Shown piece after piece: positions 1 to 64,000 of a DNA stretch of 64,000 nucleotides (positions within the stretch are counted from its first letter, which is position 1; each line of letters begins with the position of its first letter). Origin of the DNA: Blautia parvula. Its GTDB lineage: Bacteria; Bacillota; Clostridia; Lachnospirales; Lachnospiraceae. The stretch lies in assembly GCF_020215665.1 (NCBI RefSeq), contig NZ_CP084061.1, forward strand, positions 682,001 through 746,000, given 5' to 3'. Position numbers and translations under genes: made by a program. The notes beneath the pieces were generated by a model. That model worked only from the letters and a program-made list of their open reading frames with translations. It was not told the DNA's origin and did no database searches.

Positions 1-1
1 C

Positions 2-3000
2 AAGGCAGATGCGTCCTCTTACCACACAGAGATACCAAAGGCCCCTGACGGTGATACATATCCGCTGACGGCTGCCCAGAGAAGCTTTTATGTGCTGGAG
101 CAGACAGATGAGACAAAGACAGGCTATCACATGCCCGGGATTTTTCTCGTGGAGGGTAATCTGGACAGGGAAACACTGACTCGTGCGTTTCACAGAATCA
201 TAGAGGAGGATGAGACCTTCAGGACAGGATTTGAGATATCCGGTTCCAGCGTACAGGCCCGTGTGCACAGGCAGGTGGAGTTTGAGCTGGAGGAAGTGCA
301 GGGGCGGAATATAAAAGAGGCGGCCGCCGGTTTTATACGGCCGTTTTCCCTTGACAGACCGCCGCTTATGCGGGCCGGATTTTTCACGGAGGGGGAAAAG
401 AAATATCTGCTTCTGGATATACATCACCTGATCTCCGATGGCATGAGCAGCCAGCTTGTTTTTGAACGGCTTCACAGAGCGTGCCTGGGGGAAGAGACGG
501 AAATGCCGAATACTACTTACAGGGATTATGCCTGGTGGGTGGATAAAAGACCGGAAAAACTGCAGAAACGCCAGGAGGATTACTGGAGAGCCAGGCTTTT
601 AGAAGACCGGGAGGAGCTTCGTCTTCCCACAGACAGGATACGCCCCGGTGTGTTTGACGGGCGGGGGGCCAGATATTATTTCCATATGCCGCATGAGATG
701 GAGGAAGCGGGAAGAAAATTTTGTGCCCAGCAGCAGGTGACCCCTTACATGCTGCTTCTGTCCGCATTCGGCATATTGCTCTTCGGCGTGTGCGGACAGG
801 AAAAAATCGTGGTGGGGACTCCTGTTTCAGGCCGGCGCCACGGGGATCTGAGCCGGGTGACAGGTGTGTTCGTGAATACCCTTCCTGTATTTTTGGAGCC
901 GGAGAGAAAGAAAAACTATCTGGAATATCTGCATCAGGTGCGGGAACGTGTGCTGGAAATGCTGGACAATCAGGATACACCCCTGGAAGATATCGTAGCC
1001 ATGTCAAATGCAGAGCGGAACAGGGACAGGAATCCCCTGTATCAGGTGCTGTTTTCCCTGACCGCAGCGCAGACCGAAAATCTGCCTCTGGGAGATGCGA
1101 AACTCTCCATGGTGCAGATGGAAGAAGTATCTGTGAAGATGGATCTTCATCTGGAAGTGATCCAAAGCGGAGAGGAAAGCCGTTTTTGTTTTGAGTACGC
1201 GAAATCTCTTTTTGACAGTGTGACCATTGCGTTTTACAGCCGCTGTTATCTGGAAATCTTAAGACAGATCCTGGAGCTTCCCCATCAGGAGATCGGCAGC
1301 ATCAGTCTGTTGGAGGACAGTGACAGAATCCGCCTGCTGGAGGAACCGAATTTTGTGAGAATGCCTTATGACGGTACTCTGATCGACCGGTTGATCGACC
1401 GGCAGGCACGTCTCTATCCGTCACGCACGGCTGTATGCTGGGGCAGTAATAAGACATATACGTTCGGGGAATTAAAAGAAAAGTCAGATGGTCTGGCAGC
1501 GTATCTGGTCAGCAGGAATATTCAGCATGGAGACAGAGTGGCCTTTCTTTTAAAACGGGATGGGGATATGCTGGCAGCCATGCTGGGAATTTTAAAAGCA
1601 GGAGCTGTCTATCTTCCCCTGGACCCTGCACTTCCGAAAGAACGGATCTGCTATATGCTGGAAAATGCGGAGGCAAAGCTGCTTCTGTGCAGCAATGAAG
1701 TGAAATTGCCCGGTGAGATCCCCTGTCCGGTGCTTCCCCCTGTCTTTGATGGTGACAGGGCAAAACTGCCTGTAAAGGGACGCAGCGGCGGGGATGTGCT
1801 GAATGTGATATATACCTCAGGAACAACAGGACAGCCCAAGGGCGTTATGATGGTACACAAAGCAATTTCAAACCTGGCGGCACATGCAGATGCTATTCTC
1901 GGAAGGGAGAATAGCTGTGTGCTCTGTGCGTCCAACTGCGTATTTGATGTGTTTACCATAGAGACGCTGCTGGCCCTTGCCAGAGGAAGGCGTGTCAGTG
2001 TGGCGGATGAGGAGGAAATGCTTCTCCCCTGGAAGATGGCGGAGCGGATGAGAAAGGACGGCGCTGCGGTGCTGCAGCTCACGCCTTCCAGAATACAGAT
2101 GTGTCTGCAGGAGGCTTCCTTTGCGGAAGTTCTTGCACAGACGGAGGTATTGATCCTCATGGGAGAGCCGTGGACACTGGCACTGAAGGAGAAAATCAGG
2201 AAGCTTACCAATGCCCGGATCTTTAATATCTATGGTCCCACAGAGACATCTGTTTACAACTGCCAGGGGGATATTACGGATGACAATGCCATCCACATAG
2301 GAAAGCCCATCGGCAACTGCCGCTATTATCTTCTGGACCGGGAGATGCGGCAGGTGATGCCTACCGGGACAGGTGAGATTTACATAGCCGGGGAATGCCT
2401 TGCAAAAGGGTATATCAACAGGGATGATCTTACGGAACAGGCATTTCTGCCGGACCCCTTCTTTGCGGGTGAGTTCATGTATAAAACAGGTGATCTGGGA
2501 CGCCTTCGGGCTGACGGGAACTGGCAGTGCCTGGGAAGAGTGGATTCTCAGCTAAAGCTCAACGGACACAGGATTGAGCCTGAAGAAATCGAGGCACAGA
2601 TGCTGCAGTCCGGTCTTGTAAAAGAGGCGGCAGTGGTGCCTGTGAAAAGAGAGGGAACCGTATCAGCGCTCTGTGCTTTTGCTGTGCCCCAGGCCGGATT
2701 TTCGGAAGGATCCGTAAGAGATTTTCTGGCAGAGAGGCTGCCTGACTATATGGTACCCGGTCAGGTGAGAACTCTTGCGCAGATGCCCAGGACCTCCAGC
2801 GGAAAAGCGGACAGGAAGGCTCTGGAAGGAATGGCATGTATTTCGGATACAGAAGAGAAAAACGCACAGGCTGCGGAGGACGAGCATTTCGATGAAACAG
2901 TTATCGCACCGAAGGACGAACATTCCGATGAAACGGTTATCGCACCGGAGGAAATCTGGCGTGAAGTTCTGGGCCAGGAGCCGGATCTGGATAAGAGCTT

Positions 3001-4309
3001 TTTTGTACAGGGAGGAACTTCTCTGACTGCTATTGTGGTTCTGAGCCACTATTACAGTCGGCATTGGGATTTTTCACTCAACGATTTTTACCGGCATCCC
3101 ACTTTGCGGGAACAGATACAGATGATTGGAAAGAGCGCGGATCATGTCTCCGAAAAAGAGGAGAAAACAGAGGGGCTCGAGTCAAAGCCGGCCGCAGCGG
3201 AGGAACGTCTGCCAAGATATGTATGCAGTCTTTCCGAGAAAGCAGATACAGGGAAAAATTTATTGCTGACAGGCGCTGCCGGTTATCTGGGAGCACATCT
3301 TCTTCGAGAACTGACGGCAGATGATCAGAAAACCATATATTGTCTTTTGAGAAAAGGCAGAGAGGCAAAGCTTACGCAGGTGCTTTCCTTCTATTTCGGA
3401 AAAAGCGGTGCAGACAAAATAAAAAGACAGGTCAGGATACTGGAGGGAGATATTACCCTTCCGGATCTGGGACTTGACAGGGAGATATATGAAAACCTCA
3501 CAGATACCATAGAAACCGTAATCCATGCGGCAGCGGATGTCCGTCATTATGCACCCATGGAGGAACTGCTTCTGACAAATGTGGAGGGGACAAAGCATAT
3601 GGTTTCCCTGGCTGAGAAAGCGGACGCGCTGTATATTCATATCTCCACAGTCAGTGTTTCGGGAGAATTTTTAAAGGATGCACCGAAGCTGCCGGCAGTA
3701 TTTTCGGAGAGAGACCTGGATATGGGGCAGAACTGGGAGGAGAATCCCTACGTGAAAAGCAAGATCCTGGCTGAGGCGTGGGTCTGCCGGGCCATGGACA
3801 GGGGATTGAAGGCCGGTATTTTCCGGGTTGGACGCCTCATAGGCAGAAAGAGCGACGGGGTGTTCCAGATAAATCCGGAGACCAACGCGTTTTACCGTCT
3901 GGTAAAAGGTATTCTGGAACTTGGGCAGATGCCGGAAGAATTTTACCGCATGCTGCTTGAGGTCACACCTGTAGACCAGTGTGCCCGGGCCGTCTGCAGT
4001 CTGATGGGACAGCCGGGCGGTGCCTGGCATATTGTGAATCCGGATGAGGTGTCTTTGGGTGCCCTTCTGGAAGAATGCGGGCAGGTAGAGTGTGTATCTG
4101 ACCAGGTATTTGAGGAAAATTTGAGAAAACAGGCGTCAGCGTCCAGTTCACCCTATATACAGGCTGCAGCGGAAACTTATTTTTCAGGCAGGGCACAGAG
4201 AACTGCCATTTATGTGGATGCGAGAAGGACGGTATGTGAACTGAAACGTGTGCAGTTTGACTGGGACCATACGGACTTATATCAGGCAGTGCGCTGTTTT
4301 AGAAGCTGA
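2..4309 (+). CDS. Nonribosomal peptide synthetase, C-A-PCP-reductase module (5' end cut by window)
   Basis: The frame is open from base 2, so the GTG at 92 is an internal valine (SFYVLEQ) and the true start lies upstream. Domains in order: condensation, with the active-site HHLISDG at 422-442; adenylation, with YTSGTTGQPKG near 1808, YGPTE near 2232, YKTGDLGR and the terminal lysine in SSGKADRK; a carrier domain with GGTSL, its phosphopantetheine serine at codon 3020; and a thioester reductase domain from about 3260 (TGAAGYLG, HAAADVRHY, YxxxK in NPYVKSKILAE). Family knowledge: a terminal reductase releases the chain with NAD(P)H as an aldehyde or alcohol. A hand-read pocket code is roughly D-V-I-Q-I-M-I-V-Y-K; the leading Asp fits an alpha-amino acid, but I do not assign a substrate. 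It is followed after 20 nt by a sensor kinase, and AMP-ligase and ACP genes lie downstream in the same run. Confidence 0.93.
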   Translation, partial: KADASSYHTEIPKAPDGDTYPLTAAQRSFYVLEQTDETKTGYHMPGIFLVEGNLDRETLTRAFHRIIEEDETFRTGFEISGSSVQARVHRQVEFELEEVQGRNIKEAAAGFIRPFSLDRPPLMRAGFFTEGEKKYLLLDIHHLISDGMSSQLVFERLHRACLGEETEMPNTTYRDYAWWVDKRPEKLQKRQEDYWRARLLEDREELRLPTDRIRPGVFDGRGARYYFHMPHEMEEAGRKFCAQQQVTPYMLLLSAFGILLFGVCGQEKIVVGTPVSGRRHGDLSRVTGVFVNTLPVFLEPERKKNYLEYLHQVRERVLEMLDNQDTPLEDIVAMSNAERNRDRNPLYQVLFSLTAAQTENLPLGDAKLSMVQMEEVSVKMDLHLEVIQSGEESRFCFEYAKSLFDSVTIAFYSRCYLEILRQILELPHQEIGSISLLEDSDRIRLLEEPNFVRMPYDGTLIDRLIDRQARLYPSRTAVCWGSNKTYTFGELKEKSDGLAAYLVSRNIQHGDRVAFLLKRDGDMLAAMLGILKAGAVYLPLDPALPKERICYMLENAEAKLLLCSNEVKLPGEIPCPVLPPVFDGDRAKLPVKGRSGGDVLNVIYTSGTTGQPKGVMMVHKAISNLAAHADAILGRENSCVLCASNCVFDVFTIETLLALARGRRVSVADEEEMLLPWKMAERMRKDGAAVLQLTPSRIQMCLQEASFAEVLAQTEVLILMGEPWTLALKEKIRKLTNARIFNIYGPTETSVYNCQGDITDDNAIHIGKPIGNCRYYLLDREMRQVMPTGTGEIYIAGECLAKGYINRDDLTEQAFLPDPFFAGEFMYKTGDLGRLRADGNWQCLGRVDSQLKLNGHRIEPEEIEAQMLQSGLVKEAAVVPVKREGTVSALCAFAVPQAGFSEGSVRDFLAERLPDYMVPGQVRTLAQMPRTSSGKADRKALEGMACISDTEEKNAQAAEDEHFDETVIAPKDEHSDETVIAPEEIWREVLGQEPDLDKSFFVQGGTSLTAIVVLSHYYSRHWDFSLNDFYRHPTLREQIQMIGKSADHVSEKEEKTEGLESKPAAAEERLPRYVCSLSEKADTGKNLLLTGAAGYLGAHLLRELTADDQKTIYCLLRKGREAKLTQVLSFYFGKSGADKIKRQVRILEGDITLPDLGLDREIYENLTDTIETVIHAAADVRHYAPMEELLLTNVEGTKHMVSLAEKADALYIHISTVSVSGEFLKDAPKLPAVFSERDLDMGQNWEENPYVKSKILAEAWVCRAMDRGLKAGIFRVGRLIGRKSDGVFQINPETNAFYRLVKGILELGQMPEEFYRMLLEVTPVDQCARAVCSLMGQPGGAWHIVNPDEVSLGALLEECGQVECVSDQVFEENLRKQASASSSPYIQAAAETYFSGRAQRTAIYVDARRTVCELKRVQFDWDHTDLYQAVRCFRS
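2879..2950 (+). repeat. 36-bp tandem duplication in the A-PCP linker
   Basis: Two adjacent 36-bp copies (2879-2914 and 2915-2950) encode DEHFDETVIAPK and DEHSDETVIAPE. They differ at only a few bases, so the duplication looks recent. It is in frame, lengthens the flexible linker between the adenylation and carrier domains, and touches no catalytic motif. Confidence 0.9.
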
Positions 4310-4329
4310 GAGGAAAGCAGGGAGATTTT

Positions 4330-6150
4330 ATGGAACGAATCATGACACATCTGGTGGATGTAGCGGTCACTATTCTGATTTTCTTTCTTTACAGCTGTAT
4401 CCGGAAGGGCAGACTGCCGCTGCTGCAGAGGCTCTACGTGGCGGCATCGGCGTTTCTCCTTATCTGGCTTCTGGCGATTGCCGGAATCCTGGGGGGTGCT
4501 GACAGCAGTATGCAGGTGCTCACCATACTGGACGCTATCACCTGCGGTGCCTGCGCGCTGATGGTGGTCACTGTGCTGCTTTTGACAATTGCGTTTATAT
4601 ACAATTATGAAAAGCTTCCAAGGATATTTTATTTTCTCTATATCCTGCCGGTGGTGACCTCCCTGATCGTATTTACAAATCCATGGCATCATCTTTTTTA
4701 TAAACAGTTTTCCATCTATGCCTCAGAGGTGAAATTCGGACCGTTGTTCATCCTGTCAGGCAGTCAGTATTATATTTACTGTATTCTGTCCATTGTGCTG
4801 GCCTTAAGGAACGGCATCAGGAAGAGAAATAACAGCGCAGTGTGGCAGTCCATTTTATTTGCATGGGGGCTGATCGTGCCGGTGTGTGTCAATCTTTTAG
4901 CAACCCTGAAGATTGTCAATCTGTCCATCGCGGCAACTCCCATTGCTTTCATGTTCACGATCATCTGCCACGGAATAGCAATTTATTATCTGAATTTTTT
5001 AAACATCAAGCCCATTGCACTGCAGAATATAATTGACAATATTTCGGATGGTTATGTGATCATTTCCTCAGACAGCCAGATCATCAATATGAATGATGCC
5101 TTCCGGGAGAATTTCGGGGAAAGCTACGGTATGAAAAATAACGTATATCTGGACCGGCAGGTGGAAGTTCTGGATGAACAGAAAAGGGATGTGATCTACA
5201 ATCTGTTAAGCTTTTTTGATATCTGCAGGCAGACGGTGAGCGTGATCACCTATGAGCAGGCAGTGATAAAAGACGACAAAAAGATTTATTATTCCGTGGA
5301 GCTGACTCCGGTATTCGGAAAACAGAGAATGATGGGCGTGGTGGCGCTTTTCAAGGACGTGACACAGGTAAAAGAGGAGATTCAGCAGCAGCAGCAGAAA
5401 CTGAGCCAGGAGATGGAGCGGGAGCGGCTGGCTTCCCTGGGACAGATGATCGGAGGCATTTCCCATAACTTAAAGACACCGATCATGTCTGTCTCAGGCA
5501 GTGTGGAGTCTCTGGAAAAACTGGTGGATGAATATACGATCAGTCTTGGGGATGAAGATGTGACGATGGAGGATTATCAGGAAATTGCGGGGGATATGAG
5601 AGCGTGGCTTGGAAAAATCAGGGAGAGCTGTGCTTACATGTCTGATATCATCACCACAGTGAAGGGACTGGCTACGAATATGAACACCAACAATATTGTG
5701 GAATTTACAGTGGATGAAGTGTTCAGAAGAGTGTTTCTGCTGATGAAGCACAGTCTTGCCAAGCACGGCTGTGTTTTATCCATGGAAAATGAACTGCCCG
5801 GGGATGCTGTTTTAAAGGGGGATATCAACAATCTGGTACAGGTGGTCAACAATCTGGTGGACAATGCCATGGATGCCATGAAGGAGGAAGGCGGGAAGAT
5901 CACCCTCTGCGCGGAAAAGAAAAACGGGAATATTCTGATCAAGGTGAAGGACAGCGGACCGGGAATTGCCCCGGAGGTTATGGAACGGCTGTTTCACTCC
6001 ATGGTGACGACGAAAGGGGCAATGGGAACCGGCCTGGGGCTTTACAGTTCCGCAGGTTTGATACGGGGTAAGTTCAGCGGAAGAATGTGGGCTGAGAATC
6101 TGCCGGAGGGCGGAGCTGTCTTCTGCGTGGAACTGCCCCTGCAAAGTTAA
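4330..6150 (+). CDS. Membrane sensor histidine kinase (7TM-PAS-HisKA-HATPase)
   Basis: 606 residues. Roughly the first 235 hold about seven hydrophobic segments, as in the 7TM N-terminal region of histidine kinases. A PAS-like segment follows (about 235-345), then a Q/E-rich helix and the dimerisation helix with the phospho-acceptor H379 in SHNLKTP. The ATP-binding domain shows the N box NNLVDNAMDAM and the glycine boxes DSGPGI and GTGLGL. The gene starts 20 nt after the peptide synthetase and the response regulator follows 29 nt later, so the three are probably one transcript. Expected role: sense a membrane or extracellular signal and phosphorylate the adjacent HD-GYP regulator. The ligand is unknown; self-sensing of the peptide product is only a guess. 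Confidence 0.9.
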   Translation: MERIMTHLVDVAVTILIFFLYSCIRKGRLPLLQRLYVAASAFLLIWLLAIAGILGGADSSMQVLTILDAITCGACALMVVTVLLLTIAFIYNYEKLPRIFYFLYILPVVTSLIVFTNPWHHLFYKQFSIYASEVKFGPLFILSGSQYYIYCILSIVLALRNGIRKRNNSAVWQSILFAWGLIVPVCVNLLATLKIVNLSIAATPIAFMFTIICHGIAIYYLNFLNIKPIALQNIIDNISDGYVIISSDSQIINMNDAFRENFGESYGMKNNVYLDRQVEVLDEQKRDVIYNLLSFFDICRQTVSVITYEQAVIKDDKKIYYSVELTPVFGKQRMMGVVALFKDVTQVKEEIQQQQQKLSQEMERERLASLGQMIGGISHNLKTPIMSVSGSVESLEKLVDEYTISLGDEDVTMEDYQEIAGDMRAWLGKIRESCAYMSDIITTVKGLATNMNTNNIVEFTVDEVFRRVFLLMKHSLAKHGCVLSMENELPGDAVLKGDINNLVQVVNNLVDNAMDAMKEEGGKITLCAEKKNGNILIKVKDSGPGIAPEVMERLFHSMVTTKGAMGTGLGLYSSAGLIRGKFSGRMWAENLPEGGAVFCVELPLQS

Positions 6151-6179
6151 GAGAAAAGATTATTTGAGGTGAAGAAGGT

Positions 6180-7694
6180 ATGCGAAAAAATAAGGCAGGA
6201 CAGCAGAAAAATGGCTTCACCATGCTGGTTCTGGATGACGACAAGAATATTACGGACGCACTGTATTCCTATTTTGAATCCTCCGGCTATACTGTAGAGA
6301 CGGAAAACGATCCGCTGGGCGCTCTGGAGAAGATGAAGAACAAATCCTATGATATTCTTTTGCTGGATTTTATCATGTACCCCATCTGCGGGGATCAGGT
6401 GGTGGCACGTCTGCGGCAGTTTGATACCAGAATTTTTGTGATCATGCTTACCGGGCACAGGGAGGTGGCACCGCCTCTGAACACGATCCGGGAGCTGGAT
6501 ATTCAGGGGTATTTTGAGAAAAGCGACCGTTTTGACCAGCTTGAACTCTTAGTGGAAAGCTGTGTCAAGTCCATCCGGCAGATGCGCACGGTCTACCGTT
6601 ACCAGGACGGGCTGGGATCCATCTTAGGCTCCATACCCAGTATACATCAGCTTCTCTCCCTGGATGTGGTACTTGGAAGGATTCTGGGACAGATGCTGCT
6701 TTTGGGGGATAACAGGCACGGATTTGCCTGGATCAAGCCCAAAAGGATCATATCATCCATGCCTGTGGAAAATCTGCCGGATGATATTTTCCAGGGAAGC
6801 GGAAAATATGAAAAAAAACTGGAACAGTTTTTAAAAGAGGATTATCCGCAGTTTGAAAATGCTGTGCAGAAGGCAGGCAGCAGCGGGGAAATTCAGGAGT
6901 TTGACGGACTTTTCCTGGTTCCGCTCAAGGCAAACCATGATATCTTTCTGGGAGTTTTGGGAATCGGACGGGATTCCGCCTATTCTGATGTGCAGCAGCG
7001 TCTTCTGGCTGTCTACGGGGAACAGGTCACCACAGCGCTTCACAACACGATCCTTCACATGCTTCTGAATATTAACAACAGAAAACTCAGTCTGACGTAT
7101 TCCCGGCTGAAAGAGAGCTATATGCAGACCGTGGAGGCCCTTCGGCTTCTGGTGGATGCCAAGGATGATTACACCCGGGGGCATTCTGACAGGGTCTCCA
7201 TGTACGCAGAGAAAATAGCCAAGAAGACAGGGATGGAAGAATCCCAGACAGAATGTGTCAGGTGCGCCGGACTGCTCCACGATATAGGAAAAGTAGGAGT
7301 CTCTGACGCAATTTTGTGCAAAGAGGATAAACTGACAGAGGAAGAGTTTGCCGTGATACGAAGACATCCGGAAATCGGAGGGAAGATTCTCTCCTGCATA
7401 GACATGTTTCACAATCTGGGAGAGATCGTGCGGGCGCACCACGAACGGATAGACGGCCGCGGATATCCGGACGGCCTGAGAGGGGAACAGATTCCCCCGG
7501 AAGCGCGGATGATCTCCATTGCCGATGCTTTTGATGCCATGATGTCGGACCGTCATTACAGAAAACGACTTTCCCTGGCAAAAGCAAAAGAGGAGCTGGA
7601 AGCGGGGAAGGGCACACAATTTGACGCAGGGCTGGTGGAGGTTTTTCTGGAGCTGATAGCAAATGGTGAGCTGGGAGAACTGGAGGGGACATGA
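6180..7694 (+). CDS. Response regulator with receiver, GAF-like and HD-GYP domains
   Basis: 504 residues. The receiver domain has acidic residues in LDDDKN, the phospho-acceptor D63 in DILLLDF, the conserved Thr in MLTGH and Lys in YFEKSD. The middle (about 150-310) resembles a GAF domain by pattern only. The C-terminal HD-GYP domain carries LLHDIGKVG near residue 367 and HHERIDGRGYPDG near 420-432, so the metal ligands and the GYP signature are intact. Known for the family: hydrolysis of cyclic di-GMP (or cGAMP) by a binuclear metal site. There is no DNA-binding domain, so output is a second-messenger change rather than direct promoter binding. It overlaps the next gene by 4 nt (ATGA), which suggests tight co-translation with the acyl-activating enzyme. 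Confidence 0.92.
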   Translation: MRKNKAGQQKNGFTMLVLDDDKNITDALYSYFESSGYTVETENDPLGALEKMKNKSYDILLLDFIMYPICGDQVVARLRQFDTRIFVIMLTGHREVAPPLNTIRELDIQGYFEKSDRFDQLELLVESCVKSIRQMRTVYRYQDGLGSILGSIPSIHQLLSLDVVLGRILGQMLLLGDNRHGFAWIKPKRIISSMPVENLPDDIFQGSGKYEKKLEQFLKEDYPQFENAVQKAGSSGEIQEFDGLFLVPLKANHDIFLGVLGIGRDSAYSDVQQRLLAVYGEQVTTALHNTILHMLLNINNRKLSLTYSRLKESYMQTVEALRLLVDAKDDYTRGHSDRVSMYAEKIAKKTGMEESQTECVRCAGLLHDIGKVGVSDAILCKEDKLTEEEFAVIRRHPEIGGKILSCIDMFHNLGEIVRAHHERIDGRGYPDGLRGEQIPPEARMISIADAFDAMMSDRHYRKRLSLAKAKEELEAGKGTQFDAGLVEVFLELIANGELGELEGT

Positions 7695-9340
7695 GACTGG
7701 ATTATCCTTTAAACAATGTAAATACATATGAGACAGTCGGGGAATTTCTGCAGAAGGCAGAGTCACGCTTTGGGGACAGACCGGCGGTCACTGTCTATGA
7801 CTGGGAGGGAAAGGAACACTGCTATACCTACCGGATGCTTGCAAGGGATGCAAAGGCGCTTGCGCTGGTGCTCCTGGATATGGGTATCGCAGGGAAACAT
7901 CTGGCGATCGCAGGGGAGAACGGCTATGAGTGGCTTGTGATGTTTTTGGCCTGCTGTTCTGTGGGCGCTGTGGCGCTTCCTGTGGATGTGGAGCAGCAGG
8001 ATGAGAAAATCCTGCAGTGCATCCGTTACGGTGACTCCTGCATGGCTGCCGTTTCCCGGGAATATGAATTTCTGTTTCAGGATTTTCCCGGCTGCCCTGT
8101 GCTCTGTCTGTGGGATGCTCACAGTGACAACAGCTTTCCCTCTCTTCTTTTAAGGGGATACGAGGCGCTTAAGAGCAGGGAGGAAGAGCTGAACCTTGCA
8201 ATGGATAAAGTACAGGCAGATGAGACGGCTGTCATCATCTACACCTCCGGTACTTTAAACAGTCCGAAACCGGTCATGCTCAGCCACGGCAATATTATGT
8301 TCAATGCCTGCCATGCCCAGGCACTGGTGGAGGCAGGGGATAAGGCATATACCTGCCTGCCTTTATATCATGCGTATTCCCTTGTGTGCGGTGCGTTAAA
8401 TGTCCTGACACAGGGGCAGCATCTGGGATTGAACGGAAGTGTGAAGAACTGGATGCGGGACCTGCGCCTGTTTTGCCCGGAGATGATACTTCTGGTTCCC
8501 ATGATGATGGAATCCCTGATCCGCAGCATCCGTCTGGAACAGAAGCGGGACGGCACGCGGGAGGAGGCAAAAAAGGCATTGAAAAGGTACCAAAGCCGGA
8601 AAAAATATCATCTGTCCTGCAGTCCTTTTGTGCACGATGCGTTAACACGCGTTCTCGGGGACTCTGTCTCCCTTATCATCTGCGGAGGTGCTCAGCAGAA
8701 CGAGCGGCTGGCCCAGGAGTTTGGCTGCTACGGAATCTGCGTGCTGCAGGGATACGGGGTTACGGAGTGCGGTCCTCTTATTTCCGTAAACAGAAACCGC
8801 AGACACAGGGAAAATTCCGTGGGCGTGCTGCTTCCAGAGACCAGAGTGAAGATTCGGGACGGGGAGATTCTGGTTAAGGGTCCGTCAGTCTTTAAAGGTT
8901 ATTATAAAGCGGACGGGGAGACAAAAAAAGCATTTTCGGATGGCTGGTTCTGTACCGGAGATCTGGGATATATGGACAGGAAAGGGTTTCTCTACATTAC
9001 GGGGAGAAAAAAGAATCTGGTGGTGTTCAGCAACGGTAAAAAAGTGGTGCCCGAGGAGTTGGAGGAGCTCATACTGCAGATCCCTCTTGTCAGGGAAGTG
9101 ATGGTATATGGAGCCAGTAACGGGCAGACAGCCGATGATGTGAAGCTCTCCGCGGTCATTTACGCGGATCCGCAGAAGACCCGGGGCATGACAAGCTATG
9201 AAGTGCTGGAGCGGATTCAGGAGGAGATTTATGAGCTGAATAAAAAACTGCCTTTTCATAAAAGAATCCAGCTTATCCGCATGACAGAAGCGGAGTTTAA
9301 GAAGACATCCATCTATAAAATAAAAAGGGGGCGTTTTTGA
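7691..9340 (+). CDS. AMP-dependent acyl-activating enzyme (acyl-CoA synthetase/acyl-ACP ligase family)
   Basis: 549 residues of the ANL superfamily. The P-loop reads YTSGTLNSPKPVMLSH where the family normally has TSGTTGxPKGV, so the second Thr-Gly and the Gly after PK are missing. Other core motifs are intact: YGVTECGP, WFCTGDLGY, GRKKNLVVFSNGKKVVPEE and a C-terminal lysine region (FKKTSIYKIKRGRF). Family role: activate a carboxylic acid as its adenylate and pass it to CoA or a carrier protein. The acyl carrier protein gene starts inside its stop codon (TGATG), so the likely job is to load a fatty or aryl acid on that ACP for N-acylation of the peptide. A stand-alone CoA ligase cannot be excluded. 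Confidence 0.85.
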   Translation: MRLDYPLNNVNTYETVGEFLQKAESRFGDRPAVTVYDWEGKEHCYTYRMLARDAKALALVLLDMGIAGKHLAIAGENGYEWLVMFLACCSVGAVALPVDVEQQDEKILQCIRYGDSCMAAVSREYEFLFQDFPGCPVLCLWDAHSDNSFPSLLLRGYEALKSREEELNLAMDKVQADETAVIIYTSGTLNSPKPVMLSHGNIMFNACHAQALVEAGDKAYTCLPLYHAYSLVCGALNVLTQGQHLGLNGSVKNWMRDLRLFCPEMILLVPMMMESLIRSIRLEQKRDGTREEAKKALKRYQSRKKYHLSCSPFVHDALTRVLGDSVSLIICGGAQQNERLAQEFGCYGICVLQGYGVTECGPLISVNRNRRHRENSVGVLLPETRVKIRDGEILVKGPSVFKGYYKADGETKKAFSDGWFCTGDLGYMDRKGFLYITGRKKNLVVFSNGKKVVPEELEELILQIPLVREVMVYGASNGQTADDVKLSAVIYADPQKTRGMTSYEVLERIQEEIYELNKKLPFHKRIQLIRMTEAEFKKTSIYKIKRGRF

Positions 9341-9591
9341 TGCGCAGTGAAGCTTACCTGTCTGTTATTGAAGAACTTGTTTATCAGGTGACCGGAATCA
9401 GCGAACTGACCCCCGATACGGATTTTATCAGGGATTTGGCGCTGAATTCTCTGGATGTGGCAAACCTTGTCTGTGCCTTTGAGGACAGGTTTCAGGTGGA
9501 AATCCCTGTGCGGGATGTATGGCAGTTGTCCCAGGTGCGGGATGTAATAGAATATATGCAGAAAAAAGCAATGCATAAAAAACAGGTGTAA
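9340..9591 (+). CDS. Acyl carrier protein (free-standing)
   Basis: 83 residues from the ATG at 9340, which shares one base with the upstream TGA; the preceding GGGGG gives a ribosome binding site and fixes this start over the in-frame TTG at 9337. The sequence folds as a carrier protein by pattern: FIRDLALNSLDVANLV carries the serine for 4'-phosphopantetheine in the LNSLD motif, followed by FEDRFQVEIP as in ACP helix III. It is the last gene of the peptide synthetase operon. Inferred role: receive the acyl group from the adjacent AMP ligase and offer it to a condensation domain. No phosphopantetheinyl transferase is present in the window, so one must be supplied from elsewhere. Confidence 0.9.
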   Translation: MRSEAYLSVIEELVYQVTGISELTPDTDFIRDLALNSLDVANLVCAFEDRFQVEIPVRDVWQLSQVRDVIEYMQKKAMHKKQV

Positions 9592-9648
9592 ATTTCCCGG
9601 AATTATGGTAAACTGTTATAAGTGAAAACCGAGAAGAGGTGTAAAAGA

Positions 9649-10515
9649 ATGAAAAAAATAGGTTTTATCGGTGTGGGAGTCATGGGTAAATCCATGGTCC
9701 GCAACCTGATGAAAGCAGGATACGAACTGTCTATCTATACGAGAACCAAAGAGAAGGTGCTGGATATCATCGAGGAGGGAGCCGTATGGTGTGATACCGT
9801 AGCGCAGTGCGTCAGAGACAGGGAGGCTGTCATCACCATGGTTGGTTATCCCGAAGACGTATGGGAGGTCTATTTTGGCGAGGCCGGAATCATAGCAAAT
9901 GCCAGACCAGGAACCTATGTCATTGATATGACCACCACCAGCCCGAAGCTTTCCGTGGAGATTTATGAGAGAGCAAGGGATGCAGGGATTTACGCTGTGG
10001 ATGCTCCGGTATCCGGCGGGGATGTGGGTGCAAGGCATGGCACCTTATCCATTATGGCCGGCGGGGATGAAGAAGCGTTTGAAGCCTGCCTGGAGCTGTT
10101 CAAATCCATGGGCAAGACTATTATCTACGAGGGAAAAGCCGGCAACGGACAGCACACAAAAGCTGCCAACCAGATTGCGCTTGGCGGTGTGATCGCAGGT
10201 GTGTGTGAGGCCATCACCTATGCCCGCGCCGCAGGCCTTGATGTACAGACTATGCTGGACAGTATCAGTCAGGGCGCAGCGGGAAGCTGGCAGATGAATA
10301 ATATGGCACCCCGCATGATCAAAGAGGACTATGACCCGGGATTTTTCATCAAACATTACATCAAGGATATGAAGATCGCCCTGGAGGAGTCCGATGCCAG
10401 AAAGCTGACACTCCCTATTCTCATGGAAGTACTGGATATGTACAAGAAGCTGGATGAAAAAGGATTGGGTGATCTGGGCACCCAGGCTCTGATAAAATAT
10501 TATGAAGAACAGTAG
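9649..10515 (+). CDS. NAD(P)-dependent beta-hydroxyacid dehydrogenase (3-hydroxyisobutyrate dehydrogenase family)
   Basis: 288 residues from ATG 9649, chosen over an in-frame GTG at 9622 because AGAAGAGGTG lies just upstream and MKKIGFIGVGVMG starts the Rossmann fold directly. Signatures: GxGxMG dinucleotide loop, substrate-site APVSGG, and the catalytic lysine K171 in GNGQHTKAANQ. Members oxidise or reduce short beta-hydroxyacids such as 3-hydroxyisobutyrate, tartronate semialdehyde or succinic semialdehyde; substrate cannot be read from sequence. It sits 57 nt downstream of the ACP gene without a clear terminator between them, so readthrough from the peptide operon is possible, but a biosynthetic role there is speculative. 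It overlaps the next gene by 14 nt. Confidence 0.88.
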   Translation: MKKIGFIGVGVMGKSMVRNLMKAGYELSIYTRTKEKVLDIIEEGAVWCDTVAQCVRDREAVITMVGYPEDVWEVYFGEAGIIANARPGTYVIDMTTTSPKLSVEIYERARDAGIYAVDAPVSGGDVGARHGTLSIMAGGDEEAFEACLELFKSMGKTIIYEGKAGNGQHTKAANQIALGGVIAGVCEAITYARAAGLDVQTMLDSISQGAAGSWQMNNMAPRMIKEDYDPGFFIKHYIKDMKIALEESDARKLTLPILMEVLDMYKKLDEKGLGDLGTQALIKYYEEQ

Positions 10516-10855
10516 CAGGGAACAGGATGAGAAGTTCCTGTCAAGCAGGCAGGAGAACATCCGCCTTGCAATTGCTCTGGAGCGTTTTTTTGAATTATGC
10601 CCTGAGGACGGCCTTTTATATGAGCGGTACAGGGAATATCTGAAGAAGCGTTTCCGTCCTGCCATGGAAAAACTGATGAAAGCCAGGGAGACAGAGAAAG
10701 TAAAAGTTCTTTTTGGTTTGGATACAGTGACACCGGTGCAGATGGATGAACTTCTGGCACTGGCGCAGAAGTATGGAAGTACGGAAAGTGTTTTATGGCT
10801 TCTGTCAAAAAAAGAGGAGCAGTTCGGATTTGGCGGAAAGGATATGGAATTATGA
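10502..10855 (+). CDS. Small hypothetical protein of the MoxR/VWA cluster
   Basis: 117 residues, mostly predicted helix, rich in charged residues, without signal peptide, membrane segment or a motif I recognise. It overlaps the upstream dehydrogenase by 14 nt and the downstream VWA gene by 4 nt, and has no strong Shine-Dalgarno, so translation is probably coupled to the upstream gene. The context (immediately before a VWA protein and a MoxR-type ATPase) suggests an accessory subunit of that pair. No function assigned. Confidence 0.7.
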   Translation: MKNSSREQDEKFLSSRQENIRLAIALERFFELCPEDGLLYERYREYLKKRFRPAMEKLMKARETEKVKVLFGLDTVTPVQMDELLALAQKYGSTESVLWLLSKKEEQFGFGGKDMEL

Positions 10856-12141
10856 GACAGGCAGAGGAAATTGCACAGGAAATCTGGGCATTGGCCAAGC
10901 AGGAAATTTCCTGCGCCTGTCCTTTTTTTGTGCTGGCATGCAGTTATCTGAAAACGGCAGCAGATGAAACATGTGCCTGCACCTGTACAGACGGCAGGGT
11001 GCTCCATTATTCTCCCAAAGCTGTTCTGACTGATTTTGCGGAAAAGGGCAGGAAATACATAAACAGAGTGTATCTGCACAGCCTGTTCCATTGCCTCTAC
11101 CTGCACCCCGCAGACCGTGAGGAACGAGATGAGGAGCTGTGGAATCTGGCCTGTGACATAGTGGCAGAATATACGGTGGATTGCCTTGGCATGCCCTTCC
11201 TTACAGGGGAAGCCGGAAAAGAAAAAACGGAAGTTTACCGCCTGTTCTGGAAGGGGAAAAAATCCAGGACCGCAGCACAGATTTATGACATGCTGCGGGA
11301 GGGGGAGTTTGGAAAGAGCTGTACAGATGCCTGGAGAAGTCTGTTTTTTATGGACGGGCACAGTCTCTGGAGAATGCTTTCCAAGGGAGAGCTTGCCGGT
11401 ATCCGGGATGTATGGGAAAAGGCAGCGGCATATACCAGCAGGGATGCGGGAAATGCCGGTAAGAGGGCAGGAAGTGAAAAAGGGAATAGGCAGGAATGGT
11501 ATGAGCTGCAGCAAAAAAGAAGGTATGATTACCGGAAATTTCTGCGGCGTTTTGCTGTGCAGAGAGAGGAAGTCCAGCTCGATATGGAAAGTTTTGATTA
11601 TATTTCCTATTGCCTTGGACTGTCTATGTATGGTAACATGCCACTGGTGGAGCCTCTGGAATATACAGAGGCATGCAAGCTTGAGGAAATCGTCATAGCC
11701 ATTGATACGTCCAGCTCCTGTTCCCGGGAAATGGTACAGCGTTTTTTGGAAGAGACGTATTCCATGCTCAGTGAGAGAGAAAATTTTTTCAGGAAAATGA
11801 ATGTCCACGTCATACAGTGTGACTGCTACATCCAGGAGGATGTGACCCTGTGCTGCGAGGAGGACTGGCGGGCTTATATGAAGCAGATTCGGATCCAGGG
11901 AAGGGGCGGCACGGATTTCCGCCCGGTATTTACTTATGTGGACAGGCTGATCAGAGAGAAAAAGATCAGAAATTTAAAAGGGCTTCTGTATTTTACGGAC
12001 GGGGACGGCATCTATCCCGCCGGGAAGCCGGACTATGAGACAGCATTTATTTTAATAAAGGAGCCTCCGGGAAATGTGAAAATCCCTTCGTGGGCTATCC
12101 GTCTGTATCTGGATGAGAGAAAGGCAGGATCAGGAGTATGA
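10852..12141 (+). CDS. VWA-domain protein with putative metallopeptidase-like N-terminus (DUF2201 type)
   Basis: 429 residues from the ATG at 10852, which overlaps the upstream stop (ATGA). The N-terminal half contains HSLFHCLYLH, resembling the zinc-type helix of DUF2201 proteins. The C-terminal half is a von Willebrand A-like domain with metal-ion site residues DTSSS near residue 284, GGTDF near 352 and FTDGDG. Known context for the family: VWA proteins of this type work with a MoxR-like AAA+ ATPase, and here that gene overlaps the stop codon. Such pairs act as chaperones in metal cofactor insertion or complex assembly; the client here is unknown. Whether the peptidase-like region is catalytic is uncertain because the classical HExxH is not intact. 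Confidence 0.85.
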   Translation: MRQAEEIAQEIWALAKQEISCACPFFVLACSYLKTAADETCACTCTDGRVLHYSPKAVLTDFAEKGRKYINRVYLHSLFHCLYLHPADREERDEELWNLACDIVAEYTVDCLGMPFLTGEAGKEKTEVYRLFWKGKKSRTAAQIYDMLREGEFGKSCTDAWRSLFFMDGHSLWRMLSKGELAGIRDVWEKAAAYTSRDAGNAGKRAGSEKGNRQEWYELQQKRRYDYRKFLRRFAVQREEVQLDMESFDYISYCLGLSMYGNMPLVEPLEYTEACKLEEIVIAIDTSSSCSREMVQRFLEETYSMLSERENFFRKMNVHVIQCDCYIQEDVTLCCEEDWRAYMKQIRIQGRGGTDFRPVFTYVDRLIREKKIRNLKGLLYFTDGDGIYPAGKPDYETAFILIKEPPGNVKIPSWAIRLYLDERKAGSGV

Positions 12142-13691
12142 ATATCGGGCAGGCAAAACAGGAAATAGAAAATACCGTGCGGGCCTACACAAAAAAGAAG
12201 GCTGACGGAACTTACGCCATACCGGCTGTGCACCAGCGTCCGGTGCTTTTGATCGGTCCTCCGGGAATCGGCAAGACAGCTATAATGGAACAGGCTGCAG
12301 AAAGCCTGCAGATCGGCCTTGTGGCCTACACCATTACCCACCATACAAGGCAGAGTGCCATCGGACTGCCGGTCATTGAAAAAAGGCAGTTTGACGGAAA
12401 AGAATATACGGTGACAGAATATACCATGAGTGAAATTGTGGCGTCTGTTTACCGGTGCATGGAGCGGACGGGGTGCAGAGAGGGCATCTTGTTTATTGAC
12501 GAGATCAACTGTGTCTCAGAAACGCTTGCACCCACCATGCTCCAGTTTCTTCAGTGCAAGACTTTTGGGAGCCATAAGATACCGGAGGGCTGGGTCATAG
12601 TGGCAGCGGGAAATCCTCCCGAGTACAACAAATCCGTAAGGGAATTTGACATGGTCACCCTGGACAGGATCAAGCGGATCGAGGTGACAGAGGATTACGG
12701 CGTATGGAAATGTTATGCCAGAGAGCATGGGATACATGCATCCATTCCCGCATACCTGGATGTGCGGAGGGAGAATTTCTACCGCACCGAGGCAAATGCG
12801 GAGGGGCATTATTTTGTCACGGCCAGGGGCTGGGAGGATCTATCGCGGATGATGTATGTGTATGAGGAGCTTGGGATTCCTGTCACAGACGAGTTCGTGT
12901 TCCAATATATCCAGCAGCCGGAAGTAGCAAAGGATTTTACGGGATTTTACGGACTCTGCAGAAAATATCAGGAAGATTATGCGTTTTCTTCGCTTTTGGA
13001 CGGGACTATGGATGATGCTGCGGTAAAGGAGAAAGAGGAACGGCTGAAAAGATCCGGTTATGATGAACGTATGGCGGTGATCAGTCTTCTTTTGGGAGCC
13101 GTGCATACAGCGCTTGCCCGGTATGCTGCCGGTGAACGGGAGACAAAGGCCCTTTATGAGGAAGCCCGCAGACTGAAGAACGGTCTGGATGTTCAGGAGC
13201 CGGAAGAGGCGGCCCGGATGCTGGATCATGAAATGGAAAAGCGGCAGCGCGCACTGGAGATAAAAAAGGAAGCGGGACTGTACCGGGAGGATGAAGCGTA
13301 TCTTGCCCGGTATGTGACAGACTGGGTAAGGCGTTATCTGTATGAGTGGAAAAAGGTGAGCAGCCGGCAGGAATGCACGGCTTCCTCTGTATTAAAAGAG
13401 ATGTTTGAACAGGAAAAGAAAAAACTGGATGATGCAAGAGCAGATGTGCAGCGGCTTTTGGAGCGGGCTTTTGCCTTTGCCGGTGAGGCTTTTTCAGGCG
13501 GACAGGAGATGGCTGTGTTCACAGAGGAGATTTCCAGGGATGAGACAGTGATGAAGTTCATCTTGGAAAATGGCTGTAAGGCGTACCGGGAAGCAGGAAA
13601 GATCCTGCAGACAGAGAAGAGAGAGCGTGAACTGAAGGAGGAAATCCGGGAGTTGTCGGATTGTCTTCAGACAGGAGAAAACATTTTGTGA
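12138..13691 (+). CDS. MoxR-like AAA+ ATPase
   Basis: 517 residues. Walker A GPPGIGKT at residues 40-47 and Walker B ILFIDEIN near 117-124 are intact, followed by the sensor region VAAGNPPEYNKS. The C-terminal 250 residues are helical and charged, longer than in minimal MoxR proteins. The start overlaps the VWA gene stop by 4 nt, so the two are stoichiometrically coupled. Expected role: ATP-driven remodelling of a client protein, with the VWA partner as adaptor. The next gene (a symporter) starts 89 nt later and may be independently expressed. Confidence 0.9.
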   Translation: MNIGQAKQEIENTVRAYTKKKADGTYAIPAVHQRPVLLIGPPGIGKTAIMEQAAESLQIGLVAYTITHHTRQSAIGLPVIEKRQFDGKEYTVTEYTMSEIVASVYRCMERTGCREGILFIDEINCVSETLAPTMLQFLQCKTFGSHKIPEGWVIVAAGNPPEYNKSVREFDMVTLDRIKRIEVTEDYGVWKCYAREHGIHASIPAYLDVRRENFYRTEANAEGHYFVTARGWEDLSRMMYVYEELGIPVTDEFVFQYIQQPEVAKDFTGFYGLCRKYQEDYAFSSLLDGTMDDAAVKEKEERLKRSGYDERMAVISLLLGAVHTALARYAAGERETKALYEEARRLKNGLDVQEPEEAARMLDHEMEKRQRALEIKKEAGLYREDEAYLARYVTDWVRRYLYEWKKVSSRQECTASSVLKEMFEQEKKKLDDARADVQRLLERAFAFAGEAFSGGQEMAVFTEEISRDETVMKFILENGCKAYREAGKILQTEKRERELKEEIRELSDCLQTGENIL

Positions 13692-13780
13692 TTTCATAAA
13701 TATCCAAAAAAAGAAGATACTAAGTAACAATGCATTACCGTAAAGACGGACGGGCAAAGAACTGGAAAGGACAAAACAAT

Positions 13781-15196
13781 ATGCTGAATAATATTTTGAC
13801 TCGTGTGAACGATTTTATGTACACCTACCCGTTATTGATACTGCTTGTGGGTGCCGGTGTGTATTTTACCGTGCGGACCCGCTTTGTACAGGGACGCCTG
13901 CTTGGCGAAGCTTTTCGCGTGCTGCTTGAAAAAGCGGAGGTGAAAGACGGCAAAAAACAGGTATCCTCTTTTCAGGCATTGATGATATCCACTGCCTCCA
14001 GAGTGGGAACCGGCAACATTGCCGGAATTGCCACAGCCATTGCTGCCGGAGGCCCCGGCGCTGTGTTCTGGATGTGGGTGATGGCTGTGATCGGCAGTGC
14101 ATCCGCCTTTATTGAGAGTACCCTGGCACAGGTGTACAAGGTGAAAGATGGAAAAGACTTCAGAGGCGGACCTTCTTATTATATGGAGAAGGCGCTTGGG
14201 AAGAGATATCTCGGAATTATATTTTCGGTACTGCTGATCATCTGTTTTGCCTACGGGTTTAACGGGCTGCAGTCTTTTAATATGTCCTCTTCCCTGGAAT
14301 ATTATATTCCGGGGTATGCGGACAGTGTTTATCCGGCTGTTATAGGCGCCGTGCTGGCGGCAGCTACGGCTTTTGTTATTTTCGGCGGGGTCCACAGGAT
14401 CGGATTTATCACTTCTGTGATCGTGCCGGTGATGGCGGGCGGCTACCTGCTCATGGGGCTTGCCACCATGGTGATGAATGCGGGAAGGATTCCTGAAGTC
14501 TTTGCGCTGATCTTCAGGGAAGCCTTTGACGGAAGGGCGATTTTCGGAGGGTTTGCGGGCAGCGCTGTGGTGATCGGGATCAAGAGGGGACTTTTTTCCA
14601 ATGAGGCCGGTATGGGAAGCGCACCAAATGCTTCTGCCAGCGCAGCGGTGAGTCATCCGGCAAAACAAGGGCTGGTGCAGGTGCTCTCCGTGTTTATTGA
14701 TACGCTGCTTATCTGTTCCGCCACTGCCATGATGCTGCTGCTTTCCGGTGTGGAAGGAAAGTCAGGGGTTTTGGATGGGATTCCCTATGTGCAGCAGGCT
14801 ATTTCTGCAAATGTGGGGACGTGGGGGATTCATTTTATCACGTTTTCCATTTTTACGTTTGCGTTTTCCAGTCTGGTGGGGAATTATTATTATGCGGAGT
14901 CGAATATTAAGTTTATTAAGGATGATAAGAAGCTTTTGTTTGTGTTCCGGGTGAGTTGTCTTTTGGCAGTGTTTTTGGGGGCGCAGGCGGATTTTTCAGT
15001 GATCTGGAATGTGGCGGATATTACAATGGGGGGAATGGCTGTGCTGAATATTGTGGTGATACTGCTGCTTGGGGGGACGGCTGTTAAGGTGCTTCGGGAT
15101 TATGAGGAGCAGAAGAAGAGAGGGGTTGAGCCGGTTTTCAGGGCTGAGGAATTGGGGATTGAGAATACGGAGTGTTGGGGGGAGGAGGGACTTTAA
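13781..15196 (+). CDS. Alanine/glycine:cation symporter (AGCS family)
   Basis: 471 residues from the ATG at 13781, which follows GGAAAGGA; an in-frame ATG at 13730 has no ribosome binding site and would add a charged stretch before the first membrane segment. About 10-11 hydrophobic segments and the family signature GTGNIAGIATAIAAGGPG identify an AGCS transporter, which imports alanine or glycine with Na+ or H+. The last 450 nt become strikingly rich in G and poor in C on the coding strand compared with the first 900 nt. It ends next to the inverted-repeat element at 15235. Confidence 0.92.
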   Translation: MLNNILTRVNDFMYTYPLLILLVGAGVYFTVRTRFVQGRLLGEAFRVLLEKAEVKDGKKQVSSFQALMISTASRVGTGNIAGIATAIAAGGPGAVFWMWVMAVIGSASAFIESTLAQVYKVKDGKDFRGGPSYYMEKALGKRYLGIIFSVLLIICFAYGFNGLQSFNMSSSLEYYIPGYADSVYPAVIGAVLAAATAFVIFGGVHRIGFITSVIVPVMAGGYLLMGLATMVMNAGRIPEVFALIFREAFDGRAIFGGFAGSAVVIGIKRGLFSNEAGMGSAPNASASAAVSHPAKQGLVQVLSVFIDTLLICSATAMMLLLSGVEGKSGVLDGIPYVQQAISANVGTWGIHFITFSIFTFAFSSLVGNYYYAESNIKFIKDDKKLLFVFRVSCLLAVFLGAQADFSVIWNVADITMGGMAVLNIVVILLLGGTAVKVLRDYEEQKKRGVEPVFRAEELGIENTECWGEEGL

Positions 15197-15204
15197 AATA
15201 GGGT

Positions 15205-15233
15205 GGCTGATGCCGGATATGGCTGATGCCGGA
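15205..15233 (+). repeat. Short direct repeat, two copies of 13 bp
   Basis: GGCTGATGCCGGA occurs at 15205-15217 and again at 15221-15233, a 16-bp period, immediately outside the left arm of the large inverted repeat. Confidence 0.85.
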
Positions 15234-15234
15234 C

Positions 15235-15417
15235 GCCGGACCTGGCCGCAGGTTTCCCTGTACGGACGAGAGCAGAGAACTTTCAAGCTAACACGTAAGC
15301 CGCACTAAGTTCATCGCCTTAGGGCTCTTCACTAAGTGCTTGCTAACGTGTGGATCTTGAGAGATTCTCTAAACGCTCTTAAACGTCCGTACAGGGAAAC
15401 CTGCGGCCAGGTCCGGC
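15235..15417. repeat. Long inverted repeat element (34-bp perfect arms)
   Basis: Left arm 15235-15268 and right arm 15384-15417 are exact reverse complements over 34 bp. The 115-bp interior has further partial complementarity (AGAGAACTTTCAAG against CTTGAGAGATTCTCT) and short repeats of CACTAAGT and CTAACGTG-like words. The right arm is followed by CTGTTTTTTAG, so the RNA could end like a Rho-independent terminator for the symporter. The length and the palindromic interior also fit a miniature mobile element; no target-site duplication could be fixed by eye. The remainder of 15197-15502 holds no gene that I can support. Confidence 0.85.
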
Positions 15418-15502
15418 TGTTTTTTAGAACGGGACGGACGTAGTTTGTTATGTGTTTGAAAGTTGATTAGATGGACTATGTAGGGATAAGGGGAAAAGCA
15501 GT

Positions 15503-16108
15503 ATGAGAATTGAAGATTATTTTGATGATAACGATGTGTTTGCTGAAGATAAGAAGTTTATATTGAAAAAGTTAAGTGAAAATGATAAAGAAGATTTTAT
15601 GAAGTTACAGATGGATGTTTCTAGTATCAAAAAGGCATACGAAATAAATGATTTTTATGAGTTTTCATGGTCAAGTTTTTTACATGATAAAGATTTGAAT
15701 TTATCATTGTTTTCAAAGGATACAGGAGTATATCTAGGGAGACTTATGCTTAAAAATCTCTCTGCTGACAAGCAGGAAATTGGAATTGATATTGTAGAAG
15801 ATTATAGAAGGAAAGGGATAGGCAGCGCGGCTGTTTGTTTGTTGATGAAGCATGCAAAGGAGGTTAGCGGTGCCGATTGGTTTGAGATAAGAATTTATTC
15901 TGATAATATAGCAAGTATAAACATGTTTAAAAAGTTAGGGGCAGTTGAAGCAGATCGTGAAGATAGTGAGTTTATAAAAATCATGAAAGTAATGGAGAAA
16001 TCTTTGAGGAAGGATGAAATAGAAAGGTCGAAAAGAAAATATTCGGATTTATTTGGAAGAGAAGAGGGCAGGAAAATATTGCTATTTAATCTAAAGGCTT
16101 TAGATTAA
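15503..16108 (+). CDS. GNAT-family N-acetyltransferase
   Basis: 201 residues. The acetyl-CoA binding motif A is visible as DIVEDYRRKGIGSAAV, followed by a motif B-like NIASINMFKKLGA. Family role: transfer of an acetyl group to an amine; the substrate is not predictable. The gene is far richer in A+T than its neighbours: the two lines 15541-15600 and 15601-15660 contain only 13 and 17 G+C bases of 60. Together with the inverted-repeat element just upstream this suggests horizontal acquisition. The start follows AAGGGG with good spacing. The tail beyond about residue 165 is lysine-rich and not part of the core fold. Confidence 0.85.
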   Translation: MRIEDYFDDNDVFAEDKKFILKKLSENDKEDFMKLQMDVSSIKKAYEINDFYEFSWSSFLHDKDLNLSLFSKDTGVYLGRLMLKNLSADKQEIGIDIVEDYRRKGIGSAAVCLLMKHAKEVSGADWFEIRIYSDNIASINMFKKLGAVEADREDSEFIKIMKVMEKSLRKDEIERSKRKYSDLFGREEGRKILLFNLKALD

Positions 16109-16274
16109 AAGAAACGGGTGTATCATGTTATTGCGTAGAAGGCAGAATTGGTATTTAAGTGTAAGGTCACGTTATGAATTCATAATCTTGGATGGGATAT
16201 AATTTTGAATGACAGATGATTTTGATAAGAGGAAAGGAATGACGGCAAAAAAGAAAAATTTTTTACGGTTATAC

Positions 16275-16303
16275 TTGACTAATTTTATCTAGATTGTTAT
16301 AAT
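16275..16303 (+). promoter_or_regulatory. Consensus sigma-70 type promoter of the cooS operon
   Basis: -35 TTGACT at 16275-16280, 17-nt spacer, -10 TATAAT at 16298-16303. This gives a transcript with a 5' leader of about 65 nt before cooS. Confidence 0.8.
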
Positions 16304-16311
16304 ATTAACAG
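16294..16311. promoter_or_regulatory. Candidate Rex (NADH-sensing) operator over the -10
   Basis: TTGTTATAATATTAACAG is an 18-mer with inverted TTGTTA/TTAACA ends. It matches the clostridial Rex pattern TTGTTAA-N4-TTAACAA except at two positions and covers the -10 hexamer, where a repressor would block RNA polymerase. A wider CTTGACT (16274-16280)/AGTCAAG (16310-16316) inverted repeat surrounds it. The Rex assignment is inference from motif resemblance. Confidence 0.55.
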
Positions 16312-16374
16312 TCAAGGAAATATTTAGGTAAAAGGATAGTTATTTAATTATTTATTTTTAGGAGGATATTTAAG

Positions 16375-18258
16375 ATGAATCAGTGTTTTGGTTGTAACAC
16401 ATGTGCTAGTGCGGATAAGAAGCTGGAAGGGTATATCCGGGAGCTGCCGATGGAGACTTCACATCACAGGGTGGAAGGGCAGAGTACGAAGTGCGGGTTT
16501 GGTCTGCAGGGTATCTGCTGCAGGCTTTGTGCAAATGGGCCCTGCCGGATCACACCTAAGGCGCCGAGAGGAATCTGTGGTGCTACGGCAGATGTGATCG
16601 TGGCTCGTAACTTCCTGAGGGCTGTGGCAAGCGGGTCAGGGTGTTATATACATATTGTGGAAAATACGGCGCTGAATGTGAAGAAGACAGCTATGGCAAA
16701 AGGGGAGATCAAAGGAGAAAAATCCCTGAAGAGGCTGGCTGAGATTTTCGGTGTGGAAGGCAAAGATAAATGGGAGACTGCGCAGATCGTTGCCCAGAAG
16801 GTGCTGGATGATCTGTATAAACCGGAATATGAGAAGATGGAGCTGGTTGAGAAGATGGCTTACGCTCCCAGGTTCCAGAGATGGCAGGAGCTTGGAATCC
16901 TGCCGGGCGGCGCGAAAGGCGAGGTGTTCCATGGAGTTGTAAAATGCTCTACTAACCTGAATTCAGATCCGGTGGATATGCTGACAGATTGTCTGAAGCT
17001 GGGTATTTCCACAGGTATTTACGGACTGACACTGACGAATCTTCTGAATGATGTGCTGCTGGGTGAGCCAGAGCTCAGACTGGCGCCTGTGGGACTCAGG
17101 GTGATCGATCCGGATTATATAAATATTATGATCACAGGACATCAGCACACGATCTTTGTAGATCTGCAGGAGAGGCTGACTTCAAAAGAGGCTGTGGAGA
17201 AGGCAAAGGCTGCCGGAGCAAAAGGATTTAAGCTGGTTGGATGTACCTGTGTGGGACAGGATCTGCAGCTTCGCGGGGCGCATTACACAGAGGTGTTTGA
17301 CGGTCATGCGGGAAACAATTACAGCAGTGAGGCTGTGCTGGCTACAGGCGGTATTGATGCGGTGCTCTCTGAGTTTAACTGTACACTTCCCGGCATTGAG
17401 CCTATCTGTGAGGAGCTGAAGATCAAACAGATCTGTCTGGATGATGTGGCGAAGAAGGCAAATGCAGAGCTGAAACCTTATGTATTTGAAGAGAGAGAAA
17501 AACAGAGTGAAGAGATCATAGATGAGATCGTTGCGGCTTACAAAGCAAGAAGAGGCAGTGTGCCCATGAATCTTCTGCCCGAACATGGAAATGACAACAC
17601 CCTTACAGGTGTCAGCGAAGTGTCCTTAAAGGAATTCCTGGGCGGCAATTGGAAACCGCTGATCGACCTGATCGTTTCAGGTGATATCAAGGGTATTGCC
17701 GGTGTGGTTGGATGTTCTAATCTGACAGCGGGCGGCCATGATGTGCTGACAGTGGAAATGACAAAAGAGCTGATCGCAAAGGATATTCTGGTACTGACAG
17801 CAGGCTGTTCTTCAGGAGGTATTGAGAACTGCGGACTGATGACTCCGGAGGCTGCGAAATATGCAGGTCCGAAGCTGCGCGCTGTATGTGAGAAACTGAA
17901 TATTCCTCCGGTATTGAACTTTGGACCATGTCTTGCGATCGGACGTCTGGAGATTGTTGCTACAGAGCTGGCAGAGGCAATCGGTGTTGATATTCCGAAG
18001 CTTCCTCTGGTACTGTCTGCTGCACAGTGGCTTGAGGAGCAGGCTCTGGCAGATGGATGCTTTGGCCTGGCTCTGGGACTGCCGCTGCATCTGGGAGTGC
18101 CGCCTTTTGTGACAGGAAGCAAAGTGGTGACAAAAGTGCTGACAGAGGATATGAAATCCCTCACAGGCGGGCAGGTTATTATCAATGGTGATGCAAAAGA
18201 GAGCGCTGAGATTCTGGATAAAATTATCGAGGAAAAACGTGCAGGCTTAAATATCTGA
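16375..18258 (+). CDS. cooS: Anaerobic Ni-Fe carbon monoxide dehydrogenase, catalytic subunit
   Basis: 627 residues, the usual CooS length. The N-terminus has the D/B-cluster cysteine pattern (MNQCFGCNTC, then CGFGLQGICCRLCANGPC). C-cluster ligands can be matched by position: His in ITGHQHT, Cys in GCTC, FNC, VVGCSN, AGCSS and FGPC. Several local motifs differ from well-studied enzymes, for example GCTCVGQD where CooSII has ICCTGNE and FGPCLAIGR where it has GSCVDNSR. Reaction: CO + H2O to CO2 with two electrons to ferredoxin. No acetyl-CoA synthase gene is adjacent; cooF and an FAD/NAD oxidoreductase follow, so this looks like a CO-to-NAD(P)H module rather than the acetogenic CODH/ACS itself. 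Start set by AGGAGG at about 16361. Confidence 0.92.
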   Translation: MNQCFGCNTCASADKKLEGYIRELPMETSHHRVEGQSTKCGFGLQGICCRLCANGPCRITPKAPRGICGATADVIVARNFLRAVASGSGCYIHIVENTALNVKKTAMAKGEIKGEKSLKRLAEIFGVEGKDKWETAQIVAQKVLDDLYKPEYEKMELVEKMAYAPRFQRWQELGILPGGAKGEVFHGVVKCSTNLNSDPVDMLTDCLKLGISTGIYGLTLTNLLNDVLLGEPELRLAPVGLRVIDPDYINIMITGHQHTIFVDLQERLTSKEAVEKAKAAGAKGFKLVGCTCVGQDLQLRGAHYTEVFDGHAGNNYSSEAVLATGGIDAVLSEFNCTLPGIEPICEELKIKQICLDDVAKKANAELKPYVFEEREKQSEEIIDEIVAAYKARRGSVPMNLLPEHGNDNTLTGVSEVSLKEFLGGNWKPLIDLIVSGDIKGIAGVVGCSNLTAGGHDVLTVEMTKELIAKDILVLTAGCSSGGIENCGLMTPEAAKYAGPKLRAVCEKLNIPPVLNFGPCLAIGRLEIVATELAEAIGVDIPKLPLVLSAAQWLEEQALADGCFGLALGLPLHLGVPPFVTGSKVVTKVLTEDMKSLTGGQVIINGDAKESAEILDKIIEEKRAGLNI

Positions 18259-18276
18259 TACAGGGGGGATGCGGTT

Positions 18277-18723
18277 ATGAAGAGAATTATGGTGGATGCC
18301 AGCAAATGTGACGGCTGTAAAAGCTGCTCCCTGGCCTGCATGCAGGCGCACCGGGAAACACCGGGGACAATTTACGACCTGGACGTGACAGACATTTCCA
18401 ACGAGACCAGAAACTTTATATATAAAAATCCGCAGGGCGGCTATACTCCTATTTTCTGCCGCCACTGTGATCAGCCGGAGTGTTTGATGTCCTGTATGAG
18501 CGGGGCACTTACAAAGGATGAGAAGACCGGGCATGTGCTGTACAATGAGGAAAAATGCGGTTCCTGTTTCATGTGTGTCATGAACTGTCCGTACGGAGTT
18601 TTAAAACCGGATGAAAAGACGCATTTAAAAGTGATCAAATGTGATTTCTGCATTGACAAAGGCGAGGAACCCAGTTGTGTAAAAGCCTGTCCAAAAGAGG
18701 CTATCTGGGTAGAGGAGGTGTAG
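18277..18723 (+). CDS. cooF: CooF-type four-cluster ferredoxin
   Basis: 148 residues with four cysteine groups for [4Fe-4S] clusters: CDGCKSCSLAC, CRHCDQPECLMSC, CGSCFMCVMNC and CDFCIDKGEEPSCVKAC. This is the standard polyferredoxin partner that takes electrons from CooS. The gene starts 18 nt after cooS behind GGGGGGAT and ends 1 nt before the oxidoreductase start, so all three are co-transcribed. Confidence 0.93.
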   Translation: MKRIMVDASKCDGCKSCSLACMQAHRETPGTIYDLDVTDISNETRNFIYKNPQGGYTPIFCRHCDQPECLMSCMSGALTKDEKTGHVLYNEEKCGSCFMCVMNCPYGVLKPDEKTHLKVIKCDFCIDKGEEPSCVKACPKEAIWVEEV

Positions 18724-18724
18724 C

Positions 18725-19951
18725 ATGGGATATGTGATTTTAGGCGTGGGTGCTGCGGGCATTACTGCGGCAAAGACCATCCGGAAAGCAGAGAAAGAGG
18801 CGGAGATCACCATGATCTCCACGGACCGACAGGTACATTCCCGCTGTATGCTGCACAAATATTTGAGCCATGAGCGGACAGCCGAAAAGCTGAGCTTTGT
18901 ACCGGAAGATTTTTTTGAGACCAACAGGATTCACTGGATAAAAGGAAAAACCGTTACAGGTCTCGATACTGCAAAAAAGAAAGTTATATTGGAAGACGGC
19001 GGGGAAGTTCCCTATGATAAGCTGCTGATCGCCACAGGCGCTGAGAGCTTTATCCCTCCTGTGGGAAATCTGCGGGAAGCTGCCAATGTATTCGGGCTGC
19101 GCCATCTGCACGATGCGGAAGCAATTGATAAAATGGCAGAAAGCGCAGAGCAGATCGTCATCATCGGTTCCGGCCTGGTGGGGCTGGATGCGGCTTACGG
19201 TCTGATGGAAACAGGAAAGAAGGTATCCATTGTGGAGATGGCAGATCAGATCCTGCCTATTCAGCTTGATAAAACGGGTGCTCTCGAATATCAGAAACGT
19301 TTTGAGGCGGCAGGTGCTTCCTTTTACCTGGGAAGAAAAGCTGCTGAGACAAAAATGGATGAAAACGGCAGAATCACGGAGGTGATTCTTGACAATGGAG
19401 AGTCACTGCCGTGTGATATGGTGATCGTGGCGGCAGGTGTGAGAAGTGCCACCGCAGGTCTTGACGGTGAAGGAATCGTGGTTGACAGAGGCATGAAGGT
19501 CAATGATTATTTGCAGACCGGTGCTGCCGATGTCTATGCTGCCGGGGATGTGACAGGGCTTTCCGGTATCTGGCCCAATGCCCAGAAACAGGGAGAGACG
19601 GCTGCCCTCAATATGATGGGGGGAAATGTGGAATATGAGGATCGGTTTGCAATCAAGAATACCATTAATTTCTTTGGGCTGGTATCTCTCTGTGTAGGTC
19701 TGATCGTTCCGGAAACTACCGATGTGGTGATCGCTAGAGAAGATGCAAGCAATTATAAACGCGTGATAATCCGTGGCGGAAAAGTAGTGGGTGTGCTTCT
19801 TCAGGGAGATATTTCCCATGCAGGTATCTGGCAGTATCTCATTAAAAATGAGATTTCCATTTCAGGGATTGAAAAGGATATCTTTGATCTGAATTTCGGT
19901 GATTTTTACGGAATCAGAGATAATGGGGAATATACCTGGCGCACAGCGTGA
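18725..19951 (+). CDS. FAD-dependent NAD(P) oxidoreductase of the CO module (FNOR type)
   Basis: 408 residues of the pyridine nucleotide-disulfide oxidoreductase superfamily. The FAD loop is VILGVGAAGITAAK at the N-terminus, the NAD(P) loop IIGSGLVGLDAAYG near residues 142-155, and the second FAD motif is VYAAGDVTG. No redox-active CxxxxC is present, so it resembles NADH:rubredoxin or ferredoxin reductases rather than disulfide reductases. In clostridial cooS-cooF-oxidoreductase clusters this protein is taken to pass electrons from CooF to NAD(P)+. The direction and nucleotide preference cannot be read here. It is the last gene of the operon; no strong terminator follows before the tyrS promoter. 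Confidence 0.88.
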   Translation: MGYVILGVGAAGITAAKTIRKAEKEAEITMISTDRQVHSRCMLHKYLSHERTAEKLSFVPEDFFETNRIHWIKGKTVTGLDTAKKKVILEDGGEVPYDKLLIATGAESFIPPVGNLREAANVFGLRHLHDAEAIDKMAESAEQIVIIGSGLVGLDAAYGLMETGKKVSIVEMADQILPIQLDKTGALEYQKRFEAAGASFYLGRKAAETKMDENGRITEVILDNGESLPCDMVIVAAGVRSATAGLDGEGIVVDRGMKVNDYLQTGAADVYAAGDVTGLSGIWPNAQKQGETAALNMMGGNVEYEDRFAIKNTINFFGLVSLCVGLIVPETTDVVIAREDASNYKRVIIRGGKVVGVLLQGDISHAGIWQYLIKNEISISGIEKDIFDLNFGDFYGIRDNGEYTWRTA

Positions 19952-19981
19952 TGATGACCTGTGATTTTTATAAAAAAGGGC

Positions 19982-20011
19982 TTGACAAACTGAAGTTTTA
20001 ACGGGTATACT
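19982..20011 (+). promoter_or_regulatory. Promoter of the tyrS T-box transcript
   Basis: -35 TTGACA at 19982-19987, 18-nt spacer, -10 TATACT at 20006-20011, placing the transcript start near 20018, just before the T-box leader. Confidence 0.75.
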
Positions 20012-20017
20012 TGGTGA

Positions 20018-20335
20018 CATATACAGAAATGCTGTGATGGGAACAAGTAATCCCCGTGGGCTTCCACAGAAAGCTGCCGGCTGATGAGAGGCGCGGAAGG
20101 AAGCGGACGATGAATACCTCCCTGAGCTTCACACCGAACAGTAGTTATGCTGCGGACAACAGTGTAAGGCTTAAGTAGGCTGTGACGGAGTGGCACACGT
20201 TATCGTGCAGATGAGTATCGCCTTGTCAAAAGGCCGTACTTACTGAGGCAGACGATGTGAATCGTCTGTGAAAAAAGGTGGTAACACGGAAGCAGATACA
20301 GCTCCCGTCCTTTGTAAAGAGGACGGGAGCTTTTT
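20018..20335 (+). promoter_or_regulatory. T-box riboswitch, tyrosine specific
   Basis: The leader ends with the conserved T-box core AGGTGGTAACACGG at 20276-20289 and a terminator hairpin. A GAA-TAC-C context at about 20112-20118 puts TAC (tyrosine codon, 20115-20117) in the specifier position, matching the downstream tyrS. Uncharged tRNA-Tyr is expected to stabilise the antiterminator and allow transcription. This leader fills the 454-nt gap between the FNOR gene and tyrS. Confidence 0.92.
20300..20335 (+). terminator. T-box attenuator terminator before tyrS
   Basis: Stem AGCTCCCGTCC (20300-20310) pairs with GGACGGGAGCT (20321-20331), followed by a T tract to 20335. It competes with the antiterminator formed by the T-box core. 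Confidence 0.92.
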
Positions 20336-20405
20336 ATTGTGCGCAGGTGTGCGGATACCGCTTTCGTCCGGTTAGAATTTACAGATAAGTAAAGGAGAAA
20401 ACACT

Positions 20406-21629
20406 ATGAAAATCTATGAAGAACTGACTGCCAGAGGCTTGATCGCACAGGTGACAGATGAAGAAGAGATCCGTGAGCTGGTGAACAACGGAAAAGCAAC
20501 ATTTTACATCGGTTTTGACCCTACAGCCGACAGTCTGCATGTGGGACATTTTATGGCTCTGTGCCTGATGAAGCGTCTGCAGATGGCAGGCAACAAGCCG
20601 ATCGCCTTACTCGGCGGCGGTACCGGCATGATCGGAGACCCTTCTGGGAGAAGCGACATGCGCCAGATGATGACAGAGGAGACGATCCAGTATAACTGTG
20701 ACTGTTTCAGAAAACAGATGAGCCGTTTTATTGATTTTTCAGAGGGAAAAGCCCTTATGGTAAATAATGCAGACTGGCTTCTGGACCTCAATTATGTGGA
20801 GATGTTGAGAGAAGTGGGCGCTCATTTTTCCGTAAACAATATGCTTCGCGCAGAGTGCTACAAACAGCGCATGGAAAAGGGACTGAGTTTCTTTGAATTT
20901 AACTACATGATCATGCAGAGCTATGACTTTTATATGCTGTACAAGAACTACGGTTGTAATATGCAGTTCGGCGGGGATGACCAGTGGAGCAACATGCTGG
21001 GCGGTACAGAGCTGATCCGCCGTAAGCTTGGAAAAGACGCCTATGCCATGACCATTACCCTGCTTCTGAATTCAGAGGGCAAGAAGATGGGCAAAACCCA
21101 GTCAGGAGCTGTCTGGCTGGATCCCAATAAGACATCACCTTTTGACTTTTATCAGTATTGGAGAAATGTCAGCGACGCAGATGTGCTGAAATGTCTGCGC
21201 ATGCTTACATTCCTGCCTTTAGAGCAGATTGATGAGATGGACAAATGGGAGGGCAGCCAGCTCAATACAGCAAAAGAGATTCTGGCTTATGAGCTGACCA
21301 GCCTGGTACATGGCGAGGAAGAGGCCGGAAAATCCCAGGAGGCAGCAAGAGCTTTATTTACCAGCGGAAATGCAGCAGATATGCCGTCAGCCGTCATTGA
21401 ACAGTCAGATCTGCAGGACGGAAATATTGACCTTATTTCACTTCTGCACAAGAGCGGATTGGTGGGCAGCCGTTCCGAGGGAAGAAGAGCCATCGAACAG
21501 GGCGGCGTTGCCATTGACGGTGAGAAGATCACAGATGTAAAATATCTGGTTCCGGGAGAAAAACTGGACGGGGACGGAATCGTTCTGAAACGCGGAAAGA
21601 AAAATTTCCGGAAAGTGACAATAAAATAA
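20406..21629 (+). CDS. tyrS: Tyrosyl-tRNA synthetase
   Basis: 407 residues, usual length for bacterial TyrRS. Class I motifs: HVGH (the HIGH equivalent) in [14 protein letters not shown] and KMGKT (the KMSKS equivalent) near residue 230. A C-terminal S4-like RNA-binding domain covers about 340-400 ([17 protein letters not shown]). It charges tRNA-Tyr in the cytoplasm. The start follows AAAGGAG. The upstream T-box with a TAC specifier confirms the amino acid and links expression to tRNA-Tyr charging. The gene appears monocistronic. Confidence 0.97.
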
Positions 21630-21658
21630 AGCCATAAGGATTCGGTCAACAGAGCCGC

Positions 21659-21708
21659 AGCAGGTATTCGTCCATAAGAATTATCTTATAATAGGACGGA
21701 TATCTGCT
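21659..21708. other. Stem-loop downstream of tyrS
   Basis: AGCAGGTATTCGTCC (21659-21673) pairs with GGACGGATATCTGCT (21694-21708) with two G-U-type mismatches. There is no T tract, so termination is uncertain. The rest of the 21630-21996 gap is AT-rich without an ORF that I can support. Confidence 0.6.
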
Positions 21709-21773
21709 GTGAACTGTGTCAGCCGTTACGTTTTGTGCAAAATCATCAAATTATTTTTTCTTTGTTAATGCCA

Positions 21774-21802
21774 TTGCATTTTAACTCAGAATATGGTAAT
21801 CT
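21774..21802 (+). promoter_or_regulatory. Possible promoter of the gene at 21997
   Basis: TTGCAT (21774-21779), 17-nt spacer, TAATCT (21797-21802). The -10 is weak. This would give a leader of almost 190 nt. Confidence 0.35.
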
Positions 21803-21996
21803 GGATTTACGAAAAGGTCAGCGCTGAACAATCGAAAACGCGCAGAAAACAATTCTAAAATTAAGACAATATGACACACATTTCCAAATTCTATGGAATT
21901 CCCATATTATTTCCAATTATAAAGATTCAGAGCAAAGGAATACCAACATTGTTTTTCTGATTGCGAAGCGCCTGCCGGAACAGAGAGGTTATGAGA

Positions 21997-23313
21997 ATGA
22001 ACAAAAAAGGAATGATATTTGAAGGGCTGAAAGTGCGCAATGAGATTAAAAAGGCAATGTATCAGGAGGAAAATCTGCCGGACCGCATACAGGAGGAGAA
22101 CCGTTACCTGACAGAAGCGGAAGGCGAGGACACAGGTAAAAGTGTGCTTAAATGTGAGCGGGAACTGACACGTGTTCTGGAAAAGCTGATGAATGAGGAT
22201 GGGGAGGAAATCTGCCTTGATGTGACCTATTTTCTGGTTTTTGCAGCAGCGCAGAATCCTGTCTGCCAGGAGGAACTGAAGACACTTACACCGGAGCAGA
22301 TTCTTGAATATCAGAAGATTTTTTTGGACAATGGGTATCATGGAGAGTATTTCTTGTCCTGCCTGGGCTATGAGGAATATTATTATGCACAGGTGCTCTT
22401 TGGCATGCTGGAAGTGATGCGGGAGGGAAGCAGAGAGAAAGCGGAGGATGCTTACAGGCTGTTTATGGGGCTTATCCGCAAAGGCTGGCACAGTGCCAGA
22501 AAGGAACTTTTTAAAGAAGAGACCCTGGAGTTTCAGTGTATACAGGAATGGGCAGAACCTTATACAGAACAGCCGGCCATGGGAATGAGCCAGATATGTG
22601 TTATTTATCTGCTGGCAGAAGCCTGTCATGTGGAGATAAGGAAGAATGTGAATTATTACCTGATACTGGAGTGTATGATTGACAGAAATACGATCTGGGA
22701 CAGCAAAAAAGAGGAGATTCTGGAATATGAGGTCTGGGGAAGGCAGGGATATGCGGACAGCAGTTTCAGCAGAATGCTGGCGGAGACTGTACGGAATCCG
22801 TTTCAGGCAGCGCTGGGATTTCAGGTGGAAGGATATGAAGAGTTCGATTGTTACCTCCAGAATCTTTTCCATTTGGGAGGCATTGACAGAAATGTGCTTG
22901 GCGGGGAAGTGCTGGATGAGAGGACACGTGAGATTCTTCTGGAGATTGGTGAATTTGAAGAAAAATCCGGTTTGGAGAAGTACATTTACTCCCTTTACAT
23001 TGTTTTGCTGTCCGGTTATGTAAAAAAATGCCTGGATAAGATCCTTGAAAATAATCCGGCCAGATGGCAGAGGTGCGTAGACCGGGAGGCAGAAGAAAAA
23101 GATACTTTAAAAAAACAGATCAATGAGCTGGAAGTATACTGCAGAAGCGTAAAGAAGAGAAACCGTGAACTGGAAGAAAAATTGGAGCAGGCAGAACGAA
23201 CCGTACGCCGCAAAGAGAACCAGATGCAGCGCGCAGTAAAGCAGCACCAGTCTGAAAAACAGGAATTGATAAAGCTGAGAGAGCGCCAATATAATACCGG
23301 AAAAGCGGGCTGA
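21997..23313 (+). CDS. Protein of unknown function with C-terminal coiled coil
   Basis: 438 residues from the ATG at 21997, preferred because AGAGAGG (21982-21988) stands 8 nt upstream; an ATG at 21991 is too close to it. I do not recognise the family. The protein is acidic and helical through most of its length, with no signal peptide, Walker motif, HTH or clear membrane segment. From about residue 355 it becomes a strongly charged coiled coil (KKQINELEVYCRSVKKRNRE and on). The middle is rich in Tyr, Phe and Glu. It has its own intergenic spaces on both sides and no functional neighbour, so context gives no role. Confidence 0.75.
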   Translation: MNKKGMIFEGLKVRNEIKKAMYQEENLPDRIQEENRYLTEAEGEDTGKSVLKCERELTRVLEKLMNEDGEEICLDVTYFLVFAAAQNPVCQEELKTLTPEQILEYQKIFLDNGYHGEYFLSCLGYEEYYYAQVLFGMLEVMREGSREKAEDAYRLFMGLIRKGWHSARKELFKEETLEFQCIQEWAEPYTEQPAMGMSQICVIYLLAEACHVEIRKNVNYYLILECMIDRNTIWDSKKEEILEYEVWGRQGYADSSFSRMLAETVRNPFQAALGFQVEGYEEFDCYLQNLFHLGGIDRNVLGGEVLDERTREILLEIGEFEEKSGLEKYIYSLYIVLLSGYVKKCLDKILENNPARWQRCVDREAEEKDTLKKQINELEVYCRSVKKRNRELEEKLEQAERTVRRKENQMQRAVKQHQSEKQELIKLRERQYNTGKAG

Positions 23314-23488
23314 TGACTTTTGCATAATAGTCTGCAAAAGGGCAATGCTGTAAATTGCGAAAGCAATATTTTTAGCAGAATTAACAAAATATTATATGCA
23401 AAAATAGGCACTATTTTTTAACGGTATAAATGGATTTTATCAGCAAAGTATGATATACTTTGAATACAAGAAAGGTCAGTAAAACAAT

Positions 23489-24106
23489 ATGAGAGAAAAC
23501 CAATTGTTAGAGTTAATATATGAGGAATTGACTGTCGTAAAAAATAATACGGAATCTATGAAAGAGGACATTGTTACATTAAATGAAAATGTCAGTATTT
23601 TGAAAGAGGATGTCAATGAACTAAAGGGAGATGTAAATGCCCTGAAGAAAGATGTCAGTGTCTTAAAAGAAGACGTCAGTGAGTTAAAAGAAGATGTCAG
23701 TGTCTTAAAAGAAGACGTCAGTGAGTTAAAAGAAGATGTCAGCGTCCTGAAGGAAGACGTAAATGGATTAAAAGAAGATGTTAGTGTCCTGAAAGAAGAT
23801 GTAAATGGGTTAAAAGAAGATGTCAGTGTCTTGAAAGAAGATGTCAACGGTTTAAAGGAGGATGTCGGAATCCTGAAAGTAGATGTCAGCGGATTAAAAG
23901 AGGACGTGATTCTTCTGAAAAAGGACGTCAATCATTTAAAGGAGGAAGTCACCAGAATAAAAGCAGCGCAGGCCCGTACGGACCGCCGGATTTCTTTCAT
24001 TTACAAAGAATTGAAAAATATGGATGATGCCATATTGGGAGAGGTTGAAAGAGTACATGAAATCCTGGACCGCCATGCAGCGGACGGGAGTAAACATTTC
24101 GCATAA
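23489..24106 (+). CDS. Heptad-repeat coiled-coil protein
   Basis: 205 residues. After a short helical head, roughly residues 35-155 are near-perfect heptads of the form LKEDVSx, with Leu and Val alternating at the core positions; this predicts a long straight parallel coiled coil of some 17 turns of heptad. The C-terminal 50 residues (RIKAAQARTDRRISFIYKEL and on) are less regular and may form a cap. No signal peptide or membrane anchor is visible. Valine and leucine in alternate core positions are compatible with a trimer or dimer; oligomer state is inference. AAAGGTC precedes the ATG. A TATACT (23454-23459) could be its -10, but no good -35 is seen. Confidence 0.8.
   Translation: MRENQLLELIYEELTVVKNNTESMKEDIVTLNENVSILKEDVNELKGDVNALKKDVSVLKEDVSELKEDVSVLKEDVSELKEDVSVLKEDVNGLKEDVSVLKEDVNGLKEDVSVLKEDVNGLKEDVGILKVDVSGLKEDVILLKKDVNHLKEEVTRIKAAQARTDRRISFIYKELKNMDDAILGEVERVHEILDRHAADGSKHFA
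23591..23950 (+). repeat. In-frame 21-bp/42-bp tandem repeats encoding the heptads
   Basis: The units read roughly TTAAAAGAAGATGTCAGT with alternating VSV/VSE/VNG versions, so a 42-bp higher-order unit is visible. All changes are multiples of 21 bp, so copy-number change would alter protein length without frameshift. Confidence 0.85.
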
Positions 24107-24124
24107 TTTACACGTGCACTTCTA

Positions 24125-24164
24125 AACGGGCAGTGTTTCATTATTCTATGAAATGCTGCCCGTT
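24125..24164 (+). terminator. Probable terminator of the coiled-coil gene
   Basis: AACGGGCAGTGTTTCAT (24125-24141) pairs with ATGAAATGCTGCCCGTT (24148-24164) with G-U pairs. The following TGTCTCTG is a poor T tract, so efficiency is uncertain. Confidence 0.5.
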
Positions 24165-24198
24165 GTCTCTGCTCTCTGCAGAAAATTAAAATCAACTA

Positions 24199-24227
24199 TT
24201 GACAAATAAAACACATGGCATTATAAT
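24199..24227 (+). promoter_or_regulatory. Promoter of the trp operon
   Basis: -35 TTGACA (24199-24204), 17-nt spacer, -10 TATAAT (24222-24227): a full consensus promoter, with the start near 24234. Confidence 0.88.
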
Positions 24228-24233
24228 TGAAAA

Positions 24234-24570
24234 AAGTTGAATTGATTAACACTTTAAACCGATGAACAAGAGGAGTAGGTAAGAATATTTACTTCCAGAG
24301 AGCCGTTGCTGGTGGGAATGCGGCAGTAAGAGTTTTTACTGAATGGACTTGTGAGGGCAGCTTGAAACCTTTGTGATCCGAATAGGATTTGGGAGAAGGA
24401 AGTAGACGCTGACGGGGAGCTTATCCGTTATCAAGGAGCAGTGTATGATAGTACATGAAAGAGCGGTTCATATTACGTTAAGTATATGAGCAATATGGGT
24501 GGTACCGCAGGAGTTTTGAATTTACAGCTCTTGTCCCATTGGAGAAATCTGATGGGGCAGGAGCTTTTTT
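24234..24570 (+). promoter_or_regulatory. T-box riboswitch, tryptophan specific
   Basis: T-box core GGGTGGTACCGCAG at 24497-24510 and a terminator at the 3' end. GAA-TGG at 24341-24346 puts TGG (tryptophan codon, 24344-24346) in the same context as the TAC of the tyrS leader. Uncharged tRNA-Trp should permit readthrough into trpE. This leader fills most of the gap 24107-24616. Confidence 0.92.
24526..24570 (+). terminator. T-box attenuator terminator before trpE
   Basis: AGCTCTTGTCCCAT (24526-24539) pairs with ATGGGGCAGGAGCT (24552-24565), followed by T residues to 24570. Confidence 0.92.
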
Positions 24571-24616
24571 ATTTACAGAAAAACCTGATCTCGCTCTTTG
24601 GAAAGGGAGGAAAAAC

Positions 24617-26083
24617 ATGACGATTACACCAGACTGCAACACAATCCTGAAACTGGCAGAAAAATATTCCATTGTACCTGTATGCAGAGAAATCTATGCG
24701 GATGTTACAACACCTATTACGCTGCTCCGCAAACTTACAGGGTTCTCGAAAAGATACTATCTTCTGGAGAGTATCGAGGGCGGGGAGACTTGGGGAAGAT
24801 ATTCCTTTTTGGGATATGACCCGGTCATGCGGGTAACCTGCAGGGACCGCAAAGTATATATAGAAAAGCAGGGGAAGACAGAAACTGTGGAGACAGAAAA
24901 GCCTCTGCATGTACTGAGAGAAATCATGAAAGATTACAAGTCTCCGAGGCTTTCCGGTATGCCTCCGTTTACCGGCGGTTTTGTGGGATATTTCGCATAT
25001 TCCATGGTGGGCTATGCGGAACCGGTACTCAATATTAAAAAAGGCACATTTCCGGATTATGATGTGATGCTTTTTGACAAGGTGATCGCCTATGACCATC
25101 TGAAACAGAAAATCTGTATCATTGTCAATATGCGGACTGATAAAGTGATGGAGAATTATGGGGAAGCCACAGCGGAGATCGCCAGAATAGCCGGACTGAT
25201 CAAAAGTGCACCGGTGCCTGCCATAGCCGGTGAACCGGAGCAGATAGATTTCACCTGCAATGTAAGCAGAGAAGAATACTGCAGCATTGTGGAGAAAACG
25301 AAAGAATACATAAGAGACGGAGATATCTTCCAGGCTGTCATTTCCAGACAGTTCAGCAGCCCTATGAAGGGAAGTCTCCTGAATGCCTACCGGGTCCTGC
25401 GCACCACGAACCCGTCCCCATACATGGTATATCTCCACTTTGATGAGGAGGAGCTGATGAGTACCTCACCGGAAACACTGGTCCGTCTTCAGGACGGCAG
25501 ACTGACAACCTTCCCGGTGGCAGGCTCCAGACCAAGGGGCATGGATGCAGAGGAGGATGAAGCTCTTGAGAGGGACCTTCTGCAGGACGAAAAGGAGCTG
25601 TCAGAGCACAATATGCTGGTGGATCTGGGAAGAAACGACCTGGGACGTATCAGCCGGTTTGGCTCTGTGGAAGTGACGAAATACATGATGATTCACCGCT
25701 ACTCGAAAATTATGCACATCTGTTCCCAGGTGGAAGGTTCCATCCGGGAGGATAAGGATGCACTGGATGCCATTGAGGCTGTGCTTCCGGCAGGAACTCT
25801 TTCCGGAGCTCCGAAAATCAGAGCCTGTGAGATCATTGAGGAGCTGGAAAGCACAGAGAGAGGTGTATATGGCGGTGCCATCGGTTATTTGGATTTTGCC
25901 GGCAATCTGGACACCTGCATTGCCATCCGCATGGCAGTCAAAAAGGACGGAAAGGTCTATGTGCAGGCCGGCGGCGGAATTGTGGCAGACAGTGTACCGG
26001 AGCTTGAATATGAAGAATCGGCAAATAAAGCGGCAGCGGTTATGCAGGCCATCCAAAATGCCGGGGAGGTGGATGAGTTATGA
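24617..26083 (+). CDS. trpE: Anthranilate synthase component I
   Basis: 488 residues from the ATG at 24617, behind AGGGAGG; the longer open frame would begin inside the attenuator terminator and is not used. Catalyses chorismate + ammonia/glutamine to anthranilate. The N-terminal LLES in RYYLLESIEGGETWGRYSF is the tryptophan feedback-binding element of the family; the catalytic half carries FQAVISRQF, TSPETL, PVAGSRPRG, LVDLGRNDLGR and GTLSGAPK. It overlaps trpGD by 4 nt (ATGA), as expected for subunits of one complex. First gene of the T-box-controlled trp operon. Confidence 0.97.
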   Translation: MTITPDCNTILKLAEKYSIVPVCREIYADVTTPITLLRKLTGFSKRYYLLESIEGGETWGRYSFLGYDPVMRVTCRDRKVYIEKQGKTETVETEKPLHVLREIMKDYKSPRLSGMPPFTGGFVGYFAYSMVGYAEPVLNIKKGTFPDYDVMLFDKVIAYDHLKQKICIIVNMRTDKVMENYGEATAEIARIAGLIKSAPVPAIAGEPEQIDFTCNVSREEYCSIVEKTKEYIRDGDIFQAVISRQFSSPMKGSLLNAYRVLRTTNPSPYMVYLHFDEEELMSTSPETLVRLQDGRLTTFPVAGSRPRGMDAEEDEALERDLLQDEKELSEHNMLVDLGRNDLGRISRFGSVEVTKYMMIHRYSKIMHICSQVEGSIREDKDALDAIEAVLPAGTLSGAPKIRACEIIEELESTERGVYGGAIGYLDFAGNLDTCIAIRMAVKKDGKVYVQAGGGIVADSVPELEYEESANKAAAVMQAIQNAGEVDEL

Positions 26084-27684
26084 TAGCATTGATTGACAAT
26101 TACGACAGTTTTACTTACAACCTGGTACAGATGATAGGAACTATTAACCCTGACATCCGCGTGATCCGGAATGATGAGATGACAGTGGAGGAAATCGCCG
26201 CATTACAGCCTTCCCACATCATCCTCTCACCGGGACCCGGATACCCAAAAGATGCAGGCGTATGTGAAGCCGTCATTCAGAGACTGCAGGGCAGAGTTCC
26301 CATTCTGGGGGTCTGCCTGGGACATCAGGCAATCTGTGAGGTGTATGGTGCCAGGATCAGCCATGCCAGACATCTGATGCACGGCAAAAAAAGCAGGGTG
26401 CACATTCAGACGGAAAGCCCTGTCTTCGCAGGCATGGAGGAGGAGATTGACGCAGCCAGGTACCATTCCCTCATAGCAGAAGACGGTACCATCCCTGACT
26501 GTCTGCAGGTATTATCCACAGATGTGGAGAACGGGGAAATCATGGCAGTGGGCCACAGGGAATATCCGGTGTACGGACTCCAGTTCCATCCGGAATCCAT
26601 ACTCACACCAAAAGGAAAAAGCATAATGGAGAATTTTTTAAATATAAAAGCCGGAAGAGGAGATAAGATCATGATCAAAGAGGCAATTCACACACTGATG
26701 GACGGTAAGGATTTAAGCTATGAAGTGGCAAAGGCAGTTATGCACGAAATGATGGACGGCATTGCCACACAGGCCCAGATGGGAGCTTTTCTGGCTGCGC
26801 TGCGCATGCAGGGCGAGAGTATTGACGAGATTACGGCATTTGCTGAGGTCATGAGGGAAAAAGGAATTAAGATAAAGCCGGAGAGAGAGGTCATAGATAT
26901 TGTGGGAACCGGCGGAGATGAGGCGGGAACATTCAATATTTCCACAACTGCCGCATTTGTGGTTGCAGCAGGCGGTGTACCCGTGGCAAAACACGGAAAC
27001 CGCAGCGTATCCAGTAAAAGCGGTGCTGCGGATGTTCTGGAACATCTGGGCGCCAATGTGGCTCTGGATGCAAAGCAGAATGAGACGATCCTCAATAAGA
27101 CCGGCATGTGCTTCATGTTTGCACCTGTTTACCACTCCTCCATGAAATATGCCGCTCCGGTCAGAAAGGAGATGGGGGTCCGTACAGTCTTCAATATTTT
27201 GGGCCCTCTGTCCAATCCGGCAGCTGCCACCATGCAGCTTCTGGGTGTATATGACAAAAACCTGGTGGAGCCGCTGGCTAAGGTGCTGGGCAATCTGGGC
27301 GTGACAAGAGGTGTGGCCGTGTGCGGCGAAGATGGCCTGGATGAGATCACCCTGACCGGGGAAACTACAGTCTGCGAAATACGTTTCGGCGAGACTTCCT
27401 GCTACACCATTTCACCGGAACAGTTTGGCATGGAGCGCTGTGAGCTGGCCCAACTGGTGGGTGGTTCCCCTGCAGACAATGCCCAGATCACAAGAGACAT
27501 TTTATCAGGCCGTGAGACCGGTCCAAAGCGCGACGTGGTTCTTTTAAACGCGGGTATGAGTCTCTATCTGGGAATTGACGGCATTACTCTGCAGGAGGGT
27601 ATTAATATGGCAAGAGAGTTGATAGAGAGCGGAAAAGCGCAGGCGAAATTCGATGAGTTTGTTAAGGCCACAAGAGAACAGTAA
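26080..27684 (+). CDS. trpGD: Fused anthranilate synthase glutaminase and anthranilate phosphoribosyltransferase
   Basis: 534 residues. Residues 1-196 are the class I glutamine amidotransferase TrpG: LSPGPGYP, the nucleophile C79 in GVCLGHQ, and FHPES near 169-173 with the His and Glu of the triad. From M198 the sequence is a complete TrpD with the PRPP-binding DIVGTGGDEAGTFNIST and the KHGNRSVSSKSGAADVLE element. It supplies ammonia to TrpE and then converts anthranilate to phosphoribosyl anthranilate. The join keeps a Shine-Dalgarno and Met codon (26656-26673), evidence that two genes were joined. Such TrpG-TrpD fusions are known in enteric bacteria. Frame is continuous through the join. 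Confidence 0.95.
   Translation: MIALIDNYDSFTYNLVQMIGTINPDIRVIRNDEMTVEEIAALQPSHIILSPGPGYPKDAGVCEAVIQRLQGRVPILGVCLGHQAICEVYGARISHARHLMHGKKSRVHIQTESPVFAGMEEEIDAARYHSLIAEDGTIPDCLQVLSTDVENGEIMAVGHREYPVYGLQFHPESILTPKGKSIMENFLNIKAGRGDKIMIKEAIHTLMDGKDLSYEVAKAVMHEMMDGIATQAQMGAFLAALRMQGESIDEITAFAEVMREKGIKIKPEREVIDIVGTGGDEAGTFNISTTAAFVVAAGGVPVAKHGNRSVSSKSGAADVLEHLGANVALDAKQNETILNKTGMCFMFAPVYHSSMKYAAPVRKEMGVRTVFNILGPLSNPAAATMQLLGVYDKNLVEPLAKVLGNLGVTRGVAVCGEDGLDEITLTGETTVCEIRFGETSCYTISPEQFGMERCELAQLVGGSPADNAQITRDILSGRETGPKRDVVLLNAGMSLYLGIDGITLQEGINMARELIESGKAQAKFDEFVKATREQ
26656..26673 (+). promoter_or_regulatory. Internal ribosome binding site and start codon at the TrpG-TrpD join
   Basis: AGAGGAG (26656-26662), 8-nt spacing, then ATG at 26671, exactly where a separate TrpD would start. 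It may be a relic or may still give free TrpD. Confidence 0.6.
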
Positions 27685-27700
27685 AGGAGGGGACTGCAAA

Positions 27701-28498
27701 ATGATTCTGGAGCAGATAGCAAGAGATACAGAAATCCGCGTGACAAATCAGAAAAAGAAGGTTCCCCTCGGAACACTGAAAAAAGCCGCATACAGCATGG
27801 AGACAGAGACAGGATTTCCTTTTGAAAAAGCACTGGCAAAAGAAGGTCTCAGTTTCATTTGCGAGGTGAAAAAAGCGTCTCCCTCAAAGGGAATCATTGC
27901 AGAGGATTTTCCTTATCTGGATATTGCCAGGGAATATGAGGCAGCTGGGGCAGACGCCATTTCCTGTCTGACAGAGCCGAAATATTTTCTGGGCCGTGAC
28001 AGCTATCTGAAGGAAATCGCGGAAACTGTAAAGATCCCGGTTCTCAGGAAAGATTTTGTGGTGGAGGAATACCAGATTTATGAGGCAAAGGTCCTGGGAG
28101 CCGGCGCTGTGCTCCTGATCTGCGCCCTCATAGAACCGGAGCTTTTAAAGCGTTATATCCAGGTGTGCGACACCCTGGGGCTTTCCGCTTTGGTGGAGGC
28201 CCACGACGAGAAGGAAATCTCCCATGCTGTGTGGGCGGGAGCCAGAGTCATTGGCGTAAATAACCGCAACCTGAAAGATTTTAGTGTAGATGTGGGAAAC
28301 AGCACAAAGCTTCGCGCTCTGGCGCCGAAAGAAGTCCTGTTCGTGGCAGAGAGCGGTATCAAGGGACCTGAGGACATTGCTCGTTTAAAAGAAAATGAAG
28401 TGGATGCGGTGCTGATCGGTGAGACACTGATGAAGAGCAGAGACAAGAAAAAAATGCTCTCTTACCTAAAAGGGGAGGGAACATCCGATGGGCAGTAA
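27701..28498 (+). CDS. trpC: Indole-3-glycerol phosphate synthase
   Basis: 265 residues from the ATG at 27701 behind AAAGGAGGGG; an earlier in-frame start lies inside trpGD. TIM-barrel enzyme closing the indole ring from carboxyphenylamino-deoxyribulose phosphate. Family motifs: EVKKASPSKG with the catalytic Lys, LRKDFVVEEYQ, GVNNRNLKDF and VAESGI. It overlaps trpF by 11 nt, so translation is coupled. Confidence 0.97.
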   Translation: MILEQIARDTEIRVTNQKKKVPLGTLKKAAYSMETETGFPFEKALAKEGLSFICEVKKASPSKGIIAEDFPYLDIAREYEAAGADAISCLTEPKYFLGRDSYLKEIAETVKIPVLRKDFVVEEYQIYEAKVLGAGAVLLICALIEPELLKRYIQVCDTLGLSALVEAHDEKEISHAVWAGARVIGVNNRNLKDFSVDVGNSTKLRALAPKEVLFVAESGIKGPEDIARLKENEVDAVLIGETLMKSRDKKKMLSYLKGEGTSDGQ

Positions 28499-29147
28499 AG
28501 TGAAGATCTGCGGTCTTGTAAGGCCGGAGGATATTGAAACGGCAAATCTGTGCCGGCCGGATTATATCGGATTCGTCTTTGCGGACAGCCGGCGCCGGGT
28601 TTCGATAGAGCAGGCGGAGTGTTTGAGAGCAGGACTGGCGGACGGGATTCTGGCAGTCGGTGTCTTTGTAAACGCCCCGGCACAGGAAGCGGCCCGGATC
28701 GCCGAAAAGGGGATCATAGATATCATTCAGCTTCATGGAGATGAGGATGAAGCCTATATTCGAACTATAAAAAAATATACCCGGAAACCGGTCATAAAAG
28801 CTGTCCGTGTACAGAGCCGAGAACAGATTCTAAAGGCCGAAGAACTGCCCTGTGAATATCTGCTTCTCGATACATATACAAAGGGGCAGTATGGCGGAAG
28901 CGGAAAAGGGTTTGACCTGTCCCTGATTCCAAGCCTCAAAAGACCTTTTTTTCTGGCCGGCGGCCTGAATGCTGAAAATGTATCAGGTGCACTGAGAGAA
29001 AGCGGCGCGTTTGCCGCAGATGTAAGCAGTGCGGTTGAGACAGGAGGATATAAGGACAGGGAAAAGGTTGAGGCATTTATCCGGGCAGTACGGGAGCAGC
29101 AGACAGATACCTGCCGCCACTATTCTTTTGCACGGTCAGCGCAGTAA
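28488..29147 (+). CDS. trpF: Phosphoribosylanthranilate isomerase
   Basis: 219 residues, a TIM barrel. Signature KICGL with the catalytic Cys near the N-terminus, then DYIGFVFADSRR, GVFVN, IIQLHGDED, LLDTY and the phosphate-binding FLAGGLNAENV. It isomerises PRA to CdRP between TrpD and TrpC. The start is inside the end of trpC and is preceded by AGGGGAGGG. A C-terminal tail of about 20 residues extends beyond the usual end of the barrel. A 60-nt gap follows before trpB. Confidence 0.96.
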   Translation: MGSKVKICGLVRPEDIETANLCRPDYIGFVFADSRRRVSIEQAECLRAGLADGILAVGVFVNAPAQEAARIAEKGIIDIIQLHGDEDEAYIRTIKKYTRKPVIKAVRVQSREQILKAEELPCEYLLLDTYTKGQYGGSGKGFDLSLIPSLKRPFFLAGGLNAENVSGALRESGAFAADVSSAVETGGYKDREKVEAFIRAVREQQTDTCRHYSFARSAQ

Positions 29148-29207
29148 ATGCGCAGACCTGACTGAACAGTTACAAAGGATCAATCATATAAGGAAGAGGA
29201 TGAAGAG

Positions 29208-30392
29208 ATGAGTAAAGGAAGATTTGGTAATTACGGAGGGCAGTACATTCCGGAGACACTTATGAACGCAGTACATGAACTGGAGGAGGCATATGAAAAA
29301 TACAGCAAAGACCCGGAGTTTAACAGGGAACTGGACGATCTGCTGAAAAATTATGCCGGACGTCCTTCCCTGCTGTATTATGCAGAGAAGATGACAAAAG
29401 ATCTGGGAGGCGCTAAGATCTATCTGAAGCGGGAGGATTTAAATCACACAGGTTCCCACAAGATCAACAATGTCCTGGGACAGGTGCTCCTTGCCAAAAA
29501 GATGGGCAAAACAAGAGTCATCGCTGAGACGGGAGCAGGACAGCACGGGGTTGCCACAGCTACGGCAGCAGCACTTATGGGGCTTGAATGTGAAGTCTTC
29601 ATGGGACGCGAGGACACGGACCGCCAGGCTTTGAATGTATACCGCATGGAACTTCTGGGGGCGAAGGTACACCCTGTTGACAGCGGCACCGCGACTTTGA
29701 AGGATGCGGTAAATGAGACCATGAGGGAATGGACCAGAAGGATGGATGACACCCTGTATGTGCTGGGGTCTGTTATGGGGCCTCACCCCTTCCCCATGAT
29801 TGTCCGCGATTTCCAGAAAATCATCGGAAAAGAGATCAAGGAGCAGCTGCAGGAAAAGGAAGGCAGACTTCCGGATGCTGTGATCGCCTGTGTGGGCGGC
29901 GGCAGCAATGCCATGGGAGCCTTTTATGAATTTATCCGGGAGGAGCAGGTACAGCTTATCGGATGTGAAGCGGCAGGCCTTGGCGTGGATACAGAAAAGC
30001 ATGCTGCCACCATCGCCAGAGGTTCAGAAGGTGTCTTCCACGGCATGAAATCCCTGTTCTGCCAGGATGCGTACGGACAGATCGCGCCGGTATATTCCAT
30101 CTCCGCGGGGCTTGATTACCCCGGCATCGGACCGGAACACGCCAATTTGAATGAGACAGGCAGAGCAGAATATGTGCCGATCACAGACGTGGAGGCAGTG
30201 GAGGCATTTGAATACCTCTCAAGGACCGAGGGCATTATCCCGGCCATAGAAAGCGCCCATGCAGTGGCATACGCAAGAAAACTGGCACCGACTATGGACA
30301 AAGATAAAATCATTGTTGTAAATATTTCCGGCAGAGGCGATAAGGATGTGGCTGCCATAGCACGATACAGAGGAGTGGAGATCTATGAATAA
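29208..30392 (+). CDS. trpB: Tryptophan synthase beta subunit
   Basis: 394 residues, usual length for TrpB1. PLP lysine in [10 protein letters not shown], glycine-rich phosphate loop [10 protein letters not shown], and [13 protein letters not shown]. Condenses indole and serine. The N-terminal [13 protein letters not shown] is typical of the operonic TrpB that pairs with TrpA. Start behind AGGAAGAGG. It overlaps trpA by 8 nt. Confidence 0.98.
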
Positions 30393-31167
30393 AATACAGC
30401 AGGCATTTGAAAACAAAAAAGCATTTATTCCCTTTATCACAGGCGGGGACCCCACGCTTGACGTGACAGAGCAGCTTCTGTACGCCATGGAGTCGGCAGG
30501 GGCTGACCTGATCGAGATCGGCATACCGTTTTCCGATCCCACAGCGGAAGGCCCTGTGATCCAGGAGGCCAACGAGAGAGCTCTGAAAGCGGGATGCACC
30601 ACAGATAAATTGTTTGACATGATACAAAGGGCGAGAAAGAAAGTCACTGTGCCTATCGTATTTCTGACTTACGTGAATCCTATTTTTACATACGGCAAGG
30701 AGCGCTTCATGAAAAGATGTGTGGAGTGCGGGATAGACGGCATCATTGTTCCGGATATGCCCTATGAGGAAAGACAGGAGCTGGCACCTGCCTGCGACGC
30801 CTACGGGATTGATATCATCCCCCTCATAGCGCCCACGTCAAAGGACCGCATCACCATGATCGCAAAGGCAGCAAAAGGCTATATCTACTGTGTCTCCTCC
30901 TTGGGAGTGACCGGGGTGAGAAGTGAGATCAGGACAGACATCGGTGCCATGGTGGAGCTGGTCCGTCAGGCTACGGATGTACCGTGCGCAGTGGGGTTCG
31001 GAATATCTACCCCCGAGCAGGCGTATCACATGGCAAAGGTTTCAGACGGAGCCATCGTGGGTTCTGCAATTGTTAAAATTGTGGCAAAATACGGAAAAGA
31101 TTGTGTGCCTTATGTGGCTCAGTATGTAAAAGAAATGAAGGCGGCAGTGGACCGGGCAAAGGGTTGA
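30385..31167 (+). CDS. trpA: Tryptophan synthase alpha subunit
   Basis: 260 residues, TIM barrel cleaving indole-3-glycerol phosphate and channelling indole to TrpB. The catalytic Glu is in [11 protein letters not shown]. The second catalytic acid (Asp60 of the Salmonella enzyme, in PLADGP) is Glu here: the segment reads PTAEGP. The substitution keeps an acid and I believe it recurs in clostridial relatives, so the enzyme is probably active. The phosphate-binding end reads [10 protein letters not shown] and GSAIV. Last gene of the trp operon, followed by a terminator. Confidence 0.95.
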
Positions 31168-31174
31168 AAACAGC

Positions 31175-31204
31175 GGAGGATGGGCAGTTCCATCCTCCCT
31201 TTTT
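31175..31204 (+). terminator. Terminator of the trp operon
   Basis: GGAGGATGG (31175-31183) pairs with CCATCCTCC (31190-31198), followed by CTTTTT. Confidence 0.93.
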
Positions 31205-31299
31205 ATGCAGAAAAATCCATATGGCGGAACATTACCTGCGCGTATTATGCAAGTCTGACAAAAAACATACACAATAATTAAATATTTCACAAATTCTTG

Positions 31300-31328
31300 T
31301 TGAAAAATTCCCGGAAAAAGGGTACAAT
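31300..31328 (+). promoter_or_regulatory. Promoter of the decarboxylase operon
   Basis: -35 TTGAAA (31300-31305), 17-nt spacer, -10 TACAAT (31323-31328). The transcript would carry a leader of about 130 nt. Confidence 0.7.
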
Positions 31329-31336
31329 TATAATCG

Positions 31337-31393
31337 GCAGAAATTGGTTTTGTCTTTTAACTCAACAAAGTAAAACCAGGAGGCGATTTCTGC
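31337..31393 (+). promoter_or_regulatory. Structured leader of the decarboxylase operon
   Basis: GCAGAAAT (31337-31344) pairs with ATTTCTGC (31386-31393) and GGTTTT (31347-31352) with AAAACC (31372-31377). The fold encloses the AGGAGG (31378-31383) of the short ORF that follows, so it could gate its translation. No known riboswitch class recognised. Confidence 0.5.
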
Positions 31394-31444
31394 ATGAAAG
31401 CCGGATTATCACGCAGATTTTTCGTGCAGAATCCAGGTAAATAA
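31394..31444 (+). CDS. Short leader ORF (16 residues), candidate
   Basis: ATG at 31394 lies 10 nt after a full AGGAGG and opens a 16-codon frame, MKAGLSRRFFVQNPGK, ending in TAA at 31442-31444, 21 nt before the carboxyltransferase gene. The same bases can form a second hairpin (GGATT/AATCC and CACG/CGTG). It is too short for homology arguments; the ribosome binding site is the main support. Confidence 0.4.
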   Translation: MKAGLSRRFFVQNPGK

Positions 31445-31465
31445 TAAAAAATGGAGGGCTGATAA

Positions 31466-32902
31466 ATGAGTAATACAGCACAAAGCTTGGCAAGTAAAAG
31501 AATTGCTTCTTTACTTGATGAGAACAGTTTTGTTGAAATCGGCGGCTGTGTCACAGCCAGAAACACAGATTTCAACTTATCTGAAAAGGAAACACCGGCA
31601 GACGGTGTCATCACCGGTTACGGTGTCATTGACGGCAGCCTGGTGTATGTGTACAGCCAGGATGCTTCCGTTCTGAACGGAACCATCGGTGAAATGCATG
31701 CCAAAAAGATTGTCAGACTTTACGACCTGGCAATGAAGACAGGCGCTCCGGTGATCGGACTTGTGGACTGTGCAGGTCTGAGACTGCAGGAAGCTACAGA
31801 CGCACTGAATGCTTTTGGCGAAATTTACACCAAACAGGTTATGGCGTCAGGTGTGATTCCGCAGATCACAGGTATCTTCGGGACCTGCGGCGGCGGTCTT
31901 GCAATCGTTCCGGCTCTTACCGATTTCACCTTCATGGAGGAGAAGAGCGGTAAACTGTTTGTAAACTCCCCCAACGCTTTAGAGGGAAATGAAATTTCCA
32001 AATGTGATACATCCAGCGCAAAATACCAGAGCGAAGAGGCTGGCCTGGTAGATGTTCTGGGAAGTGAGGAGGAAATCCTTGCACAGATGAGACTGCTGAT
32101 ATCTATGCTGCCTTCCAACTACGAAGACAATTCTTCCTATGAAGACTGCACTGATGATCTGAACCGTGTATGCCCGGAACTGGAAAACTGTGTTGGTGAT
32201 ACTGCCATTGCTCTTTCCCAGATCGCGGACAACAATGAGTTCTTTGAGGTAAAAGCTGCATACGCAAAAGACATGGTGACAGGCTTCATCCGTCTGAACG
32301 GCGCTACTGTGGGCTGCGTTGCCAACAGAAGCGAGGTTTACAACGATGAAGGGGAGAAGACAGAGTCCTTTGACAAGGTTCTCTCTGTAAGAGGATGCAA
32401 GAAAGCAGCAGATTTCGTTAAATTCTGTGACGCTTTTGAAATTCCGGTACTGTCTCTGACAAATGTAAAAGGCTACAAAGCTACAAAATGCTCAGAAGCC
32501 AACATTGCCAAGGCAGCGGCACAGCTTACTTACGCATTTACAAATGCAACCGTACCGAAGGTGAACATCGTGATCGGTGAAGCGTTCGGAAGTGCATATC
32601 TGGCAATGAACAGCAAATCCACAGGAGCGGACATGGTATTTGCATGGCCGGGCGCTCAGATCGGTATGATGGACGCGCGTCTTGCAGCTAAGATCATGTA
32701 TGCAGACAGCGATGCTGCTACGATCAATGAAAAGGCCGCTGAATATGCTGACTTACAGTCAAGCGCAATGGCTGCTGCCAAGAGAGGTTATGTGGATTCC
32801 ATCATCGAGGCAGAAGATACAAGAAAATATGTGATTGGTGCTTTTGAAATGTTATTCACAAAGAGAGAAGATCGTCCCAGCAAGAAACACGGCACGGTTT
32901 AG
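31466..32902 (+). CDS. Acyl-CoA carboxyltransferase subunit of a biotin-dependent decarboxylase (MmdA/12S-like)
   Basis: 478 residues, two crotonase-like halves as in methylmalonyl-CoA decarboxylase alpha and the transcarboxylase 12S subunit, but shorter than those (about 510-525). Motifs: GTCGGGLAIVPALTDF in the N half and GEAFGSAYLAMNSK plus FAWPGAQIGMM in the C half, the expected oxyanion and acyl-CoA regions. Role: transfer CO2 from an acyl-CoA (or a related donor) to biotin on the carrier encoded two genes downstream. It leads an operon with an OadG-like anchor, a biotin carrier, an OadB-type pump and an OadA-type carboxyltransferase. The acyl-CoA substrate cannot be named. Start behind GGAGGG. 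Confidence 0.88.
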   Translation: MSNTAQSLASKRIASLLDENSFVEIGGCVTARNTDFNLSEKETPADGVITGYGVIDGSLVYVYSQDASVLNGTIGEMHAKKIVRLYDLAMKTGAPVIGLVDCAGLRLQEATDALNAFGEIYTKQVMASGVIPQITGIFGTCGGGLAIVPALTDFTFMEEKSGKLFVNSPNALEGNEISKCDTSSAKYQSEEAGLVDVLGSEEEILAQMRLLISMLPSNYEDNSSYEDCTDDLNRVCPELENCVGDTAIALSQIADNNEFFEVKAAYAKDMVTGFIRLNGATVGCVANRSEVYNDEGEKTESFDKVLSVRGCKKAADFVKFCDAFEIPVLSLTNVKGYKATKCSEANIAKAAAQLTYAFTNATVPKVNIVIGEAFGSAYLAMNSKSTGADMVFAWPGAQIGMMDARLAAKIMYADSDAATINEKAAEYADLQSSAMAAAKRGYVDSIIEAEDTRKYVIGAFEMLFTKREDRPSKKHGTV

Positions 32903-32916
32903 GCGAGGTGAATCAT

Positions 32917-33684
32917 ATGAAGCAGACATGGAAAAAATTAATTGGTTTAATCCTGATCGGAGTATGCGTCCTGGCTATGACAGCCTGCGGCAGCAGCAAA
33001 GACTCCACAGGCGGTTTGAAAAAGCTGGACGATGCCACCGTTGACTCTCTGGTGGAGAGCTTCGGAAGTGTTGTCGGCAACATTGCCAATCTGGATGAGG
33101 AATCCATCGCAAGCCTGATGGAAGGTGACGATGCCTTCAGTGCTTCCGCAGCCAGCGCATGGGACGGAGCCGGAGAAGATCTGGGAACATATGTTGAGAC
33201 AACCAAGGGCGAGGTGGAGGACAAAGACGGCAGCTATATTCTTACGCTGACCTGTACTTTTGAGAAACGCAGTGCAGACTGCATCTTTACTTTGGACAAA
33301 AACGGCAATCCTCTCAGCGTGACTATTGACCCGCAGTACTCAATGGGCGAAAAAATGGCACAGGCAGGACAGAATACACTTCTGGGTGTTGGTACTGTTT
33401 TTGTAATGCTTATCTTCCTGTGCTTTGTTATTTCCTTAATGAAATACATTCCGGGCTTTGTAGAGTCCTTTGGCAAGAAGAAAGCTGTTCCGGAAGAGAT
33501 TCAAGTTCCGGCTGCCCCGGCTGCTCCTGTTATTCCTGAAGCAGCGGAAGAAGAGGTTGTGGATGACGGTGAGCTGATTGCAGTCATTGCAGCGGCGATC
33601 GCAGCATCTGAAAATACATCTACAGACAGTTTTGTAGTTCGTTCCATCAGAAAATCAACAAAAAGAAATTGGCAGAGAGCCTAA
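32917..33684 (+). CDS. OadG-family subunit with lipoprotein-type N-terminus
   Basis: 255 residues from the ATG at 32917 (GAGGTG upstream; the in-frame GTG at 32908 is less likely). It begins with a lipoprotein signal (KKLIGLILIGVCVLAMTAC, lipobox MTAC) and a soluble domain of about 120 residues outside the membrane. A transmembrane helix follows (GVGTVFVMLIFLCFVISLMK), then a Pro/Ala linker and a cytoplasmic tail ending in SFVVRSIRKSTKRNW. The last parts match the OadG/gamma or delta subunit that joins the pump to the carboxyltransferase; the extracytoplasmic lipoprotein domain is an addition to the textbook small OadG. It sits between the carboxyltransferase and biotin carrier genes. Confidence 0.85.
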   Translation: MKQTWKKLIGLILIGVCVLAMTACGSSKDSTGGLKKLDDATVDSLVESFGSVVGNIANLDEESIASLMEGDDAFSASAASAWDGAGEDLGTYVETTKGEVEDKDGSYILTLTCTFEKRSADCIFTLDKNGNPLSVTIDPQYSMGEKMAQAGQNTLLGVGTVFVMLIFLCFVISLMKYIPGFVESFGKKKAVPEEIQVPAAPAAPVIPEAAEEEVVDDGELIAVIAAAIAASENTSTDSFVVRSIRKSTKRNWQRA

Positions 33685-33702
33685 TCACAGGAGGAAATGG
33701 TT

Positions 33703-34074
33703 ATGAAATCTTATACAATTACAGTTAATGGCGTTGCATACGATGTAACAGTGGAAGAGGGCGCAGGAAACGCAGCAGCTCCTGCGGCAGCACCGAAGGC
33801 TGCTCCCAAGGCAGCACCGAAAGCAGCTCCGGCAGCAAAACCTGCAGCATCTGCAGCAGGCGCAGTGGCAGTTACCGCATCTGTTCCGGGTAAAGTATTC
33901 AAAGTGGAAGCAAGTGTGGGACAGGCAGTAAAAGCCGGCGATAACATTGTCATCCTGGAAGCCATGAAAATGGAAATTCCGGTTGTTGCTCCGCAGGACG
34001 GTACCATTGCAAGTATTGACGTGGCAGTTGGTGATTCCGTAGAAAACGGCGATACACTGGCATCCATGAACTAG
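33703..34074 (+). CDS. Biotin carrier subunit
   Basis: 123 residues from the ATG at 33703, preferred over 33697 because CAGGAGG stands 8 nt upstream. N-terminal strand region, then an Ala/Pro/Lys linker (repeats of APKA) and a biotinyl domain with K89 in EAMKMEI, the site of biotin attachment. It shuttles CO2 between carboxyltransferase and the membrane decarboxylase. The length matches the 1.3S subunit of transcarboxylase and MmdC-type gamma subunits. No biotin ligase gene is present in the window. Confidence 0.95.
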   Translation: MKSYTITVNGVAYDVTVEEGAGNAAAPAAAPKAAPKAAPKAAPAAKPAASAAGAVAVTASVPGKVFKVEASVGQAVKAGDNIVILEAMKMEIPVVAPQDGTIASIDVAVGDSVENGDTLASMN

Positions 34075-34127
34075 AATTTGCAAGCATTTGTAAATTCCCG
34101 ACAGCTAAGAGATAAATCTTGCTGATA

Positions 34128-34160
34128 CAATAGAAAGCACACATCGAGAACTTTCTATTG
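34128..34160. other. Intercistronic stem-loop
   Basis: CAATAGAAAG (34128-34137) and CTTTCTATTG (34151-34160) are perfect 10-bp complements without a T tract. It lies between the biotin carrier and the pump genes and could be a processing or stabilising element. Confidence 0.7.
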
Positions 34161-34190
34161 TCACGAATACGAACAATGGGAGGTAATATA

Positions 34191-35348
34191 ATGTCTAACG
34201 TTACAGATACACTGTCTAACCTGCTCCACCAGACAGCGTTTTTCAATCTGACATGGGGAAATTACCTTATGATTTTAGTTGCCTTTGTTTTCCTTTTCCT
34301 GGCAATTAAAAAAGGATTTGAACCGCTTCTTCTGGTGCCGATTGCTTTCGGTATGCTGTTGGTTAATATCTATCCTGATATTATGGCACAGCCATACACG
34401 GATGCAGCAGGAATCGAGCACGCAGGTGGACTTCTTCACTATTTTTATCTGATGGATGAATGGAGTATTCTTCCGTCCCTGATCTTCATGGGTGTTGGTG
34501 CCATGACAGACTTTGGCCCGCTGATCGCAAACCCCAAGAGCTTTCTTATGGGTGCGGCAGCACAGCTGGGTATCTACATGGCGTACTTCCTGGCTATCTT
34601 CATGGGATTCAACGGAAAGGCAGCAGCAGCTATCTCCATTATCGGCGGTGCTGACGGCCCGACCTCCATCTTCCTGGCAGGTAAACTGGGGCAGACAATG
34701 CTCATGGGACCCATTGCGGTGGCGGCATATTCCTATATGTCCCTGGTTCCGATCATCCAGCCGCCGATCATGAAACTTCTCACAACAGAGAAGGAGCGCA
34801 AGATCAAAATGGAACAGCTCCGTCCGGTTTCCAAACTGGAAAAGATCCTGTTCCCGATCATCATCACCGTTGTTGTTTGTCTGATTCTTCCTACAACAGC
34901 TCCGCTGGTTGGTATGTTAATGCTTGGTAATCTGTTCCGCGAATCAGGTGTTGTAAAACAGCTGAGCGAGACAGCTTCCAATGCCCTTATGTATATTGTA
35001 GTTATCTTACTGGGAACTTCCGTAGGTGCTTCCACAAGCGCTGAGGCATTCCTGAAACTGGACACTCTGAAAATCGTCGTATTAGGTCTGGTCGCATTCG
35101 CAGTCGGTACGGCAGGCGGTGTGCTCCTCGGTAAGTTAATGTGCAAACTGTCCGGCGGCAAGATCAACCCGTTGATCGGTTCTGCCGGTGTATCTGCTGT
35201 TCCTATGGCAGCCCGTGTATCCCAGAAGGTCGGTGCTGAGGCGGACCCCACCAACTTCCTGCTGATGCATGCAATGGGCCCGAACGTTGCAGGTGTTATC
35301 GGTACTGCGGTAGCGGCCGGTACCTTCATGGCAATTTTCGGTGTTTAA
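34191..35348 (+). CDS. oadB: Sodium-pumping decarboxylase beta subunit
   Basis: 385 residues from the ATG at 34191 behind GGGAGG. An integral membrane protein with about nine to eleven hydrophobic segments, typical of OadB/MmdB/GcdB. The conserved GGADGPTSIF, containing the Asp that takes part in Na+ and proton movement, and the C-terminal NFLLMHAMGPNVAGVIG are present. Role: decarboxylate carboxybiotin and export Na+. The symbol follows the family; substrate specificity is set by the carboxyltransferases. Confidence 0.94.
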   Translation: MSNVTDTLSNLLHQTAFFNLTWGNYLMILVAFVFLFLAIKKGFEPLLLVPIAFGMLLVNIYPDIMAQPYTDAAGIEHAGGLLHYFYLMDEWSILPSLIFMGVGAMTDFGPLIANPKSFLMGAAAQLGIYMAYFLAIFMGFNGKAAAAISIIGGADGPTSIFLAGKLGQTMLMGPIAVAAYSYMSLVPIIQPPIMKLLTTEKERKIKMEQLRPVSKLEKILFPIIITVVVCLILPTTAPLVGMLMLGNLFRESGVVKQLSETASNALMYIVVILLGTSVGASTSAEAFLKLDTLKIVVLGLVAFAVGTAGGVLLGKLMCKLSGGKINPLIGSAGVSAVPMAARVSQKVGAEADPTNFLLMHAMGPNVAGVIGTAVAAGTFMAIFGV

Positions 35349-35389
35349 CAGTATGAAAACATGTTTTAAAAATTTAGGAGGAAATTAAG

Positions 35390-36802
35390 ATGGCAGAGGT
35401 AGTAAAAAAACCGATTAAGATTACTGAAACAATCTTACGTGATGCACATCAGTCCCTGATTGCGACCAGAATGTCCACAGAGCAGATGCTGCCCATCGTA
35501 GATAAACTGGATAAAGTGGGTTACCACTCCGTAGAATGCTGGGGCGGTGCCACCTTTGACGCGTCCCTTCGTTTCTTAAAAGAAGATCCGTGGGAGAGAC
35601 TGCGTAAGTTCCGTGACGGTTTCAAGAACACGAAACTGCAGATGCTGTTCCGCGGCCAGAATATTCTGGGATACCGTCCTTATGCAGATGACGTGGTAGA
35701 GTATTTCGTACAGAAATCCGTTGCAAACGGTATTGATATCATCCGTATTTTTGACTGTCTCAACGATTTAAGAAACCTGCAGACAGCCGTAAAAGCATCC
35801 AACAAGGAAAAAGGACATGCACAGGTTGCCCTGTCCTATACCCTGGGCGATGCTTATACCCTGGACTACTGGGTAGATATGGCAAAAAGAGTAGAGGATA
35901 TGGGTGCGAATTCCATCTGTATCAAGGATATGGCAGGCCTGCTTGTTCCGTACAAGGCAACTGAGCTGGTAACTGCTCTGAAAGCTGCTGTAGATATTCC
36001 GATTCAGCTTCACACACACTACACCTCAGGTGTGGCTTCCATGACCTACTTAAAAGCAGTAGAGGCAGGCGTTGACGTAATTGACACCGCTATGTCTCCT
36101 TTCGCTCTGGGAACTTCCCAGCCGGCTACAGAGGTTATGGTTGAGACCTTTAAAGGAACACCTTACGATACAGGATTTGACCAGAACCTTCTGGCGGAGA
36201 TTGCTGACTACTTCCGTCCGATCCGTGACGAAGCACTGGACAGCGGCCTGCTGAATCCCAAGAACCTGGGTGTTAACATTAAGACTCTGCTGTATCAGGT
36301 ACCGGGCGGTATGCTCTCCAACCTGACCAGCCAGTTAAAGGAACAGCACGCAGAAGACAAATTCTACGATGTTCTGGAAGAAGTGCCGAGAGTGCGTAAG
36401 GACCTGGGCGAGCCGCCTCTGGTTACACCGTCCTCACAGATCGTTGGTACACAGGCTGTATTCAACGTGATCATGGGCGAGCGCTACAAAATGGTTACAA
36501 AAGAGACAAAAGACGTTCTCAGCGGAAAATACGGTGCTACAGTAAAACCGTTCAATCCTGAAGTACAGAAGAAATGTATCGGTGACACAGAGCCGATCAC
36601 ATGCCGTCCGGCTGATTTGATCCCGGATGAGCTGGATACTTTAAGAAGTGAAATGGCACAGTGGTCCGAGCAGGAAGAGGACGTATTGTCTTATGCATTA
36701 TTCCCGCAGGTTGCTACCGAGTTCTTTAAGTACAGAGAAGCACAGGAGACGAAGGTAGATCCGAAAGCTGCGGATACAGAGAACGGGGCTTATCCTGTTT
36801 AA
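35390..36802 (+). CDS. oadA: Oxaloacetate decarboxylase alpha / pyruvate carboxylase B-type carboxyltransferase (5S-like)
   Basis: 470 residues: a TIM-barrel carboxyltransferase (ETILRDAHQSLIATRMS with metal-site residues, RGQNILGY, IKDMAGLL, HTHYTSG) and the helical conserved carboxylase domain. It stops without a biotinyl domain, so it must use the separate carrier at 33703. This makes it comparable to the 5S subunit of transcarboxylase or to short OadA proteins. It transfers CO2 between oxaloacetate/pyruvate and biotin. It is the last gene of the operon, behind AGGAGG. Having this head and the acyl-CoA head at 31466 in one operon is the notable point. Confidence 0.93.
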   Translation: MAEVVKKPIKITETILRDAHQSLIATRMSTEQMLPIVDKLDKVGYHSVECWGGATFDASLRFLKEDPWERLRKFRDGFKNTKLQMLFRGQNILGYRPYADDVVEYFVQKSVANGIDIIRIFDCLNDLRNLQTAVKASNKEKGHAQVALSYTLGDAYTLDYWVDMAKRVEDMGANSICIKDMAGLLVPYKATELVTALKAAVDIPIQLHTHYTSGVASMTYLKAVEAGVDVIDTAMSPFALGTSQPATEVMVETFKGTPYDTGFDQNLLAEIADYFRPIRDEALDSGLLNPKNLGVNIKTLLYQVPGGMLSNLTSQLKEQHAEDKFYDVLEEVPRVRKDLGEPPLVTPSSQIVGTQAVFNVIMGERYKMVTKETKDVLSGKYGATVKPFNPEVQKKCIGDTEPITCRPADLIPDELDTLRSEMAQWSEQEEDVLSYALFPQVATEFFKYREAQETKVDPKAADTENGAYPV

Positions 36803-36815
36803 TGTTCAGCATAGA

Positions 36816-36858
36816 AAGGCGAAGGTGCCGTGACTGACGGTGCCTTTGGCCTTTTTTT
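36816..36858 (+). terminator. Terminator of the decarboxylase operon
   Basis: An AAGGC-GAAGGTGCCG stem arm and its partner CGGTGCCTTTGGCCT form a hairpin with small bulges, followed by a run of seven T. Confidence 0.88.
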
Positions 36859-36969
36859 CTTTTTTTAGTGAAAAATCATCGGATTTGTGATATTATAACC
36901 CATGTATGGGCAAAAACCGCTCATAAATTACGAAATACCCTACGGGTATGTTTTGAAGAGGGGACAGAC

Positions 36970-37893
36970 ATGGGTAATGCGGAAAATTTACTCAGTAAGA
37001 TGAATAAACAGTACCAGAGCTTCAGCAAGGGGCAGAAAAAACTGGCCACATACATCAATGACAATTACGACAAGGCTGCTTTTCTGACTGCCGCCAGGCT
37101 GGGAGAGACCGTCGGGGTCAGTGAGTCTACGGTGGTGCGGTTTGCTATCCATCTGGGGTATAAAGGGTATCCGGAGTTCCAGAAGGCTTTAGAGGAGCTG
37201 GTGAGGAATAAGCTGAACTCCATACAGCGGATGGAAGTGACTTACGGCAGGGTTCCCCAGTCGGAGATCCTGGATACGGTGCTGCATTCGGATATTGATA
37301 AGATCAAGCTGACAATGGAGCATATAGACCACAGTGCCTTTGAACTGGCTGTGGAGACAATCCTCAAAGCGAAAAGTATTTATATTGTAGGGATACGAAG
37401 CTGTGCTCCACTGGCAAGCTTTCTGGGATTTTATTTTAATCTTTTGTTTGATCACGTACATCTGATGCATACGAACAGCTCCAGTGAGCTGTTTGAACAG
37501 ATGATCCATATCAGCGGGGATGATGTTATCATCGGAATCAGTTTTCCGAGGTATTCCATGCGGACTTTGAAAGCCCTGGAATTCGCCAATAACAGGAGTG
37601 CCAAGGTGATCACCCTGACAGACAGTATCCATTCTCCGATGAATCTGTATTCCTCCTGTAACCTGATCGCCAGAAGTGATATGGCTTCTATTGTGGACTC
37701 GCTGGTGGCGCCGCTGAGTGTGATCAATGCACTGGTGGTTGCGCTCTGTATGAGAAAGCAGAAGGAAGTGGTGGCAACTTTGGAGGATCTGGAGAAGATT
37801 TGGGACGAATATCAGGTTTATAATAATGACGAGATCAATATGGCTGACGGACAGGACATAGAACTGAAAAATCCGGGCGGCATGGAGGATTAG
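36970..37893 (+). CDS. RpiR-family transcriptional regulator
   Basis: 307 residues from the ATG at 36970 (GAGGGG upstream; the longer frame starts in a region without a ribosome binding site). N-terminal HTH of the RpiR type, about residues 1-75, with TAARLGETVGVSESTVVRFA as the recognition part. A SIS sugar-isomerase domain follows at about 110-260 (IYIVGIRSCAPLASFL, DDVIIGISFPRYSMRTL). SIS domains bind phosphosugars and control the HTH. The regulated genes are not evident: the next gene, 24 nt downstream, is a flavoprotein of a housekeeping cluster. Confidence 0.92.
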   Translation: MGNAENLLSKMNKQYQSFSKGQKKLATYINDNYDKAAFLTAARLGETVGVSESTVVRFAIHLGYKGYPEFQKALEELVRNKLNSIQRMEVTYGRVPQSEILDTVLHSDIDKIKLTMEHIDHSAFELAVETILKAKSIYIVGIRSCAPLASFLGFYFNLLFDHVHLMHTNSSSELFEQMIHISGDDVIIGISFPRYSMRTLKALEFANNRSAKVITLTDSIHSPMNLYSSCNLIARSDMASIVDSLVAPLSVINALVVALCMRKQKEVVATLEDLEKIWDEYQVYNNDEINMADGQDIELKNPGGMED

Positions 37894-37917
37894 ATTACGC
37901 GAATAAAGGAGCCCGCA

Positions 37918-39156
37918 ATGGCAAAAATAATCATTATCGGCGGCGGAGCTGCCGGCATGTTCACATCTGTGTTTCTGGCTGAGAAAGGTCATCAGGTGCA
38001 TGTGTTTGAAAAAAATGAAAAATTAGGCAAAAAGCTTTTTATTACCGGAAAAGGACGCTGTAATGTCACAAATGACTGTGACCCGGAGACGTTCTTTGAA
38101 TCCGTGGTATCCAATCCGAAATTTTTGTACAGCGCCTACTATGGGTATACCAGCCAGGATGTGACTGCATTTTTTTCTTCCCTGGGTGTTAAGCTGAAGA
38201 CGGAAAGGGGAAACAGGGTATTTCCCCTATCGGACCACTCCTCGGATATTATCCGGGCACTGGAGGCCAGGATGCGCGAGGCGGGTGTGAAAGTACATCT
38301 GCATGCTGAGGCGGCAGGACTTCTCCTCAAGGACGGCTGCGCTGTGGGAATCAGGCTTTCGGACGGAGCAGAGATTTTGGGAGATAAGGTGATCGTGGCA
38401 TGCGGAGGATATTCTTATCAGGCCACCGGCTCCACCGGGGACGGCTACCGCTTTGCAAAAGAGGCAGGGCATACGGTTACGGAACTGTTTCCCGCTCTGG
38501 TACCTCTGGAGGTCAGGGAGGCTTATGCAGGCCGGATGCAGGGGCTGGCGCTTAAAAATGTCCGTTTTACGGTGAAGGACGGGAAAAAGGTGCTCTATGA
38601 TGAGTTCGGGGAACTTCTTTTTACACATTTCGGCATCTCCGGACCTTTGGTGTTGACAGCCAGCTCAAAGATCGCGAAAAGGCTGAAAAAGAAAGAGCTG
38701 CAGGGATATATTGACGTAAAGGCGGCACTGTCCGAGGAACAGCTCGATGCCAGAATCCTGCGGGATTTTGAAGAGAACAGGAATCGGCAGTTTAAAAACT
38801 CCATAGGAGGTCTGTTTCCGGCTAAAATGGAGCCTGTTATGCTGGAGCTTTCCGGGATACCTCCGGAAAAGAAAGTCAATGAGATCACCAGGGAGGAGAG
38901 GCGGCATTTTGTCTCTCTGATCAAGGCACTGCCGCTGACCATAACAGGGCTGCGGGATTTTAAGGAAGCGATCATCACCCAGGGCGGTGTGAAGACCGGG
39001 GAGATTTCCCCGGGAAGCATGGAGTCAAAAAAAGTTAAGGGTCTTTATTTTATCGGAGAGGTTCTGGACCTGGATGCGGTGACAGGCGGATTCAATCTGC
39101 AGATTGCCTGGTCCACGGCATTCGCGGCGGCTTCCTCCATAAATGAGAGTATATAA
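37918..39156 (+). CDS. HI0933-type flavoprotein (BaiN-like NAD(P)/FAD oxidoreductase)
   Basis: 412 residues. FAD Rossmann loop IIIIGGGAAGMFTSVFLAEKG, the family signature KLFITGKGRCNVTN, ACGGYSYQATGSTGDGYRFA, and the C-terminal GEVLDLDAVTGGFNLQIAW. This family is widespread; one member, BaiN, acts on bile-acid intermediates in Clostridium scindens, but most, including those placed next to cmk as here, have no proven substrate. I would not infer bile-acid activity from family alone. It is followed at 21 nt by cmk, probably in one operon. Confidence 0.9.
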   Translation: MAKIIIIGGGAAGMFTSVFLAEKGHQVHVFEKNEKLGKKLFITGKGRCNVTNDCDPETFFESVVSNPKFLYSAYYGYTSQDVTAFFSSLGVKLKTERGNRVFPLSDHSSDIIRALEARMREAGVKVHLHAEAAGLLLKDGCAVGIRLSDGAEILGDKVIVACGGYSYQATGSTGDGYRFAKEAGHTVTELFPALVPLEVREAYAGRMQGLALKNVRFTVKDGKKVLYDEFGELLFTHFGISGPLVLTASSKIAKRLKKKELQGYIDVKAALSEEQLDARILRDFEENRNRQFKNSIGGLFPAKMEPVMLELSGIPPEKKVNEITREERRHFVSLIKALPLTITGLRDFKEAIITQGGVKTGEISPGSMESKKVKGLYFIGEVLDLDAVTGGFNLQIAWSTAFAAASSINESI

Positions 39157-39177
39157 ACAAAGGAGATTTAAAATAAG

Positions 39178-39846
39178 ATGGCATTTAACATTGCGATTGA
39201 CGGTCCGGCAGGTGCCGGTAAAAGCACCATAGCCAGGGCGCTTGCAAAAAGGCTTTCCTACATCTATGTGGATACAGGGGCCATGTACCGCGCTATGGCG
39301 CTTTACTTGCTGAGAGAGGGCATATCCGCAGAGGACAGCGGCAGGATAGAAGAGGCCTGTGAACGTGTGGATATCTCTATTATATATGAGGACAATGTTC
39401 AGAAGGTGCTTTTGAACGGCGAGGACGTAAGCAGCCTGATACGCAGCGAGGAGGTTGGGAATATGGCCTCCAAAAGCGCGCAGAACGGCAGAGTCCGGGA
39501 GAAGCTGGTAGAGCTGCAGAGACAGCTGGCGGCTAAGACAGATGTGGTGATGGACGGCAGAGACATCGGCACCTGTGTACTGCCCGGGGCAGATGTGAAA
39601 ATATATCTGACGGCCAGTGTCCACACGAGGGCGGTAAGGCGTTATAAAGAATATCTGGAAAAGGGTATGGAAGCGGATTTGGCTCAGATTGAAGAAGATA
39701 TCGAGAAGCGGGATCATCAGGATATGAACCGGGAGATCTCGCCGCTTAAGAAGGCAGAGGATGCGGTCCTTCTGGATTCTTCCGACATGACAATTGAGGA
39801 AGTTTTGGATGCCATGACCGCTGTCTGTGAAAAGAATAAGAGCTGA
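39178..39846 (+). CDS. cmk: Cytidylate kinase
   Basis: 222 residues. P-loop IDGPAGAGKSTIARALA, DTGAMYRA, MDGRDIGTCVLPGADVKIYL and a lid region RDHQDMNRE identify CMP/dCMP kinase. It phosphorylates CMP in the cytoplasm. Operon order flavoprotein-cmk-ispH-S1 protein is a common Firmicutes arrangement. Gap to ispH is 11 nt. Confidence 0.97.
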   Translation: MAFNIAIDGPAGAGKSTIARALAKRLSYIYVDTGAMYRAMALYLLREGISAEDSGRIEEACERVDISIIYEDNVQKVLLNGEDVSSLIRSEEVGNMASKSAQNGRVREKLVELQRQLAAKTDVVMDGRDIGTCVLPGADVKIYLTASVHTRAVRRYKEYLEKGMEADLAQIEEDIEKRDHQDMNREISPLKKAEDAVLLDSSDMTIEEVLDAMTAVCEKNKS

Positions 39847-39857
39847 AGGAGCTGGGA

Positions 39858-40709
39858 ATGGAAGTAAAAACAGCGAAAAGCGCCGGCTTCTGTTTTGGTG
39901 TGAAGCGGGCAGTGGAAAAAGCATATGAGGTTGCCGGGGAGAAAAAATCCGGTGTGTATACCTATGGGTCTATCATTCACAATGAAGAAGTGGTGGGAGA
40001 TCTGGAAAAGAGAGGTGTCTCGGTTCTGAACAGTGAAGAGGAGCTTAAGGCCCTCTCCGAAGGAACTGTTATCATCCGATCCCATGGAGTGCCGAGAAGG
40101 ATTTACGAGGTACTCAGGGAAAAAGGACTGGACTATGTGGATGTGACCTGTCCCTTTGTGCTGAAGATCCACAGGATCGTGGAGCGGGAAAGCCGTGCAG
40201 GACGTCATATTGTCATCATCGGAAATAAAGACCACCCTGAGGTGGAAGCGACACGGGGCTGGTGTGAAGGTCCTTCCACGGTCATTGAAACAAGGGAAGA
40301 GGCCGAAAAATTCCTTCTGGAAGGCCATGAAAAGGTATGTATTGTATCGCAGACGACATTTAATTACAAGAATTTTCAAGAACTAGTTGAAATTTTAGCC
40401 AAAAAGAGGTATGATAGACTTGTTTTAAATACGATTTGCAATGCAACCAATGAGCGACAGGCAGAAGCGGCAGAGATTGCAAAGACAGTAGACGCCATGA
40501 TTGTCATAGGAGGCAAACATAGTTCGAACACCCAAAAGCTGTTCGAGATATGTAAAGGCGTATGTAAAAACACATACTATATACAGACACTTGCTGACTT
40601 GGATTCTGATAGTTTTCGATCCATTCAATGTGTAGGTATTACAGCAGGGGCTTCAACCCCAAATAAAATAATTGAGGAGGTTTCAAAACATGTCAGAATT
40701 AAGTTTTGA
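39858..40709 (+). CDS. ispH: 4-hydroxy-3-methylbut-2-enyl diphosphate reductase
   Basis: 283 residues. Three cluster cysteines: C12 in SAGFCFGVKRA, the Cys in DVTCPFV and the Cys in NTICNAT; also SQTTFN and GASTPNKIIEE. Last step of the MEP isoprenoid pathway, making IPP and DMAPP on a [4Fe-4S] enzyme. The final third (from about 40370) uses more A/T-ending codons than the first two thirds. The gene overlaps the next by 20 nt, whose ribosome binding site (ATTGAGGAGG) lies inside the ispH end; that may explain part of the composition change. Confidence 0.96.
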   Translation: MEVKTAKSAGFCFGVKRAVEKAYEVAGEKKSGVYTYGSIIHNEEVVGDLEKRGVSVLNSEEELKALSEGTVIIRSHGVPRRIYEVLREKGLDYVDVTCPFVLKIHRIVERESRAGRHIVIIGNKDHPEVEATRGWCEGPSTVIETREEAEKFLLEGHEKVCIVSQTTFNYKNFQELVEILAKKRYDRLVLNTICNATNERQAEAAEIAKTVDAMIVIGGKHSSNTQKLFEICKGVCKNTYYIQTLADLDSDSFRSIQCVGITAGASTPNKIIEEVSKHVRIKF

Positions 40710-41784
40710 ACAGATGTTAGACGAATCATTTAAGACAATCAGAAATGGGGAGGTAGTCGAAGGTACTGTCATCGGTGTTAAAGAAGATGAGATTATCCTG
40801 AACATTGGCTATAAAGCAGATGGTATCATCACAAGAAACGAATATTCCAACGATTCTAATCTTGACCTGACTACAGTAGTTTCCGTAGGAGACACCATGG
40901 AGGCAAAGGTTCTGAAAGTCAACGACGGCGAAGGACAGGTTCTCTTGACATACAAGAGACTGGCAGCTGAGAAAGGCAATAAGAGACTGGAGGAAGCTTT
41001 TGAAAATAAAGAAGTCCTGACAGCAAAAGTAACACAGGTTCTGGACGGCGGTTTAAGTGTTGTCTTAGATGAGGCAAGAGTGTTCATTCCGGCAAGTCTG
41101 GTATCCGATTCTTATGAAAAAGACCTGACAAAATATCAGGATCAGGAAATTGACTTTGTGATCACAGAGTTCAACCCGAGAAGACGCCGTATCATCGGTG
41201 ACCGCAAACAGCTTCTGATGGCTAAAAAAGCTGAGATGCAGAAAGAGCTGTTCGAGAGAATCCATCCGGGTGATGTGGTTGAGGGAACAATCAAAAACGT
41301 AACAGATTTCGGTGCTTTCATTGATTTAGGCGGAGCTGACGGCCTGCTTCACATCTCTGAGATGTCCTGGGGCAGAGTGGAGAACCCGAAAAAGGTATTC
41401 AAAGCCGGTGAGCCGATCAAAGTGCTGATCAAAGATATCAACGGTGATAAGATCGCCCTGAGCCTGAAATTCGAGGATCAGAACCCATGGCTGGATGCAG
41501 CAGAAAAATACGCTGCAGGCAACATCGTGGAAGGCAGAATCGCACGTATGACAGATTTCGGTGCATTCATTGAGCTGGAGCCCGGTGTAGATGCTTTACT
41601 GCATGTATCCCAGATTTCCAGAGCACACGTGGACAAACCGTCTGATGTATTATCCGTAGGACAGATCGTTACAGCAAAAGTTGTAGACTTCAACGGAGAA
41701 GAGAAAAAGATCAGCCTGAGTATGAAAGCTCTGGAGCCGGCTTCTGAAGACAGAGAAGAAGCTGCTTACGACACAGAGGAATAA
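40690..41784 (+). CDS. rpsA: S1-domain RNA-binding protein (ribosomal protein S1 type)
   Basis: 364 residues from the ATG at 40690 (the in-frame upstream start lies before the ribosome binding site). Four S1/OB repeats, clearest at GDVVEGTIKNVTDFGAFIDL and VEGRIARMTDFGAFIELE, with HISEMSW and HVSQIS ends. Short, four-repeat S1 proteins are usual in Firmicutes and may act in translation or RNA stability; equivalence to the six-repeat E. coli S1 is not certain. Overlaps ispH by 20 nt and is followed by a strong terminator. Confidence 0.92.
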   Translation: MSELSFEQMLDESFKTIRNGEVVEGTVIGVKEDEIILNIGYKADGIITRNEYSNDSNLDLTTVVSVGDTMEAKVLKVNDGEGQVLLTYKRLAAEKGNKRLEEAFENKEVLTAKVTQVLDGGLSVVLDEARVFIPASLVSDSYEKDLTKYQDQEIDFVITEFNPRRRRIIGDRKQLLMAKKAEMQKELFERIHPGDVVEGTIKNVTDFGAFIDLGGADGLLHISEMSWGRVENPKKVFKAGEPIKVLIKDINGDKIALSLKFEDQNPWLDAAEKYAAGNIVEGRIARMTDFGAFIELEPGVDALLHVSQISRAHVDKPSDVLSVGQIVTAKVVDFNGEEKKISLSMKALEPASEDREEAAYDTEE

Positions 41785-41840
41785 GAAACAGAAATAAAAA
41801 AGGCGGGAGTGCTGTGCGCATTCTCTGCCCTGTAACATAA

Positions 41841-41887
41841 AAGGCCGGCAGCGAAGCACATTCGCTGCCGGCCTTATTTCCTTTTTT
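41841..41887. terminator. Terminator between rpsA and the YprB-like gene
   Basis: AAGGCCGGCAGCGAA (41841-41855) pairs with TTCGCTGCCGGCCTT (41861-41875), a perfect 15-bp stem, followed by ATTTCCTTTTTT on the + strand. It may also serve the convergent gene. Confidence 0.9.
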
Positions 41888-41888
41888 A

Positions 41889-43004
41889 TCAGACACGTAT
41901 CTGGCTTTTCAGATATTCAGACAGAAAAGAAATCTGCATTTCCGGATTTCTGAGAAAGCTGTCTGTCCACTGGATATAGCAGTCGCCGGATTCATAGGAG
42001 GATTTTAAAAGAGGGATTTGGGGAGCGCCGAAAGCCCGGAGAAAATAACCGCTCACCCTTTTGCAGCAGTTGGAGGCTTTGGCTTTTTCCCGGCAGGCCG
42101 GGTCCACGTATACGCCCACACTTTTGTGGACTGCTTCATCTTCCAGTGGAAGATAGTAATAATTCTTATAGTCAGGATAATAATATTTTAAAGTGCCTTC
42201 CAAAAGAGGCATTTTCATTTTGCAGCAGTCCTTTTCCAGAGTAACATAAGCGCAGGGCAGTGAAAAAGAGAGCCGGGTGGGAAAGGAGAGCGGAAGCTTC
42301 ACAGTAAAGAGGACTTCCTGAAGGAGGCTTCCGTCCATGGCCCTGTCTGTCACTGCCGTTATATCCCGCATCCGGAAATTCCCCCTGAGAAGGGCCAGAA
42401 GGGCGCCGAAGGCTAAAAGGCAGCCCATGCCCTCCACGTCATCATGATTGTGAAGGAACAGGAGGTTTAAAAGTGTCTGCCCGCCTGTTTTGGCATAGGT
42501 GCGGTAGACCTTGATCAGTTCCTTTCCGTCCATAGCGTCCTGCCGTCTGTACCCTGCCAGCGGCTCTAAGGATTTCTGGCGGAAATTTTCGGTCTGCAGG
42601 ATCGTGCGCAGGGGGCGGAGTGTCCGGTACAGATCCACAGACACAGCGTCTTTGAAGGGCAATGTAAGCCGGTAGCTTTGATATTTGTGCTGCAGGTAGG
42701 GAATATCAAAGGTGCTGCCGTTAAAGTGCAGGAAACAGCGTTTCCGGGCGCACAGAGACTGAAAGGCTTCCAGCACGGCGTATTCCTCCTTCTCATTCTC
42801 CTTTTGGGCGAGAAACTGTATCATTTCCCATTTCCCGTCTGTACAAAGAGCAGCACCGATCAGATACACCCGGCTGTTTCTATGGCTCAGACCGGTGGTC
42901 TCAATATCAAAAAATAAAATGTCATCTTCTTCAATATCTGCGGGAAGAAAGAGTTTAGCACTTTCTGGCATAAATTGATAATTAAATATCTTGTTTGTTA
43001 GCAT
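41889..43004 (-). CDS. YprB-like ribonuclease H-fold exonuclease
   Basis: 371 residues from the ATG ending at 43004 on the - strand; the open frame runs 40 codons further but that part is AT-rich intergenic sequence. DEDD-type motifs: FFDIETTGL (Exo I), LHFNGSTFDIPYL (Exo II) and HNHDDVEGM (Exo III). The family (COG3359, YprB) is predicted to cleave nucleic acids; no substrate is established that I can cite. It is the only - strand gene between 0 and 62 kb, isolated between rpsA and a membrane protein gene. Confidence 0.85.
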   Translation of the reverse strand: MLTNKIFNYQFMPESAKLFLPADIEEDDILFFDIETTGLSHRNSRVYLIGAALCTDGKWEMIQFLAQKENEKEEYAVLEAFQSLCARKRCFLHFNGSTFDIPYLQHKYQSYRLTLPFKDAVSVDLYRTLRPLRTILQTENFRQKSLEPLAGYRRQDAMDGKELIKVYRTYAKTGGQTLLNLLFLHNHDDVEGMGCLLAFGALLALLRGNFRMRDITAVTDRAMDGSLLQEVLFTVKLPLSFPTRLSFSLPCAYVTLEKDCCKMKMPLLEGTLKYYYPDYKNYYYLPLEDEAVHKSVGVYVDPACREKAKASNCCKRVSGYFLRAFGAPQIPLLKSSYESGDCYIQWTDSFLRNPEMQISFLSEYLKSQIRV

Positions 43005-43179
43005 TTTAACAATAACCTTTCTGATTGTATCAAAAATAATACGAAAAATAGCCAAATCATTGTAGCAGTTTTTTGAAAATAATGTTATATTATATAAAGA
43101 CGTAATAAATACCCAATGGGGCATCTCTGACTTATGTATAGCAAATATGCCCCTGAAGGGACATAAGAAGGAGGCGTCT

Positions 43180-44079
43180 ATGGATTTTAAAGTTGCAGGA
43201 ATCTCTCTGTATTATATCATAAACTGGTTTTTTATCTATAGTTTTTTAGGATGGGTGTGGGAATCCTGTTACGTTTCTGTAAAATCAAAAAAACCTGTGA
43301 ACAGAGGCTTTATCAACGGTCCGTTCTGTACCATTTACGGGTTCGGCGCTGTCAGCGTCTATCTGATTCTGAAAGACTTTGATCAGAATCTTCTGGTGCT
43401 CTACATAGGAGGCGTGGTGGTTGCCACTGTGCTGGAATATATAACCGGATGGCTCATGGAGACAATCTTCCATACCAGATGGTGGGATTACAGCAAAAAA
43501 AAGTGCAACCTGCACGGGTATATCTGTCTCGGTTCTTCCCTTGCCTGGGGTGTCTTCACCGTTCTGCTCTTTGAGGTGTTCCATCCTTTTGTGGAATGGC
43601 TGACCAATCTTTACCCTGTTTCCATCGGAAAGATTGCCGTGAGCGTTGTGGCGGTTCTGTACAGTGCGGATTTTGTTACCTCTGCAGTGGCAGCATTCGG
43701 CATCAGCAAGAAATTAGCAAAACTGGAGGATATGATGGAGGAGCTGACCGCATACCTGCAGACTACAAAACTATATGAGACAAAAGAAGAAATCAGCGAC
43801 AGACTGGAAGAAATCAGAGCTTTCAACCTGGCCGAGGCTGCGGAAAAAATCGGTACAAAGAAAGCAGAGTTCTCAAAACTGTTGGAGGAGCGCTTTTCTC
43901 TTTCTGAAAATTATCTGGAAAAGAAAGCGGAGCTTGAGAGACGTATGGATGAATTCTCAGAAAAATACTTATCTGCAAGGAAAAAATCCAACATTGTCGG
44001 AAAACGTATGATCCATGCTTATCCTGGACTGCGTGCAGAGTTCCGGCGCTATAAAGAAAGAAAAGCCAAAAAACATTAA
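43180..44079 (+). CDS. CmpB-family (putative ABC transporter permease type) membrane protein
   Basis: 299 residues from the ATG at 43180 behind AAGGAGG. Four to five hydrophobic segments in the first 180 residues with the family pattern SFLGWVWESCYVSVKSKK, RGFINGPFCTIYG and YITGWLMETIFHTRWWDYS. A charged coiled-coil C-terminus of about 120 residues follows, ending in lysines. The family name is historical; transport has not been shown. It lies 38 nt before rnfC and may contribute readthrough transcripts. Confidence 0.82.
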   Translation: MDFKVAGISLYYIINWFFIYSFLGWVWESCYVSVKSKKPVNRGFINGPFCTIYGFGAVSVYLILKDFDQNLLVLYIGGVVVATVLEYITGWLMETIFHTRWWDYSKKKCNLHGYICLGSSLAWGVFTVLLFEVFHPFVEWLTNLYPVSIGKIAVSVVAVLYSADFVTSAVAAFGISKKLAKLEDMMEELTAYLQTTKLYETKEEISDRLEEIRAFNLAEAAEKIGTKKAEFSKLLEERFSLSENYLEKKAELERRMDEFSEKYLSARKKSNIVGKRMIHAYPGLRAEFRRYKERKAKKH

Positions 44080-44117
44080 CTGGCTTCTTAATTATTCAAT
44101 TAAAGGAGGGACTACAC

Positions 44118-45440
44118 ATGGCGTTTTTAACCTTTAAGGGCGGCGTACACCCTTATGATGGAAAAGAACTGTCAAAAGACAAGCCTATCACGGATTACCT
44201 GCCGAAACAAGAGCTGGTCTATCCGCTATCACAGCACATAGGCGCACCTGCAAAGGCCATTGTGGCAAAAGGTGACCATGTACTGGCCGGGCAGAAAATT
44301 GCTGAGACGGGAGGTTTTGTTTCCTCACCCATTCACGCATCCGTTTCCGGTACCGTAACTGCAGTTGGCAAAGTGCGGAACAATATGGGGAACATGGTGG
44401 ATGCTGTTACTGTGGAGAATGACGGGAAATACGAGAGTATTGAAATGCAGAAAGTGGACTCTCTGGATGCACTTTCCAAAGAGGAGATCATCAAAAGGAT
44501 TCAGGACGGCGGTGTTGTAGGTATGGGCGGAGCTGGTTTCCCTACCCATGTGAAGCTGTCTCCGAAGGAACCGGACAAAATTGAGTATGTTCTGGTAAAC
44601 GGAGCGGAATGTGAGCCGTATCTGACCTCAGATTACCGCAGGATGATGGAACAGCCTGAACTGGTAGTGGGAGGGCTGAAATGCATACTGAAGCTTTTTG
44701 ACAATGCAAAGGGATGTATCTGCATTGAGGACAACAAACCGGATTGTGTCGCAAAGATGACAGAGATCGTAAAGGATGAGCCGCGCATAGAGGTAAAGAC
44801 CCTCAAGACAAAATACCCTCAGGGCGCTGAGCGCTGTCTGATCAATGCCGTCACGGAGCGGGAGCTGAATTCATCCATGCTTCCTGCGGACGTGGGCTGC
44901 GTGGTGGACAATGTGGATACGGTCTGCGCCATCTGCAGGGCTGTCATGGAGGGACGCCCCGTAATAGAGAAGATCGTCACTGTGACAGGGGACGGTATTG
45001 CAAATCCCCAGAACTTCCGGGTAAAGACCGGCACCAGTTTCGCGGAACTGATCGAGGCAGCCGGGGGCTTTAAAGGCTCTGTGGAGAAAGTGATCTCCGG
45101 CGGCCCCATGATGGGCTTTGCCATGTTTGATTACCATGTGCCCATTGTGAAGACTTCATCTGCCATTCTGTGTCTGACAAAAGACGTGGTGGCAGCCAAT
45201 GAGGAGTCGGCCTGTATCAACTGCGGGCGCTGCGTCAGCGGATGTCCCGCAAGGCTTGTTCCGTCCCGTCTGGCAACATATGCCGAGGAGGGACAGGAAG
45301 AACTTTTTGTGAAATTCAATGGTATGGAGTGTGTGGAGTGCGGATGCTGCAGTTTTGTCTGTCCGGCAAAGAGGCCTCTGACCCAGTCTGTCCGGTCCAT
45401 GAGAAAAATGGTTCTTGCCAACAGGAAAAAGCCAAAGTAG
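44118..45440 (+). CDS. rnfC: Rnf complex subunit C
   Basis: 440 residues, the size of clostridial RnfC. N-terminal barrel-sandwich region, an NADH/FMN-binding part (GVVGMGGAGFPTHVK, NGAECEPYLTSDYR) and two [4Fe-4S] groups CINCGRCVSGCP and CVECGCCSFVCP at the C-terminus. It is the NADH-side subunit of the membrane ferredoxin:NAD oxidoreductase. First gene of rnfCDGEAB; AAAGGAGGG precedes it. Confidence 0.97.
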   Translation: MAFLTFKGGVHPYDGKELSKDKPITDYLPKQELVYPLSQHIGAPAKAIVAKGDHVLAGQKIAETGGFVSSPIHASVSGTVTAVGKVRNNMGNMVDAVTVENDGKYESIEMQKVDSLDALSKEEIIKRIQDGGVVGMGGAGFPTHVKLSPKEPDKIEYVLVNGAECEPYLTSDYRRMMEQPELVVGGLKCILKLFDNAKGCICIEDNKPDCVAKMTEIVKDEPRIEVKTLKTKYPQGAERCLINAVTERELNSSMLPADVGCVVDNVDTVCAICRAVMEGRPVIEKIVTVTGDGIANPQNFRVKTGTSFAELIEAAGGFKGSVEKVISGGPMMGFAMFDYHVPIVKTSSAILCLTKDVVAANEESACINCGRCVSGCPARLVPSRLATYAEEGQEELFVKFNGMECVECGCCSFVCPAKRPLTQSVRSMRKMVLANRKKPK

Positions 45441-45452
45441 GAGGAGAATAAC

Positions 45453-46412
45453 ATGAGTGACTTATTACATATTTCATCTTCGCCTCATGTGCGGTCGAAG
45501 GTGAGCACCAGCGGCATTATGGGCACGGTACTGCTCGCGCTGCTGCCGGCAGCTTTATTTGGTATCTATAATTTCGGGCCTCACGCGCTTCTGCTGATTC
45601 TCATATCCATGGCGACCTGCGTGGCTACAGAGGCCGTGTATGAACACTTCATGCACAAAAAACTGACGATCAAAGACTACAGTGCAGCTGTGACCGGCCT
45701 TCTTCTGGCCCTGAACCTGCCGCCGTCCGCACCCTGGTGGATTCCGGTCATCGGCGGTGTGTTTGCGGTCTTAGTGGTAAAACAGCTCTTCGGCGGACTG
45801 GGACAGAACTTTATGAACCCGGCTCTGGCGGCAAGATGCTTCCTTTTGATCTCTTTTACAGGCAGGATGACAAACTTTGCCGTACCTGAAAGTGCCTGGG
45901 GAAATGTGGTGGATACCGTGTCAGGTGCCACCCCTCTGGCAGCTTTAAAGGCAGGGGAGAGTGTTGATATCATGAGCCTGTTTCTGGGCAATGTACAGGG
46001 AACCATTGGTGAGACTTCTGCCCTGGCTATTTTGGTCGGCGCGGCCATTCTGCTGGGAACAAAAGTGATTGACTGCAGGATCCCGCTCACCTATATCGGT
46101 ACCTTTGCCGTATTTGTGCTGCTGTTCGGCGGACACGGCTTTGATATAAACTATCTTGCGGCGCATCTCTTCGGCGGCGGTCTGATGCTGGGTGCCTGGT
46201 TCATGGCAACGGATTACGTGACCACACCGATCACGAAAAAGGGACAGTTGGTGTACGGTGTCTGTCTCGGCGTATTTACCGGACTTTTCCGTATTTTCGG
46301 CGGTTCAGCGGAAGGTGTTTCCTACGCCATCATTTTCTGCAACCTTCTGGTGCCTCTCATTGAGCGTGTCACCATGCCGGTTGCATTCGGAAAAGGAGGT
46401 AAGAAAGCATGA
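45453..46412 (+). CDS. rnfD: Rnf complex subunit D
   Basis: 319 residues with about eight to ten membrane segments. The flavinylation site is visible as SGATPLAAL (covalent FMN on Thr). It forms the membrane core with RnfA and RnfE. Ends overlapping rnfG by 4 nt. Confidence 0.96.
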   Translation: MSDLLHISSSPHVRSKVSTSGIMGTVLLALLPAALFGIYNFGPHALLLILISMATCVATEAVYEHFMHKKLTIKDYSAAVTGLLLALNLPPSAPWWIPVIGGVFAVLVVKQLFGGLGQNFMNPALAARCFLLISFTGRMTNFAVPESAWGNVVDTVSGATPLAALKAGESVDIMSLFLGNVQGTIGETSALAILVGAAILLGTKVIDCRIPLTYIGTFAVFVLLFGGHGFDINYLAAHLFGGGLMLGAWFMATDYVTTPITKKGQLVYGVCLGVFTGLFRIFGGSAEGVSYAIIFCNLLVPLIERVTMPVAFGKGGKKA

Positions 46413-47023
46413 AAAAGAACACGATTTTAAAAGATACGCTGATTCTTACCGTCATAACCCTGATTTCCGGCCTGCTTTTGGGTCTGGTCTATCAGATCAC
46501 AATAGATCCGATCGCTGAGCAGAAGGAGAAAGAAAAACAGGAGGCTTATATGGCTGTTTTCGCGGACGCAGACTCCTTTGAGCTGTGTGTTCCGGCGGAA
46601 GATGCGGATCTGGCAGCTTATCTGTCAGAGAACGGCTACACAGCCCAGACAGTCAACGAAGTGATGAAAGCTCTGGACGCACAGGGCGAAGTGCTGGGAT
46701 ATGCCATCAATATGACCACATCCGAAGGATACGGCGGAGATATTACCTTTTCCATGGGAATCCAGAATGACGGCACCATGAACGGGATTGAAATCCTGGA
46801 GATCGGCGAGACTGCCGGCCTTGGCATGAATGCTCAGAAAGATGATTTCAAGAATCAGTTTAAAGATAAAAAAGTCGATAAATTTGAAGTGACCAAAACC
46901 GGATCGCAGTCAGACAGCCAGATTGATGCCTTAAGCGGCGCAACCATCACATCCAAGGCTATGACAGGCGGCGTCAATGCCGGTCTGTGTGCATTCCAGT
47001 ATGTAGTAGAGGAGGCTAAATAG
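46409..47023 (+). CDS. rnfG: Rnf complex subunit G
   Basis: 204 residues: one N-terminal membrane helix and an outside FMN-binding domain with the flavinylation motif LSGATITSKA near the C-terminus. ApbE, encoded downstream, attaches the FMN. AAAAGGAGG precedes the start inside rnfD. Confidence 0.96.
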   Translation: MKKNTILKDTLILTVITLISGLLLGLVYQITIDPIAEQKEKEKQEAYMAVFADADSFELCVPAEDADLAAYLSENGYTAQTVNEVMKALDAQGEVLGYAINMTTSEGYGGDITFSMGIQNDGTMNGIEILEIGETAGLGMNAQKDDFKNQFKDKKVDKFEVTKTGSQSDSQIDALSGATITSKAMTGGVNAGLCAFQYVVEEAK

Positions 47024-47024
47024 G

Positions 47025-47726
47025 ATGAGAGAAAATTCACCTGCGGAGCGTTTATATAACGGTATCATCAAAGAAAATCCTACCTTTGTCCTGGTACTGG
47101 GTATGTGTCCGACTCTGGCAGTTACAACGGCAGCCATCAATGGTATCGGCATGGGCCTTACCACTACCGTGGTGCTCATGATGTCCAATCTGTTCATTTC
47201 CCTTCTTCGGAATATCATTCCGGATAAGGTGCGTATGCCCGCTTACATTGTGATCGTGGCATCCTTTGTTACTGTGGTACAGCTTTTGCTGGAAGGATTC
47301 ATCCCTTCCCTCTATGATTCCCTGGGAATCTATATTCCCCTTATCGTAGTAAACTGTATCATTCTGGGAAGAGCGGAATCTTTCGCTTCCAAGAATACTC
47401 CTGTGGCTTCCATCTTCGACGGTATCGGCATGGGTCTTGGCTTTACCCTTTCCATTACCATCCTGGCAGCTTTCCGTGAACTGATCGGTGCGGGAACCGT
47501 GTTCGGATTCCAGGTTATGCCGGGCGCTTATGAGCCGGCAACGATTTTCATCCTGGCACCGGGAGCCTTTTTCGTACTGGCATTTCTGGCAGCCCTGCGC
47601 GCCAGAATACAGGATAAGAAGCCAAAAGAAGAACAGCATCCTGTACACTGTATGGAAGGTGGCTGTGCAACCTGCGGCAACAAATCCTGCAGCGGCAAAT
47701 TTTACGACAACACGGAGAAGAAATAG
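47025..47726 (+). CDS. rnfE: Rnf complex subunit E with cysteine-rich tail
   Basis: 233 residues, six membrane segments typical of RnfE/RsxE (NPTFVLVLGMCPTLAVTTA). After the last helix there is a cytoplasmic tail with CMEGGCATCGNKSC, four cysteines spaced CX4CX2CX4C, not needed for the membrane fold. The start is one base after the rnfG stop, with AGAGGAGG inside rnfG. Confidence 0.95.
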   Translation: MRENSPAERLYNGIIKENPTFVLVLGMCPTLAVTTAAINGIGMGLTTTVVLMMSNLFISLLRNIIPDKVRMPAYIVIVASFVTVVQLLLEGFIPSLYDSLGIYIPLIVVNCIILGRAESFASKNTPVASIFDGIGMGLGFTLSITILAAFRELIGAGTVFGFQVMPGAYEPATIFILAPGAFFVLAFLAALRARIQDKKPKEEQHPVHCMEGGCATCGNKSCSGKFYDNTEKK

Positions 47727-47738
47727 GAGGATAGGAGC

Positions 47739-48320
47739 ATGAAAGAATTATTGATTATTGCGGTCGGCGCTGCAGTAGTAAACAACGTTGTGCTGAGCCA
47801 ATTCCTGGGATTGTGTCCGTTCTTCGGCGTTTCCAAGAAAATTGAGACCGCAGCGGGTATGGGCGGAGCAGTTGTCTTTGTTATCACACTGTCCTCCCTG
47901 GTCACCAGTCTGATTTATAAGTATCTGCTGGCAAATCCACATGTGAATATGCAGTTCCTGCAGACCATTGTCTTTATTCTGGTCATTGCAGCCCTGGTAC
48001 AGTTCGTGGAGATGTTCCTGAAAAAGTCCATGCAGGCCCTTTATCAGAGTCTGGGTGTGTATCTGCCTTTGATCACCACCAACTGCGCGGTTCTCGGCGT
48101 AGCGGTCATCAATGTGCAGAAGGAGTACAACGTGCTTCAGAGTACCGTAAATGGTTTTGCCACAGCCGTTGGCTTCACCATCTCCATTGTACTTATGGCG
48201 GGTCTGCGTGAGAAGATGGAATACAATGATATTCCGAAATATTTCCAGGGATTTCCCATGGTACTGTTGACAGCCGGTCTGATGGCCATTGCTTTCTTTG
48301 GCTTCTCCGGCATAATCTAA
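47739..48320 (+). CDS. rnfA: Rnf complex subunit A
   Basis: 193 residues, six membrane segments, homologous in pattern to RnfE ([20 protein letters not shown] and TNCAVLG with the cysteines thought to ligate the intramembrane [2Fe-2S] with RnfE). Start behind AGGAGGATAGGAG. Confidence 0.97.
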
Positions 48321-48333
48321 GGAGGCGCGAGAT

Positions 48334-49122
48334 ATGGTTACAGGAATTGTAATTGCGGCGGTTTTGGTAGGCGGTGTAGGCCTCTTTATCGGAGTGTTCC
48401 TGGGAGTAGCAGGAAAGAAATTTGCCGTAGAAGTAGATGAAAAAGAAATATTAGTCAGGGAAGAGCTTCCGGGCAACAACTGCGGCGGCTGTGGATATCC
48501 GGGCTGCGACGGCCTTGCAGCAGCGATCGCAAAAGGCGAGGCGCCTGTGAACGCCTGTCCCGTAGGCGGTGCGCCTGTGGCAGCCAAGATCGGTGCAGTC
48601 ATGGGAGAAGAAGTGGGAGAGACAGTGCGCATGACTGCATTCGTAAAATGTGCCGGTGACTGTGAAAAGACGACGGAATTATACGAATATACAGGCGTTT
48701 CGGATTGTAAAATGATCTCCCAGATGCAGAACGGCGGAGCAAAATCCTGCAGCTTTGGCTGTCTGGGTTCCGGAAGTTGTGTCAAGGTTTGTCCTTTTGA
48801 CGCGATACATATAGTGAACGGCATTGCTCTTGTGGACAAGGAAAAATGTAAAGCCTGCGGAAAATGTGTGGCAGCCTGTCCAAGACATCTGATCGAGCTG
48901 ATCCCTTATGAGCAGAAGCACGCGGTCGCCTGCAGCTCCAAAGAAAAAGGAAAAGCAGTCATGAATGCCTGCAAGGTGGGCTGTATCGCCTGCAAAAAAT
49001 GTGAGCGAGAATGTCCGGCACAGGCCATCACCATTGAGGACAATCTGGCGCACATTGATTCTGAAAAATGCACCAACTGCGGCAAGTGTCAGGAAACCTG
49101 CCCGAGAAAGATTATCTGCTGA
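48334..49122 (+). CDS. rnfB: Rnf complex subunit B, ferredoxin-side polyferredoxin
   Basis: 262 residues. N-terminal membrane helix, then a [13 protein letters not shown] cluster group, and four ferredoxin-type cysteine sets: [40 protein letters not shown] and [12 protein letters not shown]. It takes electrons from reduced ferredoxin. Its stop overlaps the apbE start (TGATG). Confidence 0.97.
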
Positions 49123-50135
49123 TGAATAAGAAACAAATATTTATTTTCATATGTCTGACTGCAGTCTGCCTTTTGGTGGGCGGCTGCGGTCAGAAAAAAA
49201 GGGACATGGTGTCAAAAAAGGGATTCTTTTTTGACACCATGATTTCTGTTTCCATCCTTTGTGAGGAGCAGGAGCAGGGAGAGCGTGTGCTGGATGAGGC
49301 ATTTGCCAAATGTGCTGAATATGAGGATATATTCAGCCGGACAAAAGAAAACAGTGAGCTTTACCGTCTGAATCACAGAACAGAGAGCGAGGCAGTGGTG
49401 TCCGAGGATTTATATGCGCTGCTCTCCTGTGCGAAGGAGTATTATGAGGTGACAGGCGGAAGATTTGATATCTCAGTGGCGCCGCTGTCGGATCTGTGGG
49501 ATTTTAAAAATGAAGATCCAAAGGTTCCCGATGAGGAGGAGATAAAAAAGACACTTGAAAAAGTGGGGTATTCCCGGGTGCATCTGGAAGCAGGGGATAA
49601 AGTGAAATTTGATGATCCGAATACCATGCTGGATTTGGGCGCGCTGGCCAAGGGGTATATTGCGGACAGGCTGAAGGAGTATCTGGTATCAGAGGGAATC
49701 GAGAGCGGGTATATCAATCTGGGGGGGAATGTGCTGACCATCGGGGAAAAAGAGGATGGGAGTCCCTGGGAGATTGGGATACAGAAGCCTTTTGCCGAGA
49801 GGAATGAGATTGTGGCTTATGTGGATGCGGCGGGGAGTTCCGTGGTGTCGTCAGGGATTTATGAGAGGTACTTTGAAGCTGACGGAGAGTTGTATTACCA
49901 TGTGCTGGACCCGGAAACAGGATATCCGGTGGAGACGGATCTGGCGCAGGTGACGATTTTGTCAAAGAGTTCGCTTGAGGGGGATGCGCTTAGTACCAGT
50001 TGTCTGATACTTGGGTATGAGAAAGGGAGGAAATTGATTGAGAATACGGCGGGGGTTGAGGCTGTGTTTGTGAGGAAAGATGGGAAGGTGGAGGCTACGG
50101 ATGGGGTGGAGCTTAAAGGGGATGGAAAAGACTGA
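49122..50135 (+). CDS. apbE: FAD:protein FMN transferase, lipoprotein
   Basis: 337 residues from the ATG at 49122. Lipoprotein signal with lipobox VGGC, so it acts on the outer face of the membrane. Family motifs include GGRFDISVAPLSDLWDF, LDLGALAKGYIAD, INLGGNV and the Mg-binding DALSTS region near the C-terminus. It attaches FMN to RnfD and RnfG, matching its place directly after rnfB. The last 400 nt are rich in G and poor in C relative to the rest of the operon. An imperfect GC-rich hairpin (50118-50166) spans the end. Confidence 0.94.
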   Translation: MNKKQIFIFICLTAVCLLVGGCGQKKRDMVSKKGFFFDTMISVSILCEEQEQGERVLDEAFAKCAEYEDIFSRTKENSELYRLNHRTESEAVVSEDLYALLSCAKEYYEVTGGRFDISVAPLSDLWDFKNEDPKVPDEEEIKKTLEKVGYSRVHLEAGDKVKFDDPNTMLDLGALAKGYIADRLKEYLVSEGIESGYINLGGNVLTIGEKEDGSPWEIGIQKPFAERNEIVAYVDAAGSSVVSSGIYERYFEADGELYYHVLDPETGYPVETDLAQVTILSKSSLEGDALSTSCLILGYEKGRKLIENTAGVEAVFVRKDGKVEATDGVELKGDGKD

Positions 50136-50201
50136 CACCCCGCCCTCCCCGTCTTATCCCGTCCCCATTGCCACCAAAATCCCCCTCTTGCGAACGTATA
50201 T

Positions 50202-50230
50202 TTGCATTTTGGTTCTTCTTATGTTAGAAT
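50202..50230 (+). promoter_or_regulatory. Promoter directly before the NusG-II gene
   Basis: -35 TTGCAT (50202-50207), 17-nt spacer, -10 TAGAAT (50225-50230). The expected start point falls at or within a base or two of the ATG at 50237. Confidence 0.6.
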
Positions 50231-50236
50231 GTTAAA

Positions 50237-50608
50237 ATGAAAATGAAAAAAAGAGATATAGGACTGATTGGCATTGTATTGCTGATCGCTTTTTTATGCT
50301 GGTTTATTCCCTATGTACGGGGGCAGTTTACATATGAAAAGGCACAGCTTCGTATTACCGTGGACGGGGAAGAGTATGGGGTGTTTTCGCTGGAGGAAGA
50401 CCAGGTCATCCGTATAGGGGATACGAATGTGTGTGAGATAAAGGATGGGTATGTGACGATGACGGAGGCGGACTGTCCGGATCATCTCTGTATGAAGCAG
50501 AAGAGGATTTCAAAGACCGGCGGTACGATTGTCTGTCTGCCTAACCGGGTAGTGTTGGAGATTGTAAGCAGGGAGTCCTCGGAGGGGCCAGATGTGGTGG
50601 CGTCATAG
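50237..50608 (+). CDS. NusG domain II-containing small membrane protein
   Basis: 123 residues: one N-terminal membrane helix (IGLIGIVLLIAFLCWFI) and an outside beta domain with ADCPDHLCMKQKRISKTGG and IVCLPNRVVLEI, the pattern of the NusG_II family. Members often sit next to rnf and Gx-transporter genes, as here; function is not established. No Shine-Dalgarno is visible before either ATG (50237 or 50243), so translation may be leaderless from the adjacent promoter. Confidence 0.85.
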   Translation: MKMKKRDIGLIGIVLLIAFLCWFIPYVRGQFTYEKAQLRITVDGEEYGVFSLEEDQVIRIGDTNVCEIKDGYVTMTEADCPDHLCMKQKRISKTGGTIVCLPNRVVLEIVSRESSEGPDVVAS

Positions 50609-50669
50609 AGAGAGGATAAGATTCAAGGGCAGCGGTGTAAGACTGTTGAGGATGCAGGGAGATAAGGAT

Positions 50670-51161
50670 ATGAAGAAGACAGCGTATATGGGGCTGTTTG
50701 CAGCGGTTGCCATTATATTTGGGTATGTGGAGACCCTGCTGCCTGTTTTTGCGGGCATTCCCGGGATTAAGCTGGGGCTGGCAAATCTGGTCACTGTGAT
50801 TCTGCTGTACCTTTTCGGATGGAGAGAGGCGGCAGTTGTCTCTTTTATCAGAATACTGGTGATTGGGTTTATGTTTGGAAATCTGTTTTCCATATTGTTC
50901 AGTCTGGCAGGGGCGGGGCTGAGCCTGCTGGTCATGGTGCTCTTGAAAAAGAACGGCGGTTTTTCCGTGGCAGGTGTGAGTATTGCCGGCGGTGTGACAC
51001 ACAATATCGGACAGATTCTGATCGCAGTCTGCGTGGTGGAGAATGTGAATCTTTTTTACTATCTTCCTGTACTTCTCATAGCAGGGCTTCTGACCGGACT
51101 GCTGATTGGTATTCTGTCCGGTGAGATTATGAAACGAATACCTGGAAAGGACTTGACATGA
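50670..51161 (+). CDS. Gx transporter family membrane protein (heptaprenyl diphosphate synthase component I-like)
   Basis: 163 residues from the ATG at 50670, behind AGGGAG; earlier in-frame starts overlap the previous gene end. About five hydrophobic segments with GIPGIKLGLANLVTVI and GGVTHNIGQI, typical of the family. It resembles small substrate-binding membrane components; the link to quinone side-chain synthesis is historical annotation. It overlaps ruvA by 4 nt. Confidence 0.85.
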   Translation: MKKTAYMGLFAAVAIIFGYVETLLPVFAGIPGIKLGLANLVTVILLYLFGWREAAVVSFIRILVIGFMFGNLFSILFSLAGAGLSLLVMVLLKKNGGFSVAGVSIAGGVTHNIGQILIAVCVVENVNLFYYLPVLLIAGLLTGLLIGILSGEIMKRIPGKDLT

Positions 51162-51775
51162 TTGCATACTTAAAAGGCGAAGTAGTTGAAATAGAAGAGG
51201 AAAAACTGATTCTGGAGTGCGGAAATATAGGATATAATATCTCCATGCCCGCCTCCGCCCTGGACGGAACCCTGCGTCCGGGACAGGAAGTGAAAATACA
51301 TACACATCTCCATGTGCGGGAGGATGCCATGCAGTTGTATGGCTTTCTCACGCGGGATGATCTGAAAATGTTCCGGATGCTTCTTGGTGTCAGCGGGATC
51401 GGGCCGAAGGCGGCTCTTGGGATTCTCTCCGGGCTGTCCGCAGATGAGCTGCGTTTTGCAGTGCTTTCGGATGATGTGAAGACGATTTCCAGAGCGCCCG
51501 GTGTGGGGAAGAAGACAGCGCAGAAGATGATCCTGGAACTGAAGGACAAGCTGGACCTACAAGAGGCGTTTGATACGAAGACCATGCATGTGCAGGAAGC
51601 CTCCCAGACGGAGACCGGGGACCTTGTGGATGCCAAAAAGGAAGCTGTGCAGGCCCTCACCGCGCTTGGGTATTCCGGCAGCGAGGCTTTGCGGGCTGTG
51701 AAGCAGGTGGATGTGACTTCCCACATGAACGTGGAGGAGATACTGAAACTGGCATTGAAAAAAATGAATTTTTAG
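51158..51775 (+). CDS. ruvA: Holliday junction branch migration protein RuvA
   Basis: 205 residues: OB-fold N-terminus (MIAYLKGEVVEIEEEKLILE), HhH motifs LLGVSGIGPKAALGILS and ISRAPGVGKKTAQKMILEL, and a C-terminal RuvB-binding domain. It binds four-way junctions as a tetramer. Its ATG lies in the stop of the preceding membrane protein gene; ruvB follows 12 nt later. Confidence 0.97.
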   Translation: MIAYLKGEVVEIEEEKLILECGNIGYNISMPASALDGTLRPGQEVKIHTHLHVREDAMQLYGFLTRDDLKMFRMLLGVSGIGPKAALGILSGLSADELRFAVLSDDVKTISRAPGVGKKTAQKMILELKDKLDLQEAFDTKTMHVQEASQTETGDLVDAKKEAVQALTALGYSGSEALRAVKQVDVTSHMNVEEILKLALKKMNF

Positions 51776-51787
51776 CGGGATGAGAGC

Positions 51788-52792
51788 ATGGATAAAAAAA
51801 GAGTGATTACCACAGACGTAATAGAAGAAGACTTGAAAATAGAGGGAAATCTGCGCCCGCAGTACCTGGATGACTATATCGGCCAGGAGAAGGCAAAGAA
51901 TAACCTGAAGGTATACATAGAAGCTGCAAAACAGAGAAATGATGCGCTGGACCATGTGCTGTTCTACGGCCCTCCGGGACTGGGCAAGACCACACTGGCA
52001 GGTATTATAGCTAATGAGCTGGGTGTACATATGAAAGTGACCAGCGGTCCGGCCATTGAAAAGCCCGGGGAGATGGCGGCAATCCTCAATAACCTGCAGG
52101 AGCATGATGTGCTTTTTGTAGATGAGATCCACAGGCTGAACCGACAGGTGGAAGAAGTGCTCTATCCGGCCATGGAGGACTATGCCATTGACATTATGAT
52201 AGGAAAGGGCACGGCTGCCCGTTCCATCCGTCTGGACCTTCCGAAATTTACTTTGGTGGGGGCCACTACCAGGGCAGGTCTTCTGACTGCGCCTCTTCGT
52301 GACCGGTTCGGGGTGGTACATCACCTGGAATTTTACACGGAAGAGGAGTTGAAGACCATTATACTGCATTCTGCAAATGTGCTTGGAGTGGAGATTGACG
52401 AGGAGGGGGCCTGGGAGATGGCAAAACGTTCCCGTGGGACCCCGAGGCTTGCAAACCGGCTTTTAAAGAGAGTCAGAGACTTTGCCCAGGTGCGGTATGA
52501 CGGGAAGATTACAAAAGAGGTTGCTGATTTTGCCATGGACCTTCTGGAGGTGGACAGATATGGGCTTGACCAGACAGACCGGCTTCTGCTCACCACTGTG
52601 ATTCAGCGTTTTTCCGGCGGACCTGTGGGTCTGGATACTCTTGCCGCGGCTATCGGTGAGGATTCCGGCACCATTGAGGACGTCTACGAACCTTATCTGA
52701 TCAAGAATGGATTTCTGCTCCGTACCCCCAGAGGAAGGGTGGCAAGCGAGCTGGCATACCACCATTTGGGGCTGAATCAGACAGGGGAATGA
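51788..52792 (+). CDS. ruvB: Holliday junction helicase RuvB
   Basis: 334 residues. Walker [16 protein letters not shown], Walker [15 protein letters not shown], sensor GATTRAG and the arginine finger region PLRDRFG; C-terminal winged helix with [13 protein letters not shown]+ motor for branch migration with RuvA. The operon with ruvA is standard. Confidence 0.98.
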
Positions 52793-52800
52793 GAAAAAGG

Positions 52801-52828
52801 TTGTTTTTCTGCATATTTCGATTATAAT
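52801..52828 (+). promoter_or_regulatory. Promoter of zapA
   Basis: TTGTTT (52801-52806), 16-nt spacer, TATAAT (52823-52828). Confidence 0.65.
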
Positions 52829-52914
52829 AGACAGTGGAAATAAAATGCAGATGATGGAAAGGGCGCTTTGCGGACTTTCTGTTGTCATGAATGAAAATCG
52901 GGAGGAGCCCTTGA

Positions 52915-53325
52915 ATGGCAGTAAAGAATACTACACAGGTTTTAATCGGAGGCAAGATTATTACCCTGAGCGGATATGAAAGTGAAGAATACCTGCAGAA
53001 GGTTGCATCTTATATGAATAATAAAATGACGGAACTGGGACAGCTCCCAGGTTACAGCCGTCAGTCCGTGGAGACAAAACACACACTTTTGAGCCTGAAT
53101 GTGGCAGATGATTACTTTAAGGCCAAACGTCAGGCGGAGATTTTCGAGGAGGACCTGGAGGCAAAGGACAGAGAAATGTATGATCTGAAGCATGACCTGA
53201 TCACCAGCCAGGTACAGCTTGAGAATGCCAGAAAAGACGTGGCGCTGAAGAATGAGCAGATGGATAAGCTGCAGAACAGAATAGAGGAACTGGAAAAAGA
53301 ACTGGAAGAATTTTTAAAACAATAG
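52915..53325 (+). CDS. zapA: Cell division protein ZapA
   Basis: 136 residues. N-terminal ZapA fold (TTQVLIGGKIITLSGYESEE, YLQKVASYMNNKM) and a long C-terminal coiled coil. It binds and cross-links FtsZ filaments at midcell. Behind GGGAGGAG; followed by a terminator. Confidence 0.92.
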   Translation: MAVKNTTQVLIGGKIITLSGYESEEYLQKVASYMNNKMTELGQLPGYSRQSVETKHTLLSLNVADDYFKAKRQAEIFEEDLEAKDREMYDLKHDLITSQVQLENARKDVALKNEQMDKLQNRIEELEKELEEFLKQ

Positions 53326-53360
53326 TGAGCATGCTTAAAACTTCCGGAACACAGAATGAT

Positions 53361-53396
53361 AGGGCGCGCTTCGGACAGAAGTAACACGCCCTTTTT
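53361..53396 (+). terminator. Terminator of zapA
   Basis: AGGGCG...CGCCCT hairpin with an inner CTTC/GAAG pairing, then TTTTTC. Confidence 0.75.
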
Positions 53397-53427
53397 CTAT
53401 CAACAGGAATTTTGGAGGAGACAGATT

Positions 53428-55641
53428 ATGAGAGCAGAACTGCTGGCACCTGCCGGTTCTTATGAGGGGCTTCGTGCCGCTGTCCAAGCGGGGGCGGATG
53501 CGGTCTATATTGGAGGTCAGATGTTCGGGGCCAGGGCGTACGCCAACAACCCGGACACAGACGAACTGCTTGAAGCCATTGATTTTACCCACCTGCACGG
53601 AAAGAAAATATATATGACCGTGAATACTCTGCTTAAAAACAGAGAGCTGGAAGAACAGTTGTACACCTATCTGGCTCCTTATTATGAACAGGGCGTGGAC
53701 GCTGTCATTGTACAGGACTATGGCGTTCTCTCTTTTATCAGAAGGGAATTTCCCGGGCTGCCCATCCATGTGAGTACCCAGATGGCGGTGACCGGGCCGA
53801 AGGGGGCAGCTCTTATGAAGGAGGCAGGGGCATCCAGGATCGTGACTGCCCGTGAGCTGTCCCTTCAGGAGATTCGTGAGATCTATGAGGAGACAGGGAT
53901 GGAGATTGAGAGCTTTATTCACGGCGCACTCTGTTACTCCTATTCCGGTATGTGCCTGTTCTCCAGTATGCTGGGAGGAAGAAGCGGCAACAGGGGAAGA
54001 TGTGCACAGCCCTGCAGGCTTCCCTATGAAGTGTACGACGGAGAGAAAAGGCTGGGAAGTAAGAAGGAGGAATATCCTCTGAGTCCAAAAGATATGTGCA
54101 CCATTGACATTCTGCCGGAGATCTTGGACGCGGGAGTCTATTCCCTGAAAATAGAGGGGCGCATGAAAAAGCCGGAATATGCGGCAGGCGTCACAAGGAT
54201 TTACCGAAAATATCTGGATCTGTATAAAGAGAACCCCAAAAGCTTTCGTGTCCTGGACAGCGACAGGCAGGAGCTTTTAAAGTTATACCAGAGAGATGGG
54301 TTCAACGAGGGCTATTATAAACAGCACAATGGCAGAAATATGATGGCTGTGCAGAATCTAAAGGCCCGGGACAGCCGGGAAAAGGGACCGGGAAAACGGG
54401 ATGAAGACTTATTTTCGCAATTGAAAGTTCAATATGTTGACAAGAAATTGCAAGAAAAAATTTACGGAAATGTAATCCTCTTTTGCGGCAGCCCTGCTAT
54501 ACTGGATTTGGAGTACGGAAACCGCCACGTACAGGTGGAAGGGGAAACCGTACAGGAAGCCAGGAAGCAGCCCCTTGACGCAGAACGGGTGAAAAAGCAG
54601 ATGGAGAAGACAGGGAACACCCCGTTTGTATTTGAACACTTGGATGTGCAGACAGATGAGCAGGGATTTCTGCCCATGCAGAGTCTGAATGAATTGCGCA
54701 GAAAAGGCCTGGAAGCGCTGGAAAAAGAGTGCCTGCAGCCCTTCAGACGCGTGCTGGATGTACGGAGGATGGATGGCGGGGAGAAGAAAACATCCCCAAA
54801 ACCGGAAAAAAGCAGGGGTTCCAAAAAGTTTTACGTGTCTGTGGAGACATGGGAACAAATGGAGGAGGCCTTGAGACGGCCGGAAGTGGATGGTATTTAC
54901 TGCAGCATATCCATGTTCTGGGGCGATAGTTTTGAGGAAAAGACCAGGTATGCCGTGGAGTATATAAAGGAATTCGGCAAGGAGTGTTATCTGGCATTTC
55001 CCTATATCCAGAGAGAGAAAAATCTGGAGAGCAAAGAGGCAGAACTTATGAATCTGGCGGGGTGTCTGGATGGGTTCCTGGTGCGGAATCTGGAAGAGCT
55101 GGGGTATGTAAAGAGTCTGGGACTTGCAGAGAAAGCGGTGTGTGATCACTCTTTATATGCGTTTAATGACGCGTCAAAAGCTTTTCTGGAAGACCGGGGT
55201 GTGCTGCGCACCACGGTTCCTTTGGAGCAGAACGGCGGGGAGATACGCCGCAGAGATAATGCGGGCAGCGAGTGGATTGTCTACGGGTATTACCCTATGA
55301 TGATATCTGCCCAGTGTCTGAAGAAGACATATAACGCCTGTGATAAAAAGAGCGGAACTGTGCGGCTGAAAGACAGGTACGGGAATTATTTTACCGCCCA
55401 GTGCGTGTGTGATTTCTGTTATAATGTGATTTACAACAGCGTTCCCACAGGTCTTTTAAAGGAGGCAGAGCAGATAAAAGCCTTATCTGTTTCGGCATTC
55501 CGTATGAACTTTACGATAGAAGGGAAAGCTGAAACTGGAAGACTGCTCGATTTGTTTCTGGATGTTTACAAGAAAAATAAAGACGTGCCGGATCAGGTGC
55601 CTGAATTTACAAAAGGGCATTTTAAACGGGGCGTGGAGTAG
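53428..55641 (+). CDS. U32 family peptidase (collagenase-like, with DUF3656-type C-terminus)
   Basis: 737 residues from the ATG at 53428 behind TTGGAGGAG. The N-terminal 300 residues carry the U32 pattern: ELLAPAGSYEGLRAAVQAGA, HVSTQMAVT and the cysteine-bearing IHGALCYSYSGMCLFS, followed by GNRGRCAQPCR with two more cysteines. A middle insertion and a second barrel-like region follow. Some relatives (RlhA/YdcP) hydroxylate 23S rRNA rather than cleave protein, so peptidase activity is not assured. It is 8 nt upstream of the FtsW/RodA-type gene. Confidence 0.9.
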   Translation: MRAELLAPAGSYEGLRAAVQAGADAVYIGGQMFGARAYANNPDTDELLEAIDFTHLHGKKIYMTVNTLLKNRELEEQLYTYLAPYYEQGVDAVIVQDYGVLSFIRREFPGLPIHVSTQMAVTGPKGAALMKEAGASRIVTARELSLQEIREIYEETGMEIESFIHGALCYSYSGMCLFSSMLGGRSGNRGRCAQPCRLPYEVYDGEKRLGSKKEEYPLSPKDMCTIDILPEILDAGVYSLKIEGRMKKPEYAAGVTRIYRKYLDLYKENPKSFRVLDSDRQELLKLYQRDGFNEGYYKQHNGRNMMAVQNLKARDSREKGPGKRDEDLFSQLKVQYVDKKLQEKIYGNVILFCGSPAILDLEYGNRHVQVEGETVQEARKQPLDAERVKKQMEKTGNTPFVFEHLDVQTDEQGFLPMQSLNELRRKGLEALEKECLQPFRRVLDVRRMDGGEKKTSPKPEKSRGSKKFYVSVETWEQMEEALRRPEVDGIYCSISMFWGDSFEEKTRYAVEYIKEFGKECYLAFPYIQREKNLESKEAELMNLAGCLDGFLVRNLEELGYVKSLGLAEKAVCDHSLYAFNDASKAFLEDRGVLRTTVPLEQNGGEIRRRDNAGSEWIVYGYYPMMISAQCLKKTYNACDKKSGTVRLKDRYGNYFTAQCVCDFCYNVIYNSVPTGLLKEAEQIKALSVSAFRMNFTIEGKAETGRLLDLFLDVYKKNKDVPDQVPEFTKGHFKRGVE

Positions 55642-55649
55642 GTGAAGAT

Positions 55650-57041
55650 TTGATTAATTTAATTGTAGAACTTTCAAAATATCTGCTGCTTATACTGGCG
55701 GCTCTCTATACGCTGGAGAGTTTCAGTGTGTTTAAATACAAGGCTGAGGATGATAAGCGGTATATTTTAAGAAAACAGCTTATTGTGATCTTCTTCATGG
55801 ATTTTGTGGCTTTCCTTGTTATTTTCCTGAAGACGGAAAAGATGGAAGTCATATATTTCTTTGGAGCACAGCTTTTGTATTTTATTGTGGTTCAGGTACT
55901 TTACCGAATCTTTTACAAGAAGGCGTCATTGCTTTTGCTGAACCATATGTGCATGCTGCTCTCTGTGGGCTTTATCATGCTGGCAAGGCTGGATACGGAA
56001 TCTGCGGTGCGGCAGTTTCAGATCGTGGTGATCGCTACGGTTATTGCCATGGTGATACCGGTCATGATAAGAAAACTGACCTTTTTAAATAAGTGGACTT
56101 GGTTCTATGCCGGGGCGGGCATGCTGCTGCTTCTGGTAGTTCTGGTCCTGGGCAAGAATGTCAACGGGGCGAAGATCAATATTTCTCTGGGCGGATTCGC
56201 GTTCCAGCCCTCGGAGTTTGTGAAAATCATCTTTGTATTTTTTGTTGCCTGCAGGCTGTACAGGAAAAGAGCTACGTTTCAGGATCATGTGATCACAACG
56301 GCAGTGGCTGCCGCTTATGTGCTGGTACTGGTCATATCCAAGGACCTTGGAAGTGCTCTGGTTTTTTTCATCACATACGTGGTCATGCTGTATGTGGCTA
56401 CCAAAAAGCCTCTGTATCTGCTGGCGGGGCTTGGCTCCGGCTGCGTGGCGGCTGTGGGCGCCTACTTCCTCTTCGGACATGTGCGCCAGAGGGTAGTTGC
56501 CTGGAAAAATCCCTTCTCTGTCTATGAAGGGGCGGGATATCAAATTGTACAGGGGCTGTTTGCCATCGGTACAGGAAGTCTGTTTGGCATGGGGCTTTGC
56601 CAGGGTTCCCCCAATATGATTCCCTTTGTTAAGCAGGACTATATGTTTGCTGCGATCTGTGAGGAGATGGGGGTTCTCTTTGCCATGTGCCTGATCCTGA
56701 TCTGTATGAGTATGTTTTTGCTGGTGGTGAATATCTCCCTGCAGATCAAGAAACCGTTTTATAAACTGATCGCGCTGGGACTGGGAACGGAATATGCGTT
56801 TCAGGTGTTTCTTACCATCGGCGGTGTGACAAAATTTATCCCCATGACGGGAATCACCCTTCCCCTTGTCAGCTACGGCGGAAGCTCTGTGTTAAGCACG
56901 ATCATCATGCTGGCGATTATCCAGGGGTTATATATTTTGAGAGAAGACGAGGATGAAGAACTTGAAAAGCAGAAAGAAAAAAGAAGAGAAGCGTCTCTTA
57001 AAGGAAGAGAAGGCGTTAGAGAAAAAAGAATTAAAGGCTAA
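55650..57041 (+). CDS. FtsW/RodA/SpoVE-family SEDS glycosyltransferase
   Basis: 463 residues. TTG start at 55650 (GGAGTAGGTGA upstream); no ATG is near, and an upstream GTG frame is closed. About ten membrane segments with SEDS motifs FQPSEFVKIIF, KDLGSALVFF, GYQIVQGLFAIGTG and VSYGGSS. The family polymerises lipid II together with a class B penicillin-binding protein, encoded next. The N-terminal segment is longer than in minimal RodA. The 3' end overlaps the PBP gene by 89 nt, and both frames encode Lys/Glu/Arg-rich tails there. Confidence 0.92.
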   Translation: MINLIVELSKYLLLILAALYTLESFSVFKYKAEDDKRYILRKQLIVIFFMDFVAFLVIFLKTEKMEVIYFFGAQLLYFIVVQVLYRIFYKKASLLLLNHMCMLLSVGFIMLARLDTESAVRQFQIVVIATVIAMVIPVMIRKLTFLNKWTWFYAGAGMLLLLVVLVLGKNVNGAKINISLGGFAFQPSEFVKIIFVFFVACRLYRKRATFQDHVITTAVAAAYVLVLVISKDLGSALVFFITYVVMLYVATKKPLYLLAGLGSGCVAAVGAYFLFGHVRQRVVAWKNPFSVYEGAGYQIVQGLFAIGTGSLFGMGLCQGSPNMIPFVKQDYMFAAICEEMGVLFAMCLILICMSMFLLVVNISLQIKKPFYKLIALGLGTEYAFQVFLTIGGVTKFIPMTGITLPLVSYGGSSVLSTIIMLAIIQGLYILREDEDEELEKQKEKRREASLKGREGVREKRIKG

Positions 57042-58449
57042 GAAGGCCCGGAACCGGGAATATGCCATAGTCAGTTATTTTTTCGTATGCATCTTTATTT
57101 CTTTGATTGGCTATATGGTTTATTTCCAGGTGGTGAAGCGGGAGGGCGTGATCAGCAGTCCCTATAACACCAGGCAGGACCAGTTTGAGGACCGGGTGGT
57201 CCGCGGCAGCATCCTGTCCTCTGACGGACAGACTCTGGCCTATACACAGGTAAATGACGACGGTTCGGAAACCAGGGTATATCCCTACAGCAATGTGTTT
57301 GCCCATGTGGTTGGATATGATGCCAACGGCAAAAACGGCTTGGAATCCCTGGCGAATTTCCAGCTCATGACTTCCCATGACGGCTATCTCTCACAGGCGG
57401 CTAATGAACTGAAAAGTGAAAAGAACCTGGGAGACAATGTGGTCAGCACCCTGAATGCCTCCCTGCAGCAGACAGCCTATAATGCTCTGGGAGACAACAG
57501 AGGCGCTGTTGTGGTCATGGACCCTCGAACAGGAGCGGTTCTGGCATCTGTGAGTAAGCCGGATTTCAATCCCAATACAGTGGCCCAGGACTGGGATTAT
57601 CTGGTCAGCGACAACTCAAACAGCAGCCTGCTGAACCGGGCAACACAGGGCGCTTATCCGCCGGGGTCCACATTCAAGATCGTCACAGCCCTGGCCTACC
57701 TGAAAGCCCACGGCAGCATAGACGGCTATTATTATAACTGTGACGGCAGCATTACCATGGATGACCATACTATCACCTGCTATGACGGGGAAGTGCACGG
57801 GGAGGAGGATTTCACCACGGCTTTCGCGGAATCCTGCAACAGTGCCTTTGCCAGCATCGGTGTGGATCTGGGAAAATCAAAGCTGACACAGACGGCGGAG
57901 AGCCTTTTATTTAACAGCAAGCTCCCCGTTCCCATTGAATACAACAAGAGCAGATTCGACTTGGGTGAGCATCCGGGCAACCCGCTCCTTATGCAGACCT
58001 CCATCGGTCAGGGAAACACCCTGGTCTCTCCCATGCATATGGCCATGATCGTCAGTGCCATTGCCAATGACGGCGTGCTGATGAAACCATATTATGTGGA
58101 CCATATAGAGAATGTGAACGGGGATGTGGTGAAGTCCACCAAGCCGGCGGAATACAAACAGCTTATGGAGAGCAGTGAGGCCCGTGTGATGCAGAACCTT
58201 ATGGAAGAGGTGGTAAACAGAGGAACCGCGTCCTCCTTAAGCGGCGAGAACTACAGCGCCGCCGGCAAGACAGGATCCGCGGAGTATTACGGTGCAGACG
58301 GGGACATAAAGACCCATTCCTGGTTTGTAGGATACTCCACCATGGGAGATGCCCAGATCGCCATCGCAGTCATAGCAGAAGGCGCCGGAACCGGCAGCTC
58401 CGTAGCAGTCCCCATTGCCCATGAGGTCTTCAATGAATTTTATTATTAG
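56953..58449 (+). CDS. Class B-like penicillin-binding protein (transpeptidase)
   Basis: 498 residues from the ATG at 56953, inside the end of the SEDS gene; the next Met is within the membrane helix. A lysine-rich cytoplasmic head of about 40 residues, one membrane helix, a small linker domain, then the transpeptidase: S239-T-F-K242, S294-C-N296 and K439-T-G. It cross-links peptidoglycan and is probably the cognate partner of the SEDS protein. Size matches PbpA-type proteins. Confidence 0.93.
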   Translation: MKNLKSRKKKEEKRLLKEEKALEKKELKAKKARNREYAIVSYFFVCIFISLIGYMVYFQVVKREGVISSPYNTRQDQFEDRVVRGSILSSDGQTLAYTQVNDDGSETRVYPYSNVFAHVVGYDANGKNGLESLANFQLMTSHDGYLSQAANELKSEKNLGDNVVSTLNASLQQTAYNALGDNRGAVVVMDPRTGAVLASVSKPDFNPNTVAQDWDYLVSDNSNSSLLNRATQGAYPPGSTFKIVTALAYLKAHGSIDGYYYNCDGSITMDDHTITCYDGEVHGEEDFTTAFAESCNSAFASIGVDLGKSKLTQTAESLLFNSKLPVPIEYNKSRFDLGEHPGNPLLMQTSIGQGNTLVSPMHMAMIVSAIANDGVLMKPYYVDHIENVNGDVVKSTKPAEYKQLMESSEARVMQNLMEEVVNRGTASSLSGENYSAAGKTGSAEYYGADGDIKTHSWFVGYSTMGDAQIAIAVIAEGAGTGSSVAVPIAHEVFNEFYY

Positions 58450-58520
58450 ATTTATATAACTTTCCGCCCTGCACCCTTATTTTACCCACTATGAAACGCA
58501 TACGGGAAAGCTAAAAACCA

Positions 58521-58601
58521 GGAAGAGGGAGGGAGCAGGTTAGCTCCGTGGCAGCGCAACGCTTCGCTCACAGACATTCATCCCCGCTCCCTCCCTCTTC
58601 C
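58521..58601. repeat. Inverted repeat with 16-bp arms
   Basis: GGAAGAGGGAGGGAGC (58521-58536) and GCTCCCTCCCTCTTCC (58586-58601) are perfect complements around a 49-nt loop that contains a smaller AGCG/CGCT pairing. No T tract follows. It may end the PBP transcript poorly or be a dispersed palindromic element. The rest of the gap 58450-58728 has only the Nudix promoter. Confidence 0.8.
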
Positions 58602-58642
58602 GTCCGCCTTAACTCCCCCCCATTGCAGTTTCCATTTATCCC

Positions 58643-58671
58643 TTGCACAGGTATCCAAAAAGAGGTATACT
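58643..58671 (+). promoter_or_regulatory. Promoter of the Nudix gene
   Basis: TTGCAC (58643-58648), 17-nt spacer, TATACT (58666-58671). Confidence 0.75.
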
Positions 58672-58728
58672 GATAACAACGAAACACAACGCTGGCCCGG
58701 AAAAGGGTCGTACAGGAGGACTTGCACT

Positions 58729-59181
58729 ATGATTGAAGCAACGAGCTGTGGCGGGGTGGTAATATATCGGGGAAAGATACTGACCCTGTACAAATCCTAT
58801 AAGCACAAATATGAGGGCTGGGTTTTGCCAAAGGGTACAGTAGAGGAAGGCGAAGACTATAAGGATACGGCACTGCGCGAAGTGAAGGAGGAGGCAGGTG
58901 TAGCAGCTAATATCATCAAATATGTAGGAAAAAGCCAGTATAGTTTTTGTGTGCCGGAAGATACTGTGGAAAAGGATGTCTACTGGTATCTCATGGCCGC
59001 CAGCAGCTATTACAGCCGGCCCCAGAGAGACGAATATTTTGTAGATTCCGGTTTTTACAAGTTCCATGAAGCTTACCATCTATTACGGTTTTCCAACGAA
59101 AAGCAGATTCTGGAAAAGGCTTATAATGAATACCTGGATTTGAAAAAATCAAATCTGTGGGGAAACAAAAAGTATTTTTAG
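58729..59181 (+). CDS. Nudix hydrolase
   Basis: 150 residues. Full Nudix box GTVEEGEDYKDTALREVKEE followed by AGV, with the Glu ligands for Mg2+. It hydrolyses a nucleoside diphosphate linked to some group; the substrate cannot be read, though small Nudix proteins of this layout include dinucleoside polyphosphate and RNA 5'-end enzymes. Single gene with its own promoter and terminator; AGGAGG precedes the start. The next gene, a polyphosphate:AMP kinase, may be functionally related to nucleotide balance. Confidence 0.93.
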   Translation: MIEATSCGGVVIYRGKILTLYKSYKHKYEGWVLPKGTVEEGEDYKDTALREVKEEAGVAANIIKYVGKSQYSFCVPEDTVEKDVYWYLMAASSYYSRPQRDEYFVDSGFYKFHEAYHLLRFSNEKQILEKAYNEYLDLKKSNLWGNKKYF

Positions 59182-59198
59182 TTATTCAGCTGATGAGA

Positions 59199-59225
59199 AG
59201 GGACTGGTTTTTCCAGCCCCTTTTT
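59199..59225 (+). terminator. Terminator of the Nudix gene
   Basis: AGGG-ACTGG and CCAG-CCCC arms around a T-rich loop, followed by five T. Confidence 0.8.
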
Positions 59226-59299
59226 GTACTTTTACAGGTGTAGATTCAGACAGTAACTATTAACAGCCGCGCTTTCATAAAAATGGAGGAGGTAGCCAG

Positions 59300-60826
59300 A
59301 TGTTAGAACAGATTGATTTGACAAAAGAGATGGGGAAAGAAGAGTACAAAGAAAAGATGGAGGCTCTGGAAGGGACACTTTCACGTCTGCAGAGGGAATG
59401 CAGGGATTTGGGAATCCCGGTCATGATTCTCTTTGAAGGGTTTGGGGCAGCGGGAAAGGGCGTGCAGATCAATAAACTGATACATCCGCTGGATCCCAGG
59501 GGGTTTAAAGTTTTTGCTATCAAACAGGAGTCAAAAGAGGAGCGCATGTACCCGTTTTTGTGGCGTTTCTGGACTAAGACGCCGGAAAAAGGCAGGATCG
59601 CCATTTTTGATACAAGCTGGTACAGGAGAGTTTCCGTGGACAGGTTTGAGGAGAAGATTTCACCGGAAGAGCTTATGTATGCCTATCAGGAGATCAATAC
59701 ATTTGAGAAGACGCTGACAGATGACGGCGCTGTGCTGATCAAGTTCTTTATGCACATCAGCAGAAAAGAACAGAAAAAGCGTTTTGACGGACTTCTGGAT
59801 AATAAAGAGACAGCGTGGAGAGTCAGCAAGGCTGATTTGAAGCGCAACGAGGAGTATGGCACCTATAAAGCCATGCTGGAGGAAATGCTGGAGAAGACAG
59901 AGACAGAGTGTGCCCCCTGGACCATTATCGAGGCCACGGACCGCCGCTTTGCCACGGTGAAGATTCTTTCCTCTGTTATCGAGAGTCTGACAGAGAAGAT
60001 AGAGGAAGTTAAGACGGAAAAGCTGGCGAAAGAAGAGGCGCGTAAGGCGGAGGCCGGTGCGGGTGAAGCCGTGAAGGAATACGAACCACTGTCCAGGAAA
60101 GTTCTGGAATCCTCCACCCTCAGCAAAGCTGATCTGACACTGTCCTACACAAAGGAAGAATATAAGAAGAAATTAAAAAATCTGCAGGACCGCATGGCAA
60201 TCCTCCACAGTGAGCTGTACAGCCGCAGAATCCCCGTTGTGCTGGGATTTGAGGGATGGGATGCGGGAGGCAAGGGCGGCGCCATCAAGCGTCTTACAGA
60301 GGCCATGGATCCCAGAGGATATGTGGTGAATCCCACGGCGGCTCCCTCTGCTGTGGAGAAGAACCACCATTATCTGTGGCGTTTCTGGAAGGACATGCCA
60401 AAGGCAGGCCATGTTGCCATATTTGACCGGACCTGGTACGGAAGGGTGATGGTGGAGCGGATCGAGGGATTCTGCACCAAAGAAGAATGGCAGCGGGCCT
60501 ACAAGGAGATCAATGATATGGAAGCCCATCTGGCCCATTCCGGAGCGATCGTGCTGAAATTCTGGATGCATATTGACAAGGATGAGCAGGAGCGGAGATT
60601 CAAAGAGCGCATGGAAAATCCGGAAAAACAGTGGAAGATCACAGACGAAGACTGGAGAAACCGGGAAAAATGGGACCAGTACGAGGAGGCAGTCAACGAG
60701 ATGGTCATCCGTACGTCAACCTCCTATGCACCATGGATCATCGTGGAGGGCAATGACAAATATTATGCCCGCATCAAAGTGCTGGAATCTGTTGTGAATG
60801 CAATTGAAAGAAGGCTGAAAGAATAG
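59300..60826 (+). CDS. pap: Polyphosphate:AMP phosphotransferase (two-domain PPK2)
   Basis: 508 residues, two PPK2 domains. The first (about 1-240) has a Walker A-like GFGAAGKG and DTSWYRR; the second (about 270-508) has GWDAGGKG and DRTWYGR. The catalytic Asp of the P-loop (GxDxxGK) is Gly in the first domain and intact in the second, so catalysis probably rests on the C-terminal half, as described for other class II PPK2 enzymes. Role: phosphorylate AMP to ADP from polyphosphate. GGAGGAGG precedes the start; monocistronic. Confidence 0.9.
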   Translation: MLEQIDLTKEMGKEEYKEKMEALEGTLSRLQRECRDLGIPVMILFEGFGAAGKGVQINKLIHPLDPRGFKVFAIKQESKEERMYPFLWRFWTKTPEKGRIAIFDTSWYRRVSVDRFEEKISPEELMYAYQEINTFEKTLTDDGAVLIKFFMHISRKEQKKRFDGLLDNKETAWRVSKADLKRNEEYGTYKAMLEEMLEKTETECAPWTIIEATDRRFATVKILSSVIESLTEKIEEVKTEKLAKEEARKAEAGAGEAVKEYEPLSRKVLESSTLSKADLTLSYTKEEYKKKLKNLQDRMAILHSELYSRRIPVVLGFEGWDAGGKGGAIKRLTEAMDPRGYVVNPTAAPSAVEKNHHYLWRFWKDMPKAGHVAIFDRTWYGRVMVERIEGFCTKEEWQRAYKEINDMEAHLAHSGAIVLKFWMHIDKDEQERRFKERMENPEKQWKITDEDWRNREKWDQYEEAVNEMVIRTSTSYAPWIIVEGNDKYYARIKVLESVVNAIERRLKE

Positions 60827-60886
60827 GAATCCGCAGCCATTCCGATGGCCGGAACGCTGCAGGACTCTGATTAAGGATGGAAATTT

Positions 60887-61225
60887 ATGCTAAACTGGTA
60901 TAAGAATCTGTATGTTGGCGATAATGCAAAAAAGAAACAAAAAAAGCTGATACGGAAGATCAATCAGGGTGCAGGGGTCATTGATATTTATCTGGTGACC
61001 CTTGCAGTCAACCCGGCGAATTCCCTGGAAATTATATCTGCAAATTATTTGCTGCAGAAGCCGATCAGGAGAAATTGTCCCATGATCGTGGGACTCTGTT
61101 CGGGATATTACGAGGCTGTGGAGCTGGTGGAACAGATTGCAGAAGAAGTCTATGAGGAGACAGGCGCCATGGATATCCGCGGCTGGCTTCTTGAAAAAGC
61201 AGCCCGGGAGAAAAAAAGAGACTGA
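60887..61225 (+). CDS. Conserved-looking hypothetical protein
   Basis: 112 residues, basic N-terminus (NAKKKQKKLIRKINQ), then mixed alpha/beta pattern with IDIYLVTLAVNPANSLEII and CPMIVGLCSGYYEAVELVEQI. No signal peptide and no catalytic motif recognised. It is followed after 11 nt by the DUF2953-GerW pair and may share its transcript. AAGGATGG precedes the start. Confidence 0.75.
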   Translation: MLNWYKNLYVGDNAKKKQKKLIRKINQGAGVIDIYLVTLAVNPANSLEIISANYLLQKPIRRNCPMIVGLCSGYYEAVELVEQIAEEVYEETGAMDIRGWLLEKAAREKKRD

Positions 61226-61236
61226 CAGGTGGGAAG

Positions 61237-62283
61237 ATGATGCTGATACATATAATTTTGGGTATACTAAAAATAATCGGAATTCTGCTGCTGGTGCTAT
61301 TGTGTCTGCTTCTTCTCCTTCTGCTGTCGCTGGTCTTTGTACCGGTGCGCTACTACGGAAGCGCTTTCCGGGAGGAGGGAAAGTACGAGGGAAAAGTGAG
61401 GGTTTCCTGGCTGTTCCATCTGATCTTTGTCACAGCCAGATACGGTTCCGGGACGGAAGGGTTACAGCTTTCCATCCGTTTTTTGGGAATACCCGTGGAT
61501 GTGGTATTGAAAAAAATCGCTGCCTGGAGGCAGAAACGACAGAAGAAAAAACCTGAGCTGACAGCAGCGGAGGAGAAAAAAACACCACCGGGGGAAGGCA
61601 CAGAAACAGAAGAACAGGCAGCTATTCCGGCAAAAAAGCCCCGCAGCGCACAGCAGGCCCTGTTGGAGACTGAGAAGGAAAGCAGCGTAAAGGCTGTCGG
61701 GACAGAGATGGACGCTGAGACAAAAAACTCCGCGGAGACAAAAGACTTCGCAGAGAAGAAGAAACCGGCTGAGAAAAAGAATCCGGCTGAGAAAAAGAGT
61801 CCGGCTGCGAAACTCCGCAGTGTTTTTGAAAAAATTTCGGAGATCATAAAAAAACTTCTTGGGCTTCCCGGGAAAATAAAAGCGGCTTTTGTAAATTTCA
61901 GGCGGACAGCCAAAGAGATTTATGGTAAAATAGAGCAAATCAGGGAACTGCTGGCCTCGGAATCCTTTCTGGGTGCCAAGACATTGGTATTTGGAGAACT
62001 GGGTATCATAATGAGGCATGTGCGGCCCAGAAAAATAAAAGGCGACATTTATTTTGGATTTGATGATCCGGCGCTTACAGGGCAGGTGCTGGCAGGAGCC
62101 AGTATTTTCTATCCTCTTTACGGCAGAGGACTTTCCCTGCATCCGTATTTTGACAGAGTCATACTGGAAGGACGCGCACAGATCTGGGGAAGAATGTACG
62201 GGTTTATGTTTCTCCGTACGGTCTGGAAACTGTTCAGGGATGCCAATGTCAGGGATTTGAGAAAAAAATTTAAAAACAAGTAA
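61237..62283 (+). CDS. DUF2953 membrane protein (YtfI-like)
   Basis: 348 residues. An N-terminal membrane helix of leucines, a DUF2953 first part (VPVRYYGSAF, VSWLFHLIFVTARY, LSIRFLGIPVDV), a long Lys/Glu/Ala/Pro-rich middle, and a second conserved part (AKTLVFGELGIIMRHVRPRKIKGDIYFG). In Bacillus the homologous gene neighbours ytfJ, as here, and both belong to sporulation. Function is not established. The variable middle includes three 18-bp tandem repeats. Confidence 0.85.
   Translation: MMLIHIILGILKIIGILLLVLLCLLLLLLLSLVFVPVRYYGSAFREEGKYEGKVRVSWLFHLIFVTARYGSGTEGLQLSIRFLGIPVDVVLKKIAAWRQKRQKKKPELTAAEEKKTPPGEGTETEEQAAIPAKKPRSAQQALLETEKESSVKAVGTEMDAETKNSAETKDFAEKKKPAEKKNPAEKKSPAAKLRSVFEKISEIIKKLLGLPGKIKAAFVNFRRTAKEIYGKIEQIRELLASESFLGAKTLVFGELGIIMRHVRPRKIKGDIYFGFDDPALTGQVLAGASIFYPLYGRGLSLHPYFDRVILEGRAQIWGRMYGFMFLRTVWKLFRDANVRDLRKKFKNK
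61753..61806 (+). repeat. Three 18-bp tandem repeats in the DUF2953 gene
   Basis: 61753-61770, 61771-61788 and 61789-61806 encode EKKKPA, EKKNPA and EKKSPA. In frame, low-complexity linker. Confidence 0.9.
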
Positions 62284-62303
62284 ACATTAAGGAGGAAATA
62301 ACT

Positions 62304-62738
62304 ATGGCTTCAGATAATAGTTTCAAGACAACGGTGGATTCCCTCTTCAAGGGAATGGACAGCTTTATCACAACGAAAACAGTGGTAGGGGAGGCGATCA
62401 CTGTGGGAGACACCATTATCCTTCCGCTGATCGACGTATCCTTCGGCGTGGCTGCAGGTGCATTTGCCGATGACAAGAAGAACAACGGCGGCGGCGGTAT
62501 GGGCGGCAAGGTCTCCCCAAGCGCAGTGCTGGTGATCTCAGGCGGCAGTACAAAACTGGTCAATGTGAAGAACCAGGACGGCCTTACCAAAATTCTGGAT
62601 ATGGTTCCCGATTTTGTAAATAAATTTACGGACGGCAAAAAAGAGGAAGCGGCAGCAGCAAAAGAGCCTGCAAAGAAAGCAGAATCCGAGAAGAAAGAGG
62701 CTGAGGAAGTAGATACAGAAGATAAAACAGAAGAGTAA
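62304..62738 (+). CDS. ytfJ: GerW/YtfJ family sporulation protein
   Basis: 144 residues. Core pattern VGEAITVGDTIILPLIDVSFGVAAG, a glycine-rich segment (NNGGGGMGGKVSPSAVLVI) and a variable Lys/Glu/Ala tail. YtfJ/GerW proteins are needed for spore germination in Bacillus. Location directly after the DUF2953 gene agrees. AAGGAGG precedes the start. Confidence 0.9.
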   Translation: MASDNSFKTTVDSLFKGMDSFITTKTVVGEAITVGDTIILPLIDVSFGVAAGAFADDKKNNGGGGMGGKVSPSAVLVISGGSTKLVNVKNQDGLTKILDMVPDFVNKFTDGKKEEAAAAKEPAKKAESEKKEAEEVDTEDKTEE

Positions 62739-62757
62739 AGAGGATACAGGACATAAA

Positions 62758-62789
62758 AAAGCCGCCGGGATGTCATTCATGGCGGCTTT
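62758..62789 (+). terminator. Weak terminator after the GerW gene
   Basis: AAAGCCGCC (62758-62766) pairs with GGCGGCTTT (62781-62789). The following GTGC is not a T tract. Confidence 0.45.
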
Positions 62790-62834
62790 GTGCATATATT
62801 AAAGTAAACAGGCAAAAGGAGAAACAGAGAGACT

Positions 62835-62972
62835 GTGCAGAGACTCATTGGATTTTTACTGTTTTGGATTGGAGTAGGGCTGTTTCTTGCCTTGATATTT
62901 CCAAAGAGCTTCCTTATGGTATTACTTGCGGCACTGTGCATGCTGGTGGGATACAACCTGTTCTGCTGCTGA
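62835..62972 (+). CDS. 45-residue membrane protein
   Basis: GTG start at 62835 (AAAGGAG at 62815-62821, a rather long 13-nt spacing), stop TGA at 62970-62972. The protein has two hydrophobic helices separated by FPKSF and ends in GYNLFCC: RLIGFLLFWIGVGLFLALIF, then FLMVLLAALCMLVGYNLFCC. The pattern (FWIGVG, GYNLFCC end) looks like a conserved clostridial small membrane protein, though this is from memory. It lies between the GerW gene and the rpmB terminator, on the opposite strand from rpmB. No function known to me. Confidence 0.7.
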   Translation: MQRLIGFLLFWIGVGLFLALIFPKSFLMVLLAALCMLVGYNLFCC

Positions 62973-62990
62973 ATGAATATAGAAGAGGAC

Positions 62991-63022
62991 AAAAAAAGAC
63001 CTTGTCTCATCGGACAAGGCCT
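62991..63022 (-). terminator. Terminator of rpmB
   Basis: On the - strand: AGGCCTTGTC...GACAAGGTCT stem followed by seven T (A run at 62991-62997 on the + strand). Confidence 0.9.
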
Positions 63023-63033
63023 TTCCTCATTCT

Positions 63034-63222
63034 TTACGCTCTCTCCACTTTGCCGCTTCTTAAGCAGGAAGTACAAACATACATTTTCTTTGCAGCACCG
63101 TTTGCTGTTTTTACTTTAACAGATTTGATGTTGGATTTCCACATCTTGTTTGATCTTCTATGGGAATGGCTCACGTTGTTCCCGAAATGAGCACCTTTTT
63201 CACAAATTGCACACTTTGCCAT
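63034..63222 (-). CDS. rpmB: Ribosomal protein L28
   Basis: 62 residues. Starts MAKCAICEKGAHFGNNVSHS, with the CxxC pair, and a second CTSC near the C-terminus: the zinc-binding (C+) form of L28. AGGAGGTGCTACC precedes the start on the - strand. Part of the large ribosomal subunit. Divergent from the Gls24-family gene, with about 215 nt between the start codons. Confidence 0.97.
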   Translation of the reverse strand: MAKCAICEKGAHFGNNVSHSHRRSNKMWKSNIKSVKVKTANGAAKKMYVCTSCLRSGKVERA

Positions 63223-63439
63223 GGTAGCACCTCCTTAACATAGAATAAGTCCGTGTATACAAACTCACAACAATAGTTATTTTAACAGAAGATAACAGGA
63301 TTTGCAAGTGAAAATATAAAAATTTTAAATTAATATTTCGTTTTTGGGAAAGATATGTTAGAATGGTTCTATGAAAAAGCGGCAGACCGGGGAATACCCC
63401 GGGCGGCGGCAAAGAAAAAAGCTATGGAGGTGTCCGTGC

Positions 63440-63796
63440 ATGGATGGACTTGTTGATACAGGATTAGGTAAAATAATGATTGATACGGATGTCATCGCTA
63501 CTTATGCGGGAAGCGTGGCAGTCGAATGTTTTGGAATCGTAGGCATGGCGGCAGTCAGCATGAAGGACGGGCTGGTTAAGCTCCTGAAGAAAGACAGCCT
63601 GAAGCATGGAATCAATGTCATCATCACCGATAATAAAATCACTCTGGAATTTCACGTGATCGTCGCGTACGGCGTCAGCATCTCTGCCGTGTCCGACAAT
63701 CTCATCAGCAATGTGAAATACCGCGTGGAGGAATTTACCGGTTTGACTATAGAGAAGATCAATATCCTTGTAGAGGGCGTAAGAGTAATCGATTAA
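63440..63796 (+). CDS. Asp23/Gls24 family protein (YloU-like)
   Basis: 118 residues from the ATG at 63440, with GGAGGTG 7 nt upstream; the longer frame adds a basic stretch without ribosome binding site. Family pattern: KIMIDTDVIATYAGSVAVECFGIVGM and VSISAVSDNLISNVKYRVEE plus NILVEGVRV. In Firmicutes the yloU gene stands before rpmB-divergent yloV, exactly this layout. Role in envelope stress or fatty acid kinase function is not settled. Confidence 0.92.
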   Translation: MDGLVDTGLGKIMIDTDVIATYAGSVAVECFGIVGMAAVSMKDGLVKLLKKDSLKHGINVIITDNKITLEFHVIVAYGVSISAVSDNLISNVKYRVEEFTGLTIEKINILVEGVRVID

Positions 63797-63814
63797 TTAA
63801 GGAGGAAACTTGTT

Positions 63815-64000
63815 TTGAATACCAATACCGTTGACGCGAAGATGCTTGGCAGGATGTTTCTGGCCGGTGCCAAAAATCTGGAAGCTAAGAAAGAATGGAT
63901 TAATGAACTGAATGTATTCCCTGTACCGGACGGTGACACGGGAACGAATATGACGCTGACGATTCTGTCTGCCGCTTCTGAAGTAAGTGCTCTTGAGAAT
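63815..64000 (+). CDS. FakA/YloV-type DAK2-domain protein, N-terminal part only
   Basis: TTG start at 63815 behind AAGGAGG (9-nt spacing). The 62 codons to the window edge read on as a DhaL/DAK2 nucleotide-binding domain, with NVFPVPDGDTGTNM as the Mg-ATP site. FakA phosphorylates fatty acids held by FakB proteins. Cut by the window end, so length and completeness are unknown. Confidence 0.88.
   Translation, partial: MNTNTVDAKMLGRMFLAGAKNLEAKKEWINELNVFPVPDGDTGTNMTLTILSAASEVSALEN

Follow-up and report, generated by a model that had tools for sequence, protein, structure and literature searches.

Dimodular nonribosomal peptide synthetases (NRPSs) that end in a reductase domain are known from AusA, the aureusimine synthetase of Staphylococcus aureus. 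Gut Clostridia are said to carry NRPS clusters making dipeptide aldehydes (as Guo et al. reportedly described in 2017), and for ruminopeptin Schneider and Balskus reportedly predicted, in 2018, an N-acylated product set free by a reductase. Peptide-aldehyde NRPSs of gut bacteria are already known from the literature, and the sections available to us make no mention of a kinase/HD-GYP pair such as the one described here (PMC12327764, PMC12282076, PMC10794557). An NRPS gene cluster can also serve communication: the pvf cluster of proteobacteria, with four genes (an NRPS, an N-oxygenase and two of unknown function), makes quorum-sensing molecules, and as described it names neither a kinase nor an HD-GYP gene among the four (PMC10194917). 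Finally, the Rpf/DSF system of Xanthomonas unites a synthase, a membrane histidine kinase and an HD-GYP phosphodiesterase in one system: RpfF produces a fatty-acid signal that is sensed by RpfC, and the HD-GYP protein RpfG hydrolyses c-di-GMP (PMC5391125).

We analysed a 64-kb window (the whole stretch of DNA presented above), which begins with a run of five genes on one strand encoding the end of an NRPS, a 7TM histidine kinase, a receiver/HD-GYP regulator, an AMP-forming ligase and an acyl carrier protein (ACP). The original prediction, made from the sequence alone, had claimed precisely this tight run, and ORFs, Pfam domains and spacing agree with it: the gaps measure 20 nt between NRPS and kinase and 29 nt between kinase and regulator, and are followed by overlaps at 7691-7694 and around 9340 (Table 1). 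As in the Rpf system, a synthase is joined to a membrane histidine kinase and to a receiver/HD-GYP protein with intact catalytic residues, whereas RpfF is absent and the only synthase is the NRPS, accompanied by the ligase and the ACP. We propose, with a probability of a little under one half (about 0.48), that this cassette forms a complete small-molecule signalling circuit of its own, similar to Rpf (DSF), with an NRPS as signal synthase.

Table 1 Features of the five-gene cassette, in positions of the window
Feature	Position	Strand	Basis
Dimodular NRPS, 3' part (module 2 C-A-T and terminal reductase)	2..4309	+	ORF; Pfam Condensation, AMP-binding, AMP-binding_C, PP-binding, NAD_binding_4
Condensation domain 2, motif HHLISDG	53..1330	+	PF00668, motif
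Adenylation domain 2, pocket DVIQIMIVY (motif-placed)	1397..2806	+	PF00501, PF13193
Carrier domain 2, motif GGTSL	2951..3127	+	PF00550, motif
Terminal thioester reductase domain with Thr-Tyr-Lys	3266..3994	+	PF07993; TIGR01746 under its cut-off
Sensor histidine kinase	4330..6150	+	Pfam HisKA_7TM, HATPase_c; PAS_9 and HisKA under their cut-offs
Kinase subdomains	7TM about 4363-5013; PAS 5044-5367; HisKA 5437-5652; HATPase 5818-6144	+	Pfam, hydrophobic peaks, predicted structure
Response regulator	6180..7694	+	Receiver 6225-6545, DUF3369 6558-7061, HD-GYP 7143-7628 (Pfam Response_reg, DUF3369, HD_5)
AMP-forming acyl ligase, proposed ACP loader	7691..9340	+	PF00501, PF23562
Acyl carrier protein	9340..9591	+	PF00550; phosphopantetheine serine about 9448-9450

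The original prediction had named the conservation of the five-gene order in related genomes as a point to check, and the signalling pair and the ligase/ACP set proved to be conserved there together with the synthetase. Among 61 genomes (our own and 60 relatives), the regulator had full-length matches in its own genome, in a congener (G008) and in a member of another genus (G034), the rest matching by the HD-GYP half alone. A family sample of 397 genomes contained nine regulator matches at E <= 1e-100, all nine with the five genes in order. We also scanned named genomes with the N-terminal 300 residues of the regulator (receiver and middle domain) and two peptide patterns; since these patterns belong to this regulator subfamily, the result holds for the subfamily and not for all such regulators. 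The scan yielded 54 loci with the ligase in 54 (some cut), the kinase in 53, the synthetase in 52 and the ACP in 49, and the missing genes fall past contig ends (L023-L025, L066, L068). Together with five loci found otherwise (L004, L006, L011, L012 and L013), they make up 59 compiled cassettes in which all genes present have the same strand and the same order (59/59), so that the arrangement is not a product of chance. Median intergenic gaps range from −4 to 15 nt across the cassettes; ORFs are split in L020 (NRPS), L034 and L065 (kinase). In a tree of 84 regulators, a branch with 100/100 support has the 59 cassette regulators on one side.

The cassette carriers belong to the Lachnospiraceae, Oscillospiraceae, Holdemania, Peptococcaceae, Clostridiaceae MAGs and unplaced MAGs. 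This presence in distant families, including Holdemania, indicates that the cassette has probably moved between lineages and would suit a neutral reading, in which horizontal transfer took along neighbouring genes that are functionally unlinked. We consider this very improbable, given that the order is fixed, that the catalytic residues remain invariant down to roughly 35-45 percent identity and that the kinase/regulator pair is repeatedly found beside other reductase NRPSs.

The synthetase is cut by the window edge and its whole gene starts 3,077 nt upstream of it. Extending the sequence, as originally suggested, provided a complete protein of 2,461 aa (L004:4425-11810, with a likely ATG start; the open frame itself runs from a TTG at 4221) with the domain order C-A-T-C-A-T-R, in which condensation, adenylation and carrier domains occur twice each and a single reductase ends the protein. 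Both C-A-T modules have intact condensation and carrier motifs, the first condensation motif reading HHIIADAW with Ala replacing the usual Gly; the exceptions for this motif in other loci were L070 (SHFITDGY) and L057 (cut at that point). An inactive reductase had been named as a finding that would speak against the prediction; the domain retains an intact Thr-Tyr-Lys motif. The same triad occurs in 14/14 NRPSs of a first set and subsequently in 46/47, L031 having Ser-Tyr-Lys.

Lipoinitiation parts are also present, with a condensation domain before the first adenylation domain and an acyl ligase and a free ACP encoded after the NRPS, so that chain growth is expected to begin from an acyl group. 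The components claimed for an N-acyl peptide aldehyde pathway (starter condensation domain, ligase with ACP, Thr-Tyr-Lys reductase) thus all seem to be there. The product of the cassette is most likely an N-acyl dipeptide aldehyde, with acyl loading and aldehyde release deduced from the domains. This reductase-NRPS anatomy fits the dipeptide-aldehyde pathways known from gut Clostridia. AusA is likewise dimodular and terminated by a reductase, but the cassette differs from it by the additional N-terminal condensation domain and the ligase/ACP set; the resulting N-acylation should, on chemical grounds, prevent the usual closure of the dipeptide aldehyde to a pyrazinone. The AusA family model NF047350 was the best NCBIfam match, but its score of 717.6 bits, obtained for the 1,435 aa that the window contains, lies far under the cut-off of 2500 bits, and we rejected membership in that family for this part of the NRPS. 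The genome carrying the window has one match to the phosphopantetheinyl transferase family.

We placed the adenylation-domain code positions by motif, from GrsA numbering, instead of by superposition. In the 47 full-length NRPSs, the first domain has a nearly invariant pocket (Asp; Ala/Val; Leu/Ile; Ser/Ala/Thr/Val; Ile/Val/Leu; Cys; Gln; Val/Ile; Ala/Gly) and the second a variable one, with DVIQIMIVY in our locus, DVTQILIVH in Robinsoniella-like loci, and DCVELGMVF, DITQIGLVY, DSGQLGMVY and others elsewhere. This predicts that the residue beside the acyl chain is constant and that the one bearing the aldehyde differs by lineage. We know of no specificity code that matches either pocket and, hence, name no residues.

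The N-terminus of the kinase has seven hydrophobic peaks, and its predicted structure (49 sequences; mean pLDDT 87.0, pTM 0.68) has seven long helices and a PAS-like end. A PDB fold search with this model found mostly PAS domains among the best 50 of 1192 matches and identified no ligand. Such a 7TM-PAS kinase, in which Pfam detected no receiver domain of its own, differs from RpfC, a hybrid kinase drawn with five transmembrane helices (PMC5391125); the cassette regulator also differs from the Rpf counterpart in often having DUF3369. The phosphorylatable and catalytic residues are strongly conserved: kinase His379 in 58/58; receiver Asp19, Asp20, Asp63, Thr91 and Lys114 in 59/59 and Asp21 in 57; HD-GYP His335, His367, Asp368, His396, His420, His421, Tyr429 and Pro430 in 59/59; and the ACP serine in 54/54. 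For the HD-GYP substrate, c-di-GMP would be the likeliest candidate: GGDEF domains occur in all 39 cassette genomes tested, but the closest solved relative, 5z7c, is a 3'3'-cGAMP-specific phosphodiesterase. Neither kinase nor regulator has a DNA-binding domain detectable by Pfam, which makes a direction from product to second messenger likelier than control of production by the second messenger. Of the initial claim that production is tied to cyclic dinucleotide turnover, the dedicated pair stood, whereas we read the direction the other way.

The kinase or the regulator might also act on the NRPS, the ligase or the ACP, with phosphodiesterase activity being secondary. Such feedback on the synthase, for which close gene spacing would favour a fixed stoichiometry, has a precedent in the restraint of RpfF by RpfC; the two proteins bind each other (PMC5391125). 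We nevertheless hold it to be unlikely: 16/59 regulators, spread over several branches of the tree, are shorter than 400 aa, and the five of them scanned with Pfam all possess receiver and HD domains and lack DUF3369 (5/5), yet the HD-GYP residues are kept in every cassette. Their invariance while the regulators shorten indicates that catalysis is what selection keeps.

The kinase/regulator pair extends beyond the five-gene cassette. Among 291 genomes drawn evenly from the class, a regulator profile identified 23 places in 19 genomes (E <= 1e-90) and a reductase profile 34 places in 31 genomes (E <= 1e-40). Examination of 22 of these 34 reductase neighbourhoods, our own window included, revealed kinase and regulator at 10, the kinase alone at 3 (L093, L097, L104) and neither at 9 (L098-L103, L105, L106, L109). 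The kinase occurred at 12 of the 13 best-scoring reductase places; the 12 unread places score at most 254.1 bits. Except for our own window, the stretches of the ten places with both signalling genes had no ACP match, and the ligase match of L096 lies 4.5 kb upstream on the opposite strand; conversely, L106 has ACP and ligase and lacks both signalling genes. The link of the kinase/regulator pair to reductase NRPSs is therefore broader than that of the ligase/ACP set, and the pair occurs by itself as well. Seen from the regulator, 5 of the 23 places adjoin an NRPS of the R type (our own, L089, L090, L107 and L108). Two more have an NRPS with another reductase type (L072) or an NRPS fragment (L074), and at L071 and L073 the contig ends inside the kinase. 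Family f63 (L078, L081, L087 and L088) has the kinase/regulator pair with no NRPS in the stretch, L081 and L088 being short contigs; L084 has no kinase match; and in family f76 the regulator is alone at nine places. In the regulator tree, we assigned L073 to the NRPS group by kinship and L074 by its NRPS fragment alone, L072 is labelled as carrying the other reductase type, and L071 and L088 lie outside the tree.

The pairs of f63 with no NRPS in their stretches and the solitary regulators of f76 imply that the ancestral signal need not be an aldehyde. They would suit mere co-expression, in which the kinase reads a different cue (envelope state, protease activity or a compound from host or diet) and the pair adjusts cyclic dinucleotide levels to a lifestyle where a protease-inhibiting aldehyde is useful. 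The description of gut dipeptide aldehydes as protease or cathepsin inhibitors (PMC10794557, PMC12282076) points the same way. On the other side, the kinase and the NRPS are kept within the subfamily in 53 and 52 of the 54 scanned loci, the remainder being cut contigs, and the pair also accompanies reductase NRPSs of different make-up. We view co-expression without sensing of the product as a fair possibility, though less likely than the circuit that we propose.

The L072 locus provides a further example of this association. Its NRPS consists of C-A-T followed by about 390 aa with no Pfam or R-profile match, and kinase and regulator come directly after it. The NRPS end matched the solved structures 9e4s and 9e4x ('Amino acid adenylation domain protein') with E about 1e-75 and, weakly, a PigE model (5.5e-12) and an acyl-ACP reductase model (0.0056). 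It is probably a different, putative NAD(P)-dependent release domain forming an aldehyde, and the locus may be read as one where the reductase type was swapped and the kinase/regulator pair retained.

In the Rpf-like circuit that we propose, the ligase would activate a fatty acid and load it onto the ACP, the first condensation domain would hand the acyl group from the ACP to the amino acid selected by the near-constant pocket, module 2 would join the amino acid of the variable pocket, and the reductase would free the N-acyl dipeptide as an aldehyde. Beside the anatomy, conservation, intact active sites and GGDEF genes that we observe, we infer the direction of signalling, ligand binding and outputs. 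The product would leave the cell or remain in the membrane and be sensed by the 7TM/PAS kinase, which would phosphorylate the receiver of the HD-GYP protein; this would in turn hydrolyse a cyclic dinucleotide, most likely c-di-GMP, whose level would fall, altering surface and attachment functions under its control. In some lineages, the operon also contains a GGDEF gene, preceded by a BTAD-type regulator. With synthase, sensor and hydrolase in one operon, the most economical interpretation is that the N-acyl dipeptide aldehyde acts as an autoinducer. Counting against this circuit are the reductase neighbourhoods with the kinase alone (3 of 22) or neither signalling gene (9 of 22), the regulators of two other families that stand apart from any NRPS, the 3'3'-cGAMP activity of the closest solved HD-GYP relative and the lack of Rfam matches in seven cassette stretches.

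Tentatively, and with somewhat less than even confidence, we suggest that these cassettes represent a new class of cell-cell signalling widespread in gut Clostridia, where an NRPS-made aldehyde would act through a 7TM kinase and an HD-GYP protein on c-di-GMP, an inner residue that stays constant and a terminal one that varies would give each lineage a private signal, and one clade would have a diguanylate cyclase in the operon. If so, the known protease-inhibiting aldehydes of the gut would include autoinducers, Rpf-type signalling would have an anaerobic Gram-positive counterpart, HisKA_7TM kinases would gain a candidate ligand class, and a point of access would open to how gut bacteria decide on attachment and biofilms. 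The natural role of the reactive peptide aldehydes of gut Clostridia is unsettled, and a fixed synthase-sensor-hydrolase unit makes it testable: does the aldehyde address the producer and its kin as a signal, instead of or besides being a protease inhibitor directed against others? Both the chemistry and the signalling parts are known, and we have not seen their combination and evolutionary fixity described in the literature searched, in which, with subscription papers mostly outside its coverage, we came across no account of this kinase/HD-GYP pair alongside an aldehyde NRPS.

We examined the co-variation of sensor and second adenylation code in 43 of the 47 full-length NRPS loci (L034, L057, L065 and L066, with split or cut genes, were omitted). 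In mean pairwise distance, the 7TM region (0.593) and PAS (0.565) exceeded the kinase core (0.439). Controls for the kinase core, the HD-GYP domain and the ligase left the 7TM region tracking the code (partial r 0.245, p 0.0005); neither PAS (0.062, p 0.15) nor the ligase (−0.157) did so. However, the HD-GYP domain gave a higher value (r 0.447), the code was followed by the kinase core too (0.135), and for the whole second adenylation domain and the reductase domain the core (0.351 and 0.300) surpassed the 7TM region (0.178 and 0.093), which means that lineage effects remain. The co-variation is therefore suggestive but confounded, and not proof. Among 35 distant pairs with identical codes, the nine with DVTQILIVH had close 7TM regions (eight at percentile <=0.06), but their PAS and HD-GYP parts were close too; in 12/17 distant DCVELGMVF pairs, the 7TM distance was at or above the median residual.

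A GGDEF domain was present in all 39 cassette genomes tested (of the 54 named loci) versus 225/291 genomes of the class, an enrichment with a Fisher p of 1.6e-4 that ignores kinship and has Holdemania in the cassette set; our own genome has 42 GGDEF matches. DNA from upstream of the NRPS for 35 further loci, together with ten earlier stretches, made the NRPS start visible in 45 loci (L148 with just 605 nt ahead of it). In eight of them, a GGDEF gene lies directly upstream of the NRPS on the same strand, at a gap of −28 to 103 nt. Pfam confirmed the GGDEF domain in all eight genes, with PAS above its cut-off in L140 and L142 and a receiver in L136. The regulator is of the short form at each of these eight loci; seven belong to one clade and the eighth (L136, upstream of L052) is placed elsewhere in the tree. 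Next on the same strand, five of the eight (L141, L143-L146) have a gene resembling BTAD-type regulators, with a Pfam match in both of those run, L144 and L141. In G470 and G473, both MAGs that may be incomplete, the upstream gene holds the only GGDEF match of the genome.

We also considered a riboswitch at the locus and rejected it, as Rfam at gathering score gave no match in seven cassette stretches, the window having a T-box alone, elsewhere in its sequence. As side observations, the genome possesses a carbon-monoxide dehydrogenase gene and, away from the cassette, two c-di-GMP-I riboswitches above the Rfam cut-off and one below it. The first is on the minus strand of L111, and the second scored best as the c-di-GMP-I-GGC variant; both precede ORFs whose products look, by eye, secreted or surface-bound.

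In eight loci, a GGDEF gene lies directly upstream of the cassette NRPS (see table), and all eight carry a short receiver/HD-GYP regulator (<400 aa); a gene resembling BTAD-type transcription regulators precedes this upstream GGDEF gene in five of them. The window's own NRPS follows an arginase-family gene whose end coincides with the start of the NRPS frame and which has a 79% identical copy in the congener (L006).

No kinase or regulator of the cassette family was found in the L106 stretch, which holds a reductase NRPS, an ACP and a ligase. The kinase/regulator pair in turn occurs without an NRPS in family f63, preceded in two loci by a gene for a 543-aa protein; for the L078 protein, the PilZNR match was weak (E = 0.0055) and below the cut-off. 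In L072, the NRPS ends in a release domain that has no relation to the common terminal thioester reductase (R) domain; a kinase and a regulator of the same family as those of the cassette lie behind it.

Elsewhere in the window, two adjacent genes had no NCBIfam match at 1e-30; judged by eye, the product of the first (448 aa) looks like a VWA-type partner and that of the second (517 aa) like an AAA ATPase.

Coordinates of the features in the window and in the compared loci
Stretch	Position	Feature	Similarity
L140	4262-5245	GGDEF gene directly upstream of NRPS	
L141	572-2667	same	
L142	639-1616	same	
L143	4005-4964	same	
L144	713-2796	same	
L145	3904-4827	same	
L146	671-1582	same	
L136 (upstream of L052)	678-2219	same	
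L004 (own genome)	3436-4224	arginase-family gene just upstream of window's NRPS	
L106	5309-11547	reductase NRPS, ACP and ligase alongside	
L078	3854-5482	543-aa protein gene before NRPS-free pair, f63	
L087	3147-4775	543-aa protein gene before NRPS-free pair, f63	
L072	7030-8211	unrelated release domain	closely resembles the solved structures 9e4s/9e4x
window	10795-13691	neighbouring gene pair (448 aa; 517 aa)	
window	24253-27684	T-box leader, then trpE and fused trpG-trpD gene
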